DNA of 64,000 nt from Alicyclobacillus sp. SO9 (GTDB lineage: Bacteria; Bacillota; Bacilli; Alicyclobacillales; Alicyclobacillaceae), in the NCBI RefSeq assembly GCF_016406125.1, contig NZ_CP066339.1:3968001-4032000 (forward strand), in the 5' to 3' direction. Below the pieces are notes generated by a model that was not told the origin of the DNA, made no database searches, and saw nothing but the letters and a program-made list of their open reading frames with translations. Below, piece after piece: positions 1 to 64,000 of the stretch. Numbering within the stretch: the first letter of the stretch is position 1; the number at the start of each line of letters is the position of its first letter. Made by a program: the position numbers and the translations under genes.

Positions 1-642
1 GAGTCCCATACCAAAGCCCATTTCTCCCAAAACAAACATTAATCCATCAGAGGAATTTCGTCCTCCAGACCATACTTCCGAGAGAGCCGCTACATCAGCG
101 TTATTTGCTAAGTAACATTTGAAACCAAATTCTTCCGATATTAATCTCTCTATTGGTGCGTTAGACCAGGAATGCGGGAAATCCACGAGATTCAGTATGC
201 TGCCGGTGTTTGAATCAAAGGGACCTGGTACCGCGACTCCGATACCAAGAATGGCACTTTCATCAACAGTACTTTGAAGAAGAAAGTTACGAATGAAGGG
301 GATAATTTTACGCGGTTCATCCACTTCTTCGGTGGCTATAGAAGCACTTTCATGAATGGAACCAAGTAGATTCAGGAGGACAATGCGTGTGGTTTGTCGA
401 CCCAACTCTAGGCCCAACGCAAACATAGAAGATGTGTTTATGCCAACTATGCTGGGGGGCCTTCCTCCGGTCGATGTTCCAGTTCCCTTAGCAACTAGAA
501 ACCCATTTTCAATCAACGAATCAACAAGACGCATGGTAGTTGACATGCCTAGATGAAGCGACTTGGAAATATCCGTTTTAGAGATTTCACCTGTTTCGCG
601 AACAAGTCTCAGGACTCGGGACTCGTTCATTTGCTTAAGCAT
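1..642 (-). CDS. ROK-family transcriptional regulator, C-terminus cut by the window edge
   Basis: The minus strand stays open from 642 off the left edge, so only about 214 residues are present. The first 60 residues form a winged helix-turn-helix (ETGEISKTDISKSLHLGMSTTMRLVDS read in pieces). A ROK sugar-kinase-like domain follows, with the ALGLELGR strand, the GIGVAVPGPFD motif, NLVDFPHSW and the NNADVAALSE segment typical of NagC/XylR regulators. Proteins of this family bind sugar or sugar-phosphate effectors and usually repress nearby catabolic genes. The start is uncertain. ATG at 642 has a poor ribosome site and ATG 630 is in frame. The frame is open further upstream, but a promoter with its -10 at 703-708 argues for a start downstream of about 697. 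A perfect inverted repeat on that promoter suggests autoregulation. The zinc-binding and effector-contact residues lie beyond the window. Confidence 0.85.
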   Translation of the reverse strand, partial: MLKQMNESRVLRLVRETGEISKTDISKSLHLGMSTTMRLVDSLIENGFLVAKGTGTSTGGRPPSIVGINTSSMFALGLELGRQTTRIVLLNLLGSIHESASIATEEVDEPRKIIPFIRNFLLQSTVDESAILGIGVAVPGPFDSNTGSILNLVDFPHSWSNAPIERLISEEFGFKCYLANNADVAALSEVWSGGRNSSDGLMFVLGEMGFGMGL

Positions 643-679
643 AGTTGGTCTATATCGCAAATCAAGCACCCACTCTACC

Positions 680-732
680 CACTTATTTTCTTTCCAAAAA
701 TAAGTGTAAGTCCTGAGCAATGCTGTTGTCAA
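680..732 (-). promoter_or_regulatory. ROK gene promoter with overlapping inverted-repeat operator
   Basis: On the minus strand TTGACA (727-732) is followed after 18 bases by TACACT (703-708). A perfect 10-base inverted repeat (CACTTATTTT at 680-689, AAAATAAGTG at 697-706, 7-base spacer) overlaps the -10 and the start site. That is the place for a repressor operator, and the downstream ROK gene is the obvious candidate for its ligand. The repeat and promoter match are seen directly; binding is inferred. Confidence 0.6.
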
Positions 733-886
733 TTGATTTGGCGAACCATTGTCCCTTGCCATGTCATTGCCGTCGTTCAGGCTCGTACTCTCACTGGAAG
801 ACGCAGCGGAGTTCTGCTGGCGACGCTCAATATTTAGTGCCGCGGTCGTCTTGTTCAAAGCTGTTTTCCACAAAGAACAATGTATC

Positions 887-2584
887 TTATTGCACCTTTT
901 TCCGATAAAACACCCGCGAAACCATTACACCGACAGTGCCTATGGCAATAAACAAAATGGCTCTAATCAGCATCGTCACAGCGGGAATGTCAATGAGAAC
1001 CAGTTTACTTAACGTAACAAACAGAAACACAATGCCAAAGCGTCGAAATGATTGGTTCTGAGCTATGACTCCGTACGTAATTGCACCGATAGAATATGCA
1101 ATCCACACCAGGGACAACACCATATGTTTGGTATCTACCGAATGCAAAACGGTCATCGCCTGTGACTCGTGAGTCAGAAAGAGTCCGAGCACAAAGATGC
1201 CAAGCCATGTCCACCACCAGCGAACCATGGCGATGTCATCCCGCAGAAACAGGTATGTGATAACAAAGGTGACTAGGGTGTAGATGGCCCACGTTACGTG
1301 TTCTAACGCCGGGACGCGGTGACTGAGAAATGGACTGTACACCGCCAACAGTATACTTCCTGCAACCAGAAACAGTACATGTCCTTCTATTCTAGCTGCC
1401 GCTTCTCCTAACCATTCACCAACCACCACAGCTATTGCAACAATCAGCACAAATAGAAAGTAGAACGGTTCAGCACGCATAACGCCCCAAGCCGCCAACG
1501 ATAGATAAATCCAGAACGGGCCAACAGTGAGCATGAGAACTGACCGTTTTTGTTTCCACAACACAATGCTCACGACCAACAGCACCCCTGTAACAAGCCA
1601 AAGGAAAGCGTGCAATCCATCCGGAGTCAGTTCTCCAGTCACCCATAGTGTGCCCAGTCCCAGTGATGCCCACGCCGCGTACCGAAGCGCCCACACTAAC
1701 CGATTGGAAACACGCCCGCCAGCATAAGCAGCCGCAACAAACATCAGCACGGCCTGTATCATCACAGGAATGACAAAACTCCGTTCACGCAAGTCCCTTA
1801 GGGCTGACAGGGTTGCAAATGAGAGATGGAGAGTAATCAGTGCTAGTACAGTCAAAACGATATATCTCTTCATCAGCCCATACAGCAAAAAGCCGAGCGA
1901 AGCGAGAGATTCATAGAGAATGAAGACCACAATAGCAGGATGGTGGCTTTTCACGAGGAACGGCACCAGAATTGCCGCGATGAGTGAAATGACTGCCAAG
2001 GTTTGAGAGCGATGCCGAAGACTCAACAGTACCCCAATAATGACAAACGCGACGTCCAGTCCAAAAGCAAAGGGAGGGGAAATTAGCGAATACAAGGTTG
2101 ATGCGGCGAACGTTGTGAGAGAGGCCAGAGCGACGGCGCCTCCGAGCAAAATTTGTCCAAATACATTGCGCTGCTTTCTCGCTTGTCTTTCCCCGTAAGT
2201 GAGTAATGCCGCAAAACCTGCATAGCCTAGCGCAACCCGCACGGGACGGTTAATCCATCCGGCTTGAACAGCGGCGAGAAAGCCCCAAATTACACCAATT
2301 AATAAAACGACGATGAAGATTCTGGGCATCCATACTTTTCCAAACTGCGTTTCCCAATCCACCTGCGTTCGAGTACCTAAATCATGGGGCTGACTGGACG
2401 ATGACTCAAATTCAGGCACAGCTTGCTCCAGTTGGGGCTTGTTGCTGTCATCGTCCCAAACGGGATGTGCCGCTTCAGAATTTGCAAGGTTAAGACGTTG
2501 CTGCTCCAGTCGCCGAACAATTTTCTCCAACTCGTTAATACGGACTTCCAATCCAATAATCCGCTGTTCATCCCGATGTCTCAT
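887..2584 (-). CDS. DUF2339 family polytopic membrane protein
   Basis: The 565-residue protein begins with a short coiled coil (about residues 3-35, RINELEKIVRRLEQQ). A charged linker follows, and from about residue 90 there are some fifteen hydrophobic segments to the end. The start of the membrane part (WETQFGKVWMPRIFIVVLLIG) and the overall plan of coiled coil plus many helices match the DUF2339 predicted membrane proteins, whose function is unknown. ATG at 2584 has a GGAGG site nine bases upstream. It lies between the amidohydrolase and the ROK gene on the same strand with gaps of about 200 bases. Nothing in its sequence ties it to sugar metabolism, and it may not belong to the cluster. 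Confidence 0.75.
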   Translation of the reverse strand: MRHRDEQRIIGLEVRINELEKIVRRLEQQRLNLANSEAAHPVWDDDSNKPQLEQAVPEFESSSSQPHDLGTRTQVDWETQFGKVWMPRIFIVVLLIGVIWGFLAAVQAGWINRPVRVALGYAGFAALLTYGERQARKQRNVFGQILLGGAVALASLTTFAASTLYSLISPPFAFGLDVAFVIIGVLLSLRHRSQTLAVISLIAAILVPFLVKSHHPAIVVFILYESLASLGFLLYGLMKRYIVLTVLALITLHLSFATLSALRDLRERSFVIPVMIQAVLMFVAAAYAGGRVSNRLVWALRYAAWASLGLGTLWVTGELTPDGLHAFLWLVTGVLLVVSIVLWKQKRSVLMLTVGPFWIYLSLAAWGVMRAEPFYFLFVLIVAIAVVVGEWLGEAAARIEGHVLFLVAGSILLAVYSPFLSHRVPALEHVTWAIYTLVTFVITYLFLRDDIAMVRWWWTWLGIFVLGLFLTHESQAMTVLHSVDTKHMVLSLVWIAYSIGAITYGVIAQNQSFRRFGIVFLFVTLSKLVLIDIPAVTMLIRAILFIAIGTVGVMVSRVFYRKKVQ

Positions 2585-2626
2585 ACCTGATTTCCTCCAC
2601 TCAACATGTGATATGAAGTGAAAGTA

Positions 2627-2788
2627 TCAATCAGTTACTGGTGAATGGTATACACAGCGTTCCCCGAATCTTTCGATAAATATGTTCATAAGTACCATAA
2701 AGCAATTCGCTAAATAGCCCAGAAAATCCTCCTTCATCTGGTCTGAACCACAATCCGGTATAAAGCACCAACGGTGGATAGTGGTCAT
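2627..2788 (-). CDS. possible small protein overlapping the amidohydrolase stop
   Basis: A 53-codon frame starts at an ATG that overlaps the TGA of the amidohydrolase gene (ATGA), an arrangement typical of translational coupling, and ends at a TGA at 2627. The product would be MTTIHRWCFIPDC..., with four cysteines (residues 8, 13, 29 and 45) and a hydrophobic stretch around residues 24-38 (GYLANCFMVLMNIF). I recognise no family. The same bases are also open, without a start, in another minus-strand frame (DHYPPLVLYTGLWF...), which could be the remnant of a longer gene. Either reading may be chance, so confidence is low. Confidence 0.25.
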   Translation of the reverse strand: MTTIHRWCFIPDCGSDQMKEDFLGYLANCFMVLMNIFIERFGERCVYHSPVTD

Positions 2789-3522
2789 AGTTTATAGACT
2801 TTCTTGGCAGTTTTAAAAAGAATCCAGTCTTGGTCTTCGCTCGACAACCCGCAAGTTCTAACCTTACTCAGTTCCGTTCCGCAATTATCGGCATGGTCTG
2901 TTCCAAACATGAACCTTTCGGCCCCGATGTTTAAAACCCAATCCTTTAACAAAAAGCCGCCTGTCCAAGTAATATCAGCGTAAACATTCTCACATTGATT
3001 CAGAACAATAGGAGTTTCTCCTGCCGTCACCATCATGCCGGAATGAGCCAACACTATGGAAACGTCAAAGAACTCCTGTGCAATTGGAAGAATATTGGCC
3101 GGATTTGCGAAAGGAATACCTGCTCCGGTATGAATCATCACAGGTACTCCCAACTCTTGTGCCAGTGCGAATACTTTTCTGCCGTCCCGGCTTCCTGGAT
3201 GTACGCCATGCGCTGCCGTGTGAATCTTGATTCCTACAAATCCGAGATTTTCGATACAGTGTTTTACTTCCCGAGCGTAAACCTCATCAGGCAAATGTGG
3301 ATTTGGATTGGCCATGCCTCTAAATTTGTCGGGAGACTTTTGGATTAATTGATAAATATCATTGTGTTGTTGACGTACCTCCTCAAACGTATGAACTAAT
3401 GCTGGCTGCAGTATCGTAACATCGATTTCATATTCTGAGATTTTCTGAACTTGGTCCGCTTCTGTGAAATTATCATCATAGACGCGGTCATACCCTAAAT
3501 GCGCATGTACGTCAATAATCAT
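2785..3522 (-). CDS. amidohydrolase-related (PF04909-type) hydrolase, possible lactonase
   Basis: The 245-residue protein is a metal-dependent TIM-barrel hydrolase. The HAH metal motif is at residues 6-8, followed by GIKIHTAAHG (about 97-106), MIHTGAG (H131), LAHSG (H160) and the terminal catalytic Asp in FMFGTDHAD (D209). The amidohydrolase-2 family includes sugar-acid lactonases and decarboxylases of non-peptide carbon-carbon bonds. Its place directly after the ApnO-like gene makes hydrolysis of a sugar lactone, for example D-apionolactone to D-apionate, an attractive but unproven role. ATG at 3522 is preceded by GAGGAG at good spacing. The gap of 86 bases to the upstream gene suggests co-transcription. 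Alternative: decarboxylase of an aromatic or keto acid. Confidence 0.75.
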   Translation of the reverse strand: MIIDVHAHLGYDRVYDDNFTEADQVQKISEYEIDVTILQPALVHTFEEVRQQHNDIYQLIQKSPDKFRGMANPNPHLPDEVYAREVKHCIENLGFVGIKIHTAAHGVHPGSRDGRKVFALAQELGVPVMIHTGAGIPFANPANILPIAQEFFDVSIVLAHSGMMVTAGETPIVLNQCENVYADITWTGGFLLKDWVLNIGAERFMFGTDHADNCGTELSKVRTCGLSSEDQDWILFKTAKKVYKL

Positions 3523-3608
3523 TTCAACAGCTCCTCTATGAAATAAAGCGGTCTGTTTACCATCACTAACAGATGGTACTGTACCTTTGCTCGAAATTTG
3601 AAGTGTAA

Positions 3609-4466
3609 TTAATGGCGTACAGGGTGACCCAATTTCAACATTTCCCCAATTACTTCATCCAGTACGTCATCCTCAAATATCTTCTTCCATTCAGTATTGA
3701 TAATGTGTTTTCTGCCATATTCCATCGCAATGTAAGCGGCATCTGAAAATGGGTTTATACCGAGCAATGCGTTGGAAAGGGCTACTTGAATGTGACCGTA
3801 AAGCATAGCTTTTGCCGCTTCTTCAGGCACTCCGCATTTCACTGTTTCTCTCAACACTTCCGTTAAGAAGTCACCAATCATACAAACTGCGACTTCAGTC
3901 AGAGTCGGTTCCAAAATGGCCATTTGCTTCACTGTTGTCCGGTGTAATCTTCCAACCGGTGCATACATTTTCCGAACGATGTCAGAAGCAGCCTCGAACT
4001 TCATCTCATCACCCGCGTACAAGGCAATCACGACATCCTGCTCTGCTGCGATTCCTCCGAAAGAGTCATTATGTTCTTCTTCTGTTAGGTATTTTCCGAA
4101 CACAGACGGATGGCAGGGGTGGGCTACAACTGTGGTTATGTCATCGCGAGTCTGCAATTGTCCGGCGTAAGCAGCAGCCGGATCAAGGATTACATAGGTT
4201 GCATTCGGTCTCATTTTGGGGACAATCTCTTCTGAAACTCTGCCAAGTAAAGTGTCCGGCACAGCTAAAATGACAAACTGACTTGCCGGGATTGCATCGT
4301 CGGACTCAGAAACTATCAAGCCTCTCTCTTCCATTTCCATTCTTTTGCTTTGGGAGTTCTCTACTAGATTCAAACGAAGATGATGGTGTTGCAAAAGATT
4401 TGTGCTAAGCCTGGACCCCATTTTTCCTCCCGCACCAACAATTGTGACCGTTGCTGTTTCACTCAT
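3609..4466 (-). CDS. apnO: NAD-binding dehydrogenase with PGDH_C-type C-terminus, D-apionate oxidoisomerase-like
   Basis: The 285-residue protein has a Rossmann start (TVTIVGAGGKMGSRL, residues 7-20). A C-terminal all-helical half (from about residue 150: EPTLTEVAVCMIGDFLTEVLRETVKCGVPEEAA) resembles the phosphogluconate-dehydrogenase-C family. D-apionate oxidoisomerase, which converts D-apionate to 3-oxo-isoapionate, has this architecture. I chose ATG 4466 because AGGAGG lies eight bases before it; the frame runs 34 codons further up without a good ribosome site. The gene follows an ABC importer and precedes an amidohydrolase, and a DUF1537 kinase and a RuBisCO-like protein occur elsewhere in the window, which supports the apiose reading. 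Family placement is firm; the substrate is inferred. Confidence 0.65.
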   Translation of the reverse strand: MSETATVTIVGAGGKMGSRLSTNLLQHHHLRLNLVENSQSKRMEMEERGLIVSESDDAIPASQFVILAVPDTLLGRVSEEIVPKMRPNATYVILDPAAAYAGQLQTRDDITTVVAHPCHPSVFGKYLTEEEHNDSFGGIAAEQDVVIALYAGDEMKFEAASDIVRKMYAPVGRLHRTTVKQMAILEPTLTEVAVCMIGDFLTEVLRETVKCGVPEEAAKAMLYGHIQVALSNALLGINPFSDAAYIAMEYGRKHIINTEWKKIFEDDVLDEVIGEMLKLGHPVRH

Positions 4467-4482
4467 CCCGTTTGCCTCCTGT

Positions 4483-4617
4483 TCACTCCGGCGAATTTTC
4501 ATTACAGTTTGTCGCCGGACACACCGCTTGCATCCAGTCTGGCGAGAAAACCACATGACATAGAGCATTCCGCCACATGGAACGATGACGTCTGACTCTC
4601 CCGTAACACAGGTCCAT
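4483..4617 (-). CDS. possible 44-residue leader-like ORF before the ApnO-like gene
   Basis: The gap between the solute-binding lipoprotein and the ApnO-like gene contains an ATG at 4617. It is preceded by AAGGAG at acceptable spacing and followed by 44 sense codons. The stop lies 14 bases before the AGGAGG-ATG of the next gene. The peptide has four cysteines and is basic at its N-terminus (MDLCYGRVRRHRSMWRN). No family is recognised. The frame also extends upstream to a GTG at 4668. It could be a coupled small gene or chance. Confidence 0.2.
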   Translation of the reverse strand: MDLCYGRVRRHRSMWRNALCHVVFSPDWMQAVCPATNCNENSPE

Positions 4618-4709
4618 GAGTTGCACCTTCTCCTTGGGAAAGCCTGACGTCATCTCAAGTTCACTCACTCTGTCCTGCTTTACGAAAACTCAAGGGATTT
4701 CACTTTCAC

Positions 4710-6197
4710 TCATTTAACCCCGTACTTTGACAAGTTCCAGTGATTTTGCTGGATGAGTGTGTTCGCCGCTTTCGTCATTGCAGCTTCAGCAGTATTTCCG
4801 AATGATTTTAATGATGTTTGTCCTAATACATATCCTTGAAAGGCTCGGAAAATTGCATCTAACTCCTGTTGGTTTAGGTCAATGCCGCCCATGTTTGATT
4901 CTAGGGGTTGACTTGACAAATTAGCCAAACTTGAAAGTGACGGCAGCGGTTTTGAACCCACGACCGTTGGGACGAATATTCCTTTACTGTTAACGATGGT
5001 TGAATCATGCTTTGGCGTCGTGATGTATTCCAGCCAGTTTACACACGCCTGTTCCTTGGACGTTGTCATCTTGTGGTCTGCCTTAGGCGATGCAATCCCA
5101 TATTGAAGTTGACCATTGGGTCCGCCAACAGCCGCAGAAGAGTTGAAGCTTGTCGCATACTTGGTTGTTGTCTTACTAGGAACGGGATCGGGGAATGTTC
5201 CCCACTTAAAGCTGACCTTGGTTGACTTCAATTGTGACGGAGTCCAAGAGCCTCCAAAATACATAGCAGCCTTTCCTGTTGAAAATGCGCGGAATGCAAG
5301 ATCACCTTGTCCGCTAACACCGGTGGCGTTCTTCTCTAAATAGGGGTAAAAATTCTTCATCATCTGCCAAAACGCCATCCACCTTGGATTTTTATTACTG
5401 AAAACGCCTTTCTTTATGGCAATAACTTGGTCTTCATTGTTCAGTGCAGGCGTACCCGTATAACGCAATGTATTATATTGATTGTGAAATAGATTTGTAT
5501 AGATTAACCGAGAAAACCAGGTAAACTCTCCCTCGCCTTTGGTTGACATGTCCAAAAACACTGGAGTAATACCGGCGTTCTTCAGCTTTTTCGAATCTGA
5601 AATGAACTGAGCCCACGTTTTAGGCGGCTGAGAGATACCTACTTTTGCGAAATCGGCTTTGTTGTAAAACATGCCTTGCCCGACATAGTCACCATGAACC
5701 AAATAGCTGTCGCCATTGGCAGCAGCTGTTTGAGCCATCAGTTTGGGATTTAAGTCTTGCTCCCATGTTTTCCCTGAAACATAGGGATCCGCTTGTTTCA
5801 AGTACGGATTTAAGTTGACGAGAATGTTTTTAGGAAGAGTACTGTTCACGTTCAACCATTGTTCCCACAAAATATCAGGCAATTGCCCTCCTGCTGCCTT
5901 TGTTTTCACCCACGTTCCGTATGAAGAACCAGCTGGTACCTGTATAAATTTGATTGTGATACCAGGATGAGATTTTTCGTACTGCTTGGCCAGTTCTGTT
6001 AGTTTGGTGGTCTTTACCTTAGCGCTCGGCCCGTATTGATCAGCATACATGGTGATGGTCCCTTTAAAAGGTTTGTTTTTACCTCCAGAGGAATTACTGG
6101 TTTGTGCCGAATTTGTAGACCCACATCCTGACAAGAGTAACGAACCGCCCACAACTACAGCGACAGAAACGATACCGTATTTTAGCCTTTTCATCAT
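4710..6197 (-). CDS. ABC transporter solute-binding lipoprotein (family 1)
   Basis: The 495-residue protein starts with a lipoprotein signal (MMKRLKYGIVSVAVVVGG, lipobox LSGC with C25). The mature part has the family-1 extracellular solute-binding fold: ITMYADQYG near residue 48, a PDILWEQW hinge motif and a C-terminal ACVNWLEYITTP segment. It would capture an oligosaccharide at the outer face of the membrane and deliver it to the two permeases encoded just upstream. The start at 6197 (or the next ATG) has AAGGGGA before it. Transcription comes from the promoter at 8236-8264. The substrate is not readable from sequence; neighbours suggest an apiose-, rhamnose- or galactose-containing glycoside. 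Confidence 0.9.
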   Translation of the reverse strand: MMKRLKYGIVSVAVVVGGSLLLSGCGSTNSAQTSNSSGGKNKPFKGTITMYADQYGPSAKVKTTKLTELAKQYEKSHPGITIKFIQVPAGSSYGTWVKTKAAGGQLPDILWEQWLNVNSTLPKNILVNLNPYLKQADPYVSGKTWEQDLNPKLMAQTAAANGDSYLVHGDYVGQGMFYNKADFAKVGISQPPKTWAQFISDSKKLKNAGITPVFLDMSTKGEGEFTWFSRLIYTNLFHNQYNTLRYTGTPALNNEDQVIAIKKGVFSNKNPRWMAFWQMMKNFYPYLEKNATGVSGQGDLAFRAFSTGKAAMYFGGSWTPSQLKSTKVSFKWGTFPDPVPSKTTTKYATSFNSSAAVGGPNGQLQYGIASPKADHKMTTSKEQACVNWLEYITTPKHDSTIVNSKGIFVPTVVGSKPLPSLSSLANLSSQPLESNMGGIDLNQQELDAIFRAFQGYVLGQTSLKSFGNTAEAAMTKAANTLIQQNHWNLSKYGVK

Positions 6198-6318
6198 TGA
6201 ACATCCCCTTATATAGTAAATTTGAACATACTCCGATTTGGCCGTGACGTTCTACGCCACCTCCTCTCAGTAAATTTTGAATATTATGTTATTTAATTTC
6301 TAACAAAGCTCTACTCCA

Positions 6319-7146
6319 TCAGAACTTGATAGCACTGGAAGTCAACCCGCGTAAGAACATTCTCATTGTGAAGACGAATAGGATGATAAGCGGCAGAGCG
6401 GCAATCGTGTACCCAGCAAACATGGGACCATAGTCAATCTGGGAAACAAATTGACTCTGAAATTGCAACAAACCTACGGTAATTGGATATTTACTAGGGT
6501 TATTTAAAACGACCAATGGTACGAGAAACGAATTCCACACCCCAAGCAGGTTCCAAATTGCCATTGTGCCGATGACTGACTTGGCAAGAGGCAACGCAAT
6601 CCGCCAGAAGGCCCTCCATTCAGAACAACCGTCGATTCGTGCGGACTCAAAGATTTCTTCTGGGAGAGAGGCGAATGCTTGGCGCAAGACGAAAATTGTA
6701 AACGCTTGACCGCCAGCTGAAAAAATCAGAATCAAGCCCCACAACGAATTCATTAAACCCAACTGTTTGATTTCTAGAAAGAGAGGAATCAGTGTTAGCT
6801 CAGCAGGAATCATCATCAACGACAGTATGGCAATGTAGAGCGGGCCCTTCATGCGAAAGCGTAAGCGAGCAAAAGCATAAGCTGCTAGAGAGGCCGCAAC
6901 CACAATAATACTGACACTTACAATCGCGACAAAAGCCGTATTCCACATGTACGGTGCAACGGCGGCCCAGGCCTTTGCATAGTTCCCAAAGTGAAGTGGA
7001 AACGTGATGCCAAAGAAACTCTTGTAGAATTGAGCGTTGTTCTTCACAGAAGTGACAAGCATGAAGAAGAACGGGTATACGGACACAATAACCAGGAAAA
7101 TAAGAAAGATATGACTTGGTAAGTCCCGACGTAACGTTTTGAGCAT
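6319..7146 (-). CDS. carbohydrate ABC transporter permease (MalG type)
   Basis: The protein has about 275 residues and six membrane spans. The EAA loop that contacts the ATPase is readable as IFESARIDGCSEWRAFWRIALP. It is the second permease of a CUT1-type sugar importer with the MalF-type gene 12 bases upstream and the binding protein downstream. I prefer ATG 7146 to the ATG two codons earlier, because the GGGGGG ribosome site is seven bases from it and abuts the earlier one. No ATP-binding gene is linked, so the importer must borrow an ATPase of the MsmX/MalK type. Confidence 0.92.
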   Translation of the reverse strand: MLKTLRRDLPSHIFLIFLVIVSVYPFFFMLVTSVKNNAQFYKSFFGITFPLHFGNYAKAWAAVAPYMWNTAFVAIVSVSIIVVAASLAAYAFARLRFRMKGPLYIAILSLMMIPAELTLIPLFLEIKQLGLMNSLWGLILIFSAGGQAFTIFVLRQAFASLPEEIFESARIDGCSEWRAFWRIALPLAKSVIGTMAIWNLLGVWNSFLVPLVVLNNPSKYPITVGLLQFQSQFVSQIDYGPMFAGYTIAALPLIILFVFTMRMFLRGLTSSAIKF

Positions 7147-7158
7147 GTCCATTCCCCC

Positions 7159-8091
7159 CTACGCTTCAAACTCGGTACTAGGTTTAATAAACTTCACCTG
7201 AAGCAGCGTCAGCGCAAGAACGATGATGAATAATATCATAGCGATGGCCATACCCAATCCGAGCTCACCGTTCGTAAACGCCGTAAAGTACATATACAAA
7301 CCTGGAATGTAGGTAGAATAGCCAGGTCCTCCATTCGTTAAAACCAGCGGCAATGCGATGTTTTGTAAAAGGCCTATGATGGTTAATATCATGAGTAGTT
7401 TAATCTGACCCAGAACTAAGGGAACCTCAATCGTGAAGAAACGCCGGATACGGGAAACACCATCAAGTCTAGAAGCCTCGAAAACACTGTCCGGAATGTT
7501 TTGCAATCCTGCATAAAATATCAGCAAATTAAATGGAATGACAAAGGGAAAGCCAACAAAGACTAGAGAATATAAGGCAATGTGAGGTGCTCCCAGCCAA
7601 TTTTGAGTTAACATTCCAAGCCCAATATCTTTTAGAAACGTATCTAGCATGCCAATCTGAGGGCTGTAAATGAAGGACCAGACCATCAATTGAACTATCA
7701 TTGGTACAACCATGGGAATCACAAACAGCACACGATAGATGTACCTTGCCCGCTCACTCTTCAAATGGTATATGACAACCGCAACTATCAACGGAATCGA
7801 TATCTCGAGAATCAGTTTAAAGAAAGACCACACACCCAAGTGAAACATAGATATCCAGAAGAGGTGGTCGGTTAGTACGGAAATGTAGTTCTGAAGCCCA
7901 TTAAAGGCAGGTGGATTAAAGCCATCCCAATGGCTGAAAGAAAAGATAATCGCCATTATCGGAGGATAGTAACTGAACACCAGCATCAACAAAAATGCTG
8001 GAAGCAGCATCCCGTAACCTCGGAAGGAAAAGTATTTTTTCTTTACTGTTCGCTGCCCAACGGGTCGGATGTCACTCTCTAAAGCACTCAC
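7159..8091 (-). CDS. carbohydrate ABC transporter permease (MalF/UgpA type)
   Basis: The 310-residue protein has a basic cytoplasmic N-terminus, then six or seven membrane spans. The EAA motif reads VFEASRLDGVSRIRRFFTIEVP. It is the first permease of a CUT1-type sugar importer and the first gene of its operon. The start is a GTG at 8091 with a G-rich ribosome site about ten bases upstream. A near-consensus promoter and an A/T-rich palindrome shared with the rhamnosidase operon lie in the 266 bases before it. The operon probably continues through the other permease, binding protein, ApnO-like gene and amidohydrolase. Confidence 0.92.
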   Translation of the reverse strand: MSALESDIRPVGQRTVKKKYFSFRGYGMLLPAFLLMLVFSYYPPIMAIIFSFSHWDGFNPPAFNGLQNYISVLTDHLFWISMFHLGVWSFFKLILEISIPLIVAVVIYHLKSERARYIYRVLFVIPMVVPMIVQLMVWSFIYSPQIGMLDTFLKDIGLGMLTQNWLGAPHIALYSLVFVGFPFVIPFNLLIFYAGLQNIPDSVFEASRLDGVSRIRRFFTIEVPLVLGQIKLLMILTIIGLLQNIALPLVLTNGGPGYSTYIPGLYMYFTAFTNGELGLGMAIAMILFIIVLALTLLQVKFIKPSTEFEA

Positions 8092-8235
8092 TTCAAGATG
8101 GCCCCCTTTTAGATACCGTTTTCATAACTGCAGGTTCTGCTTCCGCATCACCTGGGCCAACGCCGCGGGTGAGTTTGATAACACTCTGACGGTCTATCTA
8201 TTTTCAGAATAGACAGTACTGATTTTCTTGCTATT

Positions 8236-8295
8236 ACTATATAAACCCACACTCGCTTTGTCAAGTATGAAATCGTTGTTTCTATATAAAACAAA
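8236..8295 (-). promoter_or_regulatory. sigma-A promoter and palindromic site of the first ABC importer operon
   Basis: On the minus strand TTGACA (8259-8264), 17 bases, TATAGT (8236-8241). Eighteen bases upstream of the -35 lies TTTGTTTTATATA (8283-8295). It forms a near-palindrome with flanking bases (TTGTTT at 8276-8281, AAACAA at 8289-8294). The same element at the same distance and the same TACTTGACA context recur at 44223-44281, which points to one shared regulator, possibly an activator given the position. Confidence 0.65.
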
Positions 8296-8357
8296 TGGCA
8301 ACCCGCAAGTGGATGTAAAAACGTTTATCAGGATGTCCCTAGATTGGGTCAGAACGA

Positions 8358-9131
8358 CTAGACAGACTTTCCTCCAACAACTCCTCCATCCACAGACAAA
8401 CCAGTTCCTAGGACATACCGAGACTCTTCCGAGGCGAGGTAAAGGGCTGCAAATGCCACATCTTCCGGTGTACCTAGGTCACCGCCAAGTTGCCGTAATT
8501 TCAATTGCTCAATAGCAGCCGTCGGGTCCTCGTAGGAACGTTTCAAGTAGTCTTCCACAAAAGGTGTATAGATCGTCCCTGGAAGCAGTGCATTGACTCT
8601 GATACCATGGGGCGCATAATCTACCTGCATAGACTTGGTCATAGCCAAAACGGCTCCCTTTGTAGCTGCGTAGGCAGCCCGTTGAGCCAAACCGATTTCT
8701 GCTATACACGATGACATATTGATAATAGAACCAGAATGCTGCCCCATCATCACAGGAACGACTGTCTTCGATACGAGGTACACCCCTGTAACATTCACTG
8801 CCAAAACTCTGTCCCACACATCACGCGACACCTCATGCAATTCTCCAACAGCACTGATTCCCGCATTATTGAACAAGACGTCAATACGCTTATGGACGCG
8901 GGTTACCTGGTGAATCCAATTTGCAATAGAGGACTCATTTGTCACGTCAACGAGTGTAAACCTGGCATGTCCGCCTGCATTTTGAATAGCAACCACCGTT
9001 CCTTGACCTGCTTTTTCATCGATATCCGCTACTTCAACGACAGCACCTTCCTCAGCAAATTTTGCAGCCGTGGCTGCACCAATTCCCTTGCCTGCTCCCG
9101 TAATAAGACAAACCTTATCTTTCAGTCGCAT
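8358..9131 (-). CDS. SDR-family NAD(P)-dependent oxidoreductase
   Basis: The 257-residue protein is a classical short-chain dehydrogenase. It has the glycine motif TGAGKGIG (residues 11-18), NNAG (about 88-91), catalytic Ser in INMSS, and Tyr-Lys in YAATKGA. The acidic residue after the second strand (VADIDEK) favours NAD. It closes a long run of same-strand genes, 72 bases after the DUF1537 kinase. A sugar or sugar-lactone dehydrogenase role is likely (L-rhamnose, L-fucose, D-galactose or apiose oxidation). The presence of a D-galactonate dehydratase in the window makes galactose dehydrogenase worth considering. ATG 9131 has GAGAGGTG seven bases upstream. Confidence 0.88.
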   Translation of the reverse strand: MRLKDKVCLITGAGKGIGAATAAKFAEEGAVVEVADIDEKAGQGTVVAIQNAGGHARFTLVDVTNESSIANWIHQVTRVHKRIDVLFNNAGISAVGELHEVSRDVWDRVLAVNVTGVYLVSKTVVPVMMGQHSGSIINMSSCIAEIGLAQRAAYAATKGAVLAMTKSMQVDYAPHGIRVNALLPGTIYTPFVEDYLKRSYEDPTAAIEQLKLRQLGGDLGTPEDVAFAALYLASEESRYVLGTGLSVDGGVVGGKSV

Positions 9132-9203
9132 AACACTGCACCTCTCTATTCAAGCTAAAATATCTTAAACCACTGATTTCTCGCGACAAGAGTCATATCG
9201 CTG

Positions 9204-10631
9204 CTAGCGACGCTCTGCACCGTGAGTTGAAGATGTGTAAGATCGTCCTTCTCGAACTTTCAAAAAGTAGTCTTCCCCGCCGACTTGTCCGCCCTTGAGA
9301 GCAATTTGGGTTCCATTCACGGCTTTGTCCGAGGAATGCACATAGCACAACGGTCCTCCTGGATCGATGGGCAAGTACATTCTGACAGCGTCGATGTGAA
9401 GTTCCCTGGCAACTATCCCGGAGGTGTCTCCGCCGGCCACCACAAGTCTCTGAACATGTGTCTGATGGATTAACTCTCGGGCCAGTATCCCCAGTTGTTT
9501 CCCGATGGCTTCAACTGAGTTAAAGTCTCTTAGTCCAAGTGCCGCAGCATTCGCTTTCACCTGGTCAATACTGGAATCCTCCGGTCCTAACGCAGAATAG
9601 AAGATGACACTCTTTCCTTCTGCCAGGGCTGCGACGGCTTTCCCCATCAACTCATGCAAGCGCGGCACTACTTTTTGGGTGTCTCCAATCAATAGACTGG
9701 GTGAAAGCTTGAAACCCACAAAGCCGGCGTCGAGGGCATGTGCGATTTGCCTCTCAGTGACCGGAGAACAACTCCCCGATAACACAAGGATCTGCGATAC
9801 AGGATGAGAACCATCATCTTCACTCCTCTTGATGCAATGGCCAGCCTTATTCCAATAAGACGTTAGTGCGTACTCCACACCTGATGACCCGACCACAAAG
9901 TGATTGCCTGATTGTGCACTTTCCCAAATTAACTGGCCTGTCTTGGTTAAACGATTCTCGTCCAGCACGTCAAACAACATGACTGAAGACGGGTTGGATG
10001 CGCTGATTTTCTGAAACCGCGTTCGAACCTCTGTCATATTCCCATCAAGACTGTGAATGTCCATTGTGGAAGTTGGGTACTGGGTCTGTTGACCCAGGAT
10101 AAGACGTATATCGGCTTCCTGCATTGGCGTACTAGGATGCCTGGACATGGTTGGATGCCTGTCTAAACGGTAGGTTGTCTCCATAACTGACGCGAAATGA
10201 TTGCCAAATACGGTATATCGCTTTAAGGCGGGAGCGCCGACGACCAAGGGTACGATACCTTGTTCAGCAAAAGCTTCTCGACCGATGTCAATCGCCAGTC
10301 CTATGGAACCCTGCGTCGGAGATGAATCAAACGTTGAGCACACTTTGTAGTGAACAATGTCTGCATGCAACTGTTTTAAGAATAGAAACACGTCGGGCAG
10401 TTGCGCTTTCATTTCCGCTGGCGTCATCGCGCGACTGACACCAGCCAAACCAATACACTGAACATCCTTGAACTCAGTTTGTAAGACGTCCGTATCTGGA
10501 ATTTGAAAGAACAAAACCGTTTCTAAACCATTCAATGCAAGGACTTCCAAACAATCCGTCGATCCCGTAAAATCGTCACCGTAATAGCTTAATAGGATGC
10601 GGCTCTTTTCCTCGATTCCATCCTGGTCCAC
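9204..10631 (-). CDS. oiaK: four-carbon acid sugar kinase family (DUF1537), 3-oxo-isoapionate kinase-like
   Basis: The 475-residue protein has the N-terminal YYGDDFTGSTD motif (residues 17-27) and the C-terminal nucleotide-binding region (VVAGGDTSGIVA, then IALKGGQVGGEDYFLK) that define the four-carbon acid sugar kinases. Known members phosphorylate D-erythronate, L-threonate, 3-oxo-tetronate or 3-oxo-isoapionate. With an ApnO-like dehydrogenase and a RuBisCO-like protein in the same window, the OiaK role is the best fit: formation of 3-oxo-isoapionate 4-phosphate. No PdxA2 or erythronate dehydrogenase partner is visible to support the other routes. The start is GTG 10631 with GGGAGGTG before it. 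It lies 59 bases after the GH2 gene. Confidence 0.7.
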   Translation of the reverse strand: MDQDGIEEKSRILLSYYGDDFTGSTDCLEVLALNGLETVLFFQIPDTDVLQTEFKDVQCIGLAGVSRAMTPAEMKAQLPDVFLFLKQLHADIVHYKVCSTFDSSPTQGSIGLAIDIGREAFAEQGIVPLVVGAPALKRYTVFGNHFASVMETTYRLDRHPTMSRHPSTPMQEADIRLILGQQTQYPTSTMDIHSLDGNMTEVRTRFQKISASNPSSVMLFDVLDENRLTKTGQLIWESAQSGNHFVVGSSGVEYALTSYWNKAGHCIKRSEDDGSHPVSQILVLSGSCSPVTERQIAHALDAGFVGFKLSPSLLIGDTQKVVPRLHELMGKAVAALAEGKSVIFYSALGPEDSSIDQVKANAAALGLRDFNSVEAIGKQLGILARELIHQTHVQRLVVAGGDTSGIVARELHIDAVRMYLPIDPGGPLCYVHSSDKAVNGTQIALKGGQVGGEDYFLKVREGRSYTSSTHGAERR

Positions 10632-10690
10632 CCCATGACACCTCCCGAAAATTTCAGCTTAGAAGGGTAGTATTGACCTATTGTGATGCA

Positions 10691-15914
<5,224 letters not shown>

Positions 15915-15986
15915 CGTAGCCCTCCTCGTAGTAAGATTTTTAGATGACGATACTTTCATTTGTCAGCAACCACTCTGCCCCTCGTT

Positions 15987-17381
15987 CTATGCACCAAGCA
16001 CTCTTTCCACAGTCATAGAGAAAGGTACCGCGCAACGGCCAAGGTCGTCCCGCAGAGAGATGGAAGGATTCCCGCCAAACATGCAGTGGACAACCACTTC
16101 GCCCGTACAAGAGTGGTCTAACTCAATCTCCACACTGTTGTCCGGATGGATCGTGACAGCCTCCATCTGCACAGCACGGCCCCCATCCTCCACATAAAAG
16201 TCCGTTATAACGGGAGATGAAGCCATCCATTCTCCAGATACATTGACAAACTCAATTCGAATGCGGGTTCGATTATTATCCGTAAAGTAGAGACGAGCGG
16301 GAGCGGGAAAGGCAGTCATTTTCGGCAAACCGTAGAATTTCTCTAGCGCAACCGCAGCGAAGCGTTCTCCAATCACGACGTTGCTTGCAGCATTATTGTG
16401 GATCGCATCAGAGAGAGAAGAATCGATTGTAATCACCAAATGAACATGTTCCATTTCCAATGCTAGTCTGCGCTGAATATCTCGAATTGCACTCCAGGAA
16501 GAATCGTCCGCATTCGCATCCGTCCATCTGTTCAATTGGCCGACGTAAATGGGGAGTGTTGCATTGGAGGTGTAGGATCGCGCAGCATCCACAAATGTTC
16601 TAAAACGACCGGGATACATTTCAACACCTTGCGGGTCAGTATCGCTTTCGCCCTGATACCACAAGACACCCGCAATGGTGCCGCCTGCCGCAGTCATCAT
16701 GCTTTTCATGTTCTCAAACAAGTCACCGGGACAGTCAACATCGTGAATCCATCTGGAGATAGGACTGCCTCCCAGTGCCGTTGGGATTAACCCAATTGGA
16801 ATACCCGTCTTTTTAAATACATGCTTTGCAAAGGCGAGCCAGGGACTGTGCCCGTGGAAAATCCCTGTAGCAGTAATCGGATGCAAGGTACCCTGTGCAT
16901 CTTCCAGCGGGTGAGTCGCTAACTTCCACTGCTCATCGTTGGCAAATAAATGGACTCCAAGCATCGGACCGTCCGTCACTACCCCCTTACCGGTTCCGGA
17001 TGCGTTGCTCTGGCCCGCAATGACGTAAATGTCTCCAACACCGAGGTGATGAATATAATCCCCTCGAAGAGCTCGTCGGTCTTCACCGGTTCGACGAATA
17101 CGCGTTTCAATTCTATATAGTCCGCCTTGAGGTACTCCCTTCAGAACGATTTCAAAACGCTTTTCTTCCATATCAACGGTTCCACTTAACCAGTCCAAGG
17201 AAGCACTGACAGGTGCGTTCGTCTGCTCGTCGACAATCCGGGCCTGAATGTTGACATCGTCATCAGACATGGCATTCCATGTGCCTCGTAATGTGATAGA
17301 TGCTGCACCGTACTCGTTTCGTTGAATGATTTGCCAATCCCGCGGTCCTTCCAATACCTGTACGCCTAATACGCGTTGCAT
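15987..17381 (-). CDS. SGNH/SASA-type carbohydrate acetylesterase
   Basis: From ATG 17381 (AAAGGAG before it) the protein has 464 residues. An N-terminal beta-rich domain of about 110 residues is followed by a sialate-O-acetylesterase-like SGNH hydrolase. Visible parts are the GQSNASGTG block with nucleophile S125, a GGSPISRW glycine block, WYQGESD, and a late D-x-x-H block (LSDAIHNNAASN). Enzymes of this group remove acetyl groups from sugars, including plant cell-wall glycans. It sits between a solute-binding-like gene and GH42, which fits deacetylation of imported oligosaccharides before galactosidase attack. No secretion signal is seen. Confidence 0.8.
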   Translation of the reverse strand: MQRVLGVQVLEGPRDWQIIQRNEYGAASITLRGTWNAMSDDDVNIQARIVDEQTNAPVSASLDWLSGTVDMEEKRFEIVLKGVPQGGLYRIETRIRRTGEDRRALRGDYIHHLGVGDIYVIAGQSNASGTGKGVVTDGPMLGVHLFANDEQWKLATHPLEDAQGTLHPITATGIFHGHSPWLAFAKHVFKKTGIPIGLIPTALGGSPISRWIHDVDCPGDLFENMKSMMTAAGGTIAGVLWYQGESDTDPQGVEMYPGRFRTFVDAARSYTSNATLPIYVGQLNRWTDANADDSSWSAIRDIQRRLALEMEHVHLVITIDSSLSDAIHNNAASNVVIGERFAAVALEKFYGLPKMTAFPAPARLYFTDNNRTRIRIEFVNVSGEWMASSPVITDFYVEDGGRAVQMEAVTIHPDNSVEIELDHSCTGEVVVHCMFGGNPSISLRDDLGRCAVPFSMTVERVLGA

Positions 17382-17438
17382 GAACTCCGCTCCTTTGGGA
17401 AATGGAATTGTTGGACGTGCCAAAAGACGACTGTACGA

Positions 17439-18656
17439 TTACAACAAAGACTGCGTTTCCTCAACAGCTTCGTCTAGTAACTGGCCTACTTCACCGCGCA
17501 AGTGCAGTGCTGCATCGACAGCCTGGTTCAGAATTTGATTGATTTGTGGATATTCAATCATCTGAGGTGTGCTTCTGGCATGCCCATGAATACGCTCAAT
17601 CATGGAGAAAAAGGGAAATCGGTGCAGCACCTGAGGGTCTCTCCACGTTGACAGGCGCGTACCAATCCCGCCCTCAAATGTAGTGATCTTATCCATGTCT
17701 TTCGAACTCAGCACTTTCATAAGCCGATAAGCCATGTCCGGGTGTTTGCTCGTCTGGAGTATTCCATTAATATAATAGGAAATAACGGATGTTCTTCGCC
17801 CTTCGCTGCCTTCCCCTATAGGAATTACGGTCCAACTGTTTTTTCCAACGATACTTGAAAGCTCAGGTAGTTCAGCACATGCAGCAATGTGACTCCAGTT
17901 CCAAGTCATGGCGGCCCGTCCTGCGCTGTAGTAGTATTCACCAGCTCTGATACTGTCCAAATCAAAAACCTCCGGAGGTACCACTTTATGAACATGAATC
18001 AGGTCCACCAAAAACTGTAGTGCTTGGATTCCTTTGTCGGAATTAAAAACCGGGCGTCTGTCGGCGTCAAAGAGAGAGCCGCCTCGACTCCATAGTTGCA
18101 ACAAAAAGTCAAATACATTGTTATGCCCGTCAGGATATCCTCCAATGACAGTCCCGAACAGTCCCTGTTCCGGACGCGTAAAATGCCTCGCGACCCTAAT
18201 GAACTCCTCCCACGTGTTAGGAACTGCCAAAGGCATCCCAAACCTTTGCTCAAATATATGCTGTTCCTTTGGGTCTTCAAATAAATCTTTGCGATAGTAA
18301 AACATCACAGGACCGTCGTGATAAGCGATACCGTAGCACTTGCCATCCGGGCCTAGCTGAGGCGCTTTCAGGCTGTTTGTCCAGTCGTCGGGCCAGCCAT
18401 CAATCGGGGCGACCTCAAAAAACGGATCTAAAGCTGCCAGCTTAGATTTTTGTATGAACTCTGGGAGCCAATCTGTCGAACACATCACGACATCATAATT
18501 GTTCTTCCCTTCCCGAATGACACGGTAGAGGTCTTCAACTTCGTAAAAATCCAGGTCAACATCCCAATCCGGGTAGAGGGATGTAAAACGTTTCACCTGA
18601 ATACTGAGAGCCTTTTCAAAAGAATCGAACTTGCGTCCGGCAAAGCGAAGTTTCAT
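17439..18656 (-). CDS. solute-binding-protein-like protein without signal peptide (copy 1)
   Basis: The 405-residue protein follows the family-1 sugar-binding-protein pattern throughout: NYDVVMCSTDWLPEF, KCYGIAYHDGPVMFYYRKDLFEDP, NTWEEFIRVARHF, AGRAAMTWNWS and SKHPDMAYRLMKVLSS. Yet it starts directly with the first beta strand (MKLRFAGRKFDSFEKAL). There is no hydrophobic leader or lipobox, and the upstream bases hold a perfect GGAGGTG site for ATG 18656, so the leader was not simply missed. It must be cytoplasmic or exported in another way. The MaoC gene ends 23 bases upstream. A second such protein lies at 20262. What these proteins bind inside the cell is unknown. Confidence 0.8.
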   Translation of the reverse strand: MKLRFAGRKFDSFEKALSIQVKRFTSLYPDWDVDLDFYEVEDLYRVIREGKNNYDVVMCSTDWLPEFIQKSKLAALDPFFEVAPIDGWPDDWTNSLKAPQLGPDGKCYGIAYHDGPVMFYYRKDLFEDPKEQHIFEQRFGMPLAVPNTWEEFIRVARHFTRPEQGLFGTVIGGYPDGHNNVFDFLLQLWSRGGSLFDADRRPVFNSDKGIQALQFLVDLIHVHKVVPPEVFDLDSIRAGEYYYSAGRAAMTWNWSHIAACAELPELSSIVGKNSWTVIPIGEGSEGRRTSVISYYINGILQTSKHPDMAYRLMKVLSSKDMDKITTFEGGIGTRLSTWRDPQVLHRFPFFSMIERIHGHARSTPQMIEYPQINQILNQAVDAALHLRGEVGQLLDEAVEETQSLL

Positions 18657-18679
18657 AGCTACACCTCCGTCCTAAAGTC

Positions 18680-19126
18680 TTAACTGGCCTCTCTCCGCTT
18701 CACCAACAACAGGTGCTCACAAGCCAAAACAACCTCGTCTTTTTGGTTGAATACCTCGCACAGTTCAACCACGACACCGGAGTCAATGTGTTTTCGATGA
18801 TCGCGTTTTTCCTTAATAGAAACCCGCGCATGAATTGTATCCCCGATAAAAACAGGTCTAATAAAACGCAGCCTGTCGTAGCCATAAGAGAACGCCGCGG
18901 GGTTGATCTCACCTGCGGTCAATCCGACCCCAACGCTAAAAACCAAGGTCCCATGTGCAATTCTTTGTCCAAATTCTTGGTCAGCACTCCACTTCGCGTC
19001 CATGTGGTGTGGATAAAAGTCTCCAGTCTGACCTGCGTGAATGACAATGTCGGTCTCTGTTATCGTTCTGCCGAGTGTCTCACGCGTTTGACCGATTTCA
19101 TAATCTTCATAGAATATAGACGCCAC
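18680..19126 (-). CDS. MaoC-family (hot-dog) dehydratase
   Basis: From GTG 19126 (GAGGTG six bases upstream) the protein has 148 residues and the single hot-dog fold of R-specific enoyl-CoA hydratases. The catalytic region reads [12 protein letters not shown], with Asp and His placed as in MaoC/PhaJ, followed by [15 protein letters not shown] and a C-terminal strand-rich part. It would add water to, or remove it from, an acyl-CoA. Its neighbours are leaderless solute-binding-like proteins and a Gfo/Idh oxidoreductase, and a CoA-transferase is nearby, so a CoA-activated sugar acid is conceivable. The frame extends 14 codons upstream of the chosen start without a good ribosome site. Confidence 0.85.
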
Positions 19127-19154
19127 ATGTATCACCTCATTGTAAGATTCTACG

Positions 19155-20234
19155 TTATTGGATTTCACTCAGCCATACAGGCCGATTTTCGTCCATCGAC
19201 AAGTATGCGGCGAAAACCATCTGCAAAGTCTTCAAGTTGTCCGCTACACTATTGGACGGTTCTCGGTTCTCTTCAACCGCTCGCATGAGCTCCCCCATAG
19301 TTCCCATAAACGCGTGCGGGAACCATTTCCCTTTCAAAATTGGCCTGAACCAAAAGTCTGGATGAAGCTCCTTCGACAGAAAACTCAACGTATCTTCTTG
19401 TCCCTGCGGATAATTGTACAAAGCTCCATTGGTTCCTTTGACAATACCGTCAGTTCCCTCAAAGCGAAACGTTGCGTACCAGTCGCTTTCATCAGCCCAG
19501 TTGTTGTGATTATCGTGAATCAATGCACGCAGTTCCCCAGGAAATTTCATGTGAATCATCGTGCGCGTCTCACCGTGACTCACCTGTCCCGGATACCTTG
19601 CTCCATCCGCATAGATATACTCCGGCGTACCAAGTAAATAACGAATGGCATCCATATAGTGAATACTGTGATACATGACTTCCAGGGTATCAATTTGGCG
19701 AAGGAACGGCCAATGTTCAAAGGCTGTATGAACGTTCACTTGTATGGTGGCTTGCGTGAGTTGTCCAAGCCATCCCCGTTCAACAATTGTACGAGTTGCA
19801 GCAATCCCTGGCGCCCACCGCATTTGCTGGTTTACTGCGGCCTTGACCCCTACAGCCGAACACATGTTCACAATGTGCTTTGCCATGGCATACGTTTCAC
19901 CCAGAGGCTTTTGGCATAAGACGTGCTTCCCGGCAGCTACAACGGACTCTACGATACTCGGTTGTGAACTTGCTCCGACCGCTATATCTACAATTTCAAC
20001 ATCGGTGTCAGCAACTAAGTCTTCGACCGATTGATAAACCTTTGGAATGGCATATCGTTCGGCCAATTGTTCTGCTCGCAATTGAACAGAGTCTGTGATG
20101 CCTACCACATGAAAGCCCGCCATTTTGTATGCTGGTAAATGGGCCTCGCGTACAATTTCGCCAGCTCCTACTATGGCAATTTTCTTGCTCTTGTCCCGAG
20201 GCAGTTTCGGCTGATAATTCAAATCCAAATCCAC
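19155..20234 (-). CDS. Gfo/Idh/MocA-family oxidoreductase (first of two)
   Basis: The 359-residue protein has the N-terminal Rossmann fold ([19 protein letters not shown], about residues 17-36) and the family motif with the catalytic lysine ([17 protein letters not shown]). The C-terminal beta-sheet domain contains [14 protein letters not shown], whose histidine-aspartate pair is usual for sugar dehydrogenases. Members oxidise inositol, glucose, apiose and many other sugars. Start GTG 20234 has GGGAGGA upstream. It lies between the second solute-binding-like gene and MaoC, with gaps below 30 bases. D-apiose dehydrogenase belongs to this family, so this protein and the one at 44329 are both candidates, but the CoA-type neighbours may mean another substrate. 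Confidence 0.85.
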
Positions 20235-20261
20235 TCACACATTCCTCCCGCAAACACAGAT

Positions 20262-21404
20262 TTACGCTGAATTTCTGGACTCACGATAGAGCTGATTAAG
20301 TTCTTCAAGCACTGCAGCTGGTGGTCCACCACTTTTCAGATACCTTTGGACAATGAACCCAGCATGGTCCTGAAAATGAAGATATCCAGCATACCGTGGA
20401 CGCATGAAACTTCCGTCTAGCGTTTCTAGTGTATTTCGGAAATAGTTGTTGGTCAGTCGGTTGACACTGTCATCAGTCCAGGCCCCTCGATGACCAGGTT
20501 GTCCGCCTGCTTCGGAGTACATGGTTCGCTGAAAATCAGGGCCGGCGACAAGCTGAAGAAACTGGGCAGCCAGGTCCTTCGAGGGACTTTGTGCAGACAG
20601 AGCTATGCCTGTTCCACCCAATGTAGTTCTAAGGCTCCGATTACCCAACCTTACAGGATTCGTGAAAACCAATTGGTGTTCACAGTAGCCTGTGCGTGAA
20701 TAATTAGAATATCCGTAGGCAAACGGACAGTACGAAAATTCCTCGGAGGCTGCCATCGCTTCATACACTTTAATTGGATTAAAATTATACATGATTTCAG
20801 GACAGAAGCTTGCCAGTTCACGCAGTTGTTCCAAGCCTGTAACCCCTGTTTCTGTACTTATCACCACATTTTCCTGTTGAAACGGATCTTCTCCCTGTGA
20901 TGAGCACAGCATATAGAAGTTCATCAAACTGTCTATTGGTATTCCCGGAAATAAGACAGCGCCGTGTCGTGCTAGTTCAAGGACTTCGTCCCACGTTTGC
21001 GGTACTGACCGACCTAAGCGTCGAAGAAGGTCCGGTCGATACGATGCAACAGGTGCGGCAGCGTCAATGGCTAACGCACACTGTTTGCCGTCAACGTTGT
21101 AACTTTCGTGGGAACCCCCAATTGAATTCGCTTTCTGATTGCTCATAAATTCCGGCGGCAAACACAAATTTAAATCGTATAAATAGCCGTTGCGAATCGC
21201 AGCACCTGCCCAAGGATGGTCAATAACCAAAAGGTCGAACTTGTCCACCAATTTACCTAGAGGATAATCTGCAAATTCTTGAAGAGAGCGCTTTTCCCAT
21301 TCAATCTCAATGTCTGGATTCACTTCGCTGAAACGTTGCGAAGCAGCCACTAAAGGAACGTAACCTCTTGTATGGTTCCACGTAATACCGCGTAACTTTG
21401 TCAT
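20262..21404 (-). CDS. solute-binding-protein-like protein without signal peptide (copy 2)
   Basis: From ATG 21404 (GGGGGA upstream) the protein has 380 residues and begins MTKLRGITWNHTRGYVPLVAASQRFSE read in parts, the first strand and helix of a family-1 solute-binding protein. It also has DLLVIDHPWAGAA, PQTWDEVLELARHG, a long central domain and PSKDLAAQFLQLVAGPDFQ. No leader or lipobox precedes it; the frame runs 19 codons upstream through A/T-rich operator DNA. It is only distantly like copy 1. It is the first gene of a run reaching to 8358, driven by the promoter at 21477-21504. A cytoplasmic binding or carrier role is inferred from the missing signal; enzymatic function is not excluded. 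Confidence 0.78.
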   Translation of the reverse strand: MTKLRGITWNHTRGYVPLVAASQRFSEVNPDIEIEWEKRSLQEFADYPLGKLVDKFDLLVIDHPWAGAAIRNGYLYDLNLCLPPEFMSNQKANSIGGSHESYNVDGKQCALAIDAAAPVASYRPDLLRRLGRSVPQTWDEVLELARHGAVLFPGIPIDSLMNFYMLCSSQGEDPFQQENVVISTETGVTGLEQLRELASFCPEIMYNFNPIKVYEAMAASEEFSYCPFAYGYSNYSRTGYCEHQLVFTNPVRLGNRSLRTTLGGTGIALSAQSPSKDLAAQFLQLVAGPDFQRTMYSEAGGQPGHRGAWTDDSVNRLTNNYFRNTLETLDGSFMRPRYAGYLHFQDHAGFIVQRYLKSGGPPAAVLEELNQLYRESRNSA

Positions 21405-21439
21405 TATCAATCCCCCAGGCTTCACTCCGATTTCCCTTG

Positions 21440-21504
21440 CATATTTTATATTCAACATCATATTTTATATATGGATTTTATACCATAATCAGCACAAGTG
21501 TCAA
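21440..21504 (-). promoter_or_regulatory. promoter and direct-repeat operator of the leaderless binding-protein operon
   Basis: On the minus strand TTGACA (21499-21504), 16 bases, TATAAA (21477-21482). Downstream are two copies of ATATAAAATATG (complement at 21459-21470 and 21440-21451) repeated every 19 bases, about two helical turns. The upstream copy is part of a 14-base match (21460-21473) to the element below the -10 at 28862-28875. The position over the start site suggests repression, and the adjacent IclR protein is the obvious candidate. Confidence 0.6.
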
Positions 21505-21533
21505 TAAAGTCTGACATTGACACTTGTGCTGAT
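21488..21533. repeat. perfect 18-base inverted repeat
   Basis: ATCAGCACAAGTGTCAAT at 21488-21505 is exactly complementary to 21516-21533 across a 10-base spacer. The left arm contains the -35 box of the minus-strand promoter. As RNA it would form a very stable hairpin at the end of the IclR transcript, though without a T-run. As DNA it is a large symmetric protein site. Both readings are possible. Confidence 0.9.
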
Positions 21534-21677
21534 GTCGTTGAGTTTGCTGAAAGAGATGATAGAAGGAGCAGTAGAACTCATCGCGAGGCTCTGTACAGCG
21601 TATCGTATCGAAATATCGTCGAAAGAATGTGGTAGAAACATCATACGAGTGGAGGGAAAACACTGAACACTAGGTTT

Positions 21678-22457
21678 CTATGATAAAAACGTCCGTTTTG
21701 AACTGAGTCCCATGTTCGCGGTCGCAATTGAAGCGTACTTGTTCAAAATCTCCAAAGTATCGTCCGACTGCCGCTTCGTACGTTTTGCAGTTAGACTCGT
21801 TACGGCAATGGCGGCCGTCACGCCAATCTCAGTATTGCCGATTAACACCGCTAAGTCACGCACCCCATAATGTGTGTCATTTTCTGCAACGCTATAACCA
21901 TGCTCTCGGATAAAGTCTAGTTGAGCATCCAGATTTTCCCGTTGCGAACTCGTCAAATCCAAGTACTGTGGATTTGTTCGACAGTAGGTTTCAAACTCAT
22001 CCCTGTTTAAATGGGCCAACAAGAGTCGACCGGATACCGTCTCAAACGCAGGAAACTTGGAACCCACTTCAATGGACAAGCGGACCTTCTCAGGGCTTTC
22101 TTCCTGAGCCAACACCAATAGCTCATCGTTATGTAGAATGCTTAAGTGACATGACTCTCGAGTGACAACAGAAAGGTCCCGCATTGGCTGCCTGGCAGCC
22201 CGAAGGATATGTCCGACCAATGAGTGTGTGTGCGCGAGTTCATAGAGTTTCAAAGACAAATAATAGCCGTAGTTGTCCTTGATGATGTACCCCCGTTTCT
22301 CTAACAACCCTATCATGCGAAATAATTCGCTGGGGCTCCGATCCAGGGTTCTCGACAGTTCGGTCAGCGTTTGCGGGACAGAAGAGACAGAAAGTGCCTC
22401 GAGAATATCTAGTCCTTTCTCCAATGCAGGCGCACGGTATGCGGGTTTCTTTTCCAT
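21678..22457 (-). CDS. IclR-family transcriptional regulator
   Basis: From ATG 22457 (GGAAGG upstream) the protein has 259 residues. It has an N-terminal winged helix (ALEKGLDILEALSVSS, LTELSRTLDRSPSELFRMIGLLEKRGYI) and the IclR effector domain (VTRESCHLSILHNDELLVLAQ, SKFPAFETVSGRLLLAHL, GYSVAENDTHYGVRDLAVLI). IclR proteins sense small carboxylates or aromatic acids. It stands between the CoA-transferase gene and the leaderless binding-protein operon and probably controls both, and perhaps the second ABC importer, whose promoter shares a motif with 21460-21473. Its own promoter is TTGCAC at 22530-22535 with TATTAT at 22507-22512. Confidence 0.92.
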   Translation of the reverse strand: MEKKPAYRAPALEKGLDILEALSVSSVPQTLTELSRTLDRSPSELFRMIGLLEKRGYIIKDNYGYYLSLKLYELAHTHSLVGHILRAARQPMRDLSVVTRESCHLSILHNDELLVLAQEESPEKVRLSIEVGSKFPAFETVSGRLLLAHLNRDEFETYCRTNPQYLDLTSSQRENLDAQLDFIREHGYSVAENDTHYGVRDLAVLIGNTEIGVTAAIAVTSLTAKRTKRQSDDTLEILNKYASIATANMGLSSKRTFLS

Positions 22458-22506
22458 TTTTCGCATCCTTCCACAGACAAAATGAAGCAGAATTAACAAC
22501 TTAAGA

Positions 22507-22535
22507 ATAATATAAAATGGTTTAACTGCGTGCAA
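22507..22535 (-). promoter_or_regulatory. promoter of the IclR gene
   Basis: On the minus strand TTGCAC (22530-22535), 17 bases, TATTAT (22507-22512), about 50 bases before the IclR start. It is flanked by A/T-rich DNA (ATATAAAAT at 22510-22518) resembling the elements at the neighbouring promoters. Confidence 0.5.
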
Positions 22536-22603
22536 AAAATACAGAAATCAAGACGTTGCACTATTTGATCTTGTAAACTCCCTAATATCACCAACTAACC
22601 GTA

Positions 22604-24946
22604 TTAAAGCATACTAGTGAGGGATTTCACAAATTTTACGTTGTATTCACCTAGTGGTGGTGCGCCCACTTCAGACGTTAATATCTCCCCATTAATACGA
22701 AACGGACATCGAGTCGTCCGGACGGTCGTACCATTCTGTCTACGCGTGGTCTGAATCATGGATAAACTCCGGAACGCATCATGCTGCGACAGCACATTCC
22801 AATCCAACACTTCTGCACACCAGATATCATGATGCTCCAGAATACTCAACCAATGTGCTGTTGGTTGGGTTCGTAAATGACCCTCCAAAATCCGCTTAAT
22901 CTCGTCACGTTTGTCAAACCACGCAGTCTCTTTGCGATAGTCTTTTAACGGCGTGCAATCAATTAAATGAGCTATGGTCGAAACTGAACCCATGGCTAAG
23001 GCGATATAACCGTCTTGGGTACGATAAAATCCATAAGGAGCGGGTAGATAAGCATTCGCATTATTCACAGAGCTGCGCCTGGGAATTTGTCCACCGTCGT
23101 TTAAGAACGCAGTCAGCACTTCAAATTGAAGGTCAATAACAGATTCCATTAGACTGACTTCAACCAGTCCCCCTTCGCCGGTCAGATTCCGCCGTACGAC
23201 ACATGCTAAGAGCCCCTGTAACAAATGCGCTCCGCTTAACATGTCAACGACACTCAGTCCAAAGGGCACCGGCGGATCTCCATCATCCCCGTTCAACCAA
23301 GGTAGCCCTGCCAAAGACTGAACGAGTAAGTCTTGACCTGGATTGTTTTTCCACGGTCCGCTTCCTCCATACCCTGTTATGCTTCCGTATATAATCTTAG
23401 GATTCAACTTCTTGACCGCTTCGTACCCCAACCCTAAACGCTCTATTACACCCGGTCTAAAATTCTGGACCACAACGTCAGCTCTCTTAATTAATTCCTT
23501 GACAAGACGCAGTTCTTCGTCGTTCTTTAAATCGACTGAAACACTCTGCTTGTTGCGATTTGCTGCGTGAAATAAGGTGCTGTCCCCATCTAAGTTCACA
23601 TCTGATATATATAGTTTGCGACTGATGTCACCGACTTGGGCTCTCTCAATTTTAATCACCGTGGCCCCCAAATCGGCAAGCCGTAAGGTTGCGGAAGGAC
23701 CAGACAAAAACTGCGTAAAATCGATGATTAGCTTCCCTTTTAGAGGTAAAGAATCCCCATGCGCAGTCGGCAGAGAAGCAACGGGAGTCGGAGTCCATTT
23801 GTCTTGCTGTAATTCTTGAAGAATTTTATTCGAATCTTCCCCAAGTTTTGGCGCCCATTTGGACGATTCTAGCCGAGACCCATCAATACGGATTGGGCAG
23901 CGTGTCGTCTGTAGCCGTGCGCCGTTTGGCCGGGACAGTTCCTGAACCATGCCCAAAACCTGAAAGCCTTCACTGTCTACAAACTCCTTCATGTTTTGAA
24001 CCGGGGCACACCAAAAACCGCCCGTTTGTAAAACACCCAACCAATGCTCCGTTGTGTTATCTCGAATCGTGTGCTGAATTAATGCTTTAATTGCGTCCCT
24101 CTTTTCAAACCACAGCGCAGGGTCTCCATAAGTTTCAACCAACTCTGTACACTCAATGAGGTTCCCCAATTCTGCCACGGACCCCATCGCTAGCGCAATA
24201 TAACCGTCTCTTGTCTCATACAGGCCATATGGAGCCCCCAAATAGGCATGAGCATTGTTATGCGTACCTCTGTCCGGAAGTTTCCCGCCGTCATTTAGGT
24301 ATGTTGTCAGTCCCTCAAACTGCAAATCCAAGGCGGTCTCAAGCAGACTTACCTCGACAATCCCGCCGATATGAGTTTCTGTTCTCTTTGCAAGGAGTGC
24401 CAAGATTCCTTGGACTAGATGTGCGCTGGCAAACATATCAACGACGGAAAGCCCAAAGGGGACCGGTTTTCCATTTTGCTTTCCATTCAACCACCCTAAG
24501 CCGGACACGGCCTGAACAAGCAAATCTTGGCCCGGCTTTCTGGACCAAGGGCCATCTTTCCCATACCCCGTCACTCTCGCGCAAATTAATCTCGGATTCA
24601 ATTTGCGAAGCACATCCGGACTTAAGCCTAAACGCTCCAACGTCCCTGGCCGAAAGTTCTCAATGAGCACATCAGCACGGGCGATGAGTTGTTTCACGTT
24701 ATCTAAATCTTTACTGTTTTTGAGGTCTGCTGCAAAGCTCTCCTTATTTCTGTTCATACAGTGAAAGACAGTGCTATCTCCGTCCACTCTTAAATTGGAT
24801 AGAGTCAATTGTCGACCGAGGTCCCCGCTGCCGGTTTTTTCTATTTTTATAACACGTGCGCCTAAGTCCGCCAACCGCATAGCAGCAGCCGGACCAGAAA
24901 GAAATTGACTAAAGTCTAGTACCATCAGGTTGTGTAAGGGCTTCAT
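22604..24946 (-). CDS. tandem-fused CaiB/BaiF family (class III) CoA-transferase
   Basis: From ATG 24946 (AAGGAG upstream) the protein has 780 residues made of two homologous class III CoA-transferase halves (about 1-385 and 395-780). Each begins with a strand and the LSGPxAxxRLADLGAxVIKIE motif. Each has ENFRPGxxERLGL, GYGxxGPW, PGQDLLVQ and a PFGLSVVDM segment holding the catalytic aspartate. Each ends with WxxxL and TTRCPIRI/TTRCPFRI. Normal members are about 400-residue chains that interlock as dimers, so the fusion mimics a dimer in one chain, and both catalytic Asp are kept. It would move CoA between carboxylic acids. It lies beside IclR; MaoC and Gfo/Idh genes are one operon away. Confidence 0.88.
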   Translation of the reverse strand: MKPLHNLMVLDFSQFLSGPAAAMRLADLGARVIKIEKTGSGDLGRQLTLSNLRVDGDSTVFHCMNRNKESFAADLKNSKDLDNVKQLIARADVLIENFRPGTLERLGLSPDVLRKLNPRLICARVTGYGKDGPWSRKPGQDLLVQAVSGLGWLNGKQNGKPVPFGLSVVDMFASAHLVQGILALLAKRTETHIGGIVEVSLLETALDLQFEGLTTYLNDGGKLPDRGTHNNAHAYLGAPYGLYETRDGYIALAMGSVAELGNLIECTELVETYGDPALWFEKRDAIKALIQHTIRDNTTEHWLGVLQTGGFWCAPVQNMKEFVDSEGFQVLGMVQELSRPNGARLQTTRCPIRIDGSRLESSKWAPKLGEDSNKILQELQQDKWTPTPVASLPTAHGDSLPLKGKLIIDFTQFLSGPSATLRLADLGATVIKIERAQVGDISRKLYISDVNLDGDSTLFHAANRNKQSVSVDLKNDEELRLVKELIKRADVVVQNFRPGVIERLGLGYEAVKKLNPKIIYGSITGYGGSGPWKNNPGQDLLVQSLAGLPWLNGDDGDPPVPFGLSVVDMLSGAHLLQGLLACVVRRNLTGEGGLVEVSLMESVIDLQFEVLTAFLNDGGQIPRRSSVNNANAYLPAPYGFYRTQDGYIALAMGSVSTIAHLIDCTPLKDYRKETAWFDKRDEIKRILEGHLRTQPTAHWLSILEHHDIWCAEVLDWNVLSQHDAFRSLSMIQTTRRQNGTTVRTTRCPFRINGEILTSEVGAPPLGEYNVKFVKSLTSML

Positions 24947-25012
24947 GTTGCATGCTCCTTCTAAACTTCCATAGTGAAAGTTATCCATATTATGAAGTAC
25001 AATTCACTGCCT

Positions 25013-25041
25013 ATTATACCGGATATATTTTTTATATAATA
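25013..25041 (-). promoter_or_regulatory. candidate promoter of the CoA-transferase gene
   Basis: On the minus strand a consensus TATAAT (25013-25018) sits about 70 bases before the start. The -35 position is not consensus but falls in an A/T-rich tract (ATTATATAAAAAATATAT, 25023-25040). That tract looks like the other A/T elements of this region, so the promoter may need an activator. Confidence 0.45.
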
Positions 25042-25061
25042 TGACTTTTTCTATTTGAAAA

Positions 25062-25658
25062 TCAAGAGGTCCGCGTTGAAACAAAACATGGAGAGACCAT
25101 TCGTGTTACAAACAATGAGAGTAAGCTAAGTAGTAGGAAGGACAATAAACCACGCATGAACAGAACGTAGGAAGCAATCACCAGCATCACGCCAAGAGAA
25201 CGAAATGGATGTCTCAAGCCGAACACTAGGGCCAAAACTATCTGCTGGACAGGTGATTGTTCAAAGTGACTCATTACTGGAAAAATGTAAACCAGCAGTA
25301 CACAAAGTATGAGTGTGATGGCAAAAGTTGAACTCAAAATAAGATATGCAATCGGCGACGGATGTCTCAAACAATAGTAGAAATTGAGCCCTGCTAGTAG
25401 ACTTGGGACTACCAACAGGAAACCTACTTCATTGGATTTTATAAACTTCTTCTTGAAGGTTGCCGCAAAAGTTCGGACCATCGAAGCCTCCGAATTACCT
25501 TGTTCCCACTTGTGCATCACAGCAAACATTGCCGTTGTTGAAGGCATGAACCCCAGTACGATTCCACCTGCACAAGTGAACAAGGCCCACAGTAGAGTCG
25601 TTACCACTAACCGTGACACCCAATCCGTTACGAAACCCAGTATCTCGTACAATCTCAT
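25062..25658 (-). CDS. YesL-family (DUF624) membrane protein
   Basis: The 198-residue protein has about five membrane spans and the family opening (LGFVTDWVSRLVVTTLLWALFTCAGGIVLGFMPSTTAMF read in parts, about residues 8-48). YesL-type proteins are regularly encoded beside ATPase-less sugar ABC importers of Bacillota that take up pectin-derived oligosaccharides. Their function is unknown, but a role in importer assembly or signalling is presumed. Here it directly follows the two permease genes, 59 bases downstream, which matches that context. Confidence 0.85.
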   Translation of the reverse strand: MRLYEILGFVTDWVSRLVVTTLLWALFTCAGGIVLGFMPSTTAMFAVMHKWEQGNSEASMVRTFAATFKKKFIKSNEVGFLLVVPSLLAGLNFYYCLRHPSPIAYLILSSTFAITLILCVLLVYIFPVMSHFEQSPVQQIVLALVFGLRHPFRSLGVMLVIASYVLFMRGLLSFLLLSLLSLFVTRMVSPCFVSTRTS

Positions 25659-25717
25659 GACTCCACCACCCGAACGTTAAGTATGATTGAAAATTCACTT
25701 TAACTGCTATGAAACAC

Positions 25718-26557
25718 TCACCCTTTAAGTCCAGTGGTAACAATACCTTGTACGAACATTCTTTGTCCGATAAAAAAGAGTATCAGAACGGGAACAAGTG
25801 CCAGTACCGACATAGCCAACAGGGGGCCCAATTCCAGCCCAAATTCACTAGAGAAAGTAGCCACCGCGACTGGCAAGGTATATAGGTTCGAGTTATTAAG
25901 GTAGATCAAAGGGCCAAAAAAGTCGTTCCACGAAAAGACAAACTCGAACAACGCAACCGTTATCAAGGCTGGTTTAGTAAGGGGCAACATAATGCGGAAA
26001 AAAGTTGAAAGAGTTGAGCATCCATCAATCGCTGCAGCTTCCTCTATTTCCTTCGGTATTGAAAGGAAGAATTGCCTCATGAGAAAGATGAACAAAGTTG
26101 TTCCACTGACCCCTAAGAACGTTGGAATAATTAGAGGCAGATAGGTATTAACCCAACCAATCTTGTAGTACAAAAGATACTGAGGAAAAAGCGTCACCTG
26201 AGCGGGTATCATCATGCTTGACAGCGCTATAAAAAACAGGACATTCTTGCCGCGTCCCTGTAATCGTGCAAACCCGTATCCCACGACAGTCGCGCTAAAC
26301 AACGCGCCAACTGTGCTGAGAACTGAAACCACCAGTGAGTTAAAGTAATAGCGCGTTATCGGCGCAAGTTGAAATGCTTGTTTGAAATTTACAACAGTAA
26401 CAGGATGCGGAAACGAAATTGGCGGAATGGTCATAATGGCATCGGGCTTCTTAAACGCTCCAAGTAACATCCAAATAAACGGCAGCAGAAACAGCATGCC
26501 AAAGAAAACAAGAATTACATACATCACCGTTTTGGTAAAATACCTTCGAAAGCTCAT
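25718..26557 (-). CDS. carbohydrate ABC transporter permease (MalG type), second importer
   Basis: The 279-residue protein has six membrane spans and the EAA loop EEAAAIDGCSTLSTFFRIMLPLTKP. It begins with an ATG that overlaps the stop of the MalF-type gene by one base (TGATG), so the two are translated together, and I took that ATG rather than the TTG one codon earlier. It forms the second importer with the binding protein at 27542. No ATPase gene accompanies it. Confidence 0.93.
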   Translation of the reverse strand: MSFRRYFTKTVMYVILVFFGMLFLLPFIWMLLGAFKKPDAIMTIPPISFPHPVTVVNFKQAFQLAPITRYYFNSLVVSVLSTVGALFSATVVGYGFARLQGRGKNVLFFIALSSMMIPAQVTLFPQYLLYYKIGWVNTYLPLIIPTFLGVSGTTLFIFLMRQFFLSIPKEIEEAAAIDGCSTLSTFFRIMLPLTKPALITVALFEFVFSWNDFFGPLIYLNNSNLYTLPVAVATFSSEFGLELGPLLAMSVLALVPVLILFFIGQRMFVQGIVTTGLKG

Positions 26558-27423
26558 CAATCCACCTCATATCCGCGACGACCTAAAGCGAAGAACAGAA
26601 TTAGGGTAACAATGAGAGTCACTGCGAACAGGACCCAAGCCAACCCAGATGCGTACCCGAATTTTAAATCTTTAAATGCCACCTGATAGAGGTATAAAGC
26701 AAATACCTCTGTGGAATAATTTGGTCCTCCCTGAGTCATTGCGTATGGCTGAGCAAAAACTTGAAGGGCGCCAATCATTCCCCATACCGAATTGAACAGG
26801 ACTACTGGAGACAACATTGGAATTGTAACTCGTATGGTTTGATTCCAAAGTCCAGCGCCGTCAATCTTTGCAGCATCATATAACTCCACAGGTATTCCTT
26901 GTAGACCGGCCAGAAAGACGACCATCATGCCGCCAACGCTCGTGATACTCATGAGTATCAACGACGGCATCGCCAACGTTTGGCTGTTCAGCCATTGAAG
27001 ACCGGGTAGCCCCAATAAACTCAGTGCATAATTAAAGGTCCCGAACTGTGGATTGAACAACCACGTCCATACAACAAATACCGGTATACCGGTGACAACA
27101 TAGGGTAGAAAGAACACGGTTCGAAAGAAGGCCCGACCCCTAAATTTCTGATTGAGAAGCACAGCCAAGATGATTGCAATGACCACCTGTGCTGCTACAC
27201 TTCCTACGGCATAATAGAGTGTATTAAACATGGATTTGTAGAACAACGGGTCCTTTGTAAACATGTAGTGATAGTTAGCAAACCCCACAAATTTTTCTCC
27301 GCCTGAACCATTCCAGCGTGTAAAACTGGTGTACAGAGATACTCCGATTGGTATAAGCGTTAGTCCAAAAAAACCTATCAGCCATGGAGAAATAAACACA
27401 TAGAAACTCTTGGAATTCTTCAT
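26557..27423 (-). CDS. carbohydrate ABC transporter permease (MalF type), second importer
   Basis: The 288-residue protein has six spans and the EAA motif LYDAAKIDGAGLWNQTIRVTIPMLSP. It lies 118 bases after the binding-protein gene. That gap contains a short stem (CTGGA/TCCAG, 27492-27507), followed on the minus strand by five T residues. This could act as a weak terminator that keeps binding-protein levels above those of the permeases, as is usual for such operons. The ribosome site before ATG 27423 is weak. Confidence 0.92.
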   Translation of the reverse strand: MKNSKSFYVFISPWLIGFFGLTLIPIGVSLYTSFTRWNGSGGEKFVGFANYHYMFTKDPLFYKSMFNTLYYAVGSVAAQVVIAIILAVLLNQKFRGRAFFRTVFFLPYVVTGIPVFVVWTWLFNPQFGTFNYALSLLGLPGLQWLNSQTLAMPSLILMSITSVGGMMVVFLAGLQGIPVELYDAAKIDGAGLWNQTIRVTIPMLSPVVLFNSVWGMIGALQVFAQPYAMTQGGPNYSTEVFALYLYQVAFKDLKFGYASGLAWVLFAVTLIVTLILFFALGRRGYEVD

Positions 27424-27491
27424 CTCATCATCGACTGCCTTTTGTAAAATGGTTAATCACGACTGGACCCCGCAAAACTTATCCTCAAAAA

Positions 27492-27507
27492 CTGGAGCGA
27501 GGTCCAG
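27492..27507 (-). terminator. possible weak intercistronic terminator after the second binding protein
   Basis: On the minus strand a five-base stem (CTGGA, loop, TCCAG) is followed at once by TTTTT. The stem is short, so partial read-through into the permease genes is expected. Confidence 0.35.
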
Positions 27508-27541
27508 CACTGCTTTGACAATTGACTTCACTGCCGCTGAC

Positions 27542-28834
27542 TCAATTGCTCGAGTTCCCCGATTGACTCAAAAGTGTTTGAGACTGTTTTTGGAATTGGC
27601 TAAGATTAGACGCGACTTTTCCTGTTGTTTGGACTTTGCCCATTATTTGAAGCCAATTTCTCCATATTTGTCCATATGTACCTGTCTGATCGACAAACAC
27701 TGAACGAGAAATCATGGACACGGGATTTTTCACGTCTATGTTCTTGAATGCAGTCGGCGGACTGGATTCAAATTTCTTAAGAAGCGGTAAGTACAACGGA
27801 CTACCGCCGCTTTCTTCCAGTTTCATCGCCTTGGGGTTTTGTGCTAACCAAATAGTAAACTTCACAGCTGCATCTTTGTGCTTAGAATTCTTCCAGACTG
27901 CATTTGCCCCCAGTTGAGTAACTCCTTTCCACCCGACTGGGAAAGGGGCCACATTCCACTTGAACTTACTTCCGATTTGCGAGTCGTACTCGCTTTGGAA
28001 ATACTCAACATAAAACATATCCATGCCTGCTTGACCCGTAAAAAACGGGTCTACAGATTTGCCGTAGACCAAGTTTTTCGGCATTACCCCTTGCTTAATT
28101 AGGTTTATTTCAAAATTCACTGCCTTCTCAACCTTGGAACTTGTTGCTTGCACTTTCTTTGTAGAATAATCAATGAGATTTCCACCAAAAAGCTGAGGAA
28201 GGTTCCGCGCGTAGACAGCTTCACTAATCCCCCAAGTCTTTTTCTGCCCAGAGCCATGCGTCAGCATTTTGGCGTCGCGTACGAAATCTTGCGTCGTCCA
28301 GCCAGGCTTAGGCAACGGTACGTTATATTTCTTAAAGAGAGTCTCATTGTAAGCAATTCCGTCGCCGTAACCTTGGTTTGGAAGCGCATACAGCTTACCG
28401 CCAATGGTTTCATCCTTCCACGAGTTAGATTGATAATCGGATTTCTTGACACCATCTTTCGAAAGATACGGATTCAAGTTCAAGAGGGCGTGAAAAGTAT
28501 CTTGAATATTAGGAACCCAGCCATTACTAAGGTTAATGACGTCTGGAGCACTGTTTGATTTAAACATTGCCGGAAGTTTGGTTAAAAAGGCGCCTGGAGC
28601 ATCAGTTATCATCTTGACTGTGACATTCGGGTGAGTTTGTTCGTATAGCTTTGCAACTTGTTTCATCGCCTTGATTCCCGCTGCATTTCCGCCAAATCCC
28701 CACTCCAGCGTGATGTGTTTGCCGGAGTTACTAGCCGTATTGCCCTGGTGAGACTGTGCTGCAGACCCACACCCGCCTAAGACTGCGGTCGCACTCAATA
28801 CTGCCAAAATACCAATTCCAGTGTTTGTTCTCAC
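27542..28834 (-). CDS. ABC transporter solute-binding lipoprotein, second importer
   Basis: The 430-residue protein has a lipoprotein signal (MRTNTGIGILAVLSATAVLGG, lipobox LGGC with C22) and a family-1 sugar-binding body: ITLEWGFGG, APDVINLSNGW, KLYALPNQGYGDGIAYNETLFKKY, GQAGMDMFYVEYF, AAVKFTIWLAQNP. It is the first gene of the operon with two permeases and YesL. The promoter at 28876-28904 is close to consensus and carries an element shared with the leaderless binding-protein operon, so the two are likely controlled together. The substrate is unknown. Confidence 0.93.
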   Translation of the reverse strand: MRTNTGIGILAVLSATAVLGGCGSAAQSHQGNTASNSGKHITLEWGFGGNAAGIKAMKQVAKLYEQTHPNVTVKMITDAPGAFLTKLPAMFKSNSAPDVINLSNGWVPNIQDTFHALLNLNPYLSKDGVKKSDYQSNSWKDETIGGKLYALPNQGYGDGIAYNETLFKKYNVPLPKPGWTTQDFVRDAKMLTHGSGQKKTWGISEAVYARNLPQLFGGNLIDYSTKKVQATSSKVEKAVNFEINLIKQGVMPKNLVYGKSVDPFFTGQAGMDMFYVEYFQSEYDSQIGSKFKWNVAPFPVGWKGVTQLGANAVWKNSKHKDAAVKFTIWLAQNPKAMKLEESGGSPLYLPLLKKFESSPPTAFKNIDVKNPVSMISRSVFVDQTGTYGQIWRNWLQIMGKVQTTGKVASNLSQFQKQSQTLLSQSGNSSN

Positions 28835-28861
28835 GAATATTCCCCCTTTTATAAATACTCA

Positions 28862-28904
28862 ATATTTTATATATGATAATATATTTTAATTATGAATGTG
28901 TCAA
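28862..28904 (-). promoter_or_regulatory. sigma-A promoter and operator of the second ABC importer
   Basis: On the minus strand TTGACA (28899-28904), 17 bases, TATTAT (28876-28881). Directly below the -10 is CATATATAAAATAT (complement at 28862-28875), identical over 14 bases to 21460-21473. The -35 context TTATTGACAC is also the same at both promoters. The position over the start site suggests an operator. Confidence 0.65.
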
Positions 28905-28926
28905 TAAGGAAACAAGTATTGAAACG

Positions 28927-28958
28927 AAATTTGGACGACCCTAGGGCCGTCCAAATTT
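28927..28958 (-). terminator. hairpin after the DUF5703 gene
   Basis: AAATTTGGACG (28927-28937) pairs perfectly with CGTCCAAATTT (28948-28958) around a loop that itself contains the palindrome CCCTAGGG. It lies between the end of the DUF5703 gene and the promoter of the next operon. The T residues are inside the stem, followed on the minus strand by CGTTTC. Confidence 0.6.
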
Positions 28959-29015
28959 AGCCATTGTCTTTTGGCACTACACTCAATGGCCCACAAACCA
29001 CCGAAATGAACCGAA

Positions 29016-31334
29016 TTACACGTCCCAAACACTAATTACATCGGCTGTTCTTGATTCCGGCGTAACTACAAATTCCATCAGTCTGCCTTGTCGAACCTTT
29101 CCTTCGACGGTAGTTTGGAACGGTGCACTCAGCTTAAAATCTACATCCCAGTCTCTTGGCCAAGCAGGCAATAAGTAGATTTTCTCCCCGTTTGTCTGCA
29201 AGAGCATTTCCTGTATCCCCAGCATGCCTGAGCCTCCCCAGTTGTGGTCAGGAACCCAATCATGGCCAGGGCCCCAGAAGGATGGGAACCTAAAAGGACC
29301 ACTGCTCATCTTCCGTACTGTGTATTGTCTCGCTTCTTCCGTTAGTCCCATCCGTGCGCAGAAAATATTATCTTGATGCCAACTCTTATGGTCTTTCTGA
29401 TTTTCCGTATCCACTCCGAATGTCCACGTATCAGTGGCCAATTTTAAATCATCTCGTCCGATACCGTACAATTCGTATGGAAAGACAGCATATAGCTGTG
29501 GAATTTCTACATTGATAATCTCACTCCAGCTCTCCGCAGGAGCAATCGTGTTATGACCATTCATCTGCCTGAGCGGAATGCTGGGAAGTCTGTCGTTTAG
29601 TGATTCGTAATACCGTCGTTTTTCCTCGCTCAGAAGCACAATGGGCAACTCCAATACAGCCTGGACTGTAGCCCGCAGTCCTGCAATGAGGTCACTGGGG
29701 TTTCTTGCCTCCTTATACGTTTCCCCCGCCGTAGAAGGAAAGAACACCAGGTTCCCGTTTGTGTCGAAGCGTTTCCCTGTATTTATATAATGTAGATACT
29801 GGTAATGTTCATCAAAGAAACGTATGCTGCTCTCGATAAAGGGCATGTAATCAGAAATGTCCCGACCGCTGTACTGGTAGTATTTTAAAATCATGAACGA
29901 GAACTCTAGTTGGTTTATAAATAAATGACGCACCCAAGGGGACAATTGTTCTGTCGAATTGGAGAATGGAGTGCGTCTGTGCAAAGGATCGTTACTGTTC
30001 ATCCATCCCCATTCGTACCCAACCGGCAAACCAAAATTCTCTAGTTGTTCAGTGAATGAGCAGCCATCGTGACCCCAATAAGTCTTTGTCCTTAATTCTG
30101 CATTGCGAAGAATTTTCAGATAAAAATCAAACTGCGACTCCATCATATCAAAATCACCATTCTTGAGCATTGGCCAGTACACGAGTCGCTGGTTCTGCGC
30201 TGTAAAACTCCCGCCGCCCCATGCCCTGAAATCAGGAGAAACATGCATTAACTCCGATTCGACAAAGCCTGGGTCCGTAGTGAACAGTCCACCGTTAAAT
30301 TTTGTTGGGTACTCCCCGTAAGCGTTACACCCCAGCATATATCGAAACAGAGCATAGTTTCTCCCTAGTTCCCATGGTTCGCTGTCCTTGCCTAAAGCAT
30401 CAGGCAGGATCCGAACGTAGCTGCGATCCCAGTATCGCTTCCACCAGCTCTCCGTTTGCATTTTTGTAACGTCGACATCAATCGCTTCATTGGCATATGT
30501 GGTCAACTCGTCTAGCCAGGAGGACAAGGATTCGCACTGGGAAGTATGCAACACAATTTTGCAGTGATGGGACGTGGAGGCCTCCTTACTTCGCAGGCGC
30601 CATCCCGTGTGTTTCGTGTCGATATATCGGCCCTGTTCAGTACCATCTTCAACAAACTCATCACCACAAACTAATCCGCCAAACGTCCGATGAATCTGCG
30701 GATTGAAGAGTGTATCTCGAACGCTTTCCAGTCCCTGTTGGCTCACAATCTTATCAAATAGCAATGCGTCCGTCTGATTGCGGTGATAGAAGACAATATG
30801 ACCGTCTAAAAATTCAACCACATCCGGTTTGGTCGTGACAACCCCTGGGTATCCCAGGGTGCTCATGGCCGGGTGGCGCTGCCGGCCGGGTGGAAGATCA
30901 CGTTCTGTTGTTCTCCAATTCTCATAGACAATCTCCAGTACCATCGGCTGTGAGGCCACGACATCTGCGTGTATGACTGGGCGCGTGATTTCCACCCAAA
31001 TATCGACTTTTGTAGAGCTCCCGTCCTTTTGTCGGCTTGTAATTTCAATGTTCCCCTGCTGAAGTTTGAGTTCTTGACGAAATGACTCGGCGGTAGTGAA
31101 TGGATTTGGATGGATGCGAAGTCGAACCCGTCCCAGTTTCAACATCTGATTGTTCTCGTCAAAGGTACCACTCCGGCCTATGTAGAAAAGAACATCTCCG
31201 TCTTCCACCCACACGTTTAAGCCAATATCTCTACCTCCCACAGGCATACTTTCAGAGGAGTTTTGACTCGGAGACTGCCAAACAACATTGTATTCATCAA
31301 GTCTATTTTCGGATTCTTGCAATGAATTCCCCAC
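29016..31334 (-). CDS. DUF5703-containing glycoside hydrolase-like protein, GH95-like fold
   Basis: The 772-residue protein opens with the DUF5703 signature (SESMPVGGRDIGLNVWVEDGDVLFYIG in parts, residues 28-55; GTFDENNQMLKLGRVRLRI). This is a beta-sandwich domain to about residue 290. An (alpha/alpha)6 barrel follows (NYALFRYMLGCNAYGEYPTKFNGGLFT, then YWGHDGCSFTEQLENFG), and the protein ends in a short beta region (KIYLLPAWPRDWDVDFKL). The layout is that of clan GH-L/GH95-like enzymes such as fucosidases and alpha-L-galactosidases. The activity of DUF5703 proteins is, to my knowledge, not established. No signal peptide. The start is the in-frame ATG 31334, chosen by frame only; the upstream gene ends 78 bases away. 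Confidence 0.75.
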   Translation of the reverse strand: MGNSLQESENRLDEYNVVWQSPSQNSSESMPVGGRDIGLNVWVEDGDVLFYIGRSGTFDENNQMLKLGRVRLRIHPNPFTTAESFRQELKLQQGNIEITSRQKDGSSTKVDIWVEITRPVIHADVVASQPMVLEIVYENWRTTERDLPPGRQRHPAMSTLGYPGVVTTKPDVVEFLDGHIVFYHRNQTDALLFDKIVSQQGLESVRDTLFNPQIHRTFGGLVCGDEFVEDGTEQGRYIDTKHTGWRLRSKEASTSHHCKIVLHTSQCESLSSWLDELTTYANEAIDVDVTKMQTESWWKRYWDRSYVRILPDALGKDSEPWELGRNYALFRYMLGCNAYGEYPTKFNGGLFTTDPGFVESELMHVSPDFRAWGGGSFTAQNQRLVYWPMLKNGDFDMMESQFDFYLKILRNAELRTKTYWGHDGCSFTEQLENFGLPVGYEWGWMNSNDPLHRRTPFSNSTEQLSPWVRHLFINQLEFSFMILKYYQYSGRDISDYMPFIESSIRFFDEHYQYLHYINTGKRFDTNGNLVFFPSTAGETYKEARNPSDLIAGLRATVQAVLELPIVLLSEEKRRYYESLNDRLPSIPLRQMNGHNTIAPAESWSEIINVEIPQLYAVFPYELYGIGRDDLKLATDTWTFGVDTENQKDHKSWHQDNIFCARMGLTEEARQYTVRKMSSGPFRFPSFWGPGHDWVPDHNWGGSGMLGIQEMLLQTNGEKIYLLPAWPRDWDVDFKLSAPFQTTVEGKVRQGRLMEFVVTPESRTADVISVWDV

Positions 31335-31412
31335 CTTGTCCCAGATTTCACGTCAAATTATCAAACCTCAATCTCTTATGTCTCCCGACCTGCTTACAGG
31401 CTATCTTACAGG

Positions 31413-32423
31413 CTATAGAGGATGAGAAGTCGCGAGGGAAATGCAACGAAACTCCGTTCCAAAGTTGCAGGCCGGGTCTCCGTCTCGGTAGTTTCTTGAT
31501 GCACAGTAAAAGTGATACAAAACACCCTTGTATCTGACAACAGCAGCCTTATGTGCATGAATCCCGTCAATCTCCTCTGGCTTCCCATGAGGAATAATCG
31601 GTTCAGTATGTTTGTCCCAGTGTATGAGATCGCGGGAAAAAGCAATGCCATCCTGTGCATGACGCAAATTATATCCAAAATAGTACATGACGAACTGCGA
31701 CCCGTCCCGCACAACACACGGATCGGACACAAACTGGCTATCCCAATGGTCCGGCGTAACTCGCAATATCGGGTTTTCCGACGACCGGTGCCAGTTGATA
31801 AGGTCAGCGGACATTGCAACCCCCGTTTGTTCAATCCACCTGCCGCTATTGGTGTTCTTCGCGTTATAGAACATGTAAAATTGTCCTTCATCTTCAATCA
31901 AACAAGCTTTGTATAAACCACCCGATTCCCATTCATCCCCGTCTCTCCATGAGTAAACAGGCGCATCCAGTCTGTTCCATTCCAGCAGATTTTCATCCTC
32001 TGACCATGCCAATCCAATTTCAGCAGGCCCGTTTTCATAGCCGTTTTGAGGATACGAATGATAGACAAGCCAGTACTTCCCCTTAAACTTTTTTAAGGTC
32101 GGGAGTCTCGACAAGTCATCCTCGCGAAGGATCCAGGTTCCGGCAGCACCAACATCATCCCATCGCCCTTGCTTTTTCCGATGAAGAATCACCCCTAGAT
32201 GCTCCCATTTTATGAGGTCGTCGCTTACTGCGAGAGCCGTCTGATATCCCTTTCCGTCAAAGCCGACATACATCATGTAAAATCGATTGTTATGAAAAAA
32301 CACAAAGGGGATATCAACCGCATTTGAGTCAAACTCGCTTTCTTGACCGGAGGGTGATAACACAGGTTTCCCATATTTGTGAGGGGTAAGGTACTTCTCC
32401 AATGCGGGTGTGTCTAAGGACAT
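31413..32423 (-). CDS. five-bladed beta-propeller glycoside hydrolase-like protein (GH43/GH32 superfamily)
   Basis: The 336-residue protein shows the repeated blade pattern of this superfamily: DIPFVFFHNNRFYMMYVGFDG, WEHLGVIL, GKYWLVYHSY, GQFYMFYNAKNT, SDPCVVRDGSQFVMYYFGY, GVLYHFYCAS. The first-blade Asp and later Asp/Glu residues (D37 in VDIPF; SDPC) are candidates for the catalytic triad, but the subfamily is not clear; GH43, GH117 and GH130 remain possible. It has no signal peptide. ATG 32423 has AAGGTGG upstream. Its promoter region (32424-32674) is shared with a divergent plus-strand gene. Confidence 0.7.
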   Translation of the reverse strand: MSLDTPALEKYLTPHKYGKPVLSPSGQESEFDSNAVDIPFVFFHNNRFYMMYVGFDGKGYQTALAVSDDLIKWEHLGVILHRKKQGRWDDVGAAGTWILREDDLSRLPTLKKFKGKYWLVYHSYPQNGYENGPAEIGLAWSEDENLLEWNRLDAPVYSWRDGDEWESGGLYKACLIEDEGQFYMFYNAKNTNSGRWIEQTGVAMSADLINWHRSSENPILRVTPDHWDSQFVSDPCVVRDGSQFVMYYFGYNLRHAQDGIAFSRDLIHWDKHTEPIIPHGKPEEIDGIHAHKAAVVRYKGVLYHFYCASRNYRDGDPACNFGTEFRCISLATSHPL

Positions 32424-32490
32424 TTGTATTCGCCACCTTCGCCTAATCTAATGAACTTAAACTTATTTTTAGAATGTTATAATACCTGTT

Positions 32491-32528
32491 TGACAACGTT
32501 ATCATACCACAGTTATTTTATATATAGA
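32491..32528 (+). promoter_or_regulatory. plus-strand promoter in the divergent region before 32675
   Basis: TTGACA (32491-32496), 18 bases, TATTTT (32515-32520). It is followed by A/T-rich DNA with TATATAG and TTAATTTTATAAATG, similar in style to the operators of the ABC operons. The minus-strand promoter for the gene ending at 31413 must lie in the same 250 bases, perhaps TATAAC near 32480, but its -35 is poor. Confidence 0.5.
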
Positions 32529-32674
32529 TATTAATTTTATAAATGACATTTCGTGTTCGAAGCCAGCTATAATCATTATCTACTTTCATCCTAAAGTTTG
32601 TACACCAACCAAGGCTCATCGTTGTTTATGTTTATCCGTATGCAGTCTTCAAAACACCAAAAGGAGGAATAGAT

Positions 32675-34756
32675 TTGATAGACCGATATGCATTGGTGAA
32701 GCGTCACAACCCCGTCATCGAGCGGTTCGATAAGTATTCATCATTGACTCTTGGCAACGGTGAATTTGCAATGACAGTCGACGCCACAGGATTACAAACA
32801 TTCCCAGAGGTATACGCAGACGGCGGAGTGCCACTGGGAACCATGTCAAACTGGGGTTGGCACACTGGTCCAAATGTAAACGATTATACAATGGAGAACT
32901 TTCCTCTGACTTACCTCGAAACTTTTAATGGAAGGAAAATTGGCTTTCCATACTCAGACTGGTTAAATAAGAAGGACCCTCATGCAGAGTGGCTTAGAAA
33001 TAATCCACATCGTTTACACCTCGGTATGTTAAAGTTTCGATTTCTCAGTACAGATGGAAGCGCTGTTTCACATGAAGAGATTACTAACATCCACCAGACT
33101 TTAGATCTGTGGACCGGCAGTATCGAGAGCCATTTCCGGGTCTTGGGACAAGACGTCTTTGTTCATACGGTGTGTCATCCACACGTTGACCTCATCGGTG
33201 TTCACTGTGAATCTGATTTGATACGATTGGGGCAGTTAGCCATAGAACTGCACTTCCCGTATGGTTCTCCGTTTACCAGCGGAGCAGATTGGAATCATCC
33301 GGAAAGCCATGAGACGCGAGTGATACAAGGAAAGTCAAATCACCCTCGAACAGATTTCGAACGTGTGCTTGACGAAGATAGATACTACGTTTCCACTCAC
33401 ATGTCCGACGGACAGATGAAGCAAAGCAATCGCGACTGCCATAAGTTTGTCTTTCTGCCGACCCAATCTAATTCGGCCATGGAATTTGTGTGCAGGTTCT
33501 CCCCGTCACCAACTGCTGCCGACGACTTGCCGGACTTTGCAACGGTTCAAAATAAGGCTGAAGAACACTGGAAACTCTTCTGGGAGTCAGGTGGAGCCGT
33601 TGACCTGTCTGATAGTACTGATGTACGAGCGTCGGAGTTGGAGCGCAGGATTGTACTGTCTCAATACCTGACGGCAGTCAATTCAAGCGGCTCAGTTCCG
33701 CCGCAAGAATCTGGATTGATTCACAATAGCTGGGCTGGGAAGTTTCATCTTGAAATGCACTGGTGGCACGCAGTCCATTTTGCGCTTTGGAATCGACCGG
33801 AGTTGTTGGAAAAGAGCATGACTTGGTACAAGCGTATTCTACCGCAGGCCCGTCAAGTAGCTCATAAGCAAGGGTACGATGGCGTGCGCTGGCCTAAGTG
33901 TGTTGCTACGGACGGTGTCAACGCACCTTGCTATATTGAACACTTCTTGATTTGGCAGCAGCCTCATCCAATTTATTATGCTGAACTGCTATACAGAACC
34001 AATCCAACCCGTGAACTTTTGCAACAATATCAAGAAATTGTATTTGAATCTGCAAGCTTCATGGCATCCTTTGCAGCTTGGGACGAAAAACGCAAACGAT
34101 ATGTGTTAGGCCCGCCGCTGGCACCTGCGCAGGAGATTTATGATCACACCATTACCATGAATTCTCCTTTAGAACTCACTTATTGGGAATTCGGATTGGA
34201 AACAGCACAGTCTTGGCGTCAAAGGCTGGGACTTCCGCGAGACAAAAAATGGGATGCAGTTTTGAGGAATTTATCTCCTTTACCGACCTACGATGGTGTC
34301 TATGTAGGCTCAGAAGTCCACCCTGATACGTTTACCGATAAGGTGGGCGTAAAGGATCACCCCACGATGGTGGCACCTCTGGGTATGTTACCCGGAGAGA
34401 ATGCCGACGCGGAAACCATGAGGAAAACTCTGCAAAAGGTCCTCGACGAGTGGAACTGGGACCACACGTGGGGATGGGACTACCCGATGCTAGCCATGAC
34501 CGCTGCCCGTCTTGGGGAAGGCCACTTGGCCGTAGACTTGTTGCTCATTGAGAGGGGCAAAAACCGTTACTTGCCTAATGGCCACAATTTTCAACATGGA
34601 GGATTGCCTGTATATCTACCGGGAAATGGCGGTCTGTTAACTGCAGTGGCCATGATGGCATCCGGATGGGACAATGGACCGGAGTCATCTGCCCCGGGTT
34701 TCCCACAGGATGGCACGTGGAAGATACGCTATGAAGGGCTGAGCAGGATGCCTTAA
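32675..34756 (+). CDS. uncharacterised (alpha/alpha)6-type glycoside hydrolase-like protein
   Basis: The 693-residue protein starts at TTG 32675, seven bases after AAGGAGG. The N-terminal third is beta-rich with SSLTLGNGEFAMTVDATGLQTFPE, as at the start of GH65- and GH95-like proteins. From about residue 320 helices alternate with aromatic motifs (LEMHWWHAVHFALWNRPELL, GYDGVRWPKCV, IWQQPHPIYYAELLYR, WNWDHTWGWDYPMLAMTAARLG), typical of an inverting (alpha/alpha)6 barrel. It ends with NFQHGGLPVYLPGNGGLLTAVAMM. I cannot name a family. No signal peptide is seen. It is the only plus-strand gene among glycosidases and has its own promoter, so it may define a separately controlled step. Confidence 0.7.
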   Translation: MIDRYALVKRHNPVIERFDKYSSLTLGNGEFAMTVDATGLQTFPEVYADGGVPLGTMSNWGWHTGPNVNDYTMENFPLTYLETFNGRKIGFPYSDWLNKKDPHAEWLRNNPHRLHLGMLKFRFLSTDGSAVSHEEITNIHQTLDLWTGSIESHFRVLGQDVFVHTVCHPHVDLIGVHCESDLIRLGQLAIELHFPYGSPFTSGADWNHPESHETRVIQGKSNHPRTDFERVLDEDRYYVSTHMSDGQMKQSNRDCHKFVFLPTQSNSAMEFVCRFSPSPTAADDLPDFATVQNKAEEHWKLFWESGGAVDLSDSTDVRASELERRIVLSQYLTAVNSSGSVPPQESGLIHNSWAGKFHLEMHWWHAVHFALWNRPELLEKSMTWYKRILPQARQVAHKQGYDGVRWPKCVATDGVNAPCYIEHFLIWQQPHPIYYAELLYRTNPTRELLQQYQEIVFESASFMASFAAWDEKRKRYVLGPPLAPAQEIYDHTITMNSPLELTYWEFGLETAQSWRQRLGLPRDKKWDAVLRNLSPLPTYDGVYVGSEVHPDTFTDKVGVKDHPTMVAPLGMLPGENADAETMRKTLQKVLDEWNWDHTWGWDYPMLAMTAARLGEGHLAVDLLLIERGKNRYLPNGHNFQHGGLPVYLPGNGGLLTAVAMMASGWDNGPESSAPGFPQDGTWKIRYEGLSRMP

Positions 34757-34762
34757 TTTCCA

Positions 34763-34826
34763 GGAGACTTCCTCCATGCAAGCCCGCGCTCACGCGACCG
34801 GAGCTTGCAGGAACGTTGAAGTCTCC
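34763..34826. terminator. nested hairpin between convergent genes
   Basis: GGAGACTTC (34763-34771) pairs with GAAGTCTCC (34818-34826). Inside it TGCAAGC (34777-34783) pairs with GCTTGCA (34803-34809), and the loop holds CGCG/CGCG. It lies between the plus-strand gene ending at 34756 and the RuBisCO-like gene ending at 34873, so it can serve as a bidirectional terminator although T-runs are lacking. Confidence 0.55.
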
Positions 34827-34872
34827 GCCTGCTTCAACCACGCTTGGTGACTTTTACTCATCATGGTGGCTG

Positions 34873-36150
34873 TCAAAAGAGAGGCCGCGGCCCAAACTTC
34901 TCAACAGCACGCTGCAGTGCCTCGTGGTCACGCGCATAATCTTCAAGTTTGCGCCCTTCCAAAGCAGCCTGCCATCCTTGTTTCATACTTTCGACTCCCG
35001 CCCTCACGCCATCGGGATGAGCCATAATCCCACCACCAGCCAAATGCAATACGTCGGTAGTCTGCATCAGTTCAAAGGACCGGACAGCAGAACCGCCCCA
35101 CTGGCCAGATGACAAAACTGGCATAACCGTGTAACCGCCATACATTGGAGTCAAACACTCCCGTACCGATTGTACGACCGATTCGTTCGATTCATAGAAC
35201 TTGTTATCAACACCGTTTGTATGAAGGTGGTCTACCCCCGCCAACCGGCACAGCTTTTGATAAGCCGTAAACTCCATGCCCAACAGCGGGTAACGAGTCA
35301 TGGCTCCCCATTGATTCCGATGTCCATGGATAGGAACTTGACTATGCCGACGCAAATACGCAACTCCAGCCAACCCTACACTGTTAATACTGACCATCAC
35401 GCAGTTCCCGCCAGCTTCCACAACGGCGTCGTGATGATCAACCAACCTGTCTAAATCGTCTGTGATATTAAAGGCATACATCATTTGTTTCCCTGTATCT
35501 TGAGCGGCCCGATTGACTTCCTCCATTACTAGTCTCACCCGATCCCGAAGGGGGAAATAAGGAGGATTAGCGTTCAATTCGTCGTCCTTCACGAAATCAA
35601 TACCGGAGTAGGCAAGCTCTCTGACAAGGGCTCTCAATTCATCCGGTCCGAGTCCAATGCTGGGTTTGACAATCGTACCAATCAACGGACGGTCGTTCAC
35701 TTGACAGAGCTTACGCGTTCCGTCAACCCCAAATTGAGGTCCTCGATATCGGTCTGCAAACGCCTCAGGTAACGCAAGGTCAATGAGCCTAATACCGGAC
35801 AACTGACTCAGTTCGTACAAGTTCCCGCACACCGTTGCAAGCAGATTGGGGATTGAAGGCCCCGTATTGTGGAAGGGAAACGAGATCTGCACTTTAGCTC
35901 GCTTGTAGGAAGCGGCGCCTCCACCAGTTCGAAGCCTGGTCCCCGGAAGTGACGGCGTCGACACGGACTCCAGTTCGACAACACTCTCAACCCTTGCACG
36001 ATGTCGATCCTTTAGGTCATCTGTCTCACCGGGTATAGCAACAAAGGTTCCCGTCGATTGTTCAGTAGCAATCATCTCGGCAGCATAGTCGATTGTAAAA
36101 GGCGTCTCAATCAGATAGGTAGCGTATATACGATTCTGAGTCTTCATCAT
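34873..36150 (-). CDS. oiaX: RuBisCO-like protein (form IV), 3-oxo-isoapionate-4-phosphate decarboxylase-like
   Basis: From ATG 36150 (AAAGGAG nine bases upstream) the protein has 425 residues. It has the RuBisCO small N-terminal domain and TIM barrel. The first catalytic lysine is kept (K162 in GTIVKPSIGLGP) and so is the carbamate/magnesium motif (K188, D189, D190, E191 in GIDFVKDDELN). The second lysine of the KPK motif is Ser, and the loop-6 lysine motif is absent (MPVLSSGQWGG). So it is not a CO2-fixing enzyme. RuBisCO-like proteins act on 5-methylthioribulose-type and isoapionate-type phosphates. With ApnO- and OiaK-like proteins present, the OiaX role is the best fit. It is the last gene of the rhamnosidase operon. 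Confidence 0.8.
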   Translation of the reverse strand: MMKTQNRIYATYLIETPFTIDYAAEMIATEQSTGTFVAIPGETDDLKDRHRARVESVVELESVSTPSLPGTRLRTGGGAASYKRAKVQISFPFHNTGPSIPNLLATVCGNLYELSQLSGIRLIDLALPEAFADRYRGPQFGVDGTRKLCQVNDRPLIGTIVKPSIGLGPDELRALVRELAYSGIDFVKDDELNANPPYFPLRDRVRLVMEEVNRAAQDTGKQMMYAFNITDDLDRLVDHHDAVVEAGGNCVMVSINSVGLAGVAYLRRHSQVPIHGHRNQWGAMTRYPLLGMEFTAYQKLCRLAGVDHLHTNGVDNKFYESNESVVQSVRECLTPMYGGYTVMPVLSSGQWGGSAVRSFELMQTTDVLHLAGGGIMAHPDGVRAGVESMKQGWQAALEGRKLEDYARDHEALQRAVEKFGPRPLF

Positions 36151-36174
36151 GGATTTGATCTCCTTTGACAATCA

Positions 36175-36834
36175 TTAGACAGCTTCAAGCACCGACTTCA
36201 CCGCCGCTAGACCTGAACGAAGGCTGCTCAGAACGGGAATTCCGGTCTGCTGCTCGAGTTCATCCTGCATTCTGGCCATGGATGCTTGTGCAAGCACAAC
36301 AAGGTCAACTTGCTTGGCAAGGCCCTTGGCAACGTGAACAATCCCTTCATCATGCTTTTCAGAATTGCCTTCAATCAATGCTTGGTAAGCTCCGGAAGCA
36401 AGTCCTTCAACCAGCGTTACAGACTTCTCCAACTCAAGAGCCTTCGTCCGAAGCAACTCTTTTGTCGGTTGCAGAGTGCTTGGCAAAGTAGCTATCACAC
36501 CAATTCGACTGAATTTACGCACTGCATCTTCTGCCATGGCCTCGTCAATTCGAACAATTGGAACACTAACAGCCGTTCTCCCCACTGTGGCGATTTCCCC
36601 CACGGACGAGCATGTGTTCAAAATCACGTCTGCACCCATCTCTTCAGCATTTTCATAATAGCGAAGCAGTCTGCGCACAATTTTAGGAGTCACACCACCG
36701 CTGTTGTTTACATCATGGATTAAGCCGTCATCAATCACGTTGACTAAGCGTCCACCAGAAATCATTTCGTTAAACGCAGCCTGCAAAGGTTCTGCCAATC
36801 CTTGACCCGTGTATATTGCAACAACAGTTTTCAT
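36175..36834 (-). CDS. Asp/Glu-racemase-superfamily protein of unknown role
   Basis: From ATG 36834 (AGAGGTG upstream; another ATG lies two codons earlier) the protein has 219 residues with the two-domain Asp/Glu/hydantoin racemase fold. The first catalytic cysteine is present (ILNTCSSVGE). The second position reads VLAQASMARM, with no cysteine, so a two-base racemase mechanism is unlikely. One-cysteine members include decarboxylases and isomerases. It lies 24 bases before the RuBisCO-like gene and probably acts on the same phosphorylated or keto acid. Its function is not known to me. Confidence 0.78.
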   Translation of the reverse strand: MKTVVAIYTGQGLAEPLQAAFNEMISGGRLVNVIDDGLIHDVNNSGGVTPKIVRRLLRYYENAEEMGADVILNTCSSVGEIATVGRTAVSVPIVRIDEAMAEDAVRKFSRIGVIATLPSTLQPTKELLRTKALELEKSVTLVEGLASGAYQALIEGNSEKHDEGIVHVAKGLAKQVDLVVLAQASMARMQDELEQQTGIPVLSSLRSGLAAVKSVLEAV

Positions 36835-36969
36835 TTTCATCGCACCTCTTTCCAAAGTATAAATGCCAACATTCAATACGCCTCGTTAAGAAGCTGAATA
36901 AGAAGCTATACATGAACTGCTACAGACGAGAAGTCTGAGAGAAAACAAAACAGCGCTGCCGACTGATAC

Positions 36970-38691
36970 TTACCAATCCAGTTCATCCTCAACCCGATGG
37001 AGATCTCCTGCCTTAAGCGGAGCCGTTTCTGAAACGGTCTTGTGATTGTAAAACGGCCGGTATTCTCCCTCTGGAGAAATATGAACCACATCGTCACCGC
37101 GCCATGTCACGCGAAACTCCTGACCCACGGCGTATTCGATTGTGGTTTCTTCCAGCAGCGGGAACGTCACTGTAATTTTTTCCCCCGCTCTCACATCGGA
37201 CACGGTAAAATAATCCGGCTTCATCCAGACACTGGGCTTAGCACCTTCAATGACGGCGGACTCTCCAGCTCCCATACGCACGGCCTTAACTTTTGAATAG
37301 CCAGCCCACTTCGGAATTCTGATATGCAACCACTTAAACCCTTCATGGATTTGCAACTCCACTTTTCCTTCGTGGGGAAGGTAACTCATGACATCAAGCC
37401 ACTTTGAGCCCCTATTGAGCAAGAGGTTAACAGACACAGCACCGTTGTCTTCCGTTACAATGTTTCGCCATCCTAGAAACAAACCGCGGGTACCGGATCC
37501 AATACAGCAAGCCTGAACATCATTGATATGCCCTCGGCCGTAATTGACATCACATGCATAATCATTGGGTGCGCTGTAGCCCGCAAACGCGCCTAATAAC
37601 CGTTCCCCAACTTGAAAATGAGTTCTCCAGCCAGCTTCGTCGTTCGCGGTACTGTCAGCTGACTTCACCCAATCAAGGTCAATCAGTTGAGACTCTGTTA
37701 AATGATTTCTTAAAAACCTTTCCACAACGCTCCAATACTCCGTATAGCCTGCTCTTGCTAGGCTGATACCAGTGCTGATAAGGTCGACTAGTGAACAAGT
37801 CTCATGTTCATATCTCTGTTCCTGCATATCTCCTGGGGTCCATCCAAACGATGTAGACTGACTAAGAGCCCAGTCATAGCTCTTTTTCACAAAGGCAGAC
37901 AGCGAATGATCGCGTTTAAACAACGCAAACCTAGCCAGTCCATCCAGTGTTCCTAAACGGGTATGAAAGTGTCCACTGCGATACGCCAGGGCAGAGTTAA
38001 AGCTGCCGTCTTCATTAAAAACACCACTGCGGTGAACAATTAGGTTCACGAAATAGTGGCACAGTTCCAAGGCGTCGCCGTTTCCGGTTAACTCATGGTA
38101 CTTCAGCAGCGGCATAATCAGTCTTCCAGAAAACGATGCAGGGTCAGGTGCTAAACGGAGTTGAACGGCATTGGCGGACGGCCATCCGTCTTTGGTATAT
38201 TCAGACGCGGGATAATACCAAACATCTTTCTCTTTGACTGTAATCCGTTTGAGTGCAGCCACATGAGCATCTGCTGCTTGTTTCACATTTTCATCCTTTG
38301 TGCTCATATACCACGACGTCAATGCCAATAGAACCGACCTCTGATCAATTAAATTCGCAGTTTCCTTCCAATGCCCATGTGGATGTTCACGTCGATAACT
38401 CAATCCATCCTCTGCAAAAAAACTCATAAAATTTTCTCGGTAGTGTTTCTCAATGTCGTCCCCCAACGAACTGCCACTCATGTTACGTGCCAAGATTAAA
38501 GCATCGATTAAGCGCCCGTGCGTCGACCCATAGTCCCAATCGCCGTGTTGCATCGAAGCCGGATTTTCAATGAGGTTACCGCTGAAAAATGGGATGAATC
38601 CATACTCATGGTCGGCTAATCCAACGGCAGCATTGACGGCAAGTTTTGCTCGTTCTTCGAGCGTCAGTGTATCAGGAATTTGTTTCGTCAT
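36970..38691 (-). CDS. GH127-like (DUF1680-type) cysteine glycosidase
   Basis: The 573-residue protein has an (alpha/alpha)6 barrel followed by beta-sandwich domains. It keeps the zinc-thiolate pattern of beta-L-arabinofuranosidases: E297-T-C299 and the C395-C396 pair (QACCIGSGTRGL), the latter containing the presumed cysteine nucleophile. Overall similarity elsewhere is low enough that it could be a separate branch. Known clan members act on beta-L-arabinofuranosides and, in rhamnogalacturonan II breakdown, on unusual sugars. Its ATG overlaps the stop of the GH78 gene by four bases. No signal peptide. An apiosidase or aceric-acid-releasing role is conceivable but unsupported by direct evidence. 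Confidence 0.75.
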   Translation of the reverse strand: MTKQIPDTLTLEERAKLAVNAAVGLADHEYGFIPFFSGNLIENPASMQHGDWDYGSTHGRLIDALILARNMSGSSLGDDIEKHYRENFMSFFAEDGLSYRREHPHGHWKETANLIDQRSVLLALTSWYMSTKDENVKQAADAHVAALKRITVKEKDVWYYPASEYTKDGWPSANAVQLRLAPDPASFSGRLIMPLLKYHELTGNGDALELCHYFVNLIVHRSGVFNEDGSFNSALAYRSGHFHTRLGTLDGLARFALFKRDHSLSAFVKKSYDWALSQSTSFGWTPGDMQEQRYEHETCSLVDLISTGISLARAGYTEYWSVVERFLRNHLTESQLIDLDWVKSADSTANDEAGWRTHFQVGERLLGAFAGYSAPNDYACDVNYGRGHINDVQACCIGSGTRGLFLGWRNIVTEDNGAVSVNLLLNRGSKWLDVMSYLPHEGKVELQIHEGFKWLHIRIPKWAGYSKVKAVRMGAGESAVIEGAKPSVWMKPDYFTVSDVRAGEKITVTFPLLEETTIEYAVGQEFRVTWRGDDVVHISPEGEYRPFYNHKTVSETAPLKAGDLHRVEDELDW

Positions 38692-41384
38692 GACGTTGCC
38701 TCCATTTCATCTTGAATCACCTTGTACGAGAAGCGATGCTGCCCTGAACCAATCGTCAACGACGGCTGTCCAGCAGTTCCAGTGTTAAGTGCGGTCATAA
38801 GGTGAATGAAGTCGTCGGGTGACACGTCCGCTGCGAAATCCTGCAGTGTCAAATGCGGAAATACCACTGTTGCAGTTGTATTAGCGGGGACTTGCACAAA
38901 CAGCTCAAACCGCTGTTCCGGTTCAGTCCATTTCCACTCTGATTTCACAACGCCATACATCGTAGCTACTGAAGCTCTTATCCAACTCAGTTCCTTTGAA
39001 GGCCGAGGTCTGATAATGCTGTGCTTAAACCCAGGTTGCGTCTCGTCAGTGTCAATGCCGGCCACAACCCTGTACAACCATTCACCAATAGACCCATATG
39101 CATAGTGGTTGAATGAGTTCATATCGTCGCTCCAGAATGTTCCGTCTGGCTTAATTCCGTCCCAGTGCTCCCATATTGTTGTGGCACCGCGAGTAATAGG
39201 GTACAGCCAGGACGGATACTCTTGCTGCAGCAGCAGTTGAAAAGCCGTCTCCGAATAACCATACTCAGAAAGGGCCAAACACAAATAGGGTGTTCCAACA
39301 AACCCTGTGCTTAAGTGCATGTCATTGTCGCGAATATAGCCATGAAGTACTGCTGCAATTTGGGGTTTATGTCGTTCATCGACCAAGTCAAACCAGAGTG
39401 CCAAGATGTGAGCCGTCTGCGTAGAAACCGCTAAGCTACCGTTGTCTGTGACAAATTCCTGCTGAAATTCTTGAACGATGTTTTGCTGTAACTTGCGATA
39501 ATCATTCGCATCGTTGCTCTTACCAAGAATCTCGGCCGTTTGTGCAAGTAACTTGGTAGAATAGGCGTAAAACGCATTCGATATGAAGTTCACATCCGTA
39601 GCACCGACGTAGCTGTCTTCTTTCGCATCCAAACCGAGCCAGTCTCCATATTGAAACCCGCCTTCAAACCGATTTTCGTTGTTGCCTCGCAAACGCATAT
39701 GTTCTACCCAGGCTTTCATACTTTCATATTGATTTTGCAGAATCTGCTTGTCACCGTAATGCAGATACAGTGTCCAAGGACAAATCACAGCAGCATCAGC
39801 CCATGCAGAGCTACCGTTGTCACGTTCAGTCAAAATGTTCGGAATAACATGAGGGACCGATCCATTTGAAAGCTGGTTAGCGGTCAAATCTTTTAACCAC
39901 TTCGCGAAGAAGGAAGCTACATTCATGTTGTAGGCAGCAGTTCTGATAAATACCTGGGCGTCCCCGGTCCAGCCGAGGCGCTCATTACGCTGCGGGCAAT
40001 CAGTGGGGACGTCGAGAAAGTTCCCCCTTTGCCCCCAAAGTATATTTTGAAACAACTGATTCACTAGGGAATTGGAAGTTTCAAAATACCCCGTTTGCTC
40101 CATATCCGTATGTATCACAAGGGCTCGAAATTTGGTCTTATCAACCGCCTGCAGTCCATCTACTCTGACATAACGAAAACCATGAAAAGTAAAGTGGGGT
40201 TGAAATACCTCTAAACCGTCTCCTCGACAAATATACCTGTCTGTTTGTTCAGCCTCCCGAAGATTCCCAACGTAGAGATTTCCGTCTTGATTGAGCACTT
40301 CTGCATGTGTGAGCGTGATTGTTGTGCCGGGGTCTGCCTCCGCTTCAAACCGAACCCATCCTACAAGGTTCTGGCCCATATCGAGTACCGTCTCTCCATT
40401 GGGTGTAACAATGACCGCAACAGGCTCAATCTCTTGTATGGCACGGGTAGGGAGATTCTCCTGCCCCACCAGCATGGTTGTTCCATGGTCAGTAACAGCG
40501 ACTTGGGACCAGTCCAGTGGTACATACTGGGCTGTATCCCACCACGGCAATTGCAAATTGGCGTCATATAACTCACCGTGGTAGAGTTCAGAGAAACGAA
40601 TAGGACCCAATTTCCACACCCACGATTCATCCGAGCAAACTACTTCGCGACTCCCGTCTTCATAGTCTAGATGTAACTCCAGTAAGAGACACCGCTGGTC
40701 TCCGTATAAGTTGCGTTCATTTTTCCAACCTATCTGTCCCGTATACCAGCCATGGCCGAGTATCACTCCAAGAGCATTGTGTCCCTCTCTAATCACAGTT
40801 GTCACATCGTAAGTCTGATACTGCAATCGTGTTTCATAGGCCGTCCAGCCTGGTGTAAACAGCCAATCCCCTATTCGCTGTCCGTTCACATGCAATTCGT
40901 ACAAGCCAAGGCTGGTCACATAAGCACGGGCACGCACGGGTGGAGCCTTGATGTGGAAGGACTTGCGCAGAAAAGGGGAGACCTGTAATCCCATTGTGTC
41001 CAGTTGGCTGTCTGCAGTAATCCACTTGGCCTGCCACCGGCTTGAATCCAGCAGTCCCGTTTCCCAGTAACTCCGTTCGCTCCAGGCGGATGAGTTCCCC
41101 TTTGTATCCCACACCCGAACCCGAAAATAATAGCGAGTTTGAGGTAATAATGGCGGCCCTTCATACGTCACGTGAATAGATTGGTCTGTGTTTATCTGCT
41201 TCGTATCCCAGAGCACTTCACAGAAGCCTTCAACCACAGACACCTGCAGCTGGTAGGCTGCCTGTAAAACGTCTGTCTCCGTGGTTTCCAGTTGCCATGA
41301 AATACGGGGCGATTCCACGTCCAATCCGATTGGATTTACTCTGTATTCGCAGCGTAATTGTTCAACCCTCAGCAACACCAACAC
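38688..41384 (-). CDS. GH78 alpha-L-rhamnosidase (first)
   Basis: The 898-residue protein has the full GH78 layout: N-terminal fibronectin-like domain (RVNPIGLDVESPRISW), carbohydrate-binding beta domain (ARAYVTSLGLYELHVNGQRIGDWLFTPGW), (alpha/alpha)6 barrel and C-terminal beta domain. The catalytic region contains DCPQRNERLGWTGDAQVF with the Asp and Glu residues of the family, and GATTIWEHWDG and SFNHYAYGSIGEWLY are present. It removes terminal alpha-L-rhamnose in the cytoplasm; no signal peptide. The second GH78 gene ends 39 bases upstream, and the GH127-like gene overlaps its end, so all are one operon. The start at 41384 was chosen by frame; the ribosome site is modest. Confidence 0.93.
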   Translation of the reverse strand: MLVLLRVEQLRCEYRVNPIGLDVESPRISWQLETTETDVLQAAYQLQVSVVEGFCEVLWDTKQINTDQSIHVTYEGPPLLPQTRYYFRVRVWDTKGNSSAWSERSYWETGLLDSSRWQAKWITADSQLDTMGLQVSPFLRKSFHIKAPPVRARAYVTSLGLYELHVNGQRIGDWLFTPGWTAYETRLQYQTYDVTTVIREGHNALGVILGHGWYTGQIGWKNERNLYGDQRCLLLELHLDYEDGSREVVCSDESWVWKLGPIRFSELYHGELYDANLQLPWWDTAQYVPLDWSQVAVTDHGTTMLVGQENLPTRAIQEIEPVAVIVTPNGETVLDMGQNLVGWVRFEAEADPGTTITLTHAEVLNQDGNLYVGNLREAEQTDRYICRGDGLEVFQPHFTFHGFRYVRVDGLQAVDKTKFRALVIHTDMEQTGYFETSNSLVNQLFQNILWGQRGNFLDVPTDCPQRNERLGWTGDAQVFIRTAAYNMNVASFFAKWLKDLTANQLSNGSVPHVIPNILTERDNGSSAWADAAVICPWTLYLHYGDKQILQNQYESMKAWVEHMRLRGNNENRFEGGFQYGDWLGLDAKEDSYVGATDVNFISNAFYAYSTKLLAQTAEILGKSNDANDYRKLQQNIVQEFQQEFVTDNGSLAVSTQTAHILALWFDLVDERHKPQIAAVLHGYIRDNDMHLSTGFVGTPYLCLALSEYGYSETAFQLLLQQEYPSWLYPITRGATTIWEHWDGIKPDGTFWSDDMNSFNHYAYGSIGEWLYRVVAGIDTDETQPGFKHSIIRPRPSKELSWIRASVATMYGVVKSEWKWTEPEQRFELFVQVPANTTATVVFPHLTLQDFAADVSPDDFIHLMTALNTGTAGQPSLTIGSGQHRFSYKVIQDEMEATS

Positions 41385-41423
41385 CTCTTCTCTATACTTC
41401 GCTTATAGGTTCCCTCTTTGACT

Positions 41424-44126
41424 TCATGCTCTTTCACTGGTCATCCTTCGCTGCTCGTGCTTCACGGAAGTAAAATAGTACTCACCGGACCCAACTGAAA
41501 CCACAGCATAAGGACCTTCCATTTTAATAAATGAGAGGCCCTCGGTTTCCGCCAGCGGCATCCCTCGTTCCAGCACCTGTGCTCGCGAGTCTGCCGGAAT
41601 ATGGATGACAGCAGTTGTATTAGCGGGAATTTGCACTTTGAGAGAAATCTGGTCTTCCCAGTGTTCCTTATAGTCGATACTCACGGTTCCTGGTCGCAAT
41701 GTATGATAGGCTCGAACCCATCCCAAGTGGCTGCCCGGCTCTGGTCTGACATCGATGTGAAACTGCTCTGACTTCTTGTCAAAATAGTAGTCTATGCCCG
41801 CAACGTTCCGGTAAAACCACTCTTCTATATGCCCCAGCATGAAGTGATTTTGGGAATTACCGATTTTTGGGCCGCCCCACGCTTCCGTCAGAGTGGTGGC
41901 ACCGTGAATGACTTGATAGCCGTAGCCAGGCTCGTCAGTTTGCTGGACCATTTGTTGAATTATGTGAGAAAATCCGTGATTGGCAAGGGCCAGCAAAACA
42001 AATCGGTGACCAATATCTCCGGCAGTAATCCTATACCCTGTTCTCTCAATATCTGCAGCCAAGTGCTTGAGTGCATGCCCCTGTTGATAGTCGCTTAACA
42101 AGCCAAGAACCAAGGGGATGGCATTAGAGGTTTGACTATCAGTGCCAATGACGAAAGGATGGGTATGTACAAAAGCTTTCTGAAAAGCCGCGTATATACT
42201 TTGTTTCAGCGCTTCATATCGGTTACAATCTGCAGAATGTCCCAAGCTGGCGGCCACTTGACCCAGCACTTCCACCATGTGATAGAACATGGCTGTTTCT
42301 ACGAGTTCTACTGGTGTGTTCTGAGCATAGCCTGGCGGGTTTTCTCCCACGTCATACCAATCCCCTAAACCGCCCGTAACGATAAAGTTGTCCGATTGGT
42401 CCGAAACATACTCAACATACTTTTTCATTCCTTCGTAGTGTTCAGATAAAATGCTGTGGTTGCCGTATTTTTGATTTAAGAACCAAGGCAACAGAATATA
42501 GGCAATACCCCATGCGACAGTGTCTCGGAAGTGGTGATACGTTCCTTCAAACACTGTATATTCCGGGGCTGTCGAAGGTACCAAGCCATTTGGTAGTTGC
42601 GCATCACGAATATCATTGACAACCTTACACAGAAGGCTTTCTACATCGTAATTAAACATGACGGCTGGACCGAGGAGATGGGTCTGTTCCAGCCATCCCA
42701 GCTTTTCCCGATGGGGACAGTCTGTGAAGACACTCTTCATGTTGCTTAAAACCGACCAGTTGATAATCTCATGTACACGATTCATCATGGGATCAGACGA
42801 TTGGAACTCACCCTTAACGTCAATATCCGGATAAATCATTTCTCCTTCGATAGACAACATGCTGCCAGTTCCATTCTGTTCCCCGGCAAATCTACTCGGC
42901 ACCAGTCCTTCCACCTGAACATAGCGAAAACCGTAGTAACTGAACCTCGGTGCCCACACTTCTTTCTCAGTTCCTTTAAGGGTGTACTGCCATTTATAAG
43001 GGCTTCCGCTATGTCGTTGGTTAGCGAGTCCGTCTTGAATCACTTCCGACGGGGTCAGAACCAGTTCTTCCCCTGCTTTTCCACGAACCACAACATTTAC
43101 CCATCCCGAAAAGTTCTGGCCAAAGTCGACAACATAGATACCTGGCCTAGTCTCTGTGATATCCACAGGCGAAAATCTCTCCATCACCTTTACAGGGGGA
43201 ATGGACTGAGACTTAAGTACAGCCTTCGAATCATTTTCTTCGAAAGCGTTTAACCAGTGTACAGCGTTGAAACCTGGTCTTGACCACCCTGTTTGTTCGA
43301 GACGGGCATCATAGTCTTCTCCGCCATACACCTCCGAGAAGACAATCGGACTGGGGCTGCATTTCCAGTTACCGTTCGATGCAATGGTCATTTTACTGCC
43401 GTCAATGAACTCAACTTGCAGTTGCACAATACACTTTGGCGTTCCGAACGAAGCCTTAAATTTTGAGTAACGCCCTCCAGCCACATGAAAGAATCCATTG
43501 GCCAACAGAATGCCAATTGCATTCGCTCCATGAGAGAGTTTTGTCGACACATCAAAAACATTGTACAGACGAGTTTTGTCGTAGTTCGTCCACCCTGGGT
43601 TCAAAACACTGTCCCCTACCCTGTTGCCGTTCACGTAAAGCTCATACTGTCCCAAGCCGCACACAAAAGCTCGAGCTCTGACTATAGAACTCTCCAAAGT
43701 GAATTCGTGCCTGAATTGTGTTGCTGCTGCATCTGCATCTCGAGGCGCCTGAATCCATTGTCCGACCCAATCCTCTGAGCGCAACAGTCCCGTTTCCCAC
43801 CATGACACTGTACTTTCAGTCTGTACATGTGCGTCGTCCCAGACAATGACCTTCCAATAGTAACGACATGAGGACCTCAATGGTTTGCCATCATATGTAA
43901 CATGTGTGCACCGGGCACTTCCAATAACACCGCTGTCCCACATATCACCCACATTGGCAGCCAAGTTGTCGACTGAGGTTGTCACTATGATGCGATAGGC
44001 ACTTTGTCCGGCACCCCGTCGGCGTGTCTCCTGAAAGCTCCAACCGAAAGACGGCTTATGTGCATCAACACCCAAGGGGTACTTTCGTGATTCTACAAAC
44101 AAGTCTTGAATTTTTAAGCCACTCAA
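41424..44126 (-). CDS. GH78 alpha-L-rhamnosidase (second)
   Basis: The 900-residue protein is a second GH78 enzyme with the same domains but clearly diverged: KYPLGVDAHKPSFGWSF, ARAFVCGLGQYELYVNGNRVGDSVLNPGW, FTDCPHREKLGWLEQTHLLGP, GATTLTEAWGG, SQNHFMLGHIEEWFYRNVAGI. It is the first gene of the operon that ends with the RuBisCO-like protein, driven by the promoter at 44223-44250. Two rhamnosidases in one operon suggest two rhamnosyl linkages or two substrates. No signal peptide is present. The start at 44126 was chosen by frame, because upstream bases lack a strong alternative. Confidence 0.93.
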   Translation of the reverse strand: MSGLKIQDLFVESRKYPLGVDAHKPSFGWSFQETRRRGAGQSAYRIIVTTSVDNLAANVGDMWDSGVIGSARCTHVTYDGKPLRSSCRYYWKVIVWDDAHVQTESTVSWWETGLLRSEDWVGQWIQAPRDADAAATQFRHEFTLESSIVRARAFVCGLGQYELYVNGNRVGDSVLNPGWTNYDKTRLYNVFDVSTKLSHGANAIGILLANGFFHVAGGRYSKFKASFGTPKCIVQLQVEFIDGSKMTIASNGNWKCSPSPIVFSEVYGGEDYDARLEQTGWSRPGFNAVHWLNAFEENDSKAVLKSQSIPPVKVMERFSPVDITETRPGIYVVDFGQNFSGWVNVVVRGKAGEELVLTPSEVIQDGLANQRHSGSPYKWQYTLKGTEKEVWAPRFSYYGFRYVQVEGLVPSRFAGEQNGTGSMLSIEGEMIYPDIDVKGEFQSSDPMMNRVHEIINWSVLSNMKSVFTDCPHREKLGWLEQTHLLGPAVMFNYDVESLLCKVVNDIRDAQLPNGLVPSTAPEYTVFEGTYHHFRDTVAWGIAYILLPWFLNQKYGNHSILSEHYEGMKKYVEYVSDQSDNFIVTGGLGDWYDVGENPPGYAQNTPVELVETAMFYHMVEVLGQVAASLGHSADCNRYEALKQSIYAAFQKAFVHTHPFVIGTDSQTSNAIPLVLGLLSDYQQGHALKHLAADIERTGYRITAGDIGHRFVLLALANHGFSHIIQQMVQQTDEPGYGYQVIHGATTLTEAWGGPKIGNSQNHFMLGHIEEWFYRNVAGIDYYFDKKSEQFHIDVRPEPGSHLGWVRAYHTLRPGTVSIDYKEHWEDQISLKVQIPANTTAVIHIPADSRAQVLERGMPLAETEGLSFIKMEGPYAVVSVGSGEYYFTSVKHEQRRMTSERA

Positions 44127-44141
44127 GCAAAACTCCCCCTG

Positions 44142-44169
44142 TACCGGGAACTAAGCACACCTTCCCGTA
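44142..44169 (-). promoter_or_regulatory. hairpin in the rhamnosidase operon leader
   Basis: In the presumed leader RNA, TACGGGAA pairs with TTCCC-G-GTA (one bulge) just before the first gene. It may affect mRNA stability or translation. Only the pairing is seen; no ligand-binding class is recognised. Confidence 0.3.
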
Positions 44170-44222
44170 TTGGTTAGCGTCTAGTTGGACGCGCGTTTCT
44201 GACAGTTCAAAACTATATACCA

Positions 44223-44281
44223 ATTGTAAAATCAGCTTTCATTTTGTCAAGTACAAAATATTTATTTGTATATAAAACAAA
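44223..44281 (-). promoter_or_regulatory. sigma-A promoter and palindromic site of the rhamnosidase operon
   Basis: On the minus strand TTGACA (44245-44250), 16 bases, TACAAT (44223-44228). Eighteen bases above the -35 lies TTTGTTTTATATACAAA (44265-44281), with TTTGT/ACAAA arms. Its first 13 bases, their distance to the -35 and the TACTTGACA context are identical to the promoter at 8236-8295, so both operons probably answer to one regulator. Confidence 0.65.
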
Positions 44282-44328
44282 GAGCGCATAATAACGAGTC
44301 TCGCAGTCGTACAGCGTGGGACAGCATA

Positions 44329-45354
44329 TTAATTCAAGTCAACAACCTGGTTGGTTCGCAGGCTTTCGTATACTGCAAACACAAGGCTTAATGTCTTGAG
44401 ATTATCAGCCCCGCTAGTTTGAAATTCTGTGCCGTCCTGCAAGCAAGATAGAAAATGCCTCTGGAGCCTGGAGAAACTCTCCTCCATGTTAAACTTATAG
44501 CCATTCGACAAGACACGTTCTGTGCCATCCGTCTGTCGTAAAACAAGCCGATTGTCTTGATAGAGAATTAAAGTGGCTCTGTCACCCTCCACAATCATCT
44601 GCTCAATCGGACATTCATCCCGCTGATTTGCCATAGACCTTCGGGAAGCCCAACTCACATCCATATGTCCGAAAAAGCCCTCGTGCTTTAGTGTGACAAC
44701 ACCCGTATCTTCACCTTGAACGTATGGACTGATTCGAGTTGCAGCAGCATAGAGACTTACAGGTTCACCAAACAAATACCTCCACACATCAAGCCAATGA
44801 ATCCCCATTTCGAAGAAAAGAAGGTTCGGCATCGTGCGAAAGTAGGGCTGAGGTATAGCTCTATCCGGCGCAAAAGTGGGTGTCGCGTACTTACAATCCA
44901 GAAACCGAATTTGTTGAATATTCCCAATAATTTGGCTTTGTATGTGTAATTTAACCTGCCGAAAGGGCTCCAGCCAGCGCCAGTTTTCTGTTACCATCAG
45001 TCTCACCCGATGGCGCTCGACAGTTTTGAGAATATCCTGCGCCTCTTGTACCGTTTGCGCAAACGGCTTTTGGCAGAGAATATCCCTTCCGGTTTTAGCA
45101 ACTATCTCCACGATTTCGCGGTGAGTATCAGGTTTAGTAACAATGTCAACGGCGTCTATGTCTTCATATTGAAGCAGTTCCTCAAGTTCAGTATATAAAT
45201 GCTGGTGGTCTATTTGAAACTGGGCCCCCCGCTCCTTCAATACCGCCTCATCTGTATCACAGAGACATTGTACAGTTGCACCTTCCACTTGTGACCAAGC
45301 ACGCAAATGGGTCTGCGACCAGTACCCGGCACCCACAACTCCAATCTTTTTCAC
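44329..45354 (-). CDS. Gfo/Idh/MocA-family oxidoreductase (second)
   Basis: From GTG 45354 (AGGAGTG upstream) the protein has 341 residues. It has the Rossmann motif KKIGVVGAGYWSQTHL (residues 2-17), the catalytic lysine motif GRDILCQKPFAQTV, and a C-terminal beta domain with FFEMGIHWLDVWRYLFG, carrying the His-x-x-x-Asp pair of sugar dehydrogenases. It starts ten bases after the DeoR gene and ends the rha operon. D-apiose dehydrogenase is of this family, and dehydrogenases of this type also act on rhamnose-related sugars and on glycoside bonds by oxidation. The substrate cannot be read from sequence. Confidence 0.85.
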   Translation of the reverse strand: MKKIGVVGAGYWSQTHLRAWSQVEGATVQCLCDTDEAVLKERGAQFQIDHQHLYTELEELLQYEDIDAVDIVTKPDTHREIVEIVAKTGRDILCQKPFAQTVQEAQDILKTVERHRVRLMVTENWRWLEPFRQVKLHIQSQIIGNIQQIRFLDCKYATPTFAPDRAIPQPYFRTMPNLLFFEMGIHWLDVWRYLFGEPVSLYAAATRISPYVQGEDTGVVTLKHEGFFGHMDVSWASRRSMANQRDECPIEQMIVEGDRATLILYQDNRLVLRQTDGTERVLSNGYKFNMEESFSRLQRHFLSCLQDGTEFQTSGADNLKTLSLVFAVYESLRTNQVVDLN

Positions 45355-45364
45355 GATGTCACTC

Positions 45365-46117
45365 CTATTCAACTCTGATTCCAGATTGTAAAAGTACGTC
45401 AATAATCTCTGGAGACACTTCTGAATCGCTCACCACAATGTCGATGTCACTTAAATTAAAAGTGTGAACTAGAGAGCGAACCCCAAACTTCGTGTGGTCT
45501 GCAAGTAAGTAAGTTTTGTCTGCAATGGAAACCATCTTTCGCTTAATCACAGCCTGCAGTTCATTTGACTCACTTATTCCTGCAGTTACATCAATGCCCT
45601 TGCATGAGACAAAGGTCTTGTTAACATGGTACTTACTCAATGCTTCCTCCACTAACGGTCCAACAAATGACATGGAAGTCACCCGGAGGATTCCTCCTGT
45701 ACAAATCGCCTGAATGCGATTGTTCTTTCCTAGCTCTTGTATCACAGGTATAGAATTTGTAATCACAGTGAGCTCAACTTCTGGAAGGGCCCTCGCCAAG
45801 TACCATGCAGAAGAACTGGCATCGAGAGCGATGATATCACCGGCTTCAACATATGACGCGGCTTTTTCAGCCACCTCCATCTTCTGCTGGGAATTCATAC
45901 TCTCCCGTTCAGTGTAGGGAATGTCCTGGCTTTCCGTCTCCATTCGGATTGCTCCGCCGTGACTGCGACAAAGTTTCCCCTGAGTGGCCAACAGGTCCAA
46001 GTCTCTACGTGCAGTCTCGGGAGTAACGTGAAACAATCGACTTAGATCTGTGACTTTGACACTGCCTGTGTCGTTAACCAGTTCTACAATTTTCCGTTGG
46101 CGTTCGAGGGCCATCAT
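45365..46117 (-). CDS. DeoR-family regulator in the rha operon
   Basis: The 250-residue protein has an N-terminal DeoR helix-turn-helix (RQRKIVELVNDTGSVKVTDLSRLFHVTPETARRDLDLL in parts) and a sugar-phosphate-sensing domain (IALDASSSAWYLARALPE, VITNSIPVIQEL, CTGGILRVTSMSFVGP, KTYLLADHTKFG). Such repressors usually respond to phosphorylated sugars, here probably rhamnulose-1-phosphate or its products. It lies between rhaI and the Gfo/Idh gene, with gaps of 64 and 10 bases. GGAGTGA precedes the start ATGs. Confidence 0.9.
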   Translation of the reverse strand: MMALERQRKIVELVNDTGSVKVTDLSRLFHVTPETARRDLDLLATQGKLCRSHGGAIRMETESQDIPYTERESMNSQQKMEVAEKAASYVEAGDIIALDASSSAWYLARALPEVELTVITNSIPVIQELGKNNRIQAICTGGILRVTSMSFVGPLVEEALSKYHVNKTFVSCKGIDVTAGISESNELQAVIKRKMVSIADKTYLLADHTKFGVRSLVHTFNLSDIDIVVSDSEVSPEIIDVLLQSGIRVE

Positions 46118-46181
46118 CAGACTTCACTCCATTTCAAACAGATAGGAAGGGAGGCACAAGTATAAAGCTCTTTGTCACTAT

Positions 46182-47411
46182 TCACCAACTACTTCCGCCC
46201 ACACCACGAACAGCAATCTTCTCTTCATACCCACTCTCTTTATACGCCGTCATCGGGTCTGCGGGCAGTCCTTCTTCTTCCCGCACGGCTGCCAAAAGCG
46301 AAGTAACATCCATTTCAAATGCCTTGCGAACCGCATTTTCTGCTTCTAGCACATCATTCTTTTCTTGAGCAGCATGTACTTCCTCATGACTAACCAGCAA
46401 AGCCTTTGCATATTGCGTTTGGATATTCATCACGGTCCGAATCATAGCAGGAATTTTCGGTTCAATCGCATGGCTTTGGTCAATCATAAAGGAGATGTTG
46501 TCAGCTGTGTGTCGTACATCTTGTTTACCGTCAAATTGTGCTTCTGAAATTTGATAGAAGATGAGAAATAGCTCATAGGGATCAATAGCTCCGGCAATCA
46601 AATCATCATCAGCATATTTTCGGCTGTTAAAGTGAAATCCACCAAGCTTCGTTTCGTCCAGTAAACAAGCCACAATGTGTGCAACGTTCGTCCCCTGAGG
46701 ATGATGACCTGTATCAACAAGGACCTGTGCTTGCGGACCTAACTTCTTTGCGGCAGTGAATGCCATTCCCCAATCAGCCAAATCCGTGTGATAAAAACCC
46801 GGTTCAAAAAACTTGTATTCTATTAACATCCTCATGTCGCCAGATAAGGCCCGATACGTGCTCTTGAGTGCTTCTTCCAACCATTGTTTTCGCTGCCGAA
46901 TGTGTCCTTGGCCCGGGTAATTTGTACCGTCTGCAAACCAAAGGCTCAGAATGGTAGAGTTCACTTCCTTCATGATATCTACACATTCCAAGAGATGGTC
47001 TAATGCCTTCTTCCGAATTTTCACATCGGAGTTGGTAATGCTCCCCAACATGTAATCGTCGTCTTGAAACAAATTCGGGTTCACTGCCCCAATTGTGAGA
47101 CCTTGATTTTCAGCATGTCGTCTTAATTCTTGAAAGTCATCCACTTTGTCCCAAGGAATATGAATTGCAACAGTGGGGCAGGCCCCCGTGAGTTGATGTA
47201 CCATCGCAGCGTCATCAAGTTTTTCAAACGGGTCTCGAGGCACACCTGCCCTTTGGAAAACCTTAAACCGGGTTCCCGAGTCACCGTACCCCCACGACGG
47301 AGTCTCGATTTTGAAGGCTTTCAACCTGCTTTTTACTTCATTTAAATTTATGCCCCTGGCTTTTTGCTGACTTTCAAACACCGAATATGCCTTGTCAAGC
47401 AAACGATTCAC
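46182..47411 (-). CDS. rhaI: L-rhamnose isomerase, RhaI (Pseudomonas/Bacillus) type
   Basis: The 409-residue TIM-barrel protein converts L-rhamnose to L-rhamnulose. Recognisable parts are TPSWGYGDSGTRFKVF near residue 37, AIHIPWDKVDD, LSLWFADGTNYPGQ, MLIEYKFFEPGFYHTDLADWG with a metal-binding Glu, VLVDTGHHPQGTN with Asp/His ligands, and LGGFHFNSRKYADDDL. This is the broad-specificity RhaI type, not the enterobacterial RhaA. GTG 47411 is the start, with AAGGATGG upstream. It lies 37 bases after the aldolase-dehydrogenase gene. Confidence 0.93.
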   Translation of the reverse strand: MNRLLDKAYSVFESQQKARGINLNEVKSRLKAFKIETPSWGYGDSGTRFKVFQRAGVPRDPFEKLDDAAMVHQLTGACPTVAIHIPWDKVDDFQELRRHAENQGLTIGAVNPNLFQDDDYMLGSITNSDVKIRKKALDHLLECVDIMKEVNSTILSLWFADGTNYPGQGHIRQRKQWLEEALKSTYRALSGDMRMLIEYKFFEPGFYHTDLADWGMAFTAAKKLGPQAQVLVDTGHHPQGTNVAHIVACLLDETKLGGFHFNSRKYADDDLIAGAIDPYELFLIFYQISEAQFDGKQDVRHTADNISFMIDQSHAIEPKIPAMIRTVMNIQTQYAKALLVSHEEVHAAQEKNDVLEAENAVRKAFEMDVTSLLAAVREEEGLPADPMTAYKESGYEEKIAVRGVGGSSW

Positions 47412-47448
47412 TGCTCACACCATCCTTGTTCCTGAAAGTTGGCAATTC

Positions 47449-49494
47449 TTATCGAGGAAATGCGGGCGCAACACCGCCATCTATCGTCAACATACAGCCG
47501 GTAGTCTTAGCTGTTCTTGGCGAAGCGAAGAACAAAATACCTTCTGCAATATCCTCAGTTGAAATATTTACACCGAGAATGGTTCTCTTCCGGTAGTGTT
47601 CTTCTAACTCGTCAGGCTGAATGCCATAAGCACTCGCCCGCTCTTCTCGCCATGCAGAATTCCAAATATTTGAACCTTGTAGAACCGCATCCGGAAGGAC
47701 AGAATTGACCCGAATCTGTGACGGCCCGCCTTCCACCGCTAAGCAACGTGCGAGATGGGCTTCCAAAGCTTTGGCAGAGCTGTATGCTGCAGCGTTTTTG
47801 CCGGCATACACAGCATTCTTTGATGTGACAAAAATAACTGAACCGCCAATCCCCTGCTCCGTCATGATGCGAAACGCCTCGCGCGAAGTGAGAAAATATC
47901 CGGTTCCAAGTACACTCATATTGCGATTCCAATCGTCCAAAGTAGTTTGTGTGAATGCCGACGAACTAGCCAATCCAGCATTCGACACAAATACATCGAT
48001 ACCGCCGTATTCAAGGACGGCTTGCTTAAACGACTCAAGTACCTTCTCCTCTTTGGTCACGTCCAGCGTCACGCTGAAGGCCGTCCCAGACCCAAATTCT
48101 TCATTTAGTTTGGCTGCTTTGTCACGTGCCGCTTCAGCTGCGAGATCGGCTAGAATGACATGCGCACCTTCAGCAGCCATGCGTCTAGCTGCGGCACCGC
48201 CAATGCCTCCTGCTCCACCGGTAATATACGCTATTTTTCGCGCGAGTTCTTTCTCCTTGGGTGCCAAGGATAACTTGTACAGCTCAAGAGGCCAATACTC
48301 TACATCAAAAGACTCTTTTTCACTTAGGGAAACAAAGCTCCCCAGTGTGGTTGCGCCTTTCATAACTGCAACAGCTCTGCGATATAAGGCTGCAGCAACA
48401 TTTGCCATCTTTTTATTCTTACCCGTGGCAATGACCCCGAGACCAGGTATTAAAATGACTCGCGGGTACGGGTCGTGCATAGACACATCCAAGTCAACAT
48501 TTCGTTCGTAGTAGTCAACATAGTCTCTTTTGTATTGATTCAGTCCGTCCTGCAATAGCTCCTTGAGCTTATCAATAGCACCCGATGACGGGTCCCAATT
48601 TATGAATAGAGGCGTTCGCTTTGTATGGACCAAATGGTCTGGGCATGCCGCGCCCACCTGAGAGAGTTCCCCTGCCAAACGGCTATTCACAAAGTGCTGA
48701 AAATCCTCACCGGCATCATAGGTCAAAACTGTATGCCGGAACTCCGATACAATACCGCGGATAAAAGGTAATACGGACACAGCGAATTCTCTGCGAATTG
48801 CATCCGTGAGTTTTTCATGACGGGGGCCACCATATAAGTTTGGTTCATCAACGCGGCGGTTGATGTAATCCGCTGCTTCATGAATGATTCGAAGTGTGTT
48901 GTCATAGCACTCGTCAGATGTATCGCCCCAAGTGATAAGACCGTGTTTCTCCATCAATACCAATTCACACTCCGGATGGCTGCGAACTTTTTCACCAATC
49001 AGTTTGGATAATTGAAATCCCGGACGAATATACGGTACCCAAACTGCTCTGTCACCAAATATCTCCTTTGCTATGTCTCGCCCGTTGTCGCTGCAACACA
49101 GAGATATAATACTGTCAGGGTGTGTATGGTCAACGTGGCGAAACGGCAAAAAAGCGTGCAAGAGCGTTTCAATTGATGAACGGGGATGGCTGGTGTCCAC
49201 CATACATTTACGAAGATAGTTCACCATGTCTTCGTCCGTCATCTCTGCCCGATCCATTAATGGTGTAACCTCTTCGAGTCGCAGGGCCGTAAAGCTGTTT
49301 CCTGTCGCCTCTGCCAAATCCGAACCGCTGCCTTTCACCCACATAACCTGTATCTCTCTTCCCAGGTGGTCAGTACCCGTCGTCTTAACCGAAGTGTTGC
49401 CGCCTCCCCAGTTACAGACAGTCCTATCCAGTCCGATTTTATTGGACCTTGAAACGAGATTTTCTAACTCCGACATGTGTGTTACGCCCTCCAT
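47449..49494 (-). CDS. rhaEW: bifunctional L-rhamnulose-1-phosphate aldolase / L-lactaldehyde dehydrogenase
   Basis: The 681-residue fusion has an N-terminal class II aldolase domain (about 1-400: CNWGGGNTSVK, GSGSDLAEATG, HTHPDSI zinc motif) and a C-terminal short-chain dehydrogenase (about 410-681: AYITGGAGGIGGAAARRM, SNAG, AYSSAKALEAH with catalytic Tyr-Lys). The aldolase splits rhamnulose-1-phosphate to dihydroxyacetone phosphate and L-lactaldehyde; the SDR half oxidises lactaldehyde to lactate. This fusion is the usual Bacillus rhamnose arrangement. Two starts are possible, ATG 49494 and ATG 49476, each with a usable ribosome site. A long antisense open frame on the other strand is a shadow. 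Confidence 0.95.
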   Translation of the reverse strand: MEGVTHMSELENLVSRSNKIGLDRTVCNWGGGNTSVKTTGTDHLGREIQVMWVKGSGSDLAEATGNSFTALRLEEVTPLMDRAEMTDEDMVNYLRKCMVDTSHPRSSIETLLHAFLPFRHVDHTHPDSIISLCCSDNGRDIAKEIFGDRAVWVPYIRPGFQLSKLIGEKVRSHPECELVLMEKHGLITWGDTSDECYDNTLRIIHEAADYINRRVDEPNLYGGPRHEKLTDAIRREFAVSVLPFIRGIVSEFRHTVLTYDAGEDFQHFVNSRLAGELSQVGAACPDHLVHTKRTPLFINWDPSSGAIDKLKELLQDGLNQYKRDYVDYYERNVDLDVSMHDPYPRVILIPGLGVIATGKNKKMANVAAALYRRAVAVMKGATTLGSFVSLSEKESFDVEYWPLELYKLSLAPKEKELARKIAYITGGAGGIGGAAARRMAAEGAHVILADLAAEAARDKAAKLNEEFGSGTAFSVTLDVTKEEKVLESFKQAVLEYGGIDVFVSNAGLASSSAFTQTTLDDWNRNMSVLGTGYFLTSREAFRIMTEQGIGGSVIFVTSKNAVYAGKNAAAYSSAKALEAHLARCLAVEGGPSQIRVNSVLPDAVLQGSNIWNSAWREERASAYGIQPDELEEHYRKRTILGVNISTEDIAEGILFFASPRTAKTTGCMLTIDGGVAPAFPR

Positions 49495-49525
49495 TTTCGC
49501 TCTCTCCCTCTATAAATGTCTCAAC

Positions 49526-51013
49526 TTAAGATTGACTGTGCAATCGCTGCAACTCCATCACTTTCCGAAACGAATTGTAAGCTTCATCCCATGCTTGTTG
49601 TTGATGCGGTACATATCTCCGTATTTCCACAGATGCACGAATGAGAGGTTGAATTTCATCCGGAGATGCAATTTCTCCGAGAGCTAACAGCTGAACCGCA
49701 GCATTTCCAAGTGTGCTTGCCTCTACGGGCCCTGCAATTACTTCACGATTTGTTGCGCTGGCAGTAAACTGCGACAAGAGTTGATTACGGGAGCCGCCGC
49801 CAACGACGTGAATCGCGTTATACCTCTTGCCTGTAATCATTTCCAGTTCCTCTAAGACGTATCTGTACTTGAGCGCCAGCGATTCGAGAATACTGCGAAC
49901 CACATCCCCAGGATGCACCGGTTGTCCTTGTCCCGTCTCAAGACAGATTTGACGAATCATCAGTAGCATGTCCAATGGTTGCAACAACCGTGGATCATCG
50001 GGATCGAACAGGAACTGAAATGGATGCCCCGTGTCAGCAAGATGCAGGAGTTTGGGAAGAGACAGAGCGTAGTCCTCTTTCTGAAACACTGCTTGTGTCT
50101 CCTGCAGCAGCCACAGACCCATTACGTTCTTTAACAGCCTGTAGTTCCCAAGACCACCTTCGTTAGTAAAATTAAAGTTCTCAGTCTGCTCGGTGATGAC
50201 GGGTCTGTCAACAACCGTTCCGACAAGTGACCATGTACCTGAACTAATGTAGGCATAATCCTTGTCTTCGTGAGGAACAGCCACAACTGCACTGGCAGTA
50301 TCATGAGACGCTGTATGAATCACCTTCGTTTGTGACAGCAATGACAAGCCAGTCAGTTCCGAATCATGAATCACATCTACTACAGTTCCAGGCAATTTCA
50401 CATCCGGCAAAATGCTGCTGGGAATCTGTAATTGGTTCATGAGTTCGGTATCCCACTCTAGAGACATTGCACGAAGCAACTGAGTGGTAGTTGCGTTGGT
50501 GAATTCCGCACTTCTTTGCCCAGTCAGAAAGAAACTTACCAGATTGGGAATGAGCAATAGGGTTTCAGACCCGTCAAGCAGAGGGTATCCAGAAACCTTT
50601 GCAGCATATAACTGATACAACGTGTTAATAGGAGACAATTGGATGCCAGTTCGATGAAACAAATGGTGTCTTCCAACTGTTCCGATAACTTCACTCATGG
50701 CAACTGTATTTCGAGGATCTCGGTAGTGTCCAGGCATAGTTAGCAGGTGTCCGCTTGAATCAACGAGGCCAAAGTCAACAGCCCAACTATCAATGCCCAG
50801 TCCGGAAATCGGCGCACCAAGACTGTTCGCTTTCGTCATCCCCAACCTAATTTCCTCGTATATCGCATAGACATTCCAATACATCCCATCAAATATACGA
50901 AACGGTTTGTTAGGAAATCGATGGACTTCGGTTAGCGTAATTCGTTCCCCATCGAATCCAGCATTCATGACACGTCCTGAAGATGCTCCCAAGTCTATCG
51001 TTAACACATTCAA
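49526..51013 (-). CDS. rhaB: rhamnulokinase
   Basis: The protein of about 495 residues is a FGGY sugar kinase with the rhamnulokinase pattern: LTIDLGASSGRVMNAGF at the N-terminus, ISGLGIDSWAVDFGLVD, HYRDPRNT, FHRTGIQLSPINTLYQL, SHDTASAVVAVP, YISSGTWSLVG and the C-terminal VVGGGSRNQLLSQFTA. It phosphorylates L-rhamnulose. I prefer TTG 51013, eight bases from GAGGAGG, to the GTG at 51022, which overlaps the ribosome site. First gene of the rha operon; its -10 is probably TATAAT near 51058-51063. Confidence 0.95.
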   Translation of the reverse strand: MNVLTIDLGASSGRVMNAGFDGERITLTEVHRFPNKPFRIFDGMYWNVYAIYEEIRLGMTKANSLGAPISGLGIDSWAVDFGLVDSSGHLLTMPGHYRDPRNTVAMSEVIGTVGRHHLFHRTGIQLSPINTLYQLYAAKVSGYPLLDGSETLLLIPNLVSFFLTGQRSAEFTNATTTQLLRAMSLEWDTELMNQLQIPSSILPDVKLPGTVVDVIHDSELTGLSLLSQTKVIHTASHDTASAVVAVPHEDKDYAYISSGTWSLVGTVVDRPVITEQTENFNFTNEGGLGNYRLLKNVMGLWLLQETQAVFQKEDYALSLPKLLHLADTGHPFQFLFDPDDPRLLQPLDMLLMIRQICLETGQGQPVHPGDVVRSILESLALKYRYVLEELEMITGKRYNAIHVVGGGSRNQLLSQFTASATNREVIAGPVEASTLGNAAVQLLALGEIASPDEIQPLIRASVEIRRYVPHQQQAWDEAYNSFRKVMELQRLHSQS

Positions 51014-51173
51014 GTATTTCACCTCCTCATCCCAAAACAGTGTATCTACATCTGCTATTATATCTCTTTATGTTTGTTTTTGTTACTTTATTTATTTTTA
51101 TATTGTATGATTCTGTTCTAAAATATGAGATAATTCAAATGATGTTATACGTATCAAGTCAGGAGGAGTGTCA

Positions 51174-52070
51174 ATGAAACAGCAAGCCTTTGGCAAGACG
51201 GATATGCAGGTAAGCAGTTTAGGATTTGGCGGGGCAGAAATCGGGTTTCAACACACACCTCTGCCCGAAGTTGAGCAATTGTTAGGTACGGCACTGGACG
51301 CGGGACTTAACGTCATTGATACGGCGGCGTGCTACGGTATAAGCGAAGAATCGATTGGTAAGACCGTTTCCCACAGAAGAAAAGACTACTACTTGTTTAC
51401 CAAGTGTGGACATGATACCGGTTTTGACTTGCCCAACTGGAGTCCTGATTTGTTGGTGAAATCGATTGAGCAAAGCCTGGTACGACTGAAAACAGACCAT
51501 GTGGATGTTGTTCATCTGCACGGATGCTCCCGTGATATTCTGGAGAACGGCGGTGTCATCGAAGTTCTGGAAAAAGCAAAGCAGGCGGGGAAAACAAGGT
51601 ACATTGGCTACAGCGGCGACAGAGAAGATGCCCTTCGTGCTGTGGAACTAAATGTATTTGACAGCTTGGAGATTTCTGTTAATATTGCCGACCAGGAAGC
51701 CATTGAGAAAGTGATTCCCAAAGCTGTTGAACAAGGAATGGGTGTGATTGCAAAGCGTCCCATAGCAAACGCAGCCTGGCTCAGTGAATCACTGCCAACA
51801 AACAATTACATTCAACCCTACTGGCATCGCCTGCAACAACTTGACTATGACTTTCTCCATGGCGGCATACGCGACGCTGTGTCCACGGCACTGCGTTTTA
51901 CATTGGCAGTTTCAGGCGTAAGCACTGCAATTGTTGGGACTGCCAAGCCGAATCGCTATAAGGAAAATGTTAGCTTTCTGGAGAATGGCCCCCTGGATGA
52001 GGAGGCTTTCAAGGTCGTTCGAAAGCGCTGGAGTGACGTGGCTCAAGCCGATTGGGTCGGACAGGGCTGA
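51174..52070 (+). CDS. aldo/keto reductase
   Basis: From ATG 51174 (AGGAGGAG five bases upstream) the protein has 298 residues of the aldo/keto reductase barrel: LGFGGAEIGF, VIDTAACYGISEESIG with catalytic Asp and Tyr, YYLFTKCGHD with Lys, and VDVVHLHGC with His. Its relatives oxidise or reduce aldoses and short aldehydes such as lactaldehyde. It is divergent from rhaB across about 160 bases and ends in a strong terminator. Reduction of L-lactaldehyde from rhamnose or oxidation of an aldose are both plausible. Confidence 0.88.
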   Translation: MKQQAFGKTDMQVSSLGFGGAEIGFQHTPLPEVEQLLGTALDAGLNVIDTAACYGISEESIGKTVSHRRKDYYLFTKCGHDTGFDLPNWSPDLLVKSIEQSLVRLKTDHVDVVHLHGCSRDILENGGVIEVLEKAKQAGKTRYIGYSGDREDALRAVELNVFDSLEISVNIADQEAIEKVIPKAVEQGMGVIAKRPIANAAWLSESLPTNNYIQPYWHRLQQLDYDFLHGGIRDAVSTALRFTLAVSGVSTAIVGTAKPNRYKENVSFLENGPLDEEAFKVVRKRWSDVAQADWVGQG

Positions 52071-52133
52071 TTGCAACACATGGCAAAGCATTTAATCCTC
52101 TCTACCTGCCGCAACACATTCTCAATGAGGATC

Positions 52134-52163
52134 AAACAGAGGTGTTTTAGAACACCTCTGTTT
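52134..52163. terminator. bidirectional rho-independent terminator
   Basis: AAACAGAGGTGTT (52134-52146), loop TTAG, AACACCTCTGTTT (52151-52163) form a perfect 13-base stem. It lies between the convergent aldo/keto reductase and beta-hydroxyacid dehydrogenase genes, with T-rich bases on the plus-strand exit. Confidence 0.85.
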
Positions 52164-52202
52164 CTTAATCGAATGTCAGCGGGCCAGTGTGATATGCCCG
52201 TC

Positions 52203-53087
52203 TTATTTTACATCGTAGAATTTAACTAATGCCTGTGTGCCTTTATCGTTATACCCCTCGTCAGCGAGGGAAGTGTAGATTTCTTTCGAGAGACGTAAAC
52301 CAGGCACACTCAACCCCATTCTATTTGCTTCTTCAAGCGCTATGGTCATATCCTTAATAAAGTGTTTTATGTAGAAACCTGGCTCCATATCATCTTCAAT
52401 CATCCGTGGTGCTAGATTGCTCAATGACCAGCTTCCAGCCGCACCCATAGTGATACTTTTTAAAACTCGGTCCGGATCAAGCCCTGCCCGCTTTGCGTAA
52501 GAGATGGACTCACTCACGCCAATCATGTTGGATGCTATTGCAATCTGATTGCACATTTTTGTATGCTGTCCCGCACCATGGGGCCCTTGAAGAATGATGT
52601 TCTGTCCCAAAACATCCAGAATTGGTTTTACTGCGGCAAAGTCTGCTTCTTCACCACCCACCATAATGCTTAATCGGCCTTCACGAGCTCCAATGTCTCC
52701 GCCAGATACAGGAGCATCCATGACACGAAAACCCTTCGAAGCGCCTTCTTTGCCTATTTTAACGGCCAAGTCAGGGCTTGAAGTGGTCATATCAATTAAA
52801 TAGGCACCTGCTTTTGCAAAATGGAGGATTCCGCCGCGGCTGAAGTATACTTCCTCCACATCCCTTGGATAGCCCACCATAGTAATAATGACATCCGTAT
52901 TCGCCGCCAACGCTTCAACCGTGTCTTTCCATTCCGCCCCAGCCTCTAACAATGATTGTGCACTGCTCTTCGTCCGGTTATAGACTTTCACAGAATACCC
53001 GATTTTCAAGAGTCGCAGTACCATTTCCCTGCCCATAACTCCGGTCCCAATAAAACCAACTGTAATCTCATCCTTTAACAACTGCAT
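52203..53087 (-). CDS. beta-hydroxyacid dehydrogenase family (3-hydroxyisobutyrate / tartronate semialdehyde reductase-like)
   Basis: The 294-residue protein has the nucleotide motif VGFIGTGVMGREMV (about 10-23), the substrate motif DAPVSGGDIGAREG and the catalytic lysine segment GAGQHTKMCNQIAI. Family members reduce or oxidise small hydroxy acids, including tartronate semialdehyde, L-threonate and D-erythronate. It is the last gene after the D-galactonate-type genes, 224 bases downstream, and may be expressed from its own promoter. ATG 53087 has AAGGAGA ten bases upstream. Confidence 0.88.
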   Translation of the reverse strand: MQLLKDEITVGFIGTGVMGREMVLRLLKIGYSVKVYNRTKSSAQSLLEAGAEWKDTVEALAANTDVIITMVGYPRDVEEVYFSRGGILHFAKAGAYLIDMTTSSPDLAVKIGKEGASKGFRVMDAPVSGGDIGAREGRLSIMVGGEEADFAAVKPILDVLGQNIILQGPHGAGQHTKMCNQIAIASNMIGVSESISYAKRAGLDPDRVLKSITMGAAGSWSLSNLAPRMIEDDMEPGFYIKHFIKDMTIALEEANRMGLSVPGLRLSKEIYTSLADEGYNDKGTQALVKFYDVK

Positions 53088-53151
53088 GGTTTATCATTCT
53101 CCTTTTGAGGCGTTGTCAATAACTTGAAGGCAGCGTTATGTTTATGCCTCC

Positions 53152-53200
53152 CATTATCCATTATCCATGTTCCATCGTCCATTTCCCGCCTTCCATTTCA
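53152..53200. repeat. imperfect 7-base tandem repeat (CATNNTC-like)
   Basis: Seven successive heptads: CATTATC, CATTATC, CATGTTC, CATCGTC, CATTTCC, CGCCTTC, CATTTCA. They lie in the 224-base gap between the aldolase and dehydrogenase genes. Only this region shows such a repeat. No function is evident. Confidence 0.7.
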
Positions 53201-53311
53201 TACGTTACACTTTTGTCACTCGTACAAAATCTCAGACGACTGTCTCGTACGAAAATAGCGCAAATGACCCCATTTGTCGAATGAGGGTCGTATTTGATGT
53301 TCGGGTTACAT

Positions 53312-53971
53312 CTAGTTAGAAACTGCATTCTGCCTGGCAATCTCGATGAACCGGGACGCAACCTGCTGAATCCGTGCAAAGTCCCCAACTTCAATGAGTT
53401 TTCTATTGACTAAGCTGCCTCCTACACCTATACCCACACACCCTGATTGAAAGTATTCGGCAGCATTATCCACTGACACACCGCCAACTGCAATCAGTGG
53501 AATGTGCCCCATGGGACCCTGTAAGTCTCTAATGTAGCTGCTGCCTAACGAACGAATTGGAAAAACCTTCACAGCAGACGCCCCGTTTTCGTAGGCTGTC
53601 ACAATTTCACTCGGCGTCATCGCACCGGTCAAGGTATGCAGGTTATTCTCAACCGCGAATTCAATGATGCTCAAATCAACATTGGGAGTGACAAAAAACT
53701 GCGCTCCGGCTTCAAGAGCTGACTTCGCCTCCCCCATGGTTAGGACCGTACCTGCACCAATCCACATCCGTTCAGCAAATTGCGTCCGTAATGCAGTAAT
53801 CATCTGTGGCGCATTCTCCGTATTCATGGTAATTTCCATCGCACGAATCCCGCCATTATACAAGGCGTTTGCGAGCAGATAAACATGTTCGGAAGCGACT
53901 CCCCGCACAATCGGAATGACCCTTGTGTCCAGGAAATGACGAGCCTCAGAGTCCTTATTTAAACGCTCCAC
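53312..53971 (-). CDS. KDPG/KDPGal-family aldolase
   Basis: From GTG 53971 (GGAAGG six bases upstream) the protein has 219 residues. The class I aldolase barrel has the Glu of AMEITMNTENA, GAGTVLTM, FFVTPN, TGAMTPSEI and the Schiff-base lysine in ASAVKVFPI. It splits 2-dehydro-3-deoxy-6-phospho-galactonate or -gluconate into pyruvate and glyceraldehyde-3-phosphate. The D-galactonate dehydratase 45 bases upstream favours the galactonate route. No KDGal kinase is in the window. The frame begins ten codons earlier, at 54001, without a good ribosome site. Confidence 0.88.
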   Translation of the reverse strand: MERLNKDSEARHFLDTRVIPIVRGVASEHVYLLANALYNGGIRAMEITMNTENAPQMITALRTQFAERMWIGAGTVLTMGEAKSALEAGAQFFVTPNVDLSIIEFAVENNLHTLTGAMTPSEIVTAYENGASAVKVFPIRSLGSSYIRDLQGPMGHIPLIAVGGVSVDNAAEYFQSGCVGIGVGGSLVNRKLIEVGDFARIQQVASRFIEIARQNAVSN

Positions 53972-54016
53972 AAATAACCTTCCTTTCTCCGAACTCTCCA
54001 AATGTGTAGCATAGAA

Positions 54017-55165
54017 CTACCACTCTGCGATGGTACCATCAGCATTTCTCCAGATTGGATTCTTCCAGTTGTGCCCTTGCTTCGCTCTTTCCACAACATA
54101 TTCCTCATTCATTTCTATTCCGAGACCAGGACCTGTTGGGTTACGAATAAACCCGTCCTTATAATCAAATACGGACGGGTTCGTTATGTAATCCAATAAA
54201 TCATTTGTTTTATTATAGTGAATACCAAGACTCTGCTCTTGGATAAATACGTTCGGTGTGCACACATCAAGTTGTACACAGGCGGCTAAGGCAATGGGTC
54301 CGAGAGGACAGTGAGGAGCAACAGTCACATCATAAGCTTCTGCCATGGCAGCAATCCTTTTGACTTCCGATATACCGCCCGCATGAGATAAATCTGGTTG
54401 AATGATATCGACAATACCATCTTCAAAAAGATTTTTAAAATCCCAACGAGTATACATCCGTTCTCCTGTGGCAATGGGGGTGGAAGTATGTGTTGCGATT
54501 TGCTTAAGCGCCTCGTTGTTCTCCGATAACACGGGCTCCTCAATAAACATGAGATGAAAAGGTTCAAGTTCCTTGGCAATCAGCTTCGCCATAGATTTGT
54601 GGATCCGACCGTGAAAATCTACAGCAATGCCAAACCCTTTTCCAACTGCATCGCGCACGGCTGCTACACGCTGAAGAATTGCATCAACCTTCTCAAAGGA
54701 ATCAATGTAATGCATCTCTTCAGACGCATTCATCTTGATTGCAGTAAAACCCAAACCCAGCTTTTCCTTTGCAGCCATCCCGACATCACTGGGTCTGTCC
54801 CCGCCTATCCATGAATACACTCGCAACTTTTGCCTGGTCTCACCGCCAAGAAATTCATAGACTGGTAAGCCACAGGCTTTCCCCTTGATATCCCAAAGAG
54901 CTTGGTCAATACCGGAGATTGCACTCATGATGACCGGACCGCCGCGATAAAATCCCGAACGATAAAGAGTCTGCCAAATGTCCTCAATCCGATTTGGGTT
55001 TTTTCCAATTAAGTAGTCTTTCATTTCACGGACACAGGCAGCAACCGTAAGTGCATGACCTTCTAAGCTGGGCTCACCCCAGCCCGAAATCCCCTCATCG
55101 GTTTCAATCTTGAGAAAAACCCATCTCGGAGGAACTACAAATGTATGAACACCTGTGATTTTCAA
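54017..55165 (-). CDS. dgoD: D-galactonate dehydratase (enolase superfamily)
   Basis: The 382-residue protein matches DgoD closely. It has the N-terminal capping domain (WVFLKIETDEGISGWGEPSLEG in parts), metal ligands in IAVDFHGRIHKSM (Asp), FIEEPV (Glu) and IATGERMYTRWDF (Glu), and the catalytic His in VAPHCPLGPIALAA. The C-terminus FIRNPTGPGLGIEMNEEYV is also typical. It dehydrates D-galactonate to 2-dehydro-3-deoxygalactonate. Galactose freed by GH2 and GH42 could enter this route after oxidation, perhaps by the SDR at 8358. It lies 21 bases after transaldolase and 45 before the aldolase. Confidence 0.93.
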   Translation of the reverse strand: MKITGVHTFVVPPRWVFLKIETDEGISGWGEPSLEGHALTVAACVREMKDYLIGKNPNRIEDIWQTLYRSGFYRGGPVIMSAISGIDQALWDIKGKACGLPVYEFLGGETRQKLRVYSWIGGDRPSDVGMAAKEKLGLGFTAIKMNASEEMHYIDSFEKVDAILQRVAAVRDAVGKGFGIAVDFHGRIHKSMAKLIAKELEPFHLMFIEEPVLSENNEALKQIATHTSTPIATGERMYTRWDFKNLFEDGIVDIIQPDLSHAGGISEVKRIAAMAEAYDVTVAPHCPLGPIALAACVQLDVCTPNVFIQEQSLGIHYNKTNDLLDYITNPSVFDYKDGFIRNPTGPGLGIEMNEEYVVERAKQGHNWKNPIWRNADGTIAEW

Positions 55166-55186
55166 TCCAATCTTTCCTCCCAGTAC

Positions 55187-56281
55187 TTATCCCCTTAAGC
55201 TTTCTGACTTCTCCTTCAGATTTTGCAATAGAGTTTGAAATGATTTCTCAAAGGAAGCGAGGCCTTCAGTAAGCAATTCATCAGTCACACTGGAAAGAGA
55301 GACCCCTGCATCCCCGAGTCGAGTCAAGACCTCTTCCGCCTCTGTCACCTGAGAATTCACCATTGAGCTAAAACCTTCAGTTGTACCGAGAACAGCGTCT
55401 AACGTCTTTGGAGGCATGGTGTTGACAGTATGAGGGCCGGCCAAAGAAGAAACATAGAGCAATTCAGAGTAGCGCGGGTCCTTAACACCCGTGGAAGCCC
55501 AAAGCGGTCTCTGTACCTGAGCACCGTTCGCTTTCAGTTTTTCAAAGCGATCGTCTGAAAACAGCTCTTCGAAACGCTTATACGCCATCTTCGCGTTTGC
55601 AACACCTGCCATACCTAACAAAGACTCATCCAGCCCTTTCTCCCGAATGAGTTTGTCTACTTTGGTATCCACACGACTGACGAAGAAACTCGCAACGGAT
55701 GCTACTGATAGGGGCAAGCCACCACTCAGCCGACTCTCCAAACCGGACAGGTATGCATCTACAACTTTTTTGTACATCTCGACACTAAAAATCAATGTCA
55801 CATTGACATTAATACCGTCCTTAATGAGTTCTCGAACAGCCGGAATCCCCTCCTCTGTTGCAGGAACCTTAATCATGACATTAGGCCTGTCGATACTGCG
55901 GAACAGCCTCCGGCCCTCCTGAACAGTACCCTCTGTATCTCGCGACAAAGCAGGTGAAACTTCAATACTGACATATCCGTCAGCATGGTTCGTTTGTTCG
56001 AAAACCGGCATCAGCAAGTCTGCCACACGGCCGATATCAGCAAACGTTAATGAATCATAAACCTCCTGTATGGCCTTTCCTTTCTGCACCGCCGTCACAA
56101 TTTCAACATCATAAGCAGTTGATGCAGTGATGGCCCGTTCAAAGATAGTAGGATTAGAAGTCACGCCGCTCACACCCAACTCGATGAGGCGTTCCATTTC
56201 ACCTGAATCAAGCAGCCCCCTATCCACATTGTCATACCAAACGCTTTGTCCACACTCATTCAAATTCTTAATTGATGTCAC
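55187..56281 (-). CDS. tal: transaldolase
   Basis: From GTG 56281 (GGGAGTG six bases upstream) the protein has 364 residues. It is of the longer transaldolase type, with GQSVWYDNVDRGLL, GVTSNPTIFERAI, the Schiff-base lysine in NVMIKVPATEEG, NVTLIFSVEMY, SFFVSRVDTKVD and RPLWASTGVKDP. It exchanges dihydroxyacetone units between sugar phosphates and would consume erythrose-4-phosphate, the expected end product of the L-erythrulose-phosphate branch encoded at 60.4-62.9 kb. The frame runs 38 codons further upstream through its own leader. A clear promoter and a leader hairpin precede it. Confidence 0.93.
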   Translation of the reverse strand: MTSIKNLNECGQSVWYDNVDRGLLDSGEMERLIELGVSGVTSNPTIFERAITASTAYDVEIVTAVQKGKAIQEVYDSLTFADIGRVADLLMPVFEQTNHADGYVSIEVSPALSRDTEGTVQEGRRLFRSIDRPNVMIKVPATEEGIPAVRELIKDGINVNVTLIFSVEMYKKVVDAYLSGLESRLSGGLPLSVASVASFFVSRVDTKVDKLIREKGLDESLLGMAGVANAKMAYKRFEELFSDDRFEKLKANGAQVQRPLWASTGVKDPRYSELLYVSSLAGPHTVNTMPPKTLDAVLGTTEGFSSMVNSQVTEAEEVLTRLGDAGVSLSSVTDELLTEGLASFEKSFQTLLQNLKEKSESLRG

Positions 56282-56429
56282 CTTTATCACTCCCTTGATA
56301 TGTATCATCTTATTGACCTTAACACCGTTTACCGTGTTCAGCCTAATAAGATGCATGTGTCTGTTTTGATTCCACTGCGGTTCATCTAATTTCACTTTTG
56401 ATGATAATTACCTATCTTTCGATTGTCAA
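56282..56429 (-). promoter_or_regulatory. transaldolase promoter and structured leader
   Basis: On the minus strand TTGACA (56424-56429), 17 bases, TATCAT (56401-56406). The leader of about 110 bases contains CATCTTATT (56345-56353 read on the minus strand) pairing with AATAAGATG (56306-56314), and inside it AACAC/GTGTT (56321-56338). The hairpin ends about 13 bases above the ribosome site and could control translation. Confidence 0.6.
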
Positions 56430-56662
56430 CATTTAGTATCGTTAATTATCGATTACTTTCTTTTACAGGCGAAAATGAGTGGTCAAATCAAGACTCAGAA
56501 CGTACTTAGAGTGCCTGCCATCCAGAACCAGGTCCTTCAAAATGCACTTAACCGAATGGTATCGTGCCATCCGGTTAAGCTTTAGCAGGTTCTTACCACA
56601 GTTTTTTTGTAAGTCGTGTTTTCGCCCCGGTTTGTCACAGCCTTAAGCGCCTCGGAGTTTCC
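56430..56662. other. intergenic DNA between transaldolase promoter and MFS gene
   Basis: No gene is supported here. The only structure seen is the hairpin at 56547-56579, listed separately. The whole gap from the transaldolase start is 381 bases. Confidence 0.6.
56547..56579 (-). terminator. hairpin downstream of the MFS gene
   Basis: CTTAACCG-A-ATGG (56547-56559) pairs with CCAT-C-CGGTTAAG (56567-56579) with one mismatch. It lies 84 bases after the MFS stop on the minus strand and is followed by a short T-rich stretch, so it probably ends that transcript. Confidence 0.5.
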
Positions 56663-57967
56663 TTAGATCTCAATCCGTTTCACTTTTCCAACCACGAACA
56701 GGTATGACAATGCCCCCATCAACGCTACGGCCGCTACAAAGATGAGCGCTCCGCCAAATTGGTGATTCGCCCCAACAATTACGCCAATCACGATTGGCGT
56801 AATGATGCCGGAGAGATTCCCAGCGAAATTGAAGATACCGCCAGCAAGACCTACCAACTCAGCAGGTGCAACATCACCAATGAGTGTCCAAGAGATACCC
56901 GACATACCTTGAGCAAAGAAGGCGACTGACATAATTGTAATTACGAGTGGAATCGATGCGGTATAGTTGGCAAGAACAATACTACACGCAAGGAGCAGAC
57001 CGATAATAATAGGTGTTTTGCGACTTGTACTTTGCGACACCCCGCGTCGAATCAGCCAGTCAGAAAAGGCTCCCCCAAACAGCACACCTACAAAAGCAGC
57101 CACATACGGTACCATTGCATAAAATCCAGCGTGGATGATGGACAAGTGCCTGTCATTCACCAGATAATCGGGAAACCAAGTCAAAAAGAACCATAGCGTT
57201 GTAGTAATGCCAAGTTGTCCAATATAGATTCCCCAGAGTGAGCGGTGTTTCAAAAGTTTGGCAACATGGGCCCAACGGAGTTTCGTTTTTTCTCCCGTAT
57301 TCTCTGCTAATCCTTCGCCTTCGCGAATATAGGCCAGTTCCTCTTCATTGGCACGGCTTTGCTTTGGATCATGGATGAGTTTGAACCAAAATGGAACCCA
57401 AATGAGACCAATAATACCTGTTATAATGAAGAGCGCACGCCAGCCCAAGTCCGATACAATCCACGCAAGTATGGGCGTTAAAAATGCCAATCCCACATAC
57501 TCACCGGCTGTATAAATTGCAGTCGCCAATGCGCGTTCTTGCTTTGGAAACCACGTAGCTACAAGTCTATTATTAGTAGGAAAGGCAGGCGCTTCTGCCA
57601 CGCCCAATCCTAAACGCAATCCAAAAAGTAAACCCCATCCCCGAGAAACAGCTTGAAAGAATGTAAAGAGAGACCAAAAAATCAAGCCAATCCCGTACGT
57701 GTTACGGGGCCCCGCCTTATCCAGAATCCAGCCGCCTGGAATCTGTAACAGGGCATATGTCCACCCAAAAGCGGAGAAGACCAAGCCTAAAACAACTGGG
57801 TCTAGATGTAGAGAACTCTTTATTGCTGGTCCTGCCACTGAAATATTAGTTCTGTCTAGATAGTTGATAGTCGTACTGATGAACAATACAAATAGTATAA
57901 CGTACCGCGCTTTCGTCCTCCTTGCTTGTTGTTTATCAACAATTGTTGACGTACTAATTTGGCTCAC
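56663..57967 (-). CDS. MFS transporter, anion:cation symporter family (hexonate/glucarate type)
   Basis: The 434-residue protein has twelve membrane spans and the ACS-family marks: INYLDRTNISVAGPAI in helix 1, GWTYALLQIPGGWILDKAGPRN between helices 2 and 3, and LGVAEAPAFPTNNRLVATWFP in helix 4. This family imports sugar acids such as D-galactonate, glucarate and hexuronates with protons. The neighbouring D-galactonate dehydratase favours galactonate; apionate is another possibility. Start GTG 57967 has GGGGGA upstream. Confidence 0.9.
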   Translation of the reverse strand: MSQISTSTIVDKQQARRTKARYVILFVLFISTTINYLDRTNISVAGPAIKSSLHLDPVVLGLVFSAFGWTYALLQIPGGWILDKAGPRNTYGIGLIFWSLFTFFQAVSRGWGLLFGLRLGLGVAEAPAFPTNNRLVATWFPKQERALATAIYTAGEYVGLAFLTPILAWIVSDLGWRALFIITGIIGLIWVPFWFKLIHDPKQSRANEEELAYIREGEGLAENTGEKTKLRWAHVAKLLKHRSLWGIYIGQLGITTTLWFFLTWFPDYLVNDRHLSIIHAGFYAMVPYVAAFVGVLFGGAFSDWLIRRGVSQSTSRKTPIIIGLLLACSIVLANYTASIPLVITIMSVAFFAQGMSGISWTLIGDVAPAELVGLAGGIFNFAGNLSGIITPIVIGVIVGANHQFGGALIFVAAVALMGALSYLFVVGKVKRIEI

Positions 57968-58173
57968 TACGTATTCCCCCTTAATTGTTGGAATTTACAG
58001 TCTTGTCAGCGTTTGCAGTTGAAGCACAATCATGAACAACTCATCTATTTCATCTCCCGTGTCCGCTCCCTTACTGTCACCGGAGCGAACACAGAAGGTG
58101 GAACCAGGTTCAAACAGTTGATGACCAGTCCTGTGCACGCCGTATGGACACCATCGTCCTCATTGGCTGCCTG

Positions 58174-59142
58174 CTACTGTTGTGTCTGATTTGCCTGCTT
58201 AGCTTCTTCTAAGTCCTGTTTGAGAAAATGAATCAATTCTTTTTCTCGCTCATGCTCCATGTGCTCTGTCATAGCAGGCGTCCACTCGTAAAACCCTCTT
58301 CCTGTTTTAGGACCATAGTGACCATTGTCGACCAGATTGTTCATTGTAGGTTGAACACCTTCGGCATTGCTCAAATCGGCGAAGAGATAGGAGGTAATTG
58401 CCGCATTTGTATTAAGGCCCCCCATGTCCATCGTCATGAACGGACCAGTGACAGGCAATCGGCGACCAAGACTGTACCGCATGGCTGCATCAATGTCTTC
58501 CATCGAAGCGATACCCTGTTCCAGAATGTACTGAGCTTCTCTAAACATGGCATATTGGATTCGGTTCCCGACTGAGCCCAAAACGTCTTTTTTGACAAGA
58601 ATGGGTTTCTTGTTCATAGAGTTCAGCAGAGCCAGTGCCCGCTCGGCCGTCTCATCTGAGGTATGATTGCCGCGTACAACTTCAACCAAGGGCAAAAGAT
58701 GTGCTGGATTCCAGAAGTGCGTTACGGCGGTCCGTTCAGGGTGCTTTGTAAGTTTTGCAATTTCGGTGGCACTCAATCCAGATGTATTGCTCGTAATAAT
58801 CGTATCTACCGGACAGATTTCATCGAGTTGTTGAAAATACTGTTGCTTTAATTCCAGATTCTCAGGAATGGCTTCAATAACGAACGTCGCGTGTGCAACA
58901 CAATCACTTAGTGAATCCGTGAAAACGATAGAACTCAAAATGCGGTCCTTATCATCGTCTCTAAGTACTTCGTAGTCCTTTAGGACGTCCAGCTTATGTT
59001 CTAGTCCAGTCTTTGCCTTTTCAATGTCTTCCCGATTGATCCCCCACACTAAAACTTCAAGCCCGGACCATGCAGCCGACAGCGCAATGGAATGCCCCAT
59101 GATGCCTGCTCCGACGATAGAAAGTTTCTCCTTACTGACCAT
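58174..59142 (-). CDS. 3-hydroxyacyl-CoA dehydrogenase-type NAD-dependent dehydrogenase
   Basis: From ATG 59142 (AGGTGGAG upstream) the protein has 322 residues. The motif LSIVGAGIMGHSIA, SNTSGLSATEIA, the catalytic His in VTHFWNPAHLLPLVEVVRG and a C-terminal helical domain (RIQYAMFREAQYILEQG) match the 3-hydroxybutyryl-CoA dehydrogenase family. That family also includes L-gulonate 3-dehydrogenase and carnitine dehydrogenase, which act on free acids. In this sugar-acid setting, oxidation of a 3-hydroxy sugar acid is as likely as acyl-CoA chemistry. An upstream in-frame GTG at 59154 overlaps the ribosome site. Confidence 0.85.
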   Translation of the reverse strand: MVSKEKLSIVGAGIMGHSIALSAAWSGLEVLVWGINREDIEKAKTGLEHKLDVLKDYEVLRDDDKDRILSSIVFTDSLSDCVAHATFVIEAIPENLELKQQYFQQLDEICPVDTIITSNTSGLSATEIAKLTKHPERTAVTHFWNPAHLLPLVEVVRGNHTSDETAERALALLNSMNKKPILVKKDVLGSVGNRIQYAMFREAQYILEQGIASMEDIDAAMRYSLGRRLPVTGPFMTMDMGGLNTNAAITSYLFADLSNAEGVQPTMNNLVDNGHYGPKTGRGFYEWTPAMTEHMEHEREKELIHFLKQDLEEAKQANQTQQ

Positions 59143-59217
59143 ACTCTTCTCCACCTCTCATGAATTTAAATTCTCACTTCACTTCACTTCGCAAATTCAA
59201 TCGCACACTACCATAGT

Positions 59218-60048
59218 TCATGGCTGTCTTCCCATTTTTACAATGGGGTAGAGGTTTGTTTCTACATAATCATGCACAGCGTGAATAACCCGGTCTGGGT
59301 CTTGGGCTGTTTCAGGGGTTTCCTCTTCCACCATAATCCAACCGTCATAACCGTTATCAGTGAGCAACTGGACAATCCCAGGAAAGTCGACAGCACCGGT
59401 GCCCATTTTTCTCCATACATAATCCGAACTGCAATCCTTGAAATGAACGTGCTTAATAATCGGCAGGTTTTGCCGCACAACGTCAAGGGCATTCATGCCA
59501 CCAGCCGTAATATGACCGGCGTCCGGTGTATACCCAATGAATCGTGTGTCGAGTTGTGAGAAGAGAACTTTGTAGTCGTCTTCCGTTCTAAAATAAGAAG
59601 TGGCAGGCGATGCAGGATGAAATGAGGCCACAACGCCGTTTTCATAAGCGCGCTTTCCAAGAGCGTTTGCACAGTTTACAATATCCTTCTGTCGTTGCAA
59701 TAGATTATCGCGGTTTGGTCCTACTCTCGACGGTACATTCATGACCGCCCCCGGAAAGTGCTTTAGAAAATCAATATAATAATCGGCTCGTTTTATCTCC
59801 TCAGCGGACTCTGTGCGATTCGCCCAAGTAAATGGAACTGTAAGTGCCGCAAGTTCTACACCTTTACTCTTCAACATTTCCTTCAAACGCTCTGGATGGT
59901 GCTTATACTTTCCCAATAACGCAACTTGGACATCAATGCCCTGAAAGCCTGAGTCCCTCACCACGTCAACAATGTGATGGACATAATCCATTTCCTTGTC
60001 ATAATCCAGGACCCACGTCGAACTGTGACAACCAAACTTAATCGTCAT
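59218..60048 (-). CDS. sugar phosphate isomerase/epimerase-like TIM barrel
   Basis: The 276-residue protein has the xylose-isomerase-like/AP-endonuclease-2 barrel: KFGCHSSTWVLDYD at the start, GFQGIDVQVALLG, FHPASPATSYFR, FIGYTPDAGHITAGG with metal-type Asp and His, IKHVHFKDCSS with His, and DGWIMVEEE with terminal Glu. Members include hydroxypyruvate, tagatose and inositol-pathway isomerases and, as I recall, the decarboxylase OiaC of the apiose pathway. If it were OiaC-like, L-erythrulose would form directly and be phosphorylated by the divergent DhaKL pair. It is the first gene of the minus-strand group, facing dhaK across 428 bases. Confidence 0.8.
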   Translation of the reverse strand: MTIKFGCHSSTWVLDYDKEMDYVHHIVDVVRDSGFQGIDVQVALLGKYKHHPERLKEMLKSKGVELAALTVPFTWANRTESAEEIKRADYYIDFLKHFPGAVMNVPSRVGPNRDNLLQRQKDIVNCANALGKRAYENGVVASFHPASPATSYFRTEDDYKVLFSQLDTRFIGYTPDAGHITAGGMNALDVVRQNLPIIKHVHFKDCSSDYVWRKMGTGAVDFPGIVQLLTDNGYDGWIMVEEETPETAQDPDRVIHAVHDYVETNLYPIVKMGRQP

Positions 60049-60476
60049 TCTGTTGTCCCCTTTTAGTCTTCAAACTTATGTAACTTCACCGAAAAGGCTT
60101 TCAAATGATAACCGCCGACTCGTTCATTTAAAAATGACGGTCCACATTTGCAAAAACAGGAGGTGAACACTCATATGGATTCTTAAAACAACGCTTTGTA
60201 CTCATATGAACACGATTATCAATTGTATAATCATTATATTATGCTCAGATGGGTGTTCAGTCAACATTATTTTAAAAATAAATTGCTCGTATATCTGCTA
60301 TTTGGTTATTGACTATAATCAAATGAAAGTCATATAATCTTATGAGATGGTGAATATGCGATTTGAAATCGTTTGCTTTATAATTATTCTGTTAAATGAA
60401 ATGCGTTGACGTTCTAAATACCTGAGTTTAGTCGTGCGGCTATTCGTGTCATTACGTATGCGGAGGAGGCAGTTCA
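60049..60476. other. 428-base divergent regulatory region
   Basis: It contains a plus-strand promoter (60309-60338), a 13-base palindrome (60359-60371) and an A/T-rich stretch. There is also a perfect AGGAGGTGA site (60158-60166) followed by a three-codon frame (ATG GAT TCT TAA, 60175-60186). A possible minus-strand promoter is TTGATA with TACAAA 16 bases on, near 60195-60222. No gene of normal size is present. Confidence 0.6.
60309..60371 (+). promoter_or_regulatory. dhaK operon promoter and palindromic operator
   Basis: TTGACT (60309-60314), 18 bases, TATAAT (60333-60338). Twenty bases downstream is the palindrome CGATTTGAAATCG (60359-60371). A site below the -10 suits a repressor, and the DeoR protein encoded in the same operon is the natural candidate. 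Confidence 0.55.
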
Positions 60477-61481
60477 TTGAATTACTTTATTAATGATAAT
60501 GAAAACTTGGTAAACGAAGCACTTGAAGGATTATGTTCCCTGTATCCCAATCAAAATGTAAAACGTGTCGAAGGGACACTGTCAGTATACTGTTCAAATG
60601 AAAACCGCAAGGTGAAAATTGTGATTGGCGGCGGCAGCGGTCATGAACCACTATTTACAGGAATGGTGGGCAAAGGTATGGCAGACGCAGCAGTCGCTGG
60701 TCATGTTTTTGCGGCACCAAGCCCCATGGCTATTGTCAAAACCGCGCAGACCGTGGCAGGGGACGGCGAGCCTATCCTATTTCTATATGGAAACTACTCC
60801 GGAGACGTCCTGAATTTCGAGATGGCGGAAGAGGACCTGGAAGACGATGGTGTAAAATCCGGTTCTATCAAGGTTCATGATGACATTGCCTCGGCAAACC
60901 CTGCTGAAATGGAACAACGAAGAGGTATTGCAGGCGGCACATTCGTTCTGAAATGCGTCGGTGCTGCCGCCGATAAGGGATTTAACTTTGACGAGGTTGT
61001 AAGAGTGGCCAACAAAGCAAATGAACTTACGCGAAGCATCGGAGTTGCAGGGGGCGCAGCCGACTCCATTGTAGATGGTAAACCGATGTTCGACATTCCT
61101 GCAAATCAAATCGAAATTGGTATGGGTGTTCATGGAGAGAAAGGTGTTTTTGTTGGAGATTTCACCTCGGCTGATGAAATTGTTCAACAAATGCTAGACC
61201 GTTTACTCAGTGATTTTGAAGAAACAGCAACCAAGTTGGATGAGGTAGCCGTTCTAGTGAACGGACTTGGTCGAACCACTAGACTTGAACTCCTCGTCAT
61301 CACTCGCAAGGTTCGTCGGATTTTGGAAGAACATAGGCTTCGAATTTCTTATCTAGATGCGGGCGAATTTGAGACGTCATTAAATATGCATGGATTCTCT
61401 ATTACCCTTCTTTCGCTCGATGACGAGCTTAAATCCCTGTTGATGGCCCCAGCCGATTCCATGGGATTTTCACTGAAATAA
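60477..61481 (+). CDS. dihydroxyacetone kinase subunit DhaK-like, probable L-erythrulose kinase subunit
   Basis: The 334-residue protein begins at TTG 60477 after GGAGGAGG. It keeps the DhaK marks: IVIGGGSGHEPLF (about 51-63), GHVFAAPSP, LYGNYSGDVLNFE, and the substrate-binding histidine in EIGMGVHGEKG that forms a hemiaminal with the keto sugar. With the DhaL-like protein 24 bases downstream it makes an ATP-dependent keto-sugar kinase; no DhaM phosphotransferase is present. Because a TIM paralogue follows, the pair resembles L-erythrulose kinase (LerK) with L-erythrulose-1-phosphate isomerase (LerI) of tetritol and apiose pathways. Dihydroxyacetone remains a possible substrate. Confidence 0.85.
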   Translation: MNYFINDNENLVNEALEGLCSLYPNQNVKRVEGTLSVYCSNENRKVKIVIGGGSGHEPLFTGMVGKGMADAAVAGHVFAAPSPMAIVKTAQTVAGDGEPILFLYGNYSGDVLNFEMAEEDLEDDGVKSGSIKVHDDIASANPAEMEQRRGIAGGTFVLKCVGAAADKGFNFDEVVRVANKANELTRSIGVAGGAADSIVDGKPMFDIPANQIEIGMGVHGEKGVFVGDFTSADEIVQQMLDRLLSDFEETATKLDEVAVLVNGLGRTTRLELLVITRKVRRILEEHRLRISYLDAGEFETSLNMHGFSITLLSLDDELKSLLMAPADSMGFSLK

Positions 61482-61505
61482 TACGCGTACCTAGGAGGCA
61501 GCATT

Positions 61506-62150
61506 GTGAATACGGAAGAATGGAAGTACATCGTTGCACAGGCCCTTCAAAACGTGGTCAATCACGAAGAAGACTTGAACAATCTCGACAGGGCTCTCGG
61601 AGATGGGGACCACGGCACTACCATTGCGAGGGGCATGAAAAGTGCTATTGACGCACTGTCTCAGGAAACCTATCACTATGCAAATGAAGTATTCACCGCT
61701 GTAGGAAACCAAATGCTGAATACAATGGGCGGTGCTTCCGGAGTCTTGTTTGGAGTTCTGTTCCGCACTGCCAAAAAATGCTCAAAACAGGCTGATATGA
61801 ATGTTACCTATCTGCTAGAGATGCTGGAAGCAGGTCTGGAAGCACTGAGAAAGCGCAGCGGAGCCAACCAGGGCGACAAGACTATGATTGACGCGCTTGT
61901 TCCTGCTGTTGAAGCCGTTGTGAATGATGTGAAGAATGGTGAAACTGATATTGTGGTTGCGTTACAGCACGCAGCCAATGCAGCAAAGGAAGGGGCAGAA
62001 GCAACCACAGACATGCTAGCGCATTTCGGACGCGCAAAGTTTCTTGGCGAACGTTCGAAATTTGTCATGGATCCAGGTTCTGCATCGGTATCTTTCTTAT
62101 TCGAAGGACTTTACACGGCGGCCAGTACCGTAGCTTCCGGTGAGCTATAA
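61506..62150 (+). CDS. dihydroxyacetone kinase subunit DhaL-like
   Basis: The 214-residue all-helical ATP-binding subunit has the magnesium-binding motif LDRALGDGDHGTTIARG, NTMGGASGVLFGVLF, ANQGDKTMIDALVPA and the late DPGSASVSFLFEG. It starts at GTG 61506 after AGGAGG and its stop overlaps the next start by one base (TAATG). It supplies the nucleotide site for the DhaK-like subunit. Confidence 0.9.
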   Translation: MNTEEWKYIVAQALQNVVNHEEDLNNLDRALGDGDHGTTIARGMKSAIDALSQETYHYANEVFTAVGNQMLNTMGGASGVLFGVLFRTAKKCSKQADMNVTYLLEMLEAGLEALRKRSGANQGDKTMIDALVPAVEAVVNDVKNGETDIVVALQHAANAAKEGAEATTDMLAHFGRAKFLGERSKFVMDPGSASVSFLFEGLYTAASTVASGEL

Positions 62151-62926
62151 TGAGCAAGCAAATTTGGATGGGTACTAATTGGAAAATGAATATGAGTCCT
62201 GACTCCGCAAAAGTCTGGGCTGAGCATGTTGGGAAATACGCAAAGGCCCATCAAGGTGTTTTGAATCTATTCGTAATGCCGCCATTTCCATTGATTCCGT
62301 TATTGCAAACCGAACTGAAAGGAAGCGCGGTCCTTGTCGGTGCTCAAAATTGTCACTGGGAAGAAAGCGGGCCCTTTACAGGGGAAACCTCCGCACAACT
62401 CCTGGCTCAAACCAACGTAGACATGGTCCTGTTAGGCCATGCTGAACGACGTGCGCAATTTAACGAGTCGGATGAGATTATCCATAGGAAGTTGCAAGCG
62501 GTCGTAAACCATGGAATGCGGGCCGTCCTGTGCATCGGAGAGGATAAATCTGTTAAAGGGAACCAGACTGCAACAGAGAAGTTATTACGTCAACAGTTGG
62601 AGACGGCCGTGCATCATCTACAACCAAGTTACTCACAGCAAATTATTGTAGCCTATGAGCCTGTTTGGGCAATTGGCAATCAAGGTGTGGAGCCGCGCAA
62701 TGAGGATATAAAATCAAATCTGCAATTTATCAAGGATGTCGCCAATGATATCCTTGAAAACGACGTGCCTGTCATTTACGGCGGCAGTGTAACCTCAGAG
62801 AACTGTCGTGATTTGATGACTCTGCCGTCTATAGATGGGCTGTTTGTTGGCAGGCATGCTCTGGATGGTAAGACATTCGTGAAAATTATGGGGCTTGCGG
62901 TTTCCGAAGGAGTAGAGAGTATATGA
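62150..62926 (+). CDS. triosephosphate-isomerase paralogue, probable L-erythrulose-1-phosphate isomerase
   Basis: The 258-residue protein keeps the TIM catalytic residues: Lys in GTNWKMN, His in LLGHAERR, Glu in AYEPVWAIG, and IYGGSV for phosphate. The canonical GHSERR is GHAERR, and the loop-6 hinge reads NQGVEPRNEDI instead of the usual GKTATPEQ type, so it is not the housekeeping enzyme. Coupled to DhaKL (one-base overlap) and DeoR (four-base overlap), it fits LerI, which converts L-erythrulose-1-phosphate to D-erythrulose-4-phosphate. The RpiB-like DerI needed next is not in the window. Confidence 0.8.
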   Translation: MSKQIWMGTNWKMNMSPDSAKVWAEHVGKYAKAHQGVLNLFVMPPFPLIPLLQTELKGSAVLVGAQNCHWEESGPFTGETSAQLLAQTNVDMVLLGHAERRAQFNESDEIIHRKLQAVVNHGMRAVLCIGEDKSVKGNQTATEKLLRQQLETAVHHLQPSYSQQIIVAYEPVWAIGNQGVEPRNEDIKSNLQFIKDVANDILENDVPVIYGGSVTSENCRDLMTLPSIDGLFVGRHALDGKTFVKIMGLAVSEGVESI

Positions 62927-63720
62927 ATGAACGCGATCGACGTCTTGAAGATATTGTTGAAATTGTCGAACAGAAAGAGAGCGTCACAGTCGAGTACCTT
63001 CAGGAACTGCTCGGCGTTTCTGGGTCGACGGTACGAAGCGACCTTCGGCTCCTGGTACGAGATGGAAAGATCCATCGAGAGCACGGAAAAGTGACTAAGC
63101 TTCCGGAGTTTAACGTAGACGACAAGGGCATCTTACCGTCGTTTGGCCAACGGCTTCACATTCATCTAGCTCAAAAGGAAGCCATTGCTCAAATTGCCGA
63201 AAGTTTCATAGACGACAATGATTCCATCATTCTCGATGCAAGTTCTACCTGCTTCCTGTTAGCTAAGCGGTTGGTGAACTCCGGAAAGACGCTCACTGTT
63301 GTTACAAACAGCATCAGTGCTGCAAACCTGCTTCATCAAGCTCCGCGCCTTCAAGTGATTTTGTTGGGCGGAACACTGGGTGTTCAGAACAATACAGAAG
63401 GGACGCTGGGCATCGGTGCCTTTAACCATTTGAACATAAAAAAATGCTTTATATCAGGTTTTGGTGTCTCTCTGCAGCAAGGAGTCACGGATTTTAGCCT
63501 GTTGGAGATCGATCTGAAACGCAGATTTGTGGAACTTGCTCAACGGACTTATGCACTCATCGATTCTAGTAAATTTGACGTGGTCTCAGTAGGTACCGTC
63601 GCTTCCCTAAACGATGTAGATGCCATTATTACGGACGATGAATTGTCTCAAGAACGTTTGGACGAATACCAACGGGAAGCTGCCGTCATAAATCCTTCTC
63701 ACCATAAAGTACAGAACTAA
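62923..63720 (+). CDS. DeoR-family regulator of the dhaKL-like operon
   Basis: The 265-residue protein has an N-terminal winged helix (RRLEDIVEIVEQKESVTVEYLQELLGVSGSTVRSDLRLL in parts) and the DeoR C-terminal domain (SIILDASSTCFLLAKRL, VVTNSISAANLL, ILLGGTLGVQNN, RTYALIDSSKFD). Its start overlaps the stop of the TIM-like gene (ATGA). It probably represses this operon in the absence of a sugar phosphate, acting at the palindrome 60359-60371. Confidence 0.9.
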   Translation: MNERDRRLEDIVEIVEQKESVTVEYLQELLGVSGSTVRSDLRLLVRDGKIHREHGKVTKLPEFNVDDKGILPSFGQRLHIHLAQKEAIAQIAESFIDDNDSIILDASSTCFLLAKRLVNSGKTLTVVTNSISAANLLHQAPRLQVILLGGTLGVQNNTEGTLGIGAFNHLNIKKCFISGFGVSLQQGVTDFSLLEIDLKRRFVELAQRTYALIDSSKFDVVSVGTVASLNDVDAIITDDELSQERLDEYQREAAVINPSHHKVQN

Positions 63721-63753
63721 CAGATATTCAGTGAATGGAGGCCGAGAAAGACA

Positions 63754-64000
63754 ATGAATTATTTCTACCAGAGTCACTCCGCACTCCGAAACGACATTAT
63801 CCAAACCCGTGTCCCGGAGCCAGGGCTTGCAGTTTGGAGTCTGGGCCAAGCTGGCTTTGTCATTAAAGGGGGAAACAGCGATGAATATATCGTTCTGGAC
63901 CCTTATTTGACCCGCTCGATAGAGGAAGGAGATGTGGATACGGAGTTCATCAGAGAGTATGATCCGCCTTTGGCACCGTCTGAGTTAAAAGGGGCGCTTG
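63754..64000 (+). CDS. UlaG-like metallo-beta-lactamase-fold hydrolase, 3' end beyond the window
   Basis: The first 82 residues are present from ATG 63754, 33 bases after the DeoR stop. The segment GLAVWSLGQAGFVIKGG followed by YIVLDPYLTRS is the opening of the UlaG family, whose type member opens the lactone of L-ascorbate-6-phosphate. The HxHxDH metal motif would lie past the window edge. In this context a sugar-lactone or sugar-phosphate lactone substrate is plausible, and it is an alternative to the amidohydrolase at 2785 as the lactonase of the pathway. Confidence 0.8.
   Translation, partial: MNYFYQSHSALRNDIIQTRVPEPGLAVWSLGQAGFVIKGGNSDEYIVLDPYLTRSIEEGDVDTEFIREYDPPLAPSELKGAL

Follow-up and report, generated by a model that had tools for sequence, protein, structure and literature searches.

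Only few RuBisCO-like proteins (RLPs) have known roles, in methionine salvage and in apiose catabolism. Concerning the RLP of Alicyclobacillus sp. SO9, whose gene follows two rhamnosidase genes, the question arises on which compound the protein acts and by which chemistry. We analysed the gene together with its surroundings, hereafter the window, i.e. the whole stretch of 64 kb (GC 46.9%) taken from the 5.29 Mb genome. The gene, already recognised as RuBisCO-like in a first-pass annotation made from the DNA letters, is intact (34873-36150, minus strand, 425 amino acids, ATG at 36150 preceded by AAAGGAG) and its product matches Pfam family PF00016 with 2.2e-68 and also PF02788. A genome search revealed a single PF00016 (RuBisCO_large) match, namely the RLP, and a single PF07005/SBD_N match, the OiaK-like kinase at 9204-10631; thus these two are the sole candidates in the genome for an RLP/kinase pair. 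The genes of the window to which we refer are the following:

34873-36150, minus strand: RLP of the OiaX/OiaT group, 425 amino acids (profile scores, tree, residues)
36175-36876, minus strand: RAC, Asp/Glu-racemase-superfamily protein, proposed acid-sugar isomerase (family match, C89 and Gln197)
36970-38691, minus strand: P3, GH127/GH146-like glycosidase, 573 amino acids (fold, Zn/Cys pattern)
38688-41384, minus strand: GH78 alpha-L-rhamnosidase a (profile matches)
41424-44126, minus strand: GH78 alpha-L-rhamnosidase b (profile matches)
44329-45402, minus strand: Gfo/Idh dehydrogenase, ApsD-like (44-45% identity to Gfo/Idh in the L089 and L092 arrays)
45365-46117, minus strand: DeoR-family regulator (profile matches)
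46182-47411, minus strand: L-rhamnose isomerase (NCBIfam)
47449-49494, minus strand: bifunctional rhamnulose-1-phosphate aldolase/dehydrogenase (NCBIfam)
49526-51022, minus strand: rhamnulokinase-like FGGY kinase (NCBIfam rhamnulokinase best, 466 bits, under the cut-off of 528)
9204-10631, minus strand: OiaK-like four-carbon acid sugar kinase, DUF1537 (sole SBD_N match of the genome)
3609-4568, minus strand: ApnO-like oxidoisomerase, PGDH_C (best PDB match 5t57)
2785-3522, minus strand: Amidohydrolase_2 protein, candidate apionolactonase replacing ApnL (64-66% identity to the L089/L092 gene between ApnO and Gfo/Idh)
8358-9131, minus strand: SDR oxidoreductase adjoining OiaK
10691-13837, minus strand: GH2 beta-galactosidase (LacZ type)
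13872-15959, minus strand: GH42 beta-galactosidase
15987-17423, minus strand: SASA carbohydrate acetylesterase
31413-32423, minus strand: GH137-like protein (best PDB matches 5mt2/5muj/5mui)
60477-62150, plus strand: DhaK and DhaL subunits (counterparts adjoin the Rhizobium apiose-type cluster)
62150-62926, plus strand: TIM-family isomerase, LerI-like or ordinary triosephosphate isomerase (homology)

A CoA-transferase/Gfo-Idh module is also present in the window.

The RLP gene is the last of a same-strand run, GH78-GH78-P3-RAC-RLP, with gaps of 39, -4, 93 and 24 bp. Rhamnose genes (kinase, aldolase/dehydrogenase, isomerase, DeoR and Gfo/Idh) are located upstream of this run at a distance of 202 bp, and the best promoter-like site of the region (11/12) lies inside this gap. 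Over the region, promoter-like sites numbered 22 vs 21.8 in shuffles, and a terminator scan likewise gave no excess over shuffles. Of the earlier proposal that the gene ends an operon co-transcribed with GH78 and GH127-like enzymes, the terminal position within the run stands, but since promoter-like sites are no commoner than in shuffles, co-transcription with the rhamnosidase genes is only plausible. For comparison, the best 80 of 483 RLP relatives were kept (57-71% identity), 77 of which entered the RLP tree, three being lost to stops or length; the outgroup was one very long MtnW-like row and the root was not used. The nearest among these 80 are the RLPs of Alicyclobacillus tolerans (71%) and of a Bacillota MAG (L034, 67%), with which the window RLP groups at 95* and 98* in the tree. 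The MAG has GH42-GH2-P3-RAC-RLP and the beginning of OiaK in one uninterrupted block; in the window, GH42-GH2-OiaK are clustered at 9204-15959 and P3-RAC-RLP lie 19 kb away, ending the rhamnosidase run.

RuBisCO positions were mapped by alignment to the form III enzyme 1geh and by aligning 88 rows of the group with MAFFT. Out of 19 positions which we take to constitute the RuBisCO active site, the window RLP keeps 15 (E60, T65, N123, K175, K201, D203, E204, H294, R295, H327, K334, S379, G380, G403 and G404), E30, N110, H310 and K317 being the equivalents of E60, N123, H327 and K334, respectively. The changed ones are W66F (F36), T173I (I160), K177S (S164) and G381Q (Q350). The protein thus combines homology to the RuBisCO large chain with the loss of at least one residue needed to fix CO2, by which form IV RLPs are defined. 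The translation bears out the first-pass annotation as to the KDDE motif at 188-191, the retained first catalytic lysine K162 and the serine in place of the second KPK lysine (K162-P163-S164). The loop-6 lysine, reported there as missing along with its motif, is present: K317 aligns with K334 of 1geh, and solely its context has diverged, from GKxEG to NKFYE. Lysine is found at both K334 and K175 in 88/88 group rows. For E60, N123 and H327, 14 plasmid loci were added to the comparison. D, G and Q occupy these positions in eight rows, of which six carry the annotation oiaX, and a branch at 100* sets these eight apart in a quick tree, whereas E, N and H are found in the window RLP, 3nwr and 15 other plasmid rows. 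The set D60/G123/Q327 as a mark of OiaX is a criterion defined in this analysis; it is absent from the window RLP (E30, N110, H310). Between RAC-type and ApnO-type RLPs, no clean residue switch was found in the alignment of group rows.

Judged by these residues, by profile scores and by the tree, the window protein falls among the form IV RLPs, in the OiaX/OiaT group, and the comparison with the OiaX and MtnW families that had been proposed as a check placed it there and not with MtnW. The best NCBIfam model is OiaX (471 bits), ahead of the best RuBisCO model (250) and MtnW (207), even though 471.3 bits is under the cut-off of 700 of the OiaX equivalog (NF042437). Similarly, OiaK is the best model for the kinase at 9204-10631 with 468 bits, under a cut-off of 700. 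The closest solved structure by sequence is 3nwr, presumably the RuBisCO-like protein of Burkholderia fungorum (424 bits, 47% identity); both proteins have E60, N123, H327 and K334, and differ in that 3nwr has KPN and the window RLP KPS. The rhizobial OiaX (NZ_CP013515.1, oiaX) belongs to the same group with 45% identity, and a partner kinase of the OiaK family and homologues of ApnO and Gfo/Idh are common to both systems; in the window, the OiaK-like and ApnO-like genes (9204-10631, 3609-4568) are found in the same genome as the RLP. In contrast to OiaX, no LerI/DerI pair stands beside the window RLP. The Xanthobacter transcarboxylase/hydrolase, which we take to be the protein named OiaT, acts on the substrate class proposed here for the window RLP. 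Decarboxylation and transcarboxylation/hydrolysis of 3-oxo-isoapionate 4-phosphate are attributed to RLPs of Agrobacterium K84 and Xanthobacter (PMC6302742).

The main reading, to which we give a probability of about 0.58, is that the RLP uses as substrate the compound made by the OiaK-type kinase in D-apiose catabolism, probably with OiaT-like chemistry. D-apiose from pectin would be oxidised by the Gfo/Idh protein (44329-45402), the lactone opened by the amidohydrolase (2785-3522), the resulting apionate oxidised with a carbon shift by the ApnO-like protein (3609-4568), and the product phosphorylated by the OiaK-like kinase (9204-10631) and passed to the RLP. Accordingly, 3-oxo-isoapionate 4-phosphate, a branched acid sugar phosphate of the 2-hydroxy-3-oxo type, would be the substrate. 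In the RLP, Mg would be held by carbamylated K188 together with D190/E191, and the substrate would lose its carboxyl group to give an enediolate. Less surely, a carboxyl group may be put back onto this enediolate, at the carbon adjoining CH2-OP, and the product hydrolysed in the manner of RuBisCO, which we propose because E30, N110, H310, K317 and K162 are kept. An OiaT-type outcome would be 3-phosphoglycerate and glycolate, with no net loss of CO2. The names of the apiose pathway are said to go back to Carter et al. 2018.

Part of the evidence comes from gene arrays. In the Paenibacillus loci L089 and L092, RLP-OiaK-ApnO-amidohydrolase-Gfo/Idh are contiguous, and all five genes have counterparts in the window (59, 43-44, 39-41, 64-66 and 44-45% identity in array order), which makes the D-apiose route the best explanation. 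Moreover, a plasmid of Rhizobium sp. N1314 has a row of oiaX, kinase, TIM, RpiB, PGDH_C, ABC transporter, Gfo/Idh, a 614-residue protein and DhaK/L. Seven of ten queries from this cluster have window homologues (RLP 45%, OiaK 46%, PGDH_C 39%, Gfo/Idh 33%, TIM 39%, DhaK 44%, DhaL 31%); none was found in the window for the binding protein, RpiB and the 614-residue protein. OiaK was detected by tblastn in 75/80 RLP loci, within fetched flanks of up to 10 kb. Against the apiose route, we count that RLP and kinase are both under their NCBIfam equivalog cut-offs, that the five array counterparts are spread over 43 kb of the window and not in one operon, and that the window ApnO-like protein is 39% identical to the Rhizobium one, vs 47-61% in 14 ApnO loci. 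A genome search, run without a positive control, found no ApnL homologue; the amidohydrolase at 2785-3522 adjoins the ApnO-like gene and is by this position a candidate lactonase. RAC and P3 are left unexplained by the apiose route.

RAC and P3 genes constitute a new, recurring module with RLP-OiaK. Partner genes were sought by tblastn in flanks of up to 10 kb of the 80 RLP loci: RAC was present in 36/80, P3 in 30/80 and ApnO in 14/80, and in none of the 80 did ApnO occur with RAC or P3 in the same locus. Whole genomes were searched for 32 of the 37 RAC/P3 loci; L080 and L103 were left out since genomes of their species were already included, and L048, L077 and L112 were left out as well. ApnO was not found in 28 of these 32 genomes (the query matches four), nor an ApnL-like protein (family c44, 28-36% identity to the Rhizobium 614-residue protein) in 31 of the 32 (one match). 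As a control, the ApnO query matched 4/4 ApnO-type genomes and 0/19 others, covering 23 of the 24 chosen loci's genomes, without L050. On the RLP tree, the RAC/P3 label changes seven times, at least four of the changes being forced by starred branches, which suggests that the RAC/P3 link arose, or was kept, several times. In Paenibacillus and Cohnella the recurring order is sensor kinase, ABC permease, AraC-type response regulator, P3, RAC, RLP and OiaK, often with GH78 and GH2. In seven loci (L059, L080, L081, L084, L105, L110, L111), Gfo/Idh and an esterase-like protein (families c23/c24) stand beside RAC. In Deinococcus taeanensis a RAC homologue adjoins a DUF1537 kinase, and in Paraburkholderia and Caballeronia the neighbours of RAC homologues are sugar transporters; this ties the family to acid-sugar work beyond RLPs.

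P3 matches no model of Pfam (E 0.001) or NCBIfam, even though PF07944 (GH127) was among the models searched and other GH127 proteins differ from P3 in this respect. Its AlphaFold model (pLDDT 82, pTM 0.88) retrieved GH127/GH146 structures in the first 21 Foldseek rows at 13-16% identity over the fold, BT1003 ranking 17th. E297-x-C299 and C395-C396 are invariant in 31 P3 rows. The excerpt of PMC10850190 gives E723, C725, C804 and C805 as the Zn/Cys site pattern of the GH127/GH146 clan. P3 matches this Zn site of Glu and three Cys (E-x-C, C-C) in sequence pattern alone, and the fold and E-x-C...C-C pattern are common with BT1003, HypBA1 and BT0349. The predicted fold and ligand pattern therefore argue for P3 as a GH127/GH146-like cysteine glycosidase, in agreement with the first-pass view of this 573-residue neighbour. 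Two other identities were rejected: in cellobiose 2-epimerase, which gave a VIA-align Z of 24.9 over 359 residues vs 19.9 over 448 for GH127, the barrel alone was matched, and ApnL does not apply, as P3 folds as GH127/146 and the Rhizobium 614-residue protein has no window match. In RAC, C89 corresponds in the alignment to the first catalytic Cys of 1jfl, and Gln197 occupies the place of the second. After length and stop filtering (34 of 36 RAC and 60 of 75 OiaK sequences passed), RAC was aligned from 33 loci and the window, later from all 34 with four plasmid rows and the window. All 39 rows showed this one-Cys pattern and not the two cysteines of Asp/Glu racemases. A single base-like Cys would be more in keeping with a 1,2-proton shift than with racemisation by two bases.

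With two GH78, GH127-like, GH137-like, GH2 and GH42 enzymes and an esterase, the surroundings of the RLP resemble a locus for side chain B of rhamnogalacturonan-II (RG-II), which sharpens the link to plant-glycoside breakdown drawn at first. The protein at 31413-32423 has 5mt2/5muj/5mui as its best PDB matches (E 9e-35), in records named beta-galactosidase; we take these to be entries of BT0996, an enzyme with a GH137 domain active on RG-II chain B. Homologues at E 1e-5 were found in three of 72,556 plasmid records. A Croceibacterium one (43.5%) is the divergent neighbour of GH127 in a GH127 (PF07944)-RLP-OiaK cluster with GH42, alpha-fucosidase and GDSL esterases; this GH127 aligns with P3 over a short stretch only (E 2e-4). 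On a Rufibacter plasmid, the GH137-like gene is accompanied by GH78, GH2, DUF5703, esterases, CoA-transferases and Gfo/Idh, and ten window proteins match this stretch at E 1e-15. A GH137-like gene was present in 5/80 RLP loci and, at E <= 1e-80, in 21/32 RAC/P3 genomes vs 4/17 other RLP genomes, plus that of L112, counts uncorrected for relatedness and genome size. In the acidobacterium L077, GH127 (PF07944) is located beside RAC, near RLP and alpha-fucosidase. A DUF5060 protein of L112, considered as GH140, was rejected as it had no PDB match. The GH137 domain of BT0996 removes terminal arabinose from RG-II chain B (PMC9843283), which also carries 2-O-methylfucose (PMC12282258), the GH127 enzyme BT1003 is an aceric acid hydrolase (PMC5698469), and the GH2 enzyme BT_0993 cuts Gal-beta-1,2-aceric acid (PMC11739564).

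This context suggests a tentative second route, which may run beside that of apiose. P3 would release aceric acid (3-C-carboxy-5-deoxy-L-xylose) from side chain B of RG-II, and RAC or L-rhamnose isomerase would convert it to the 2-ketose HOCH2-CO-C(OH)(COOH)-CHOH-CH3. Since no oxidoreductase is seen in the recurring block of the large RAC clade, isomerisation of an aldehyde is the expected source of the ketone. By analogy, this keto-aceric acid is a methyl homologue of 3-oxo-isoapionate in which CH(OH)CH3 replaces CH2OH, and it would fit RLP and OiaK, since these need a ketone adjoined by a quaternary carbon that carries both a hydroxyl and a carboxyl group. OiaK would phosphorylate it with no need for an oxidation step. 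The RLP would then either move the carboxyl group, with hydrolysis to 3-phosphoglycerate and lactate, or decarboxylate the substrate to a 5-deoxypentulose 1-phosphate, which the aldolase RhaD might split into DHAP and acetaldehyde. One kinase and one RLP may serve both the aceric and the apiose route.

The separation of RAC and P3 from ApnO, locus by locus and, with a query that passed its control, in most whole genomes, is in favour of the aceric-acid route, as are the repeated label changes on the RLP tree and the single base-like Cys of RAC with its DUF1537 neighbour in Deinococcus. The same holds for GH127 beside the Croceibacterium RLP and beside RAC in L077, for the GH137-like genes of the window, the Croceibacterium cluster and the RLP loci, and for the reported action of BT1003 and BT_0993 at aceric acid. 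RhaD is found at full length in 32/32 RAC/P3 genomes vs over the family cut-off in 11/20 other RLP genomes, a contrast in which the query types of the two sets differ and relatedness is uncorrected; the 20 belong to the 23 genomes covered by the ApnO control. On the other side, P3 resembles beta-L-arabinofuranosidases as well as BT1003, the latter ranking 17th among its matches, Croceibacterium has no RAC or P3 match in the 19 kb fetched, and the window itself has an ApnO-like gene. Gfo/Idh and esterase-like genes beside RAC in seven loci show that an oxidoreductase is not always absent, and the CoA-transferase/Gfo-Idh module of the window could instead degrade an RG-II acid. No member of the Asp/Glu racemase family is known to us as an aldose isomerase. 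RLP-dependent breakdown of aceric acid is possibly correct but a bold reading, built on analogy.

Rather doubtful is a joint scheme in which one OiaK and one RLP would drain both branched sugars of RG-II. Apiose would enter via Gfo/Idh, lactonase and ApnO, and aceric acid via the one-cysteine racemase-family isomerase and the GH127-like P3. Keto-aceric phosphate would yield 3-phosphoglycerate and lactate by RuBisCO-type transfer and hydrolysis with its carbon kept, and the Paenibacillus/Cohnella genomes in which no ApnO was found would have the aceric-acid branch only.

The first-pass annotation had the RLP decarboxylate or isomerise its substrate rather than fix CO2. This is not established, as the RLP keeps residues that were lost in OiaX-type rows. 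Carboxyl transfer and hydrolysis are, by the residues, at least as likely as simple decarboxylation. Because the equivalents of Glu60, Asn123 and His327 are kept where OiaX-type rows lost them, and in view of the neighbouring genes, OiaT-like transcarboxylase/hydrolase chemistry is probably to be preferred to plain decarboxylation. In Roseibium and Phyllobacterium, an apiose-type set (SBP 75-77%, Gfo/Idh, ApnL-like, ApnO) occurs with an E/N/H-type RLP, and neither LerI nor DerI was found in the fetched stretches. LerI-like genes were found in 0/80 RLP loci and DerI-like ones in 1/80. Pyruvate kinase lies near E/N/H-type RLPs in L124, L143, L146 and L148, in two of them with enolase, which fits 3-phosphoglycerate as product. 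Taken together, scarcity of LerI/DerI, apiose sets with E/N/H-type RLPs and pyruvate kinase favour products at the level of 3-phosphoglycerate, as expected of OiaT. Against the OiaT side, LerI and DerI are within the stretch of just one of the eight D/G/Q rows. LerI homologues (69%) are also found on NZ_CP128604.1 and NZ_CP045381.1 (Roseibium/Labrenzia), about 170-180 kb from an E/N/H-type RLP, which lowered our confidence in apiose/OiaT-like chemistry. LerI-type isomerases also serve erythritol catabolism. For a class II aldolase near TRAP-type RLPs, the best model was 3-oxo-tetronate 4-phosphate decarboxylase (128 bits, cut-off 250), and the gene was therefore rejected as proof of an aldolase product.

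A plain OiaX reaction is unlikely. In it, the RLP would do no more than remove the carboxyl group of 3-oxo-isoapionate 4-phosphate, and the L-erythrulose 1-phosphate so formed would be converted to D-erythrose 4-phosphate by the TIM-like protein (62150-62926) together with an RpiB-like protein encoded elsewhere in the genome. In favour of this, OiaX is the best NCBIfam model, the window shares with the Rhizobium cluster DhaK/L and a TIM homologue (39% identity to the LerI-like protein of Rhizobium), other parts of the genome encode two RpiB homologues (55 and 50%), and plasmids with E/N/H-type RLPs do carry LerI homologues, though far off. Yet the score is under the OiaX cut-off, the active site is E/N/H and not D/G/Q, LerI- and DerI-like genes are next to absent from the 80 loci, and the window TIM scores nearly the same as the other TIM copy of the genome (178 vs 165 bits) and is therefore not distinguishable as LerI from an ordinary TIM. 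That the RLP is an MtnW-type methionine-salvage enolase, or belongs to another form IV group of unrelated function, is hardly credible, for although the fold is shared and two MtnW models match weakly, scores (164.5 vs a cut-off of 513.6 for TIGR03332, 207.3 vs 409 for NF007095, and 424 bits to 3nwr vs 147 to the best MtnW chain), residues (the MtnW-like row has Pro at R295 and Ser at K334) and tree (this row sits by itself at the end of a very long branch) led us to reject an MtnW-type identity, and the neighbours are sugar-acid and glycosidase genes.

The window gene thus encodes a variant of the OiaX/OiaT group in an RG-II-like locus, best explained by apiose catabolism, with a RAC/P3 module outside the known pathway. 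The RLP probably finishes off branched pectin sugars, possibly including aceric acid. Among the matches listed in the open-licence literature, judged by titles and the starts of abstracts, none concerned microbial use of free aceric acid, and to our knowledge no breakdown route for this sugar has been described. If the RLP acts on aceric acid, it would supply a pathway not found in print. In that case, and given carboxyl transfer with hydrolysis, the active site that fixes CO2 in RuBisCO would salvage a pectin sugar without loss of carbon, and the RLP would be a natural enzyme for studying RuBisCO chemistry that moves a carboxyl group within its substrate.

Pairs of genes for a RuBisCO-like protein (RLP) and its partner acid sugar kinase, OiaK, are also found in a third context, with a Zn-alcohol dehydrogenase, a class II aldolase-like protein and a TRAP or MFS-type transporter as neighbours (loci L035, L036, L037, L039, L043, L044, L045, L049, L050, L053, L054, L057, L061, L071, L073 and L086). 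ApnO, the oxidoisomerase of the apiose route, was found in none of the 19 genomes searched, which were drawn from these loci together with four others. The substrate here is possibly another branched acid sugar. Haloarchaeal plasmids (L146, L126) carry RLP-OiaK pairs (54-55% identity to the window), the RLPs being of the E/N/H type, which keeps the equivalents of Glu60, Asn123 and His327; in Haloterrigena such a pair adjoins pyruvate kinase and enolase. The RLP of one relative (L030:9163-10452) contains an internal TAA, either through decay of the gene or through an error in sequencing.

Further features of the window are:

17439-24988, SBP, Gfo/Idh, SBP, IclR and CoA-transferase (fused, 794 aa)
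18680-19168, 162-aa protein
29016-31334, DUF5703 protein
32675-34756, + strand, 693-aa protein, convergent with the RLP gene
58174-60048, 3HCDH-type dehydrogenase and IolE-like TIM barrel, adjoining DhaK-DhaL-TIM

The last of these appear to belong to a tetrose or inositol-like pathway of their own. The 693-aa protein had no match in a Pfam search; its homologues occur in nine plasmid records, including Asticcacaulis, Arthrobacter and Streptomyces, and are hypothetical wherever annotated.

The DUF5703 protein is 52% identical to one of the Rufibacter tibetensis plasmid cluster (L159) and has one more match, in the Bacillota MAG locus L034 (64%, irrespective of match length). It is possibly an unrecognised enzyme of rhamnogalacturonan II (RG-II) breakdown. 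Protein comparison also matched the same Rufibacter cluster to the window SBP, Gfo/Idh, SBP, IclR and CoA-transferase (35-54%), and the 162-aa protein recurs in L074, L076, L105 and L111 (67-71%). Another acid sugar of RG-II may be processed by this module through CoA-dependent steps.
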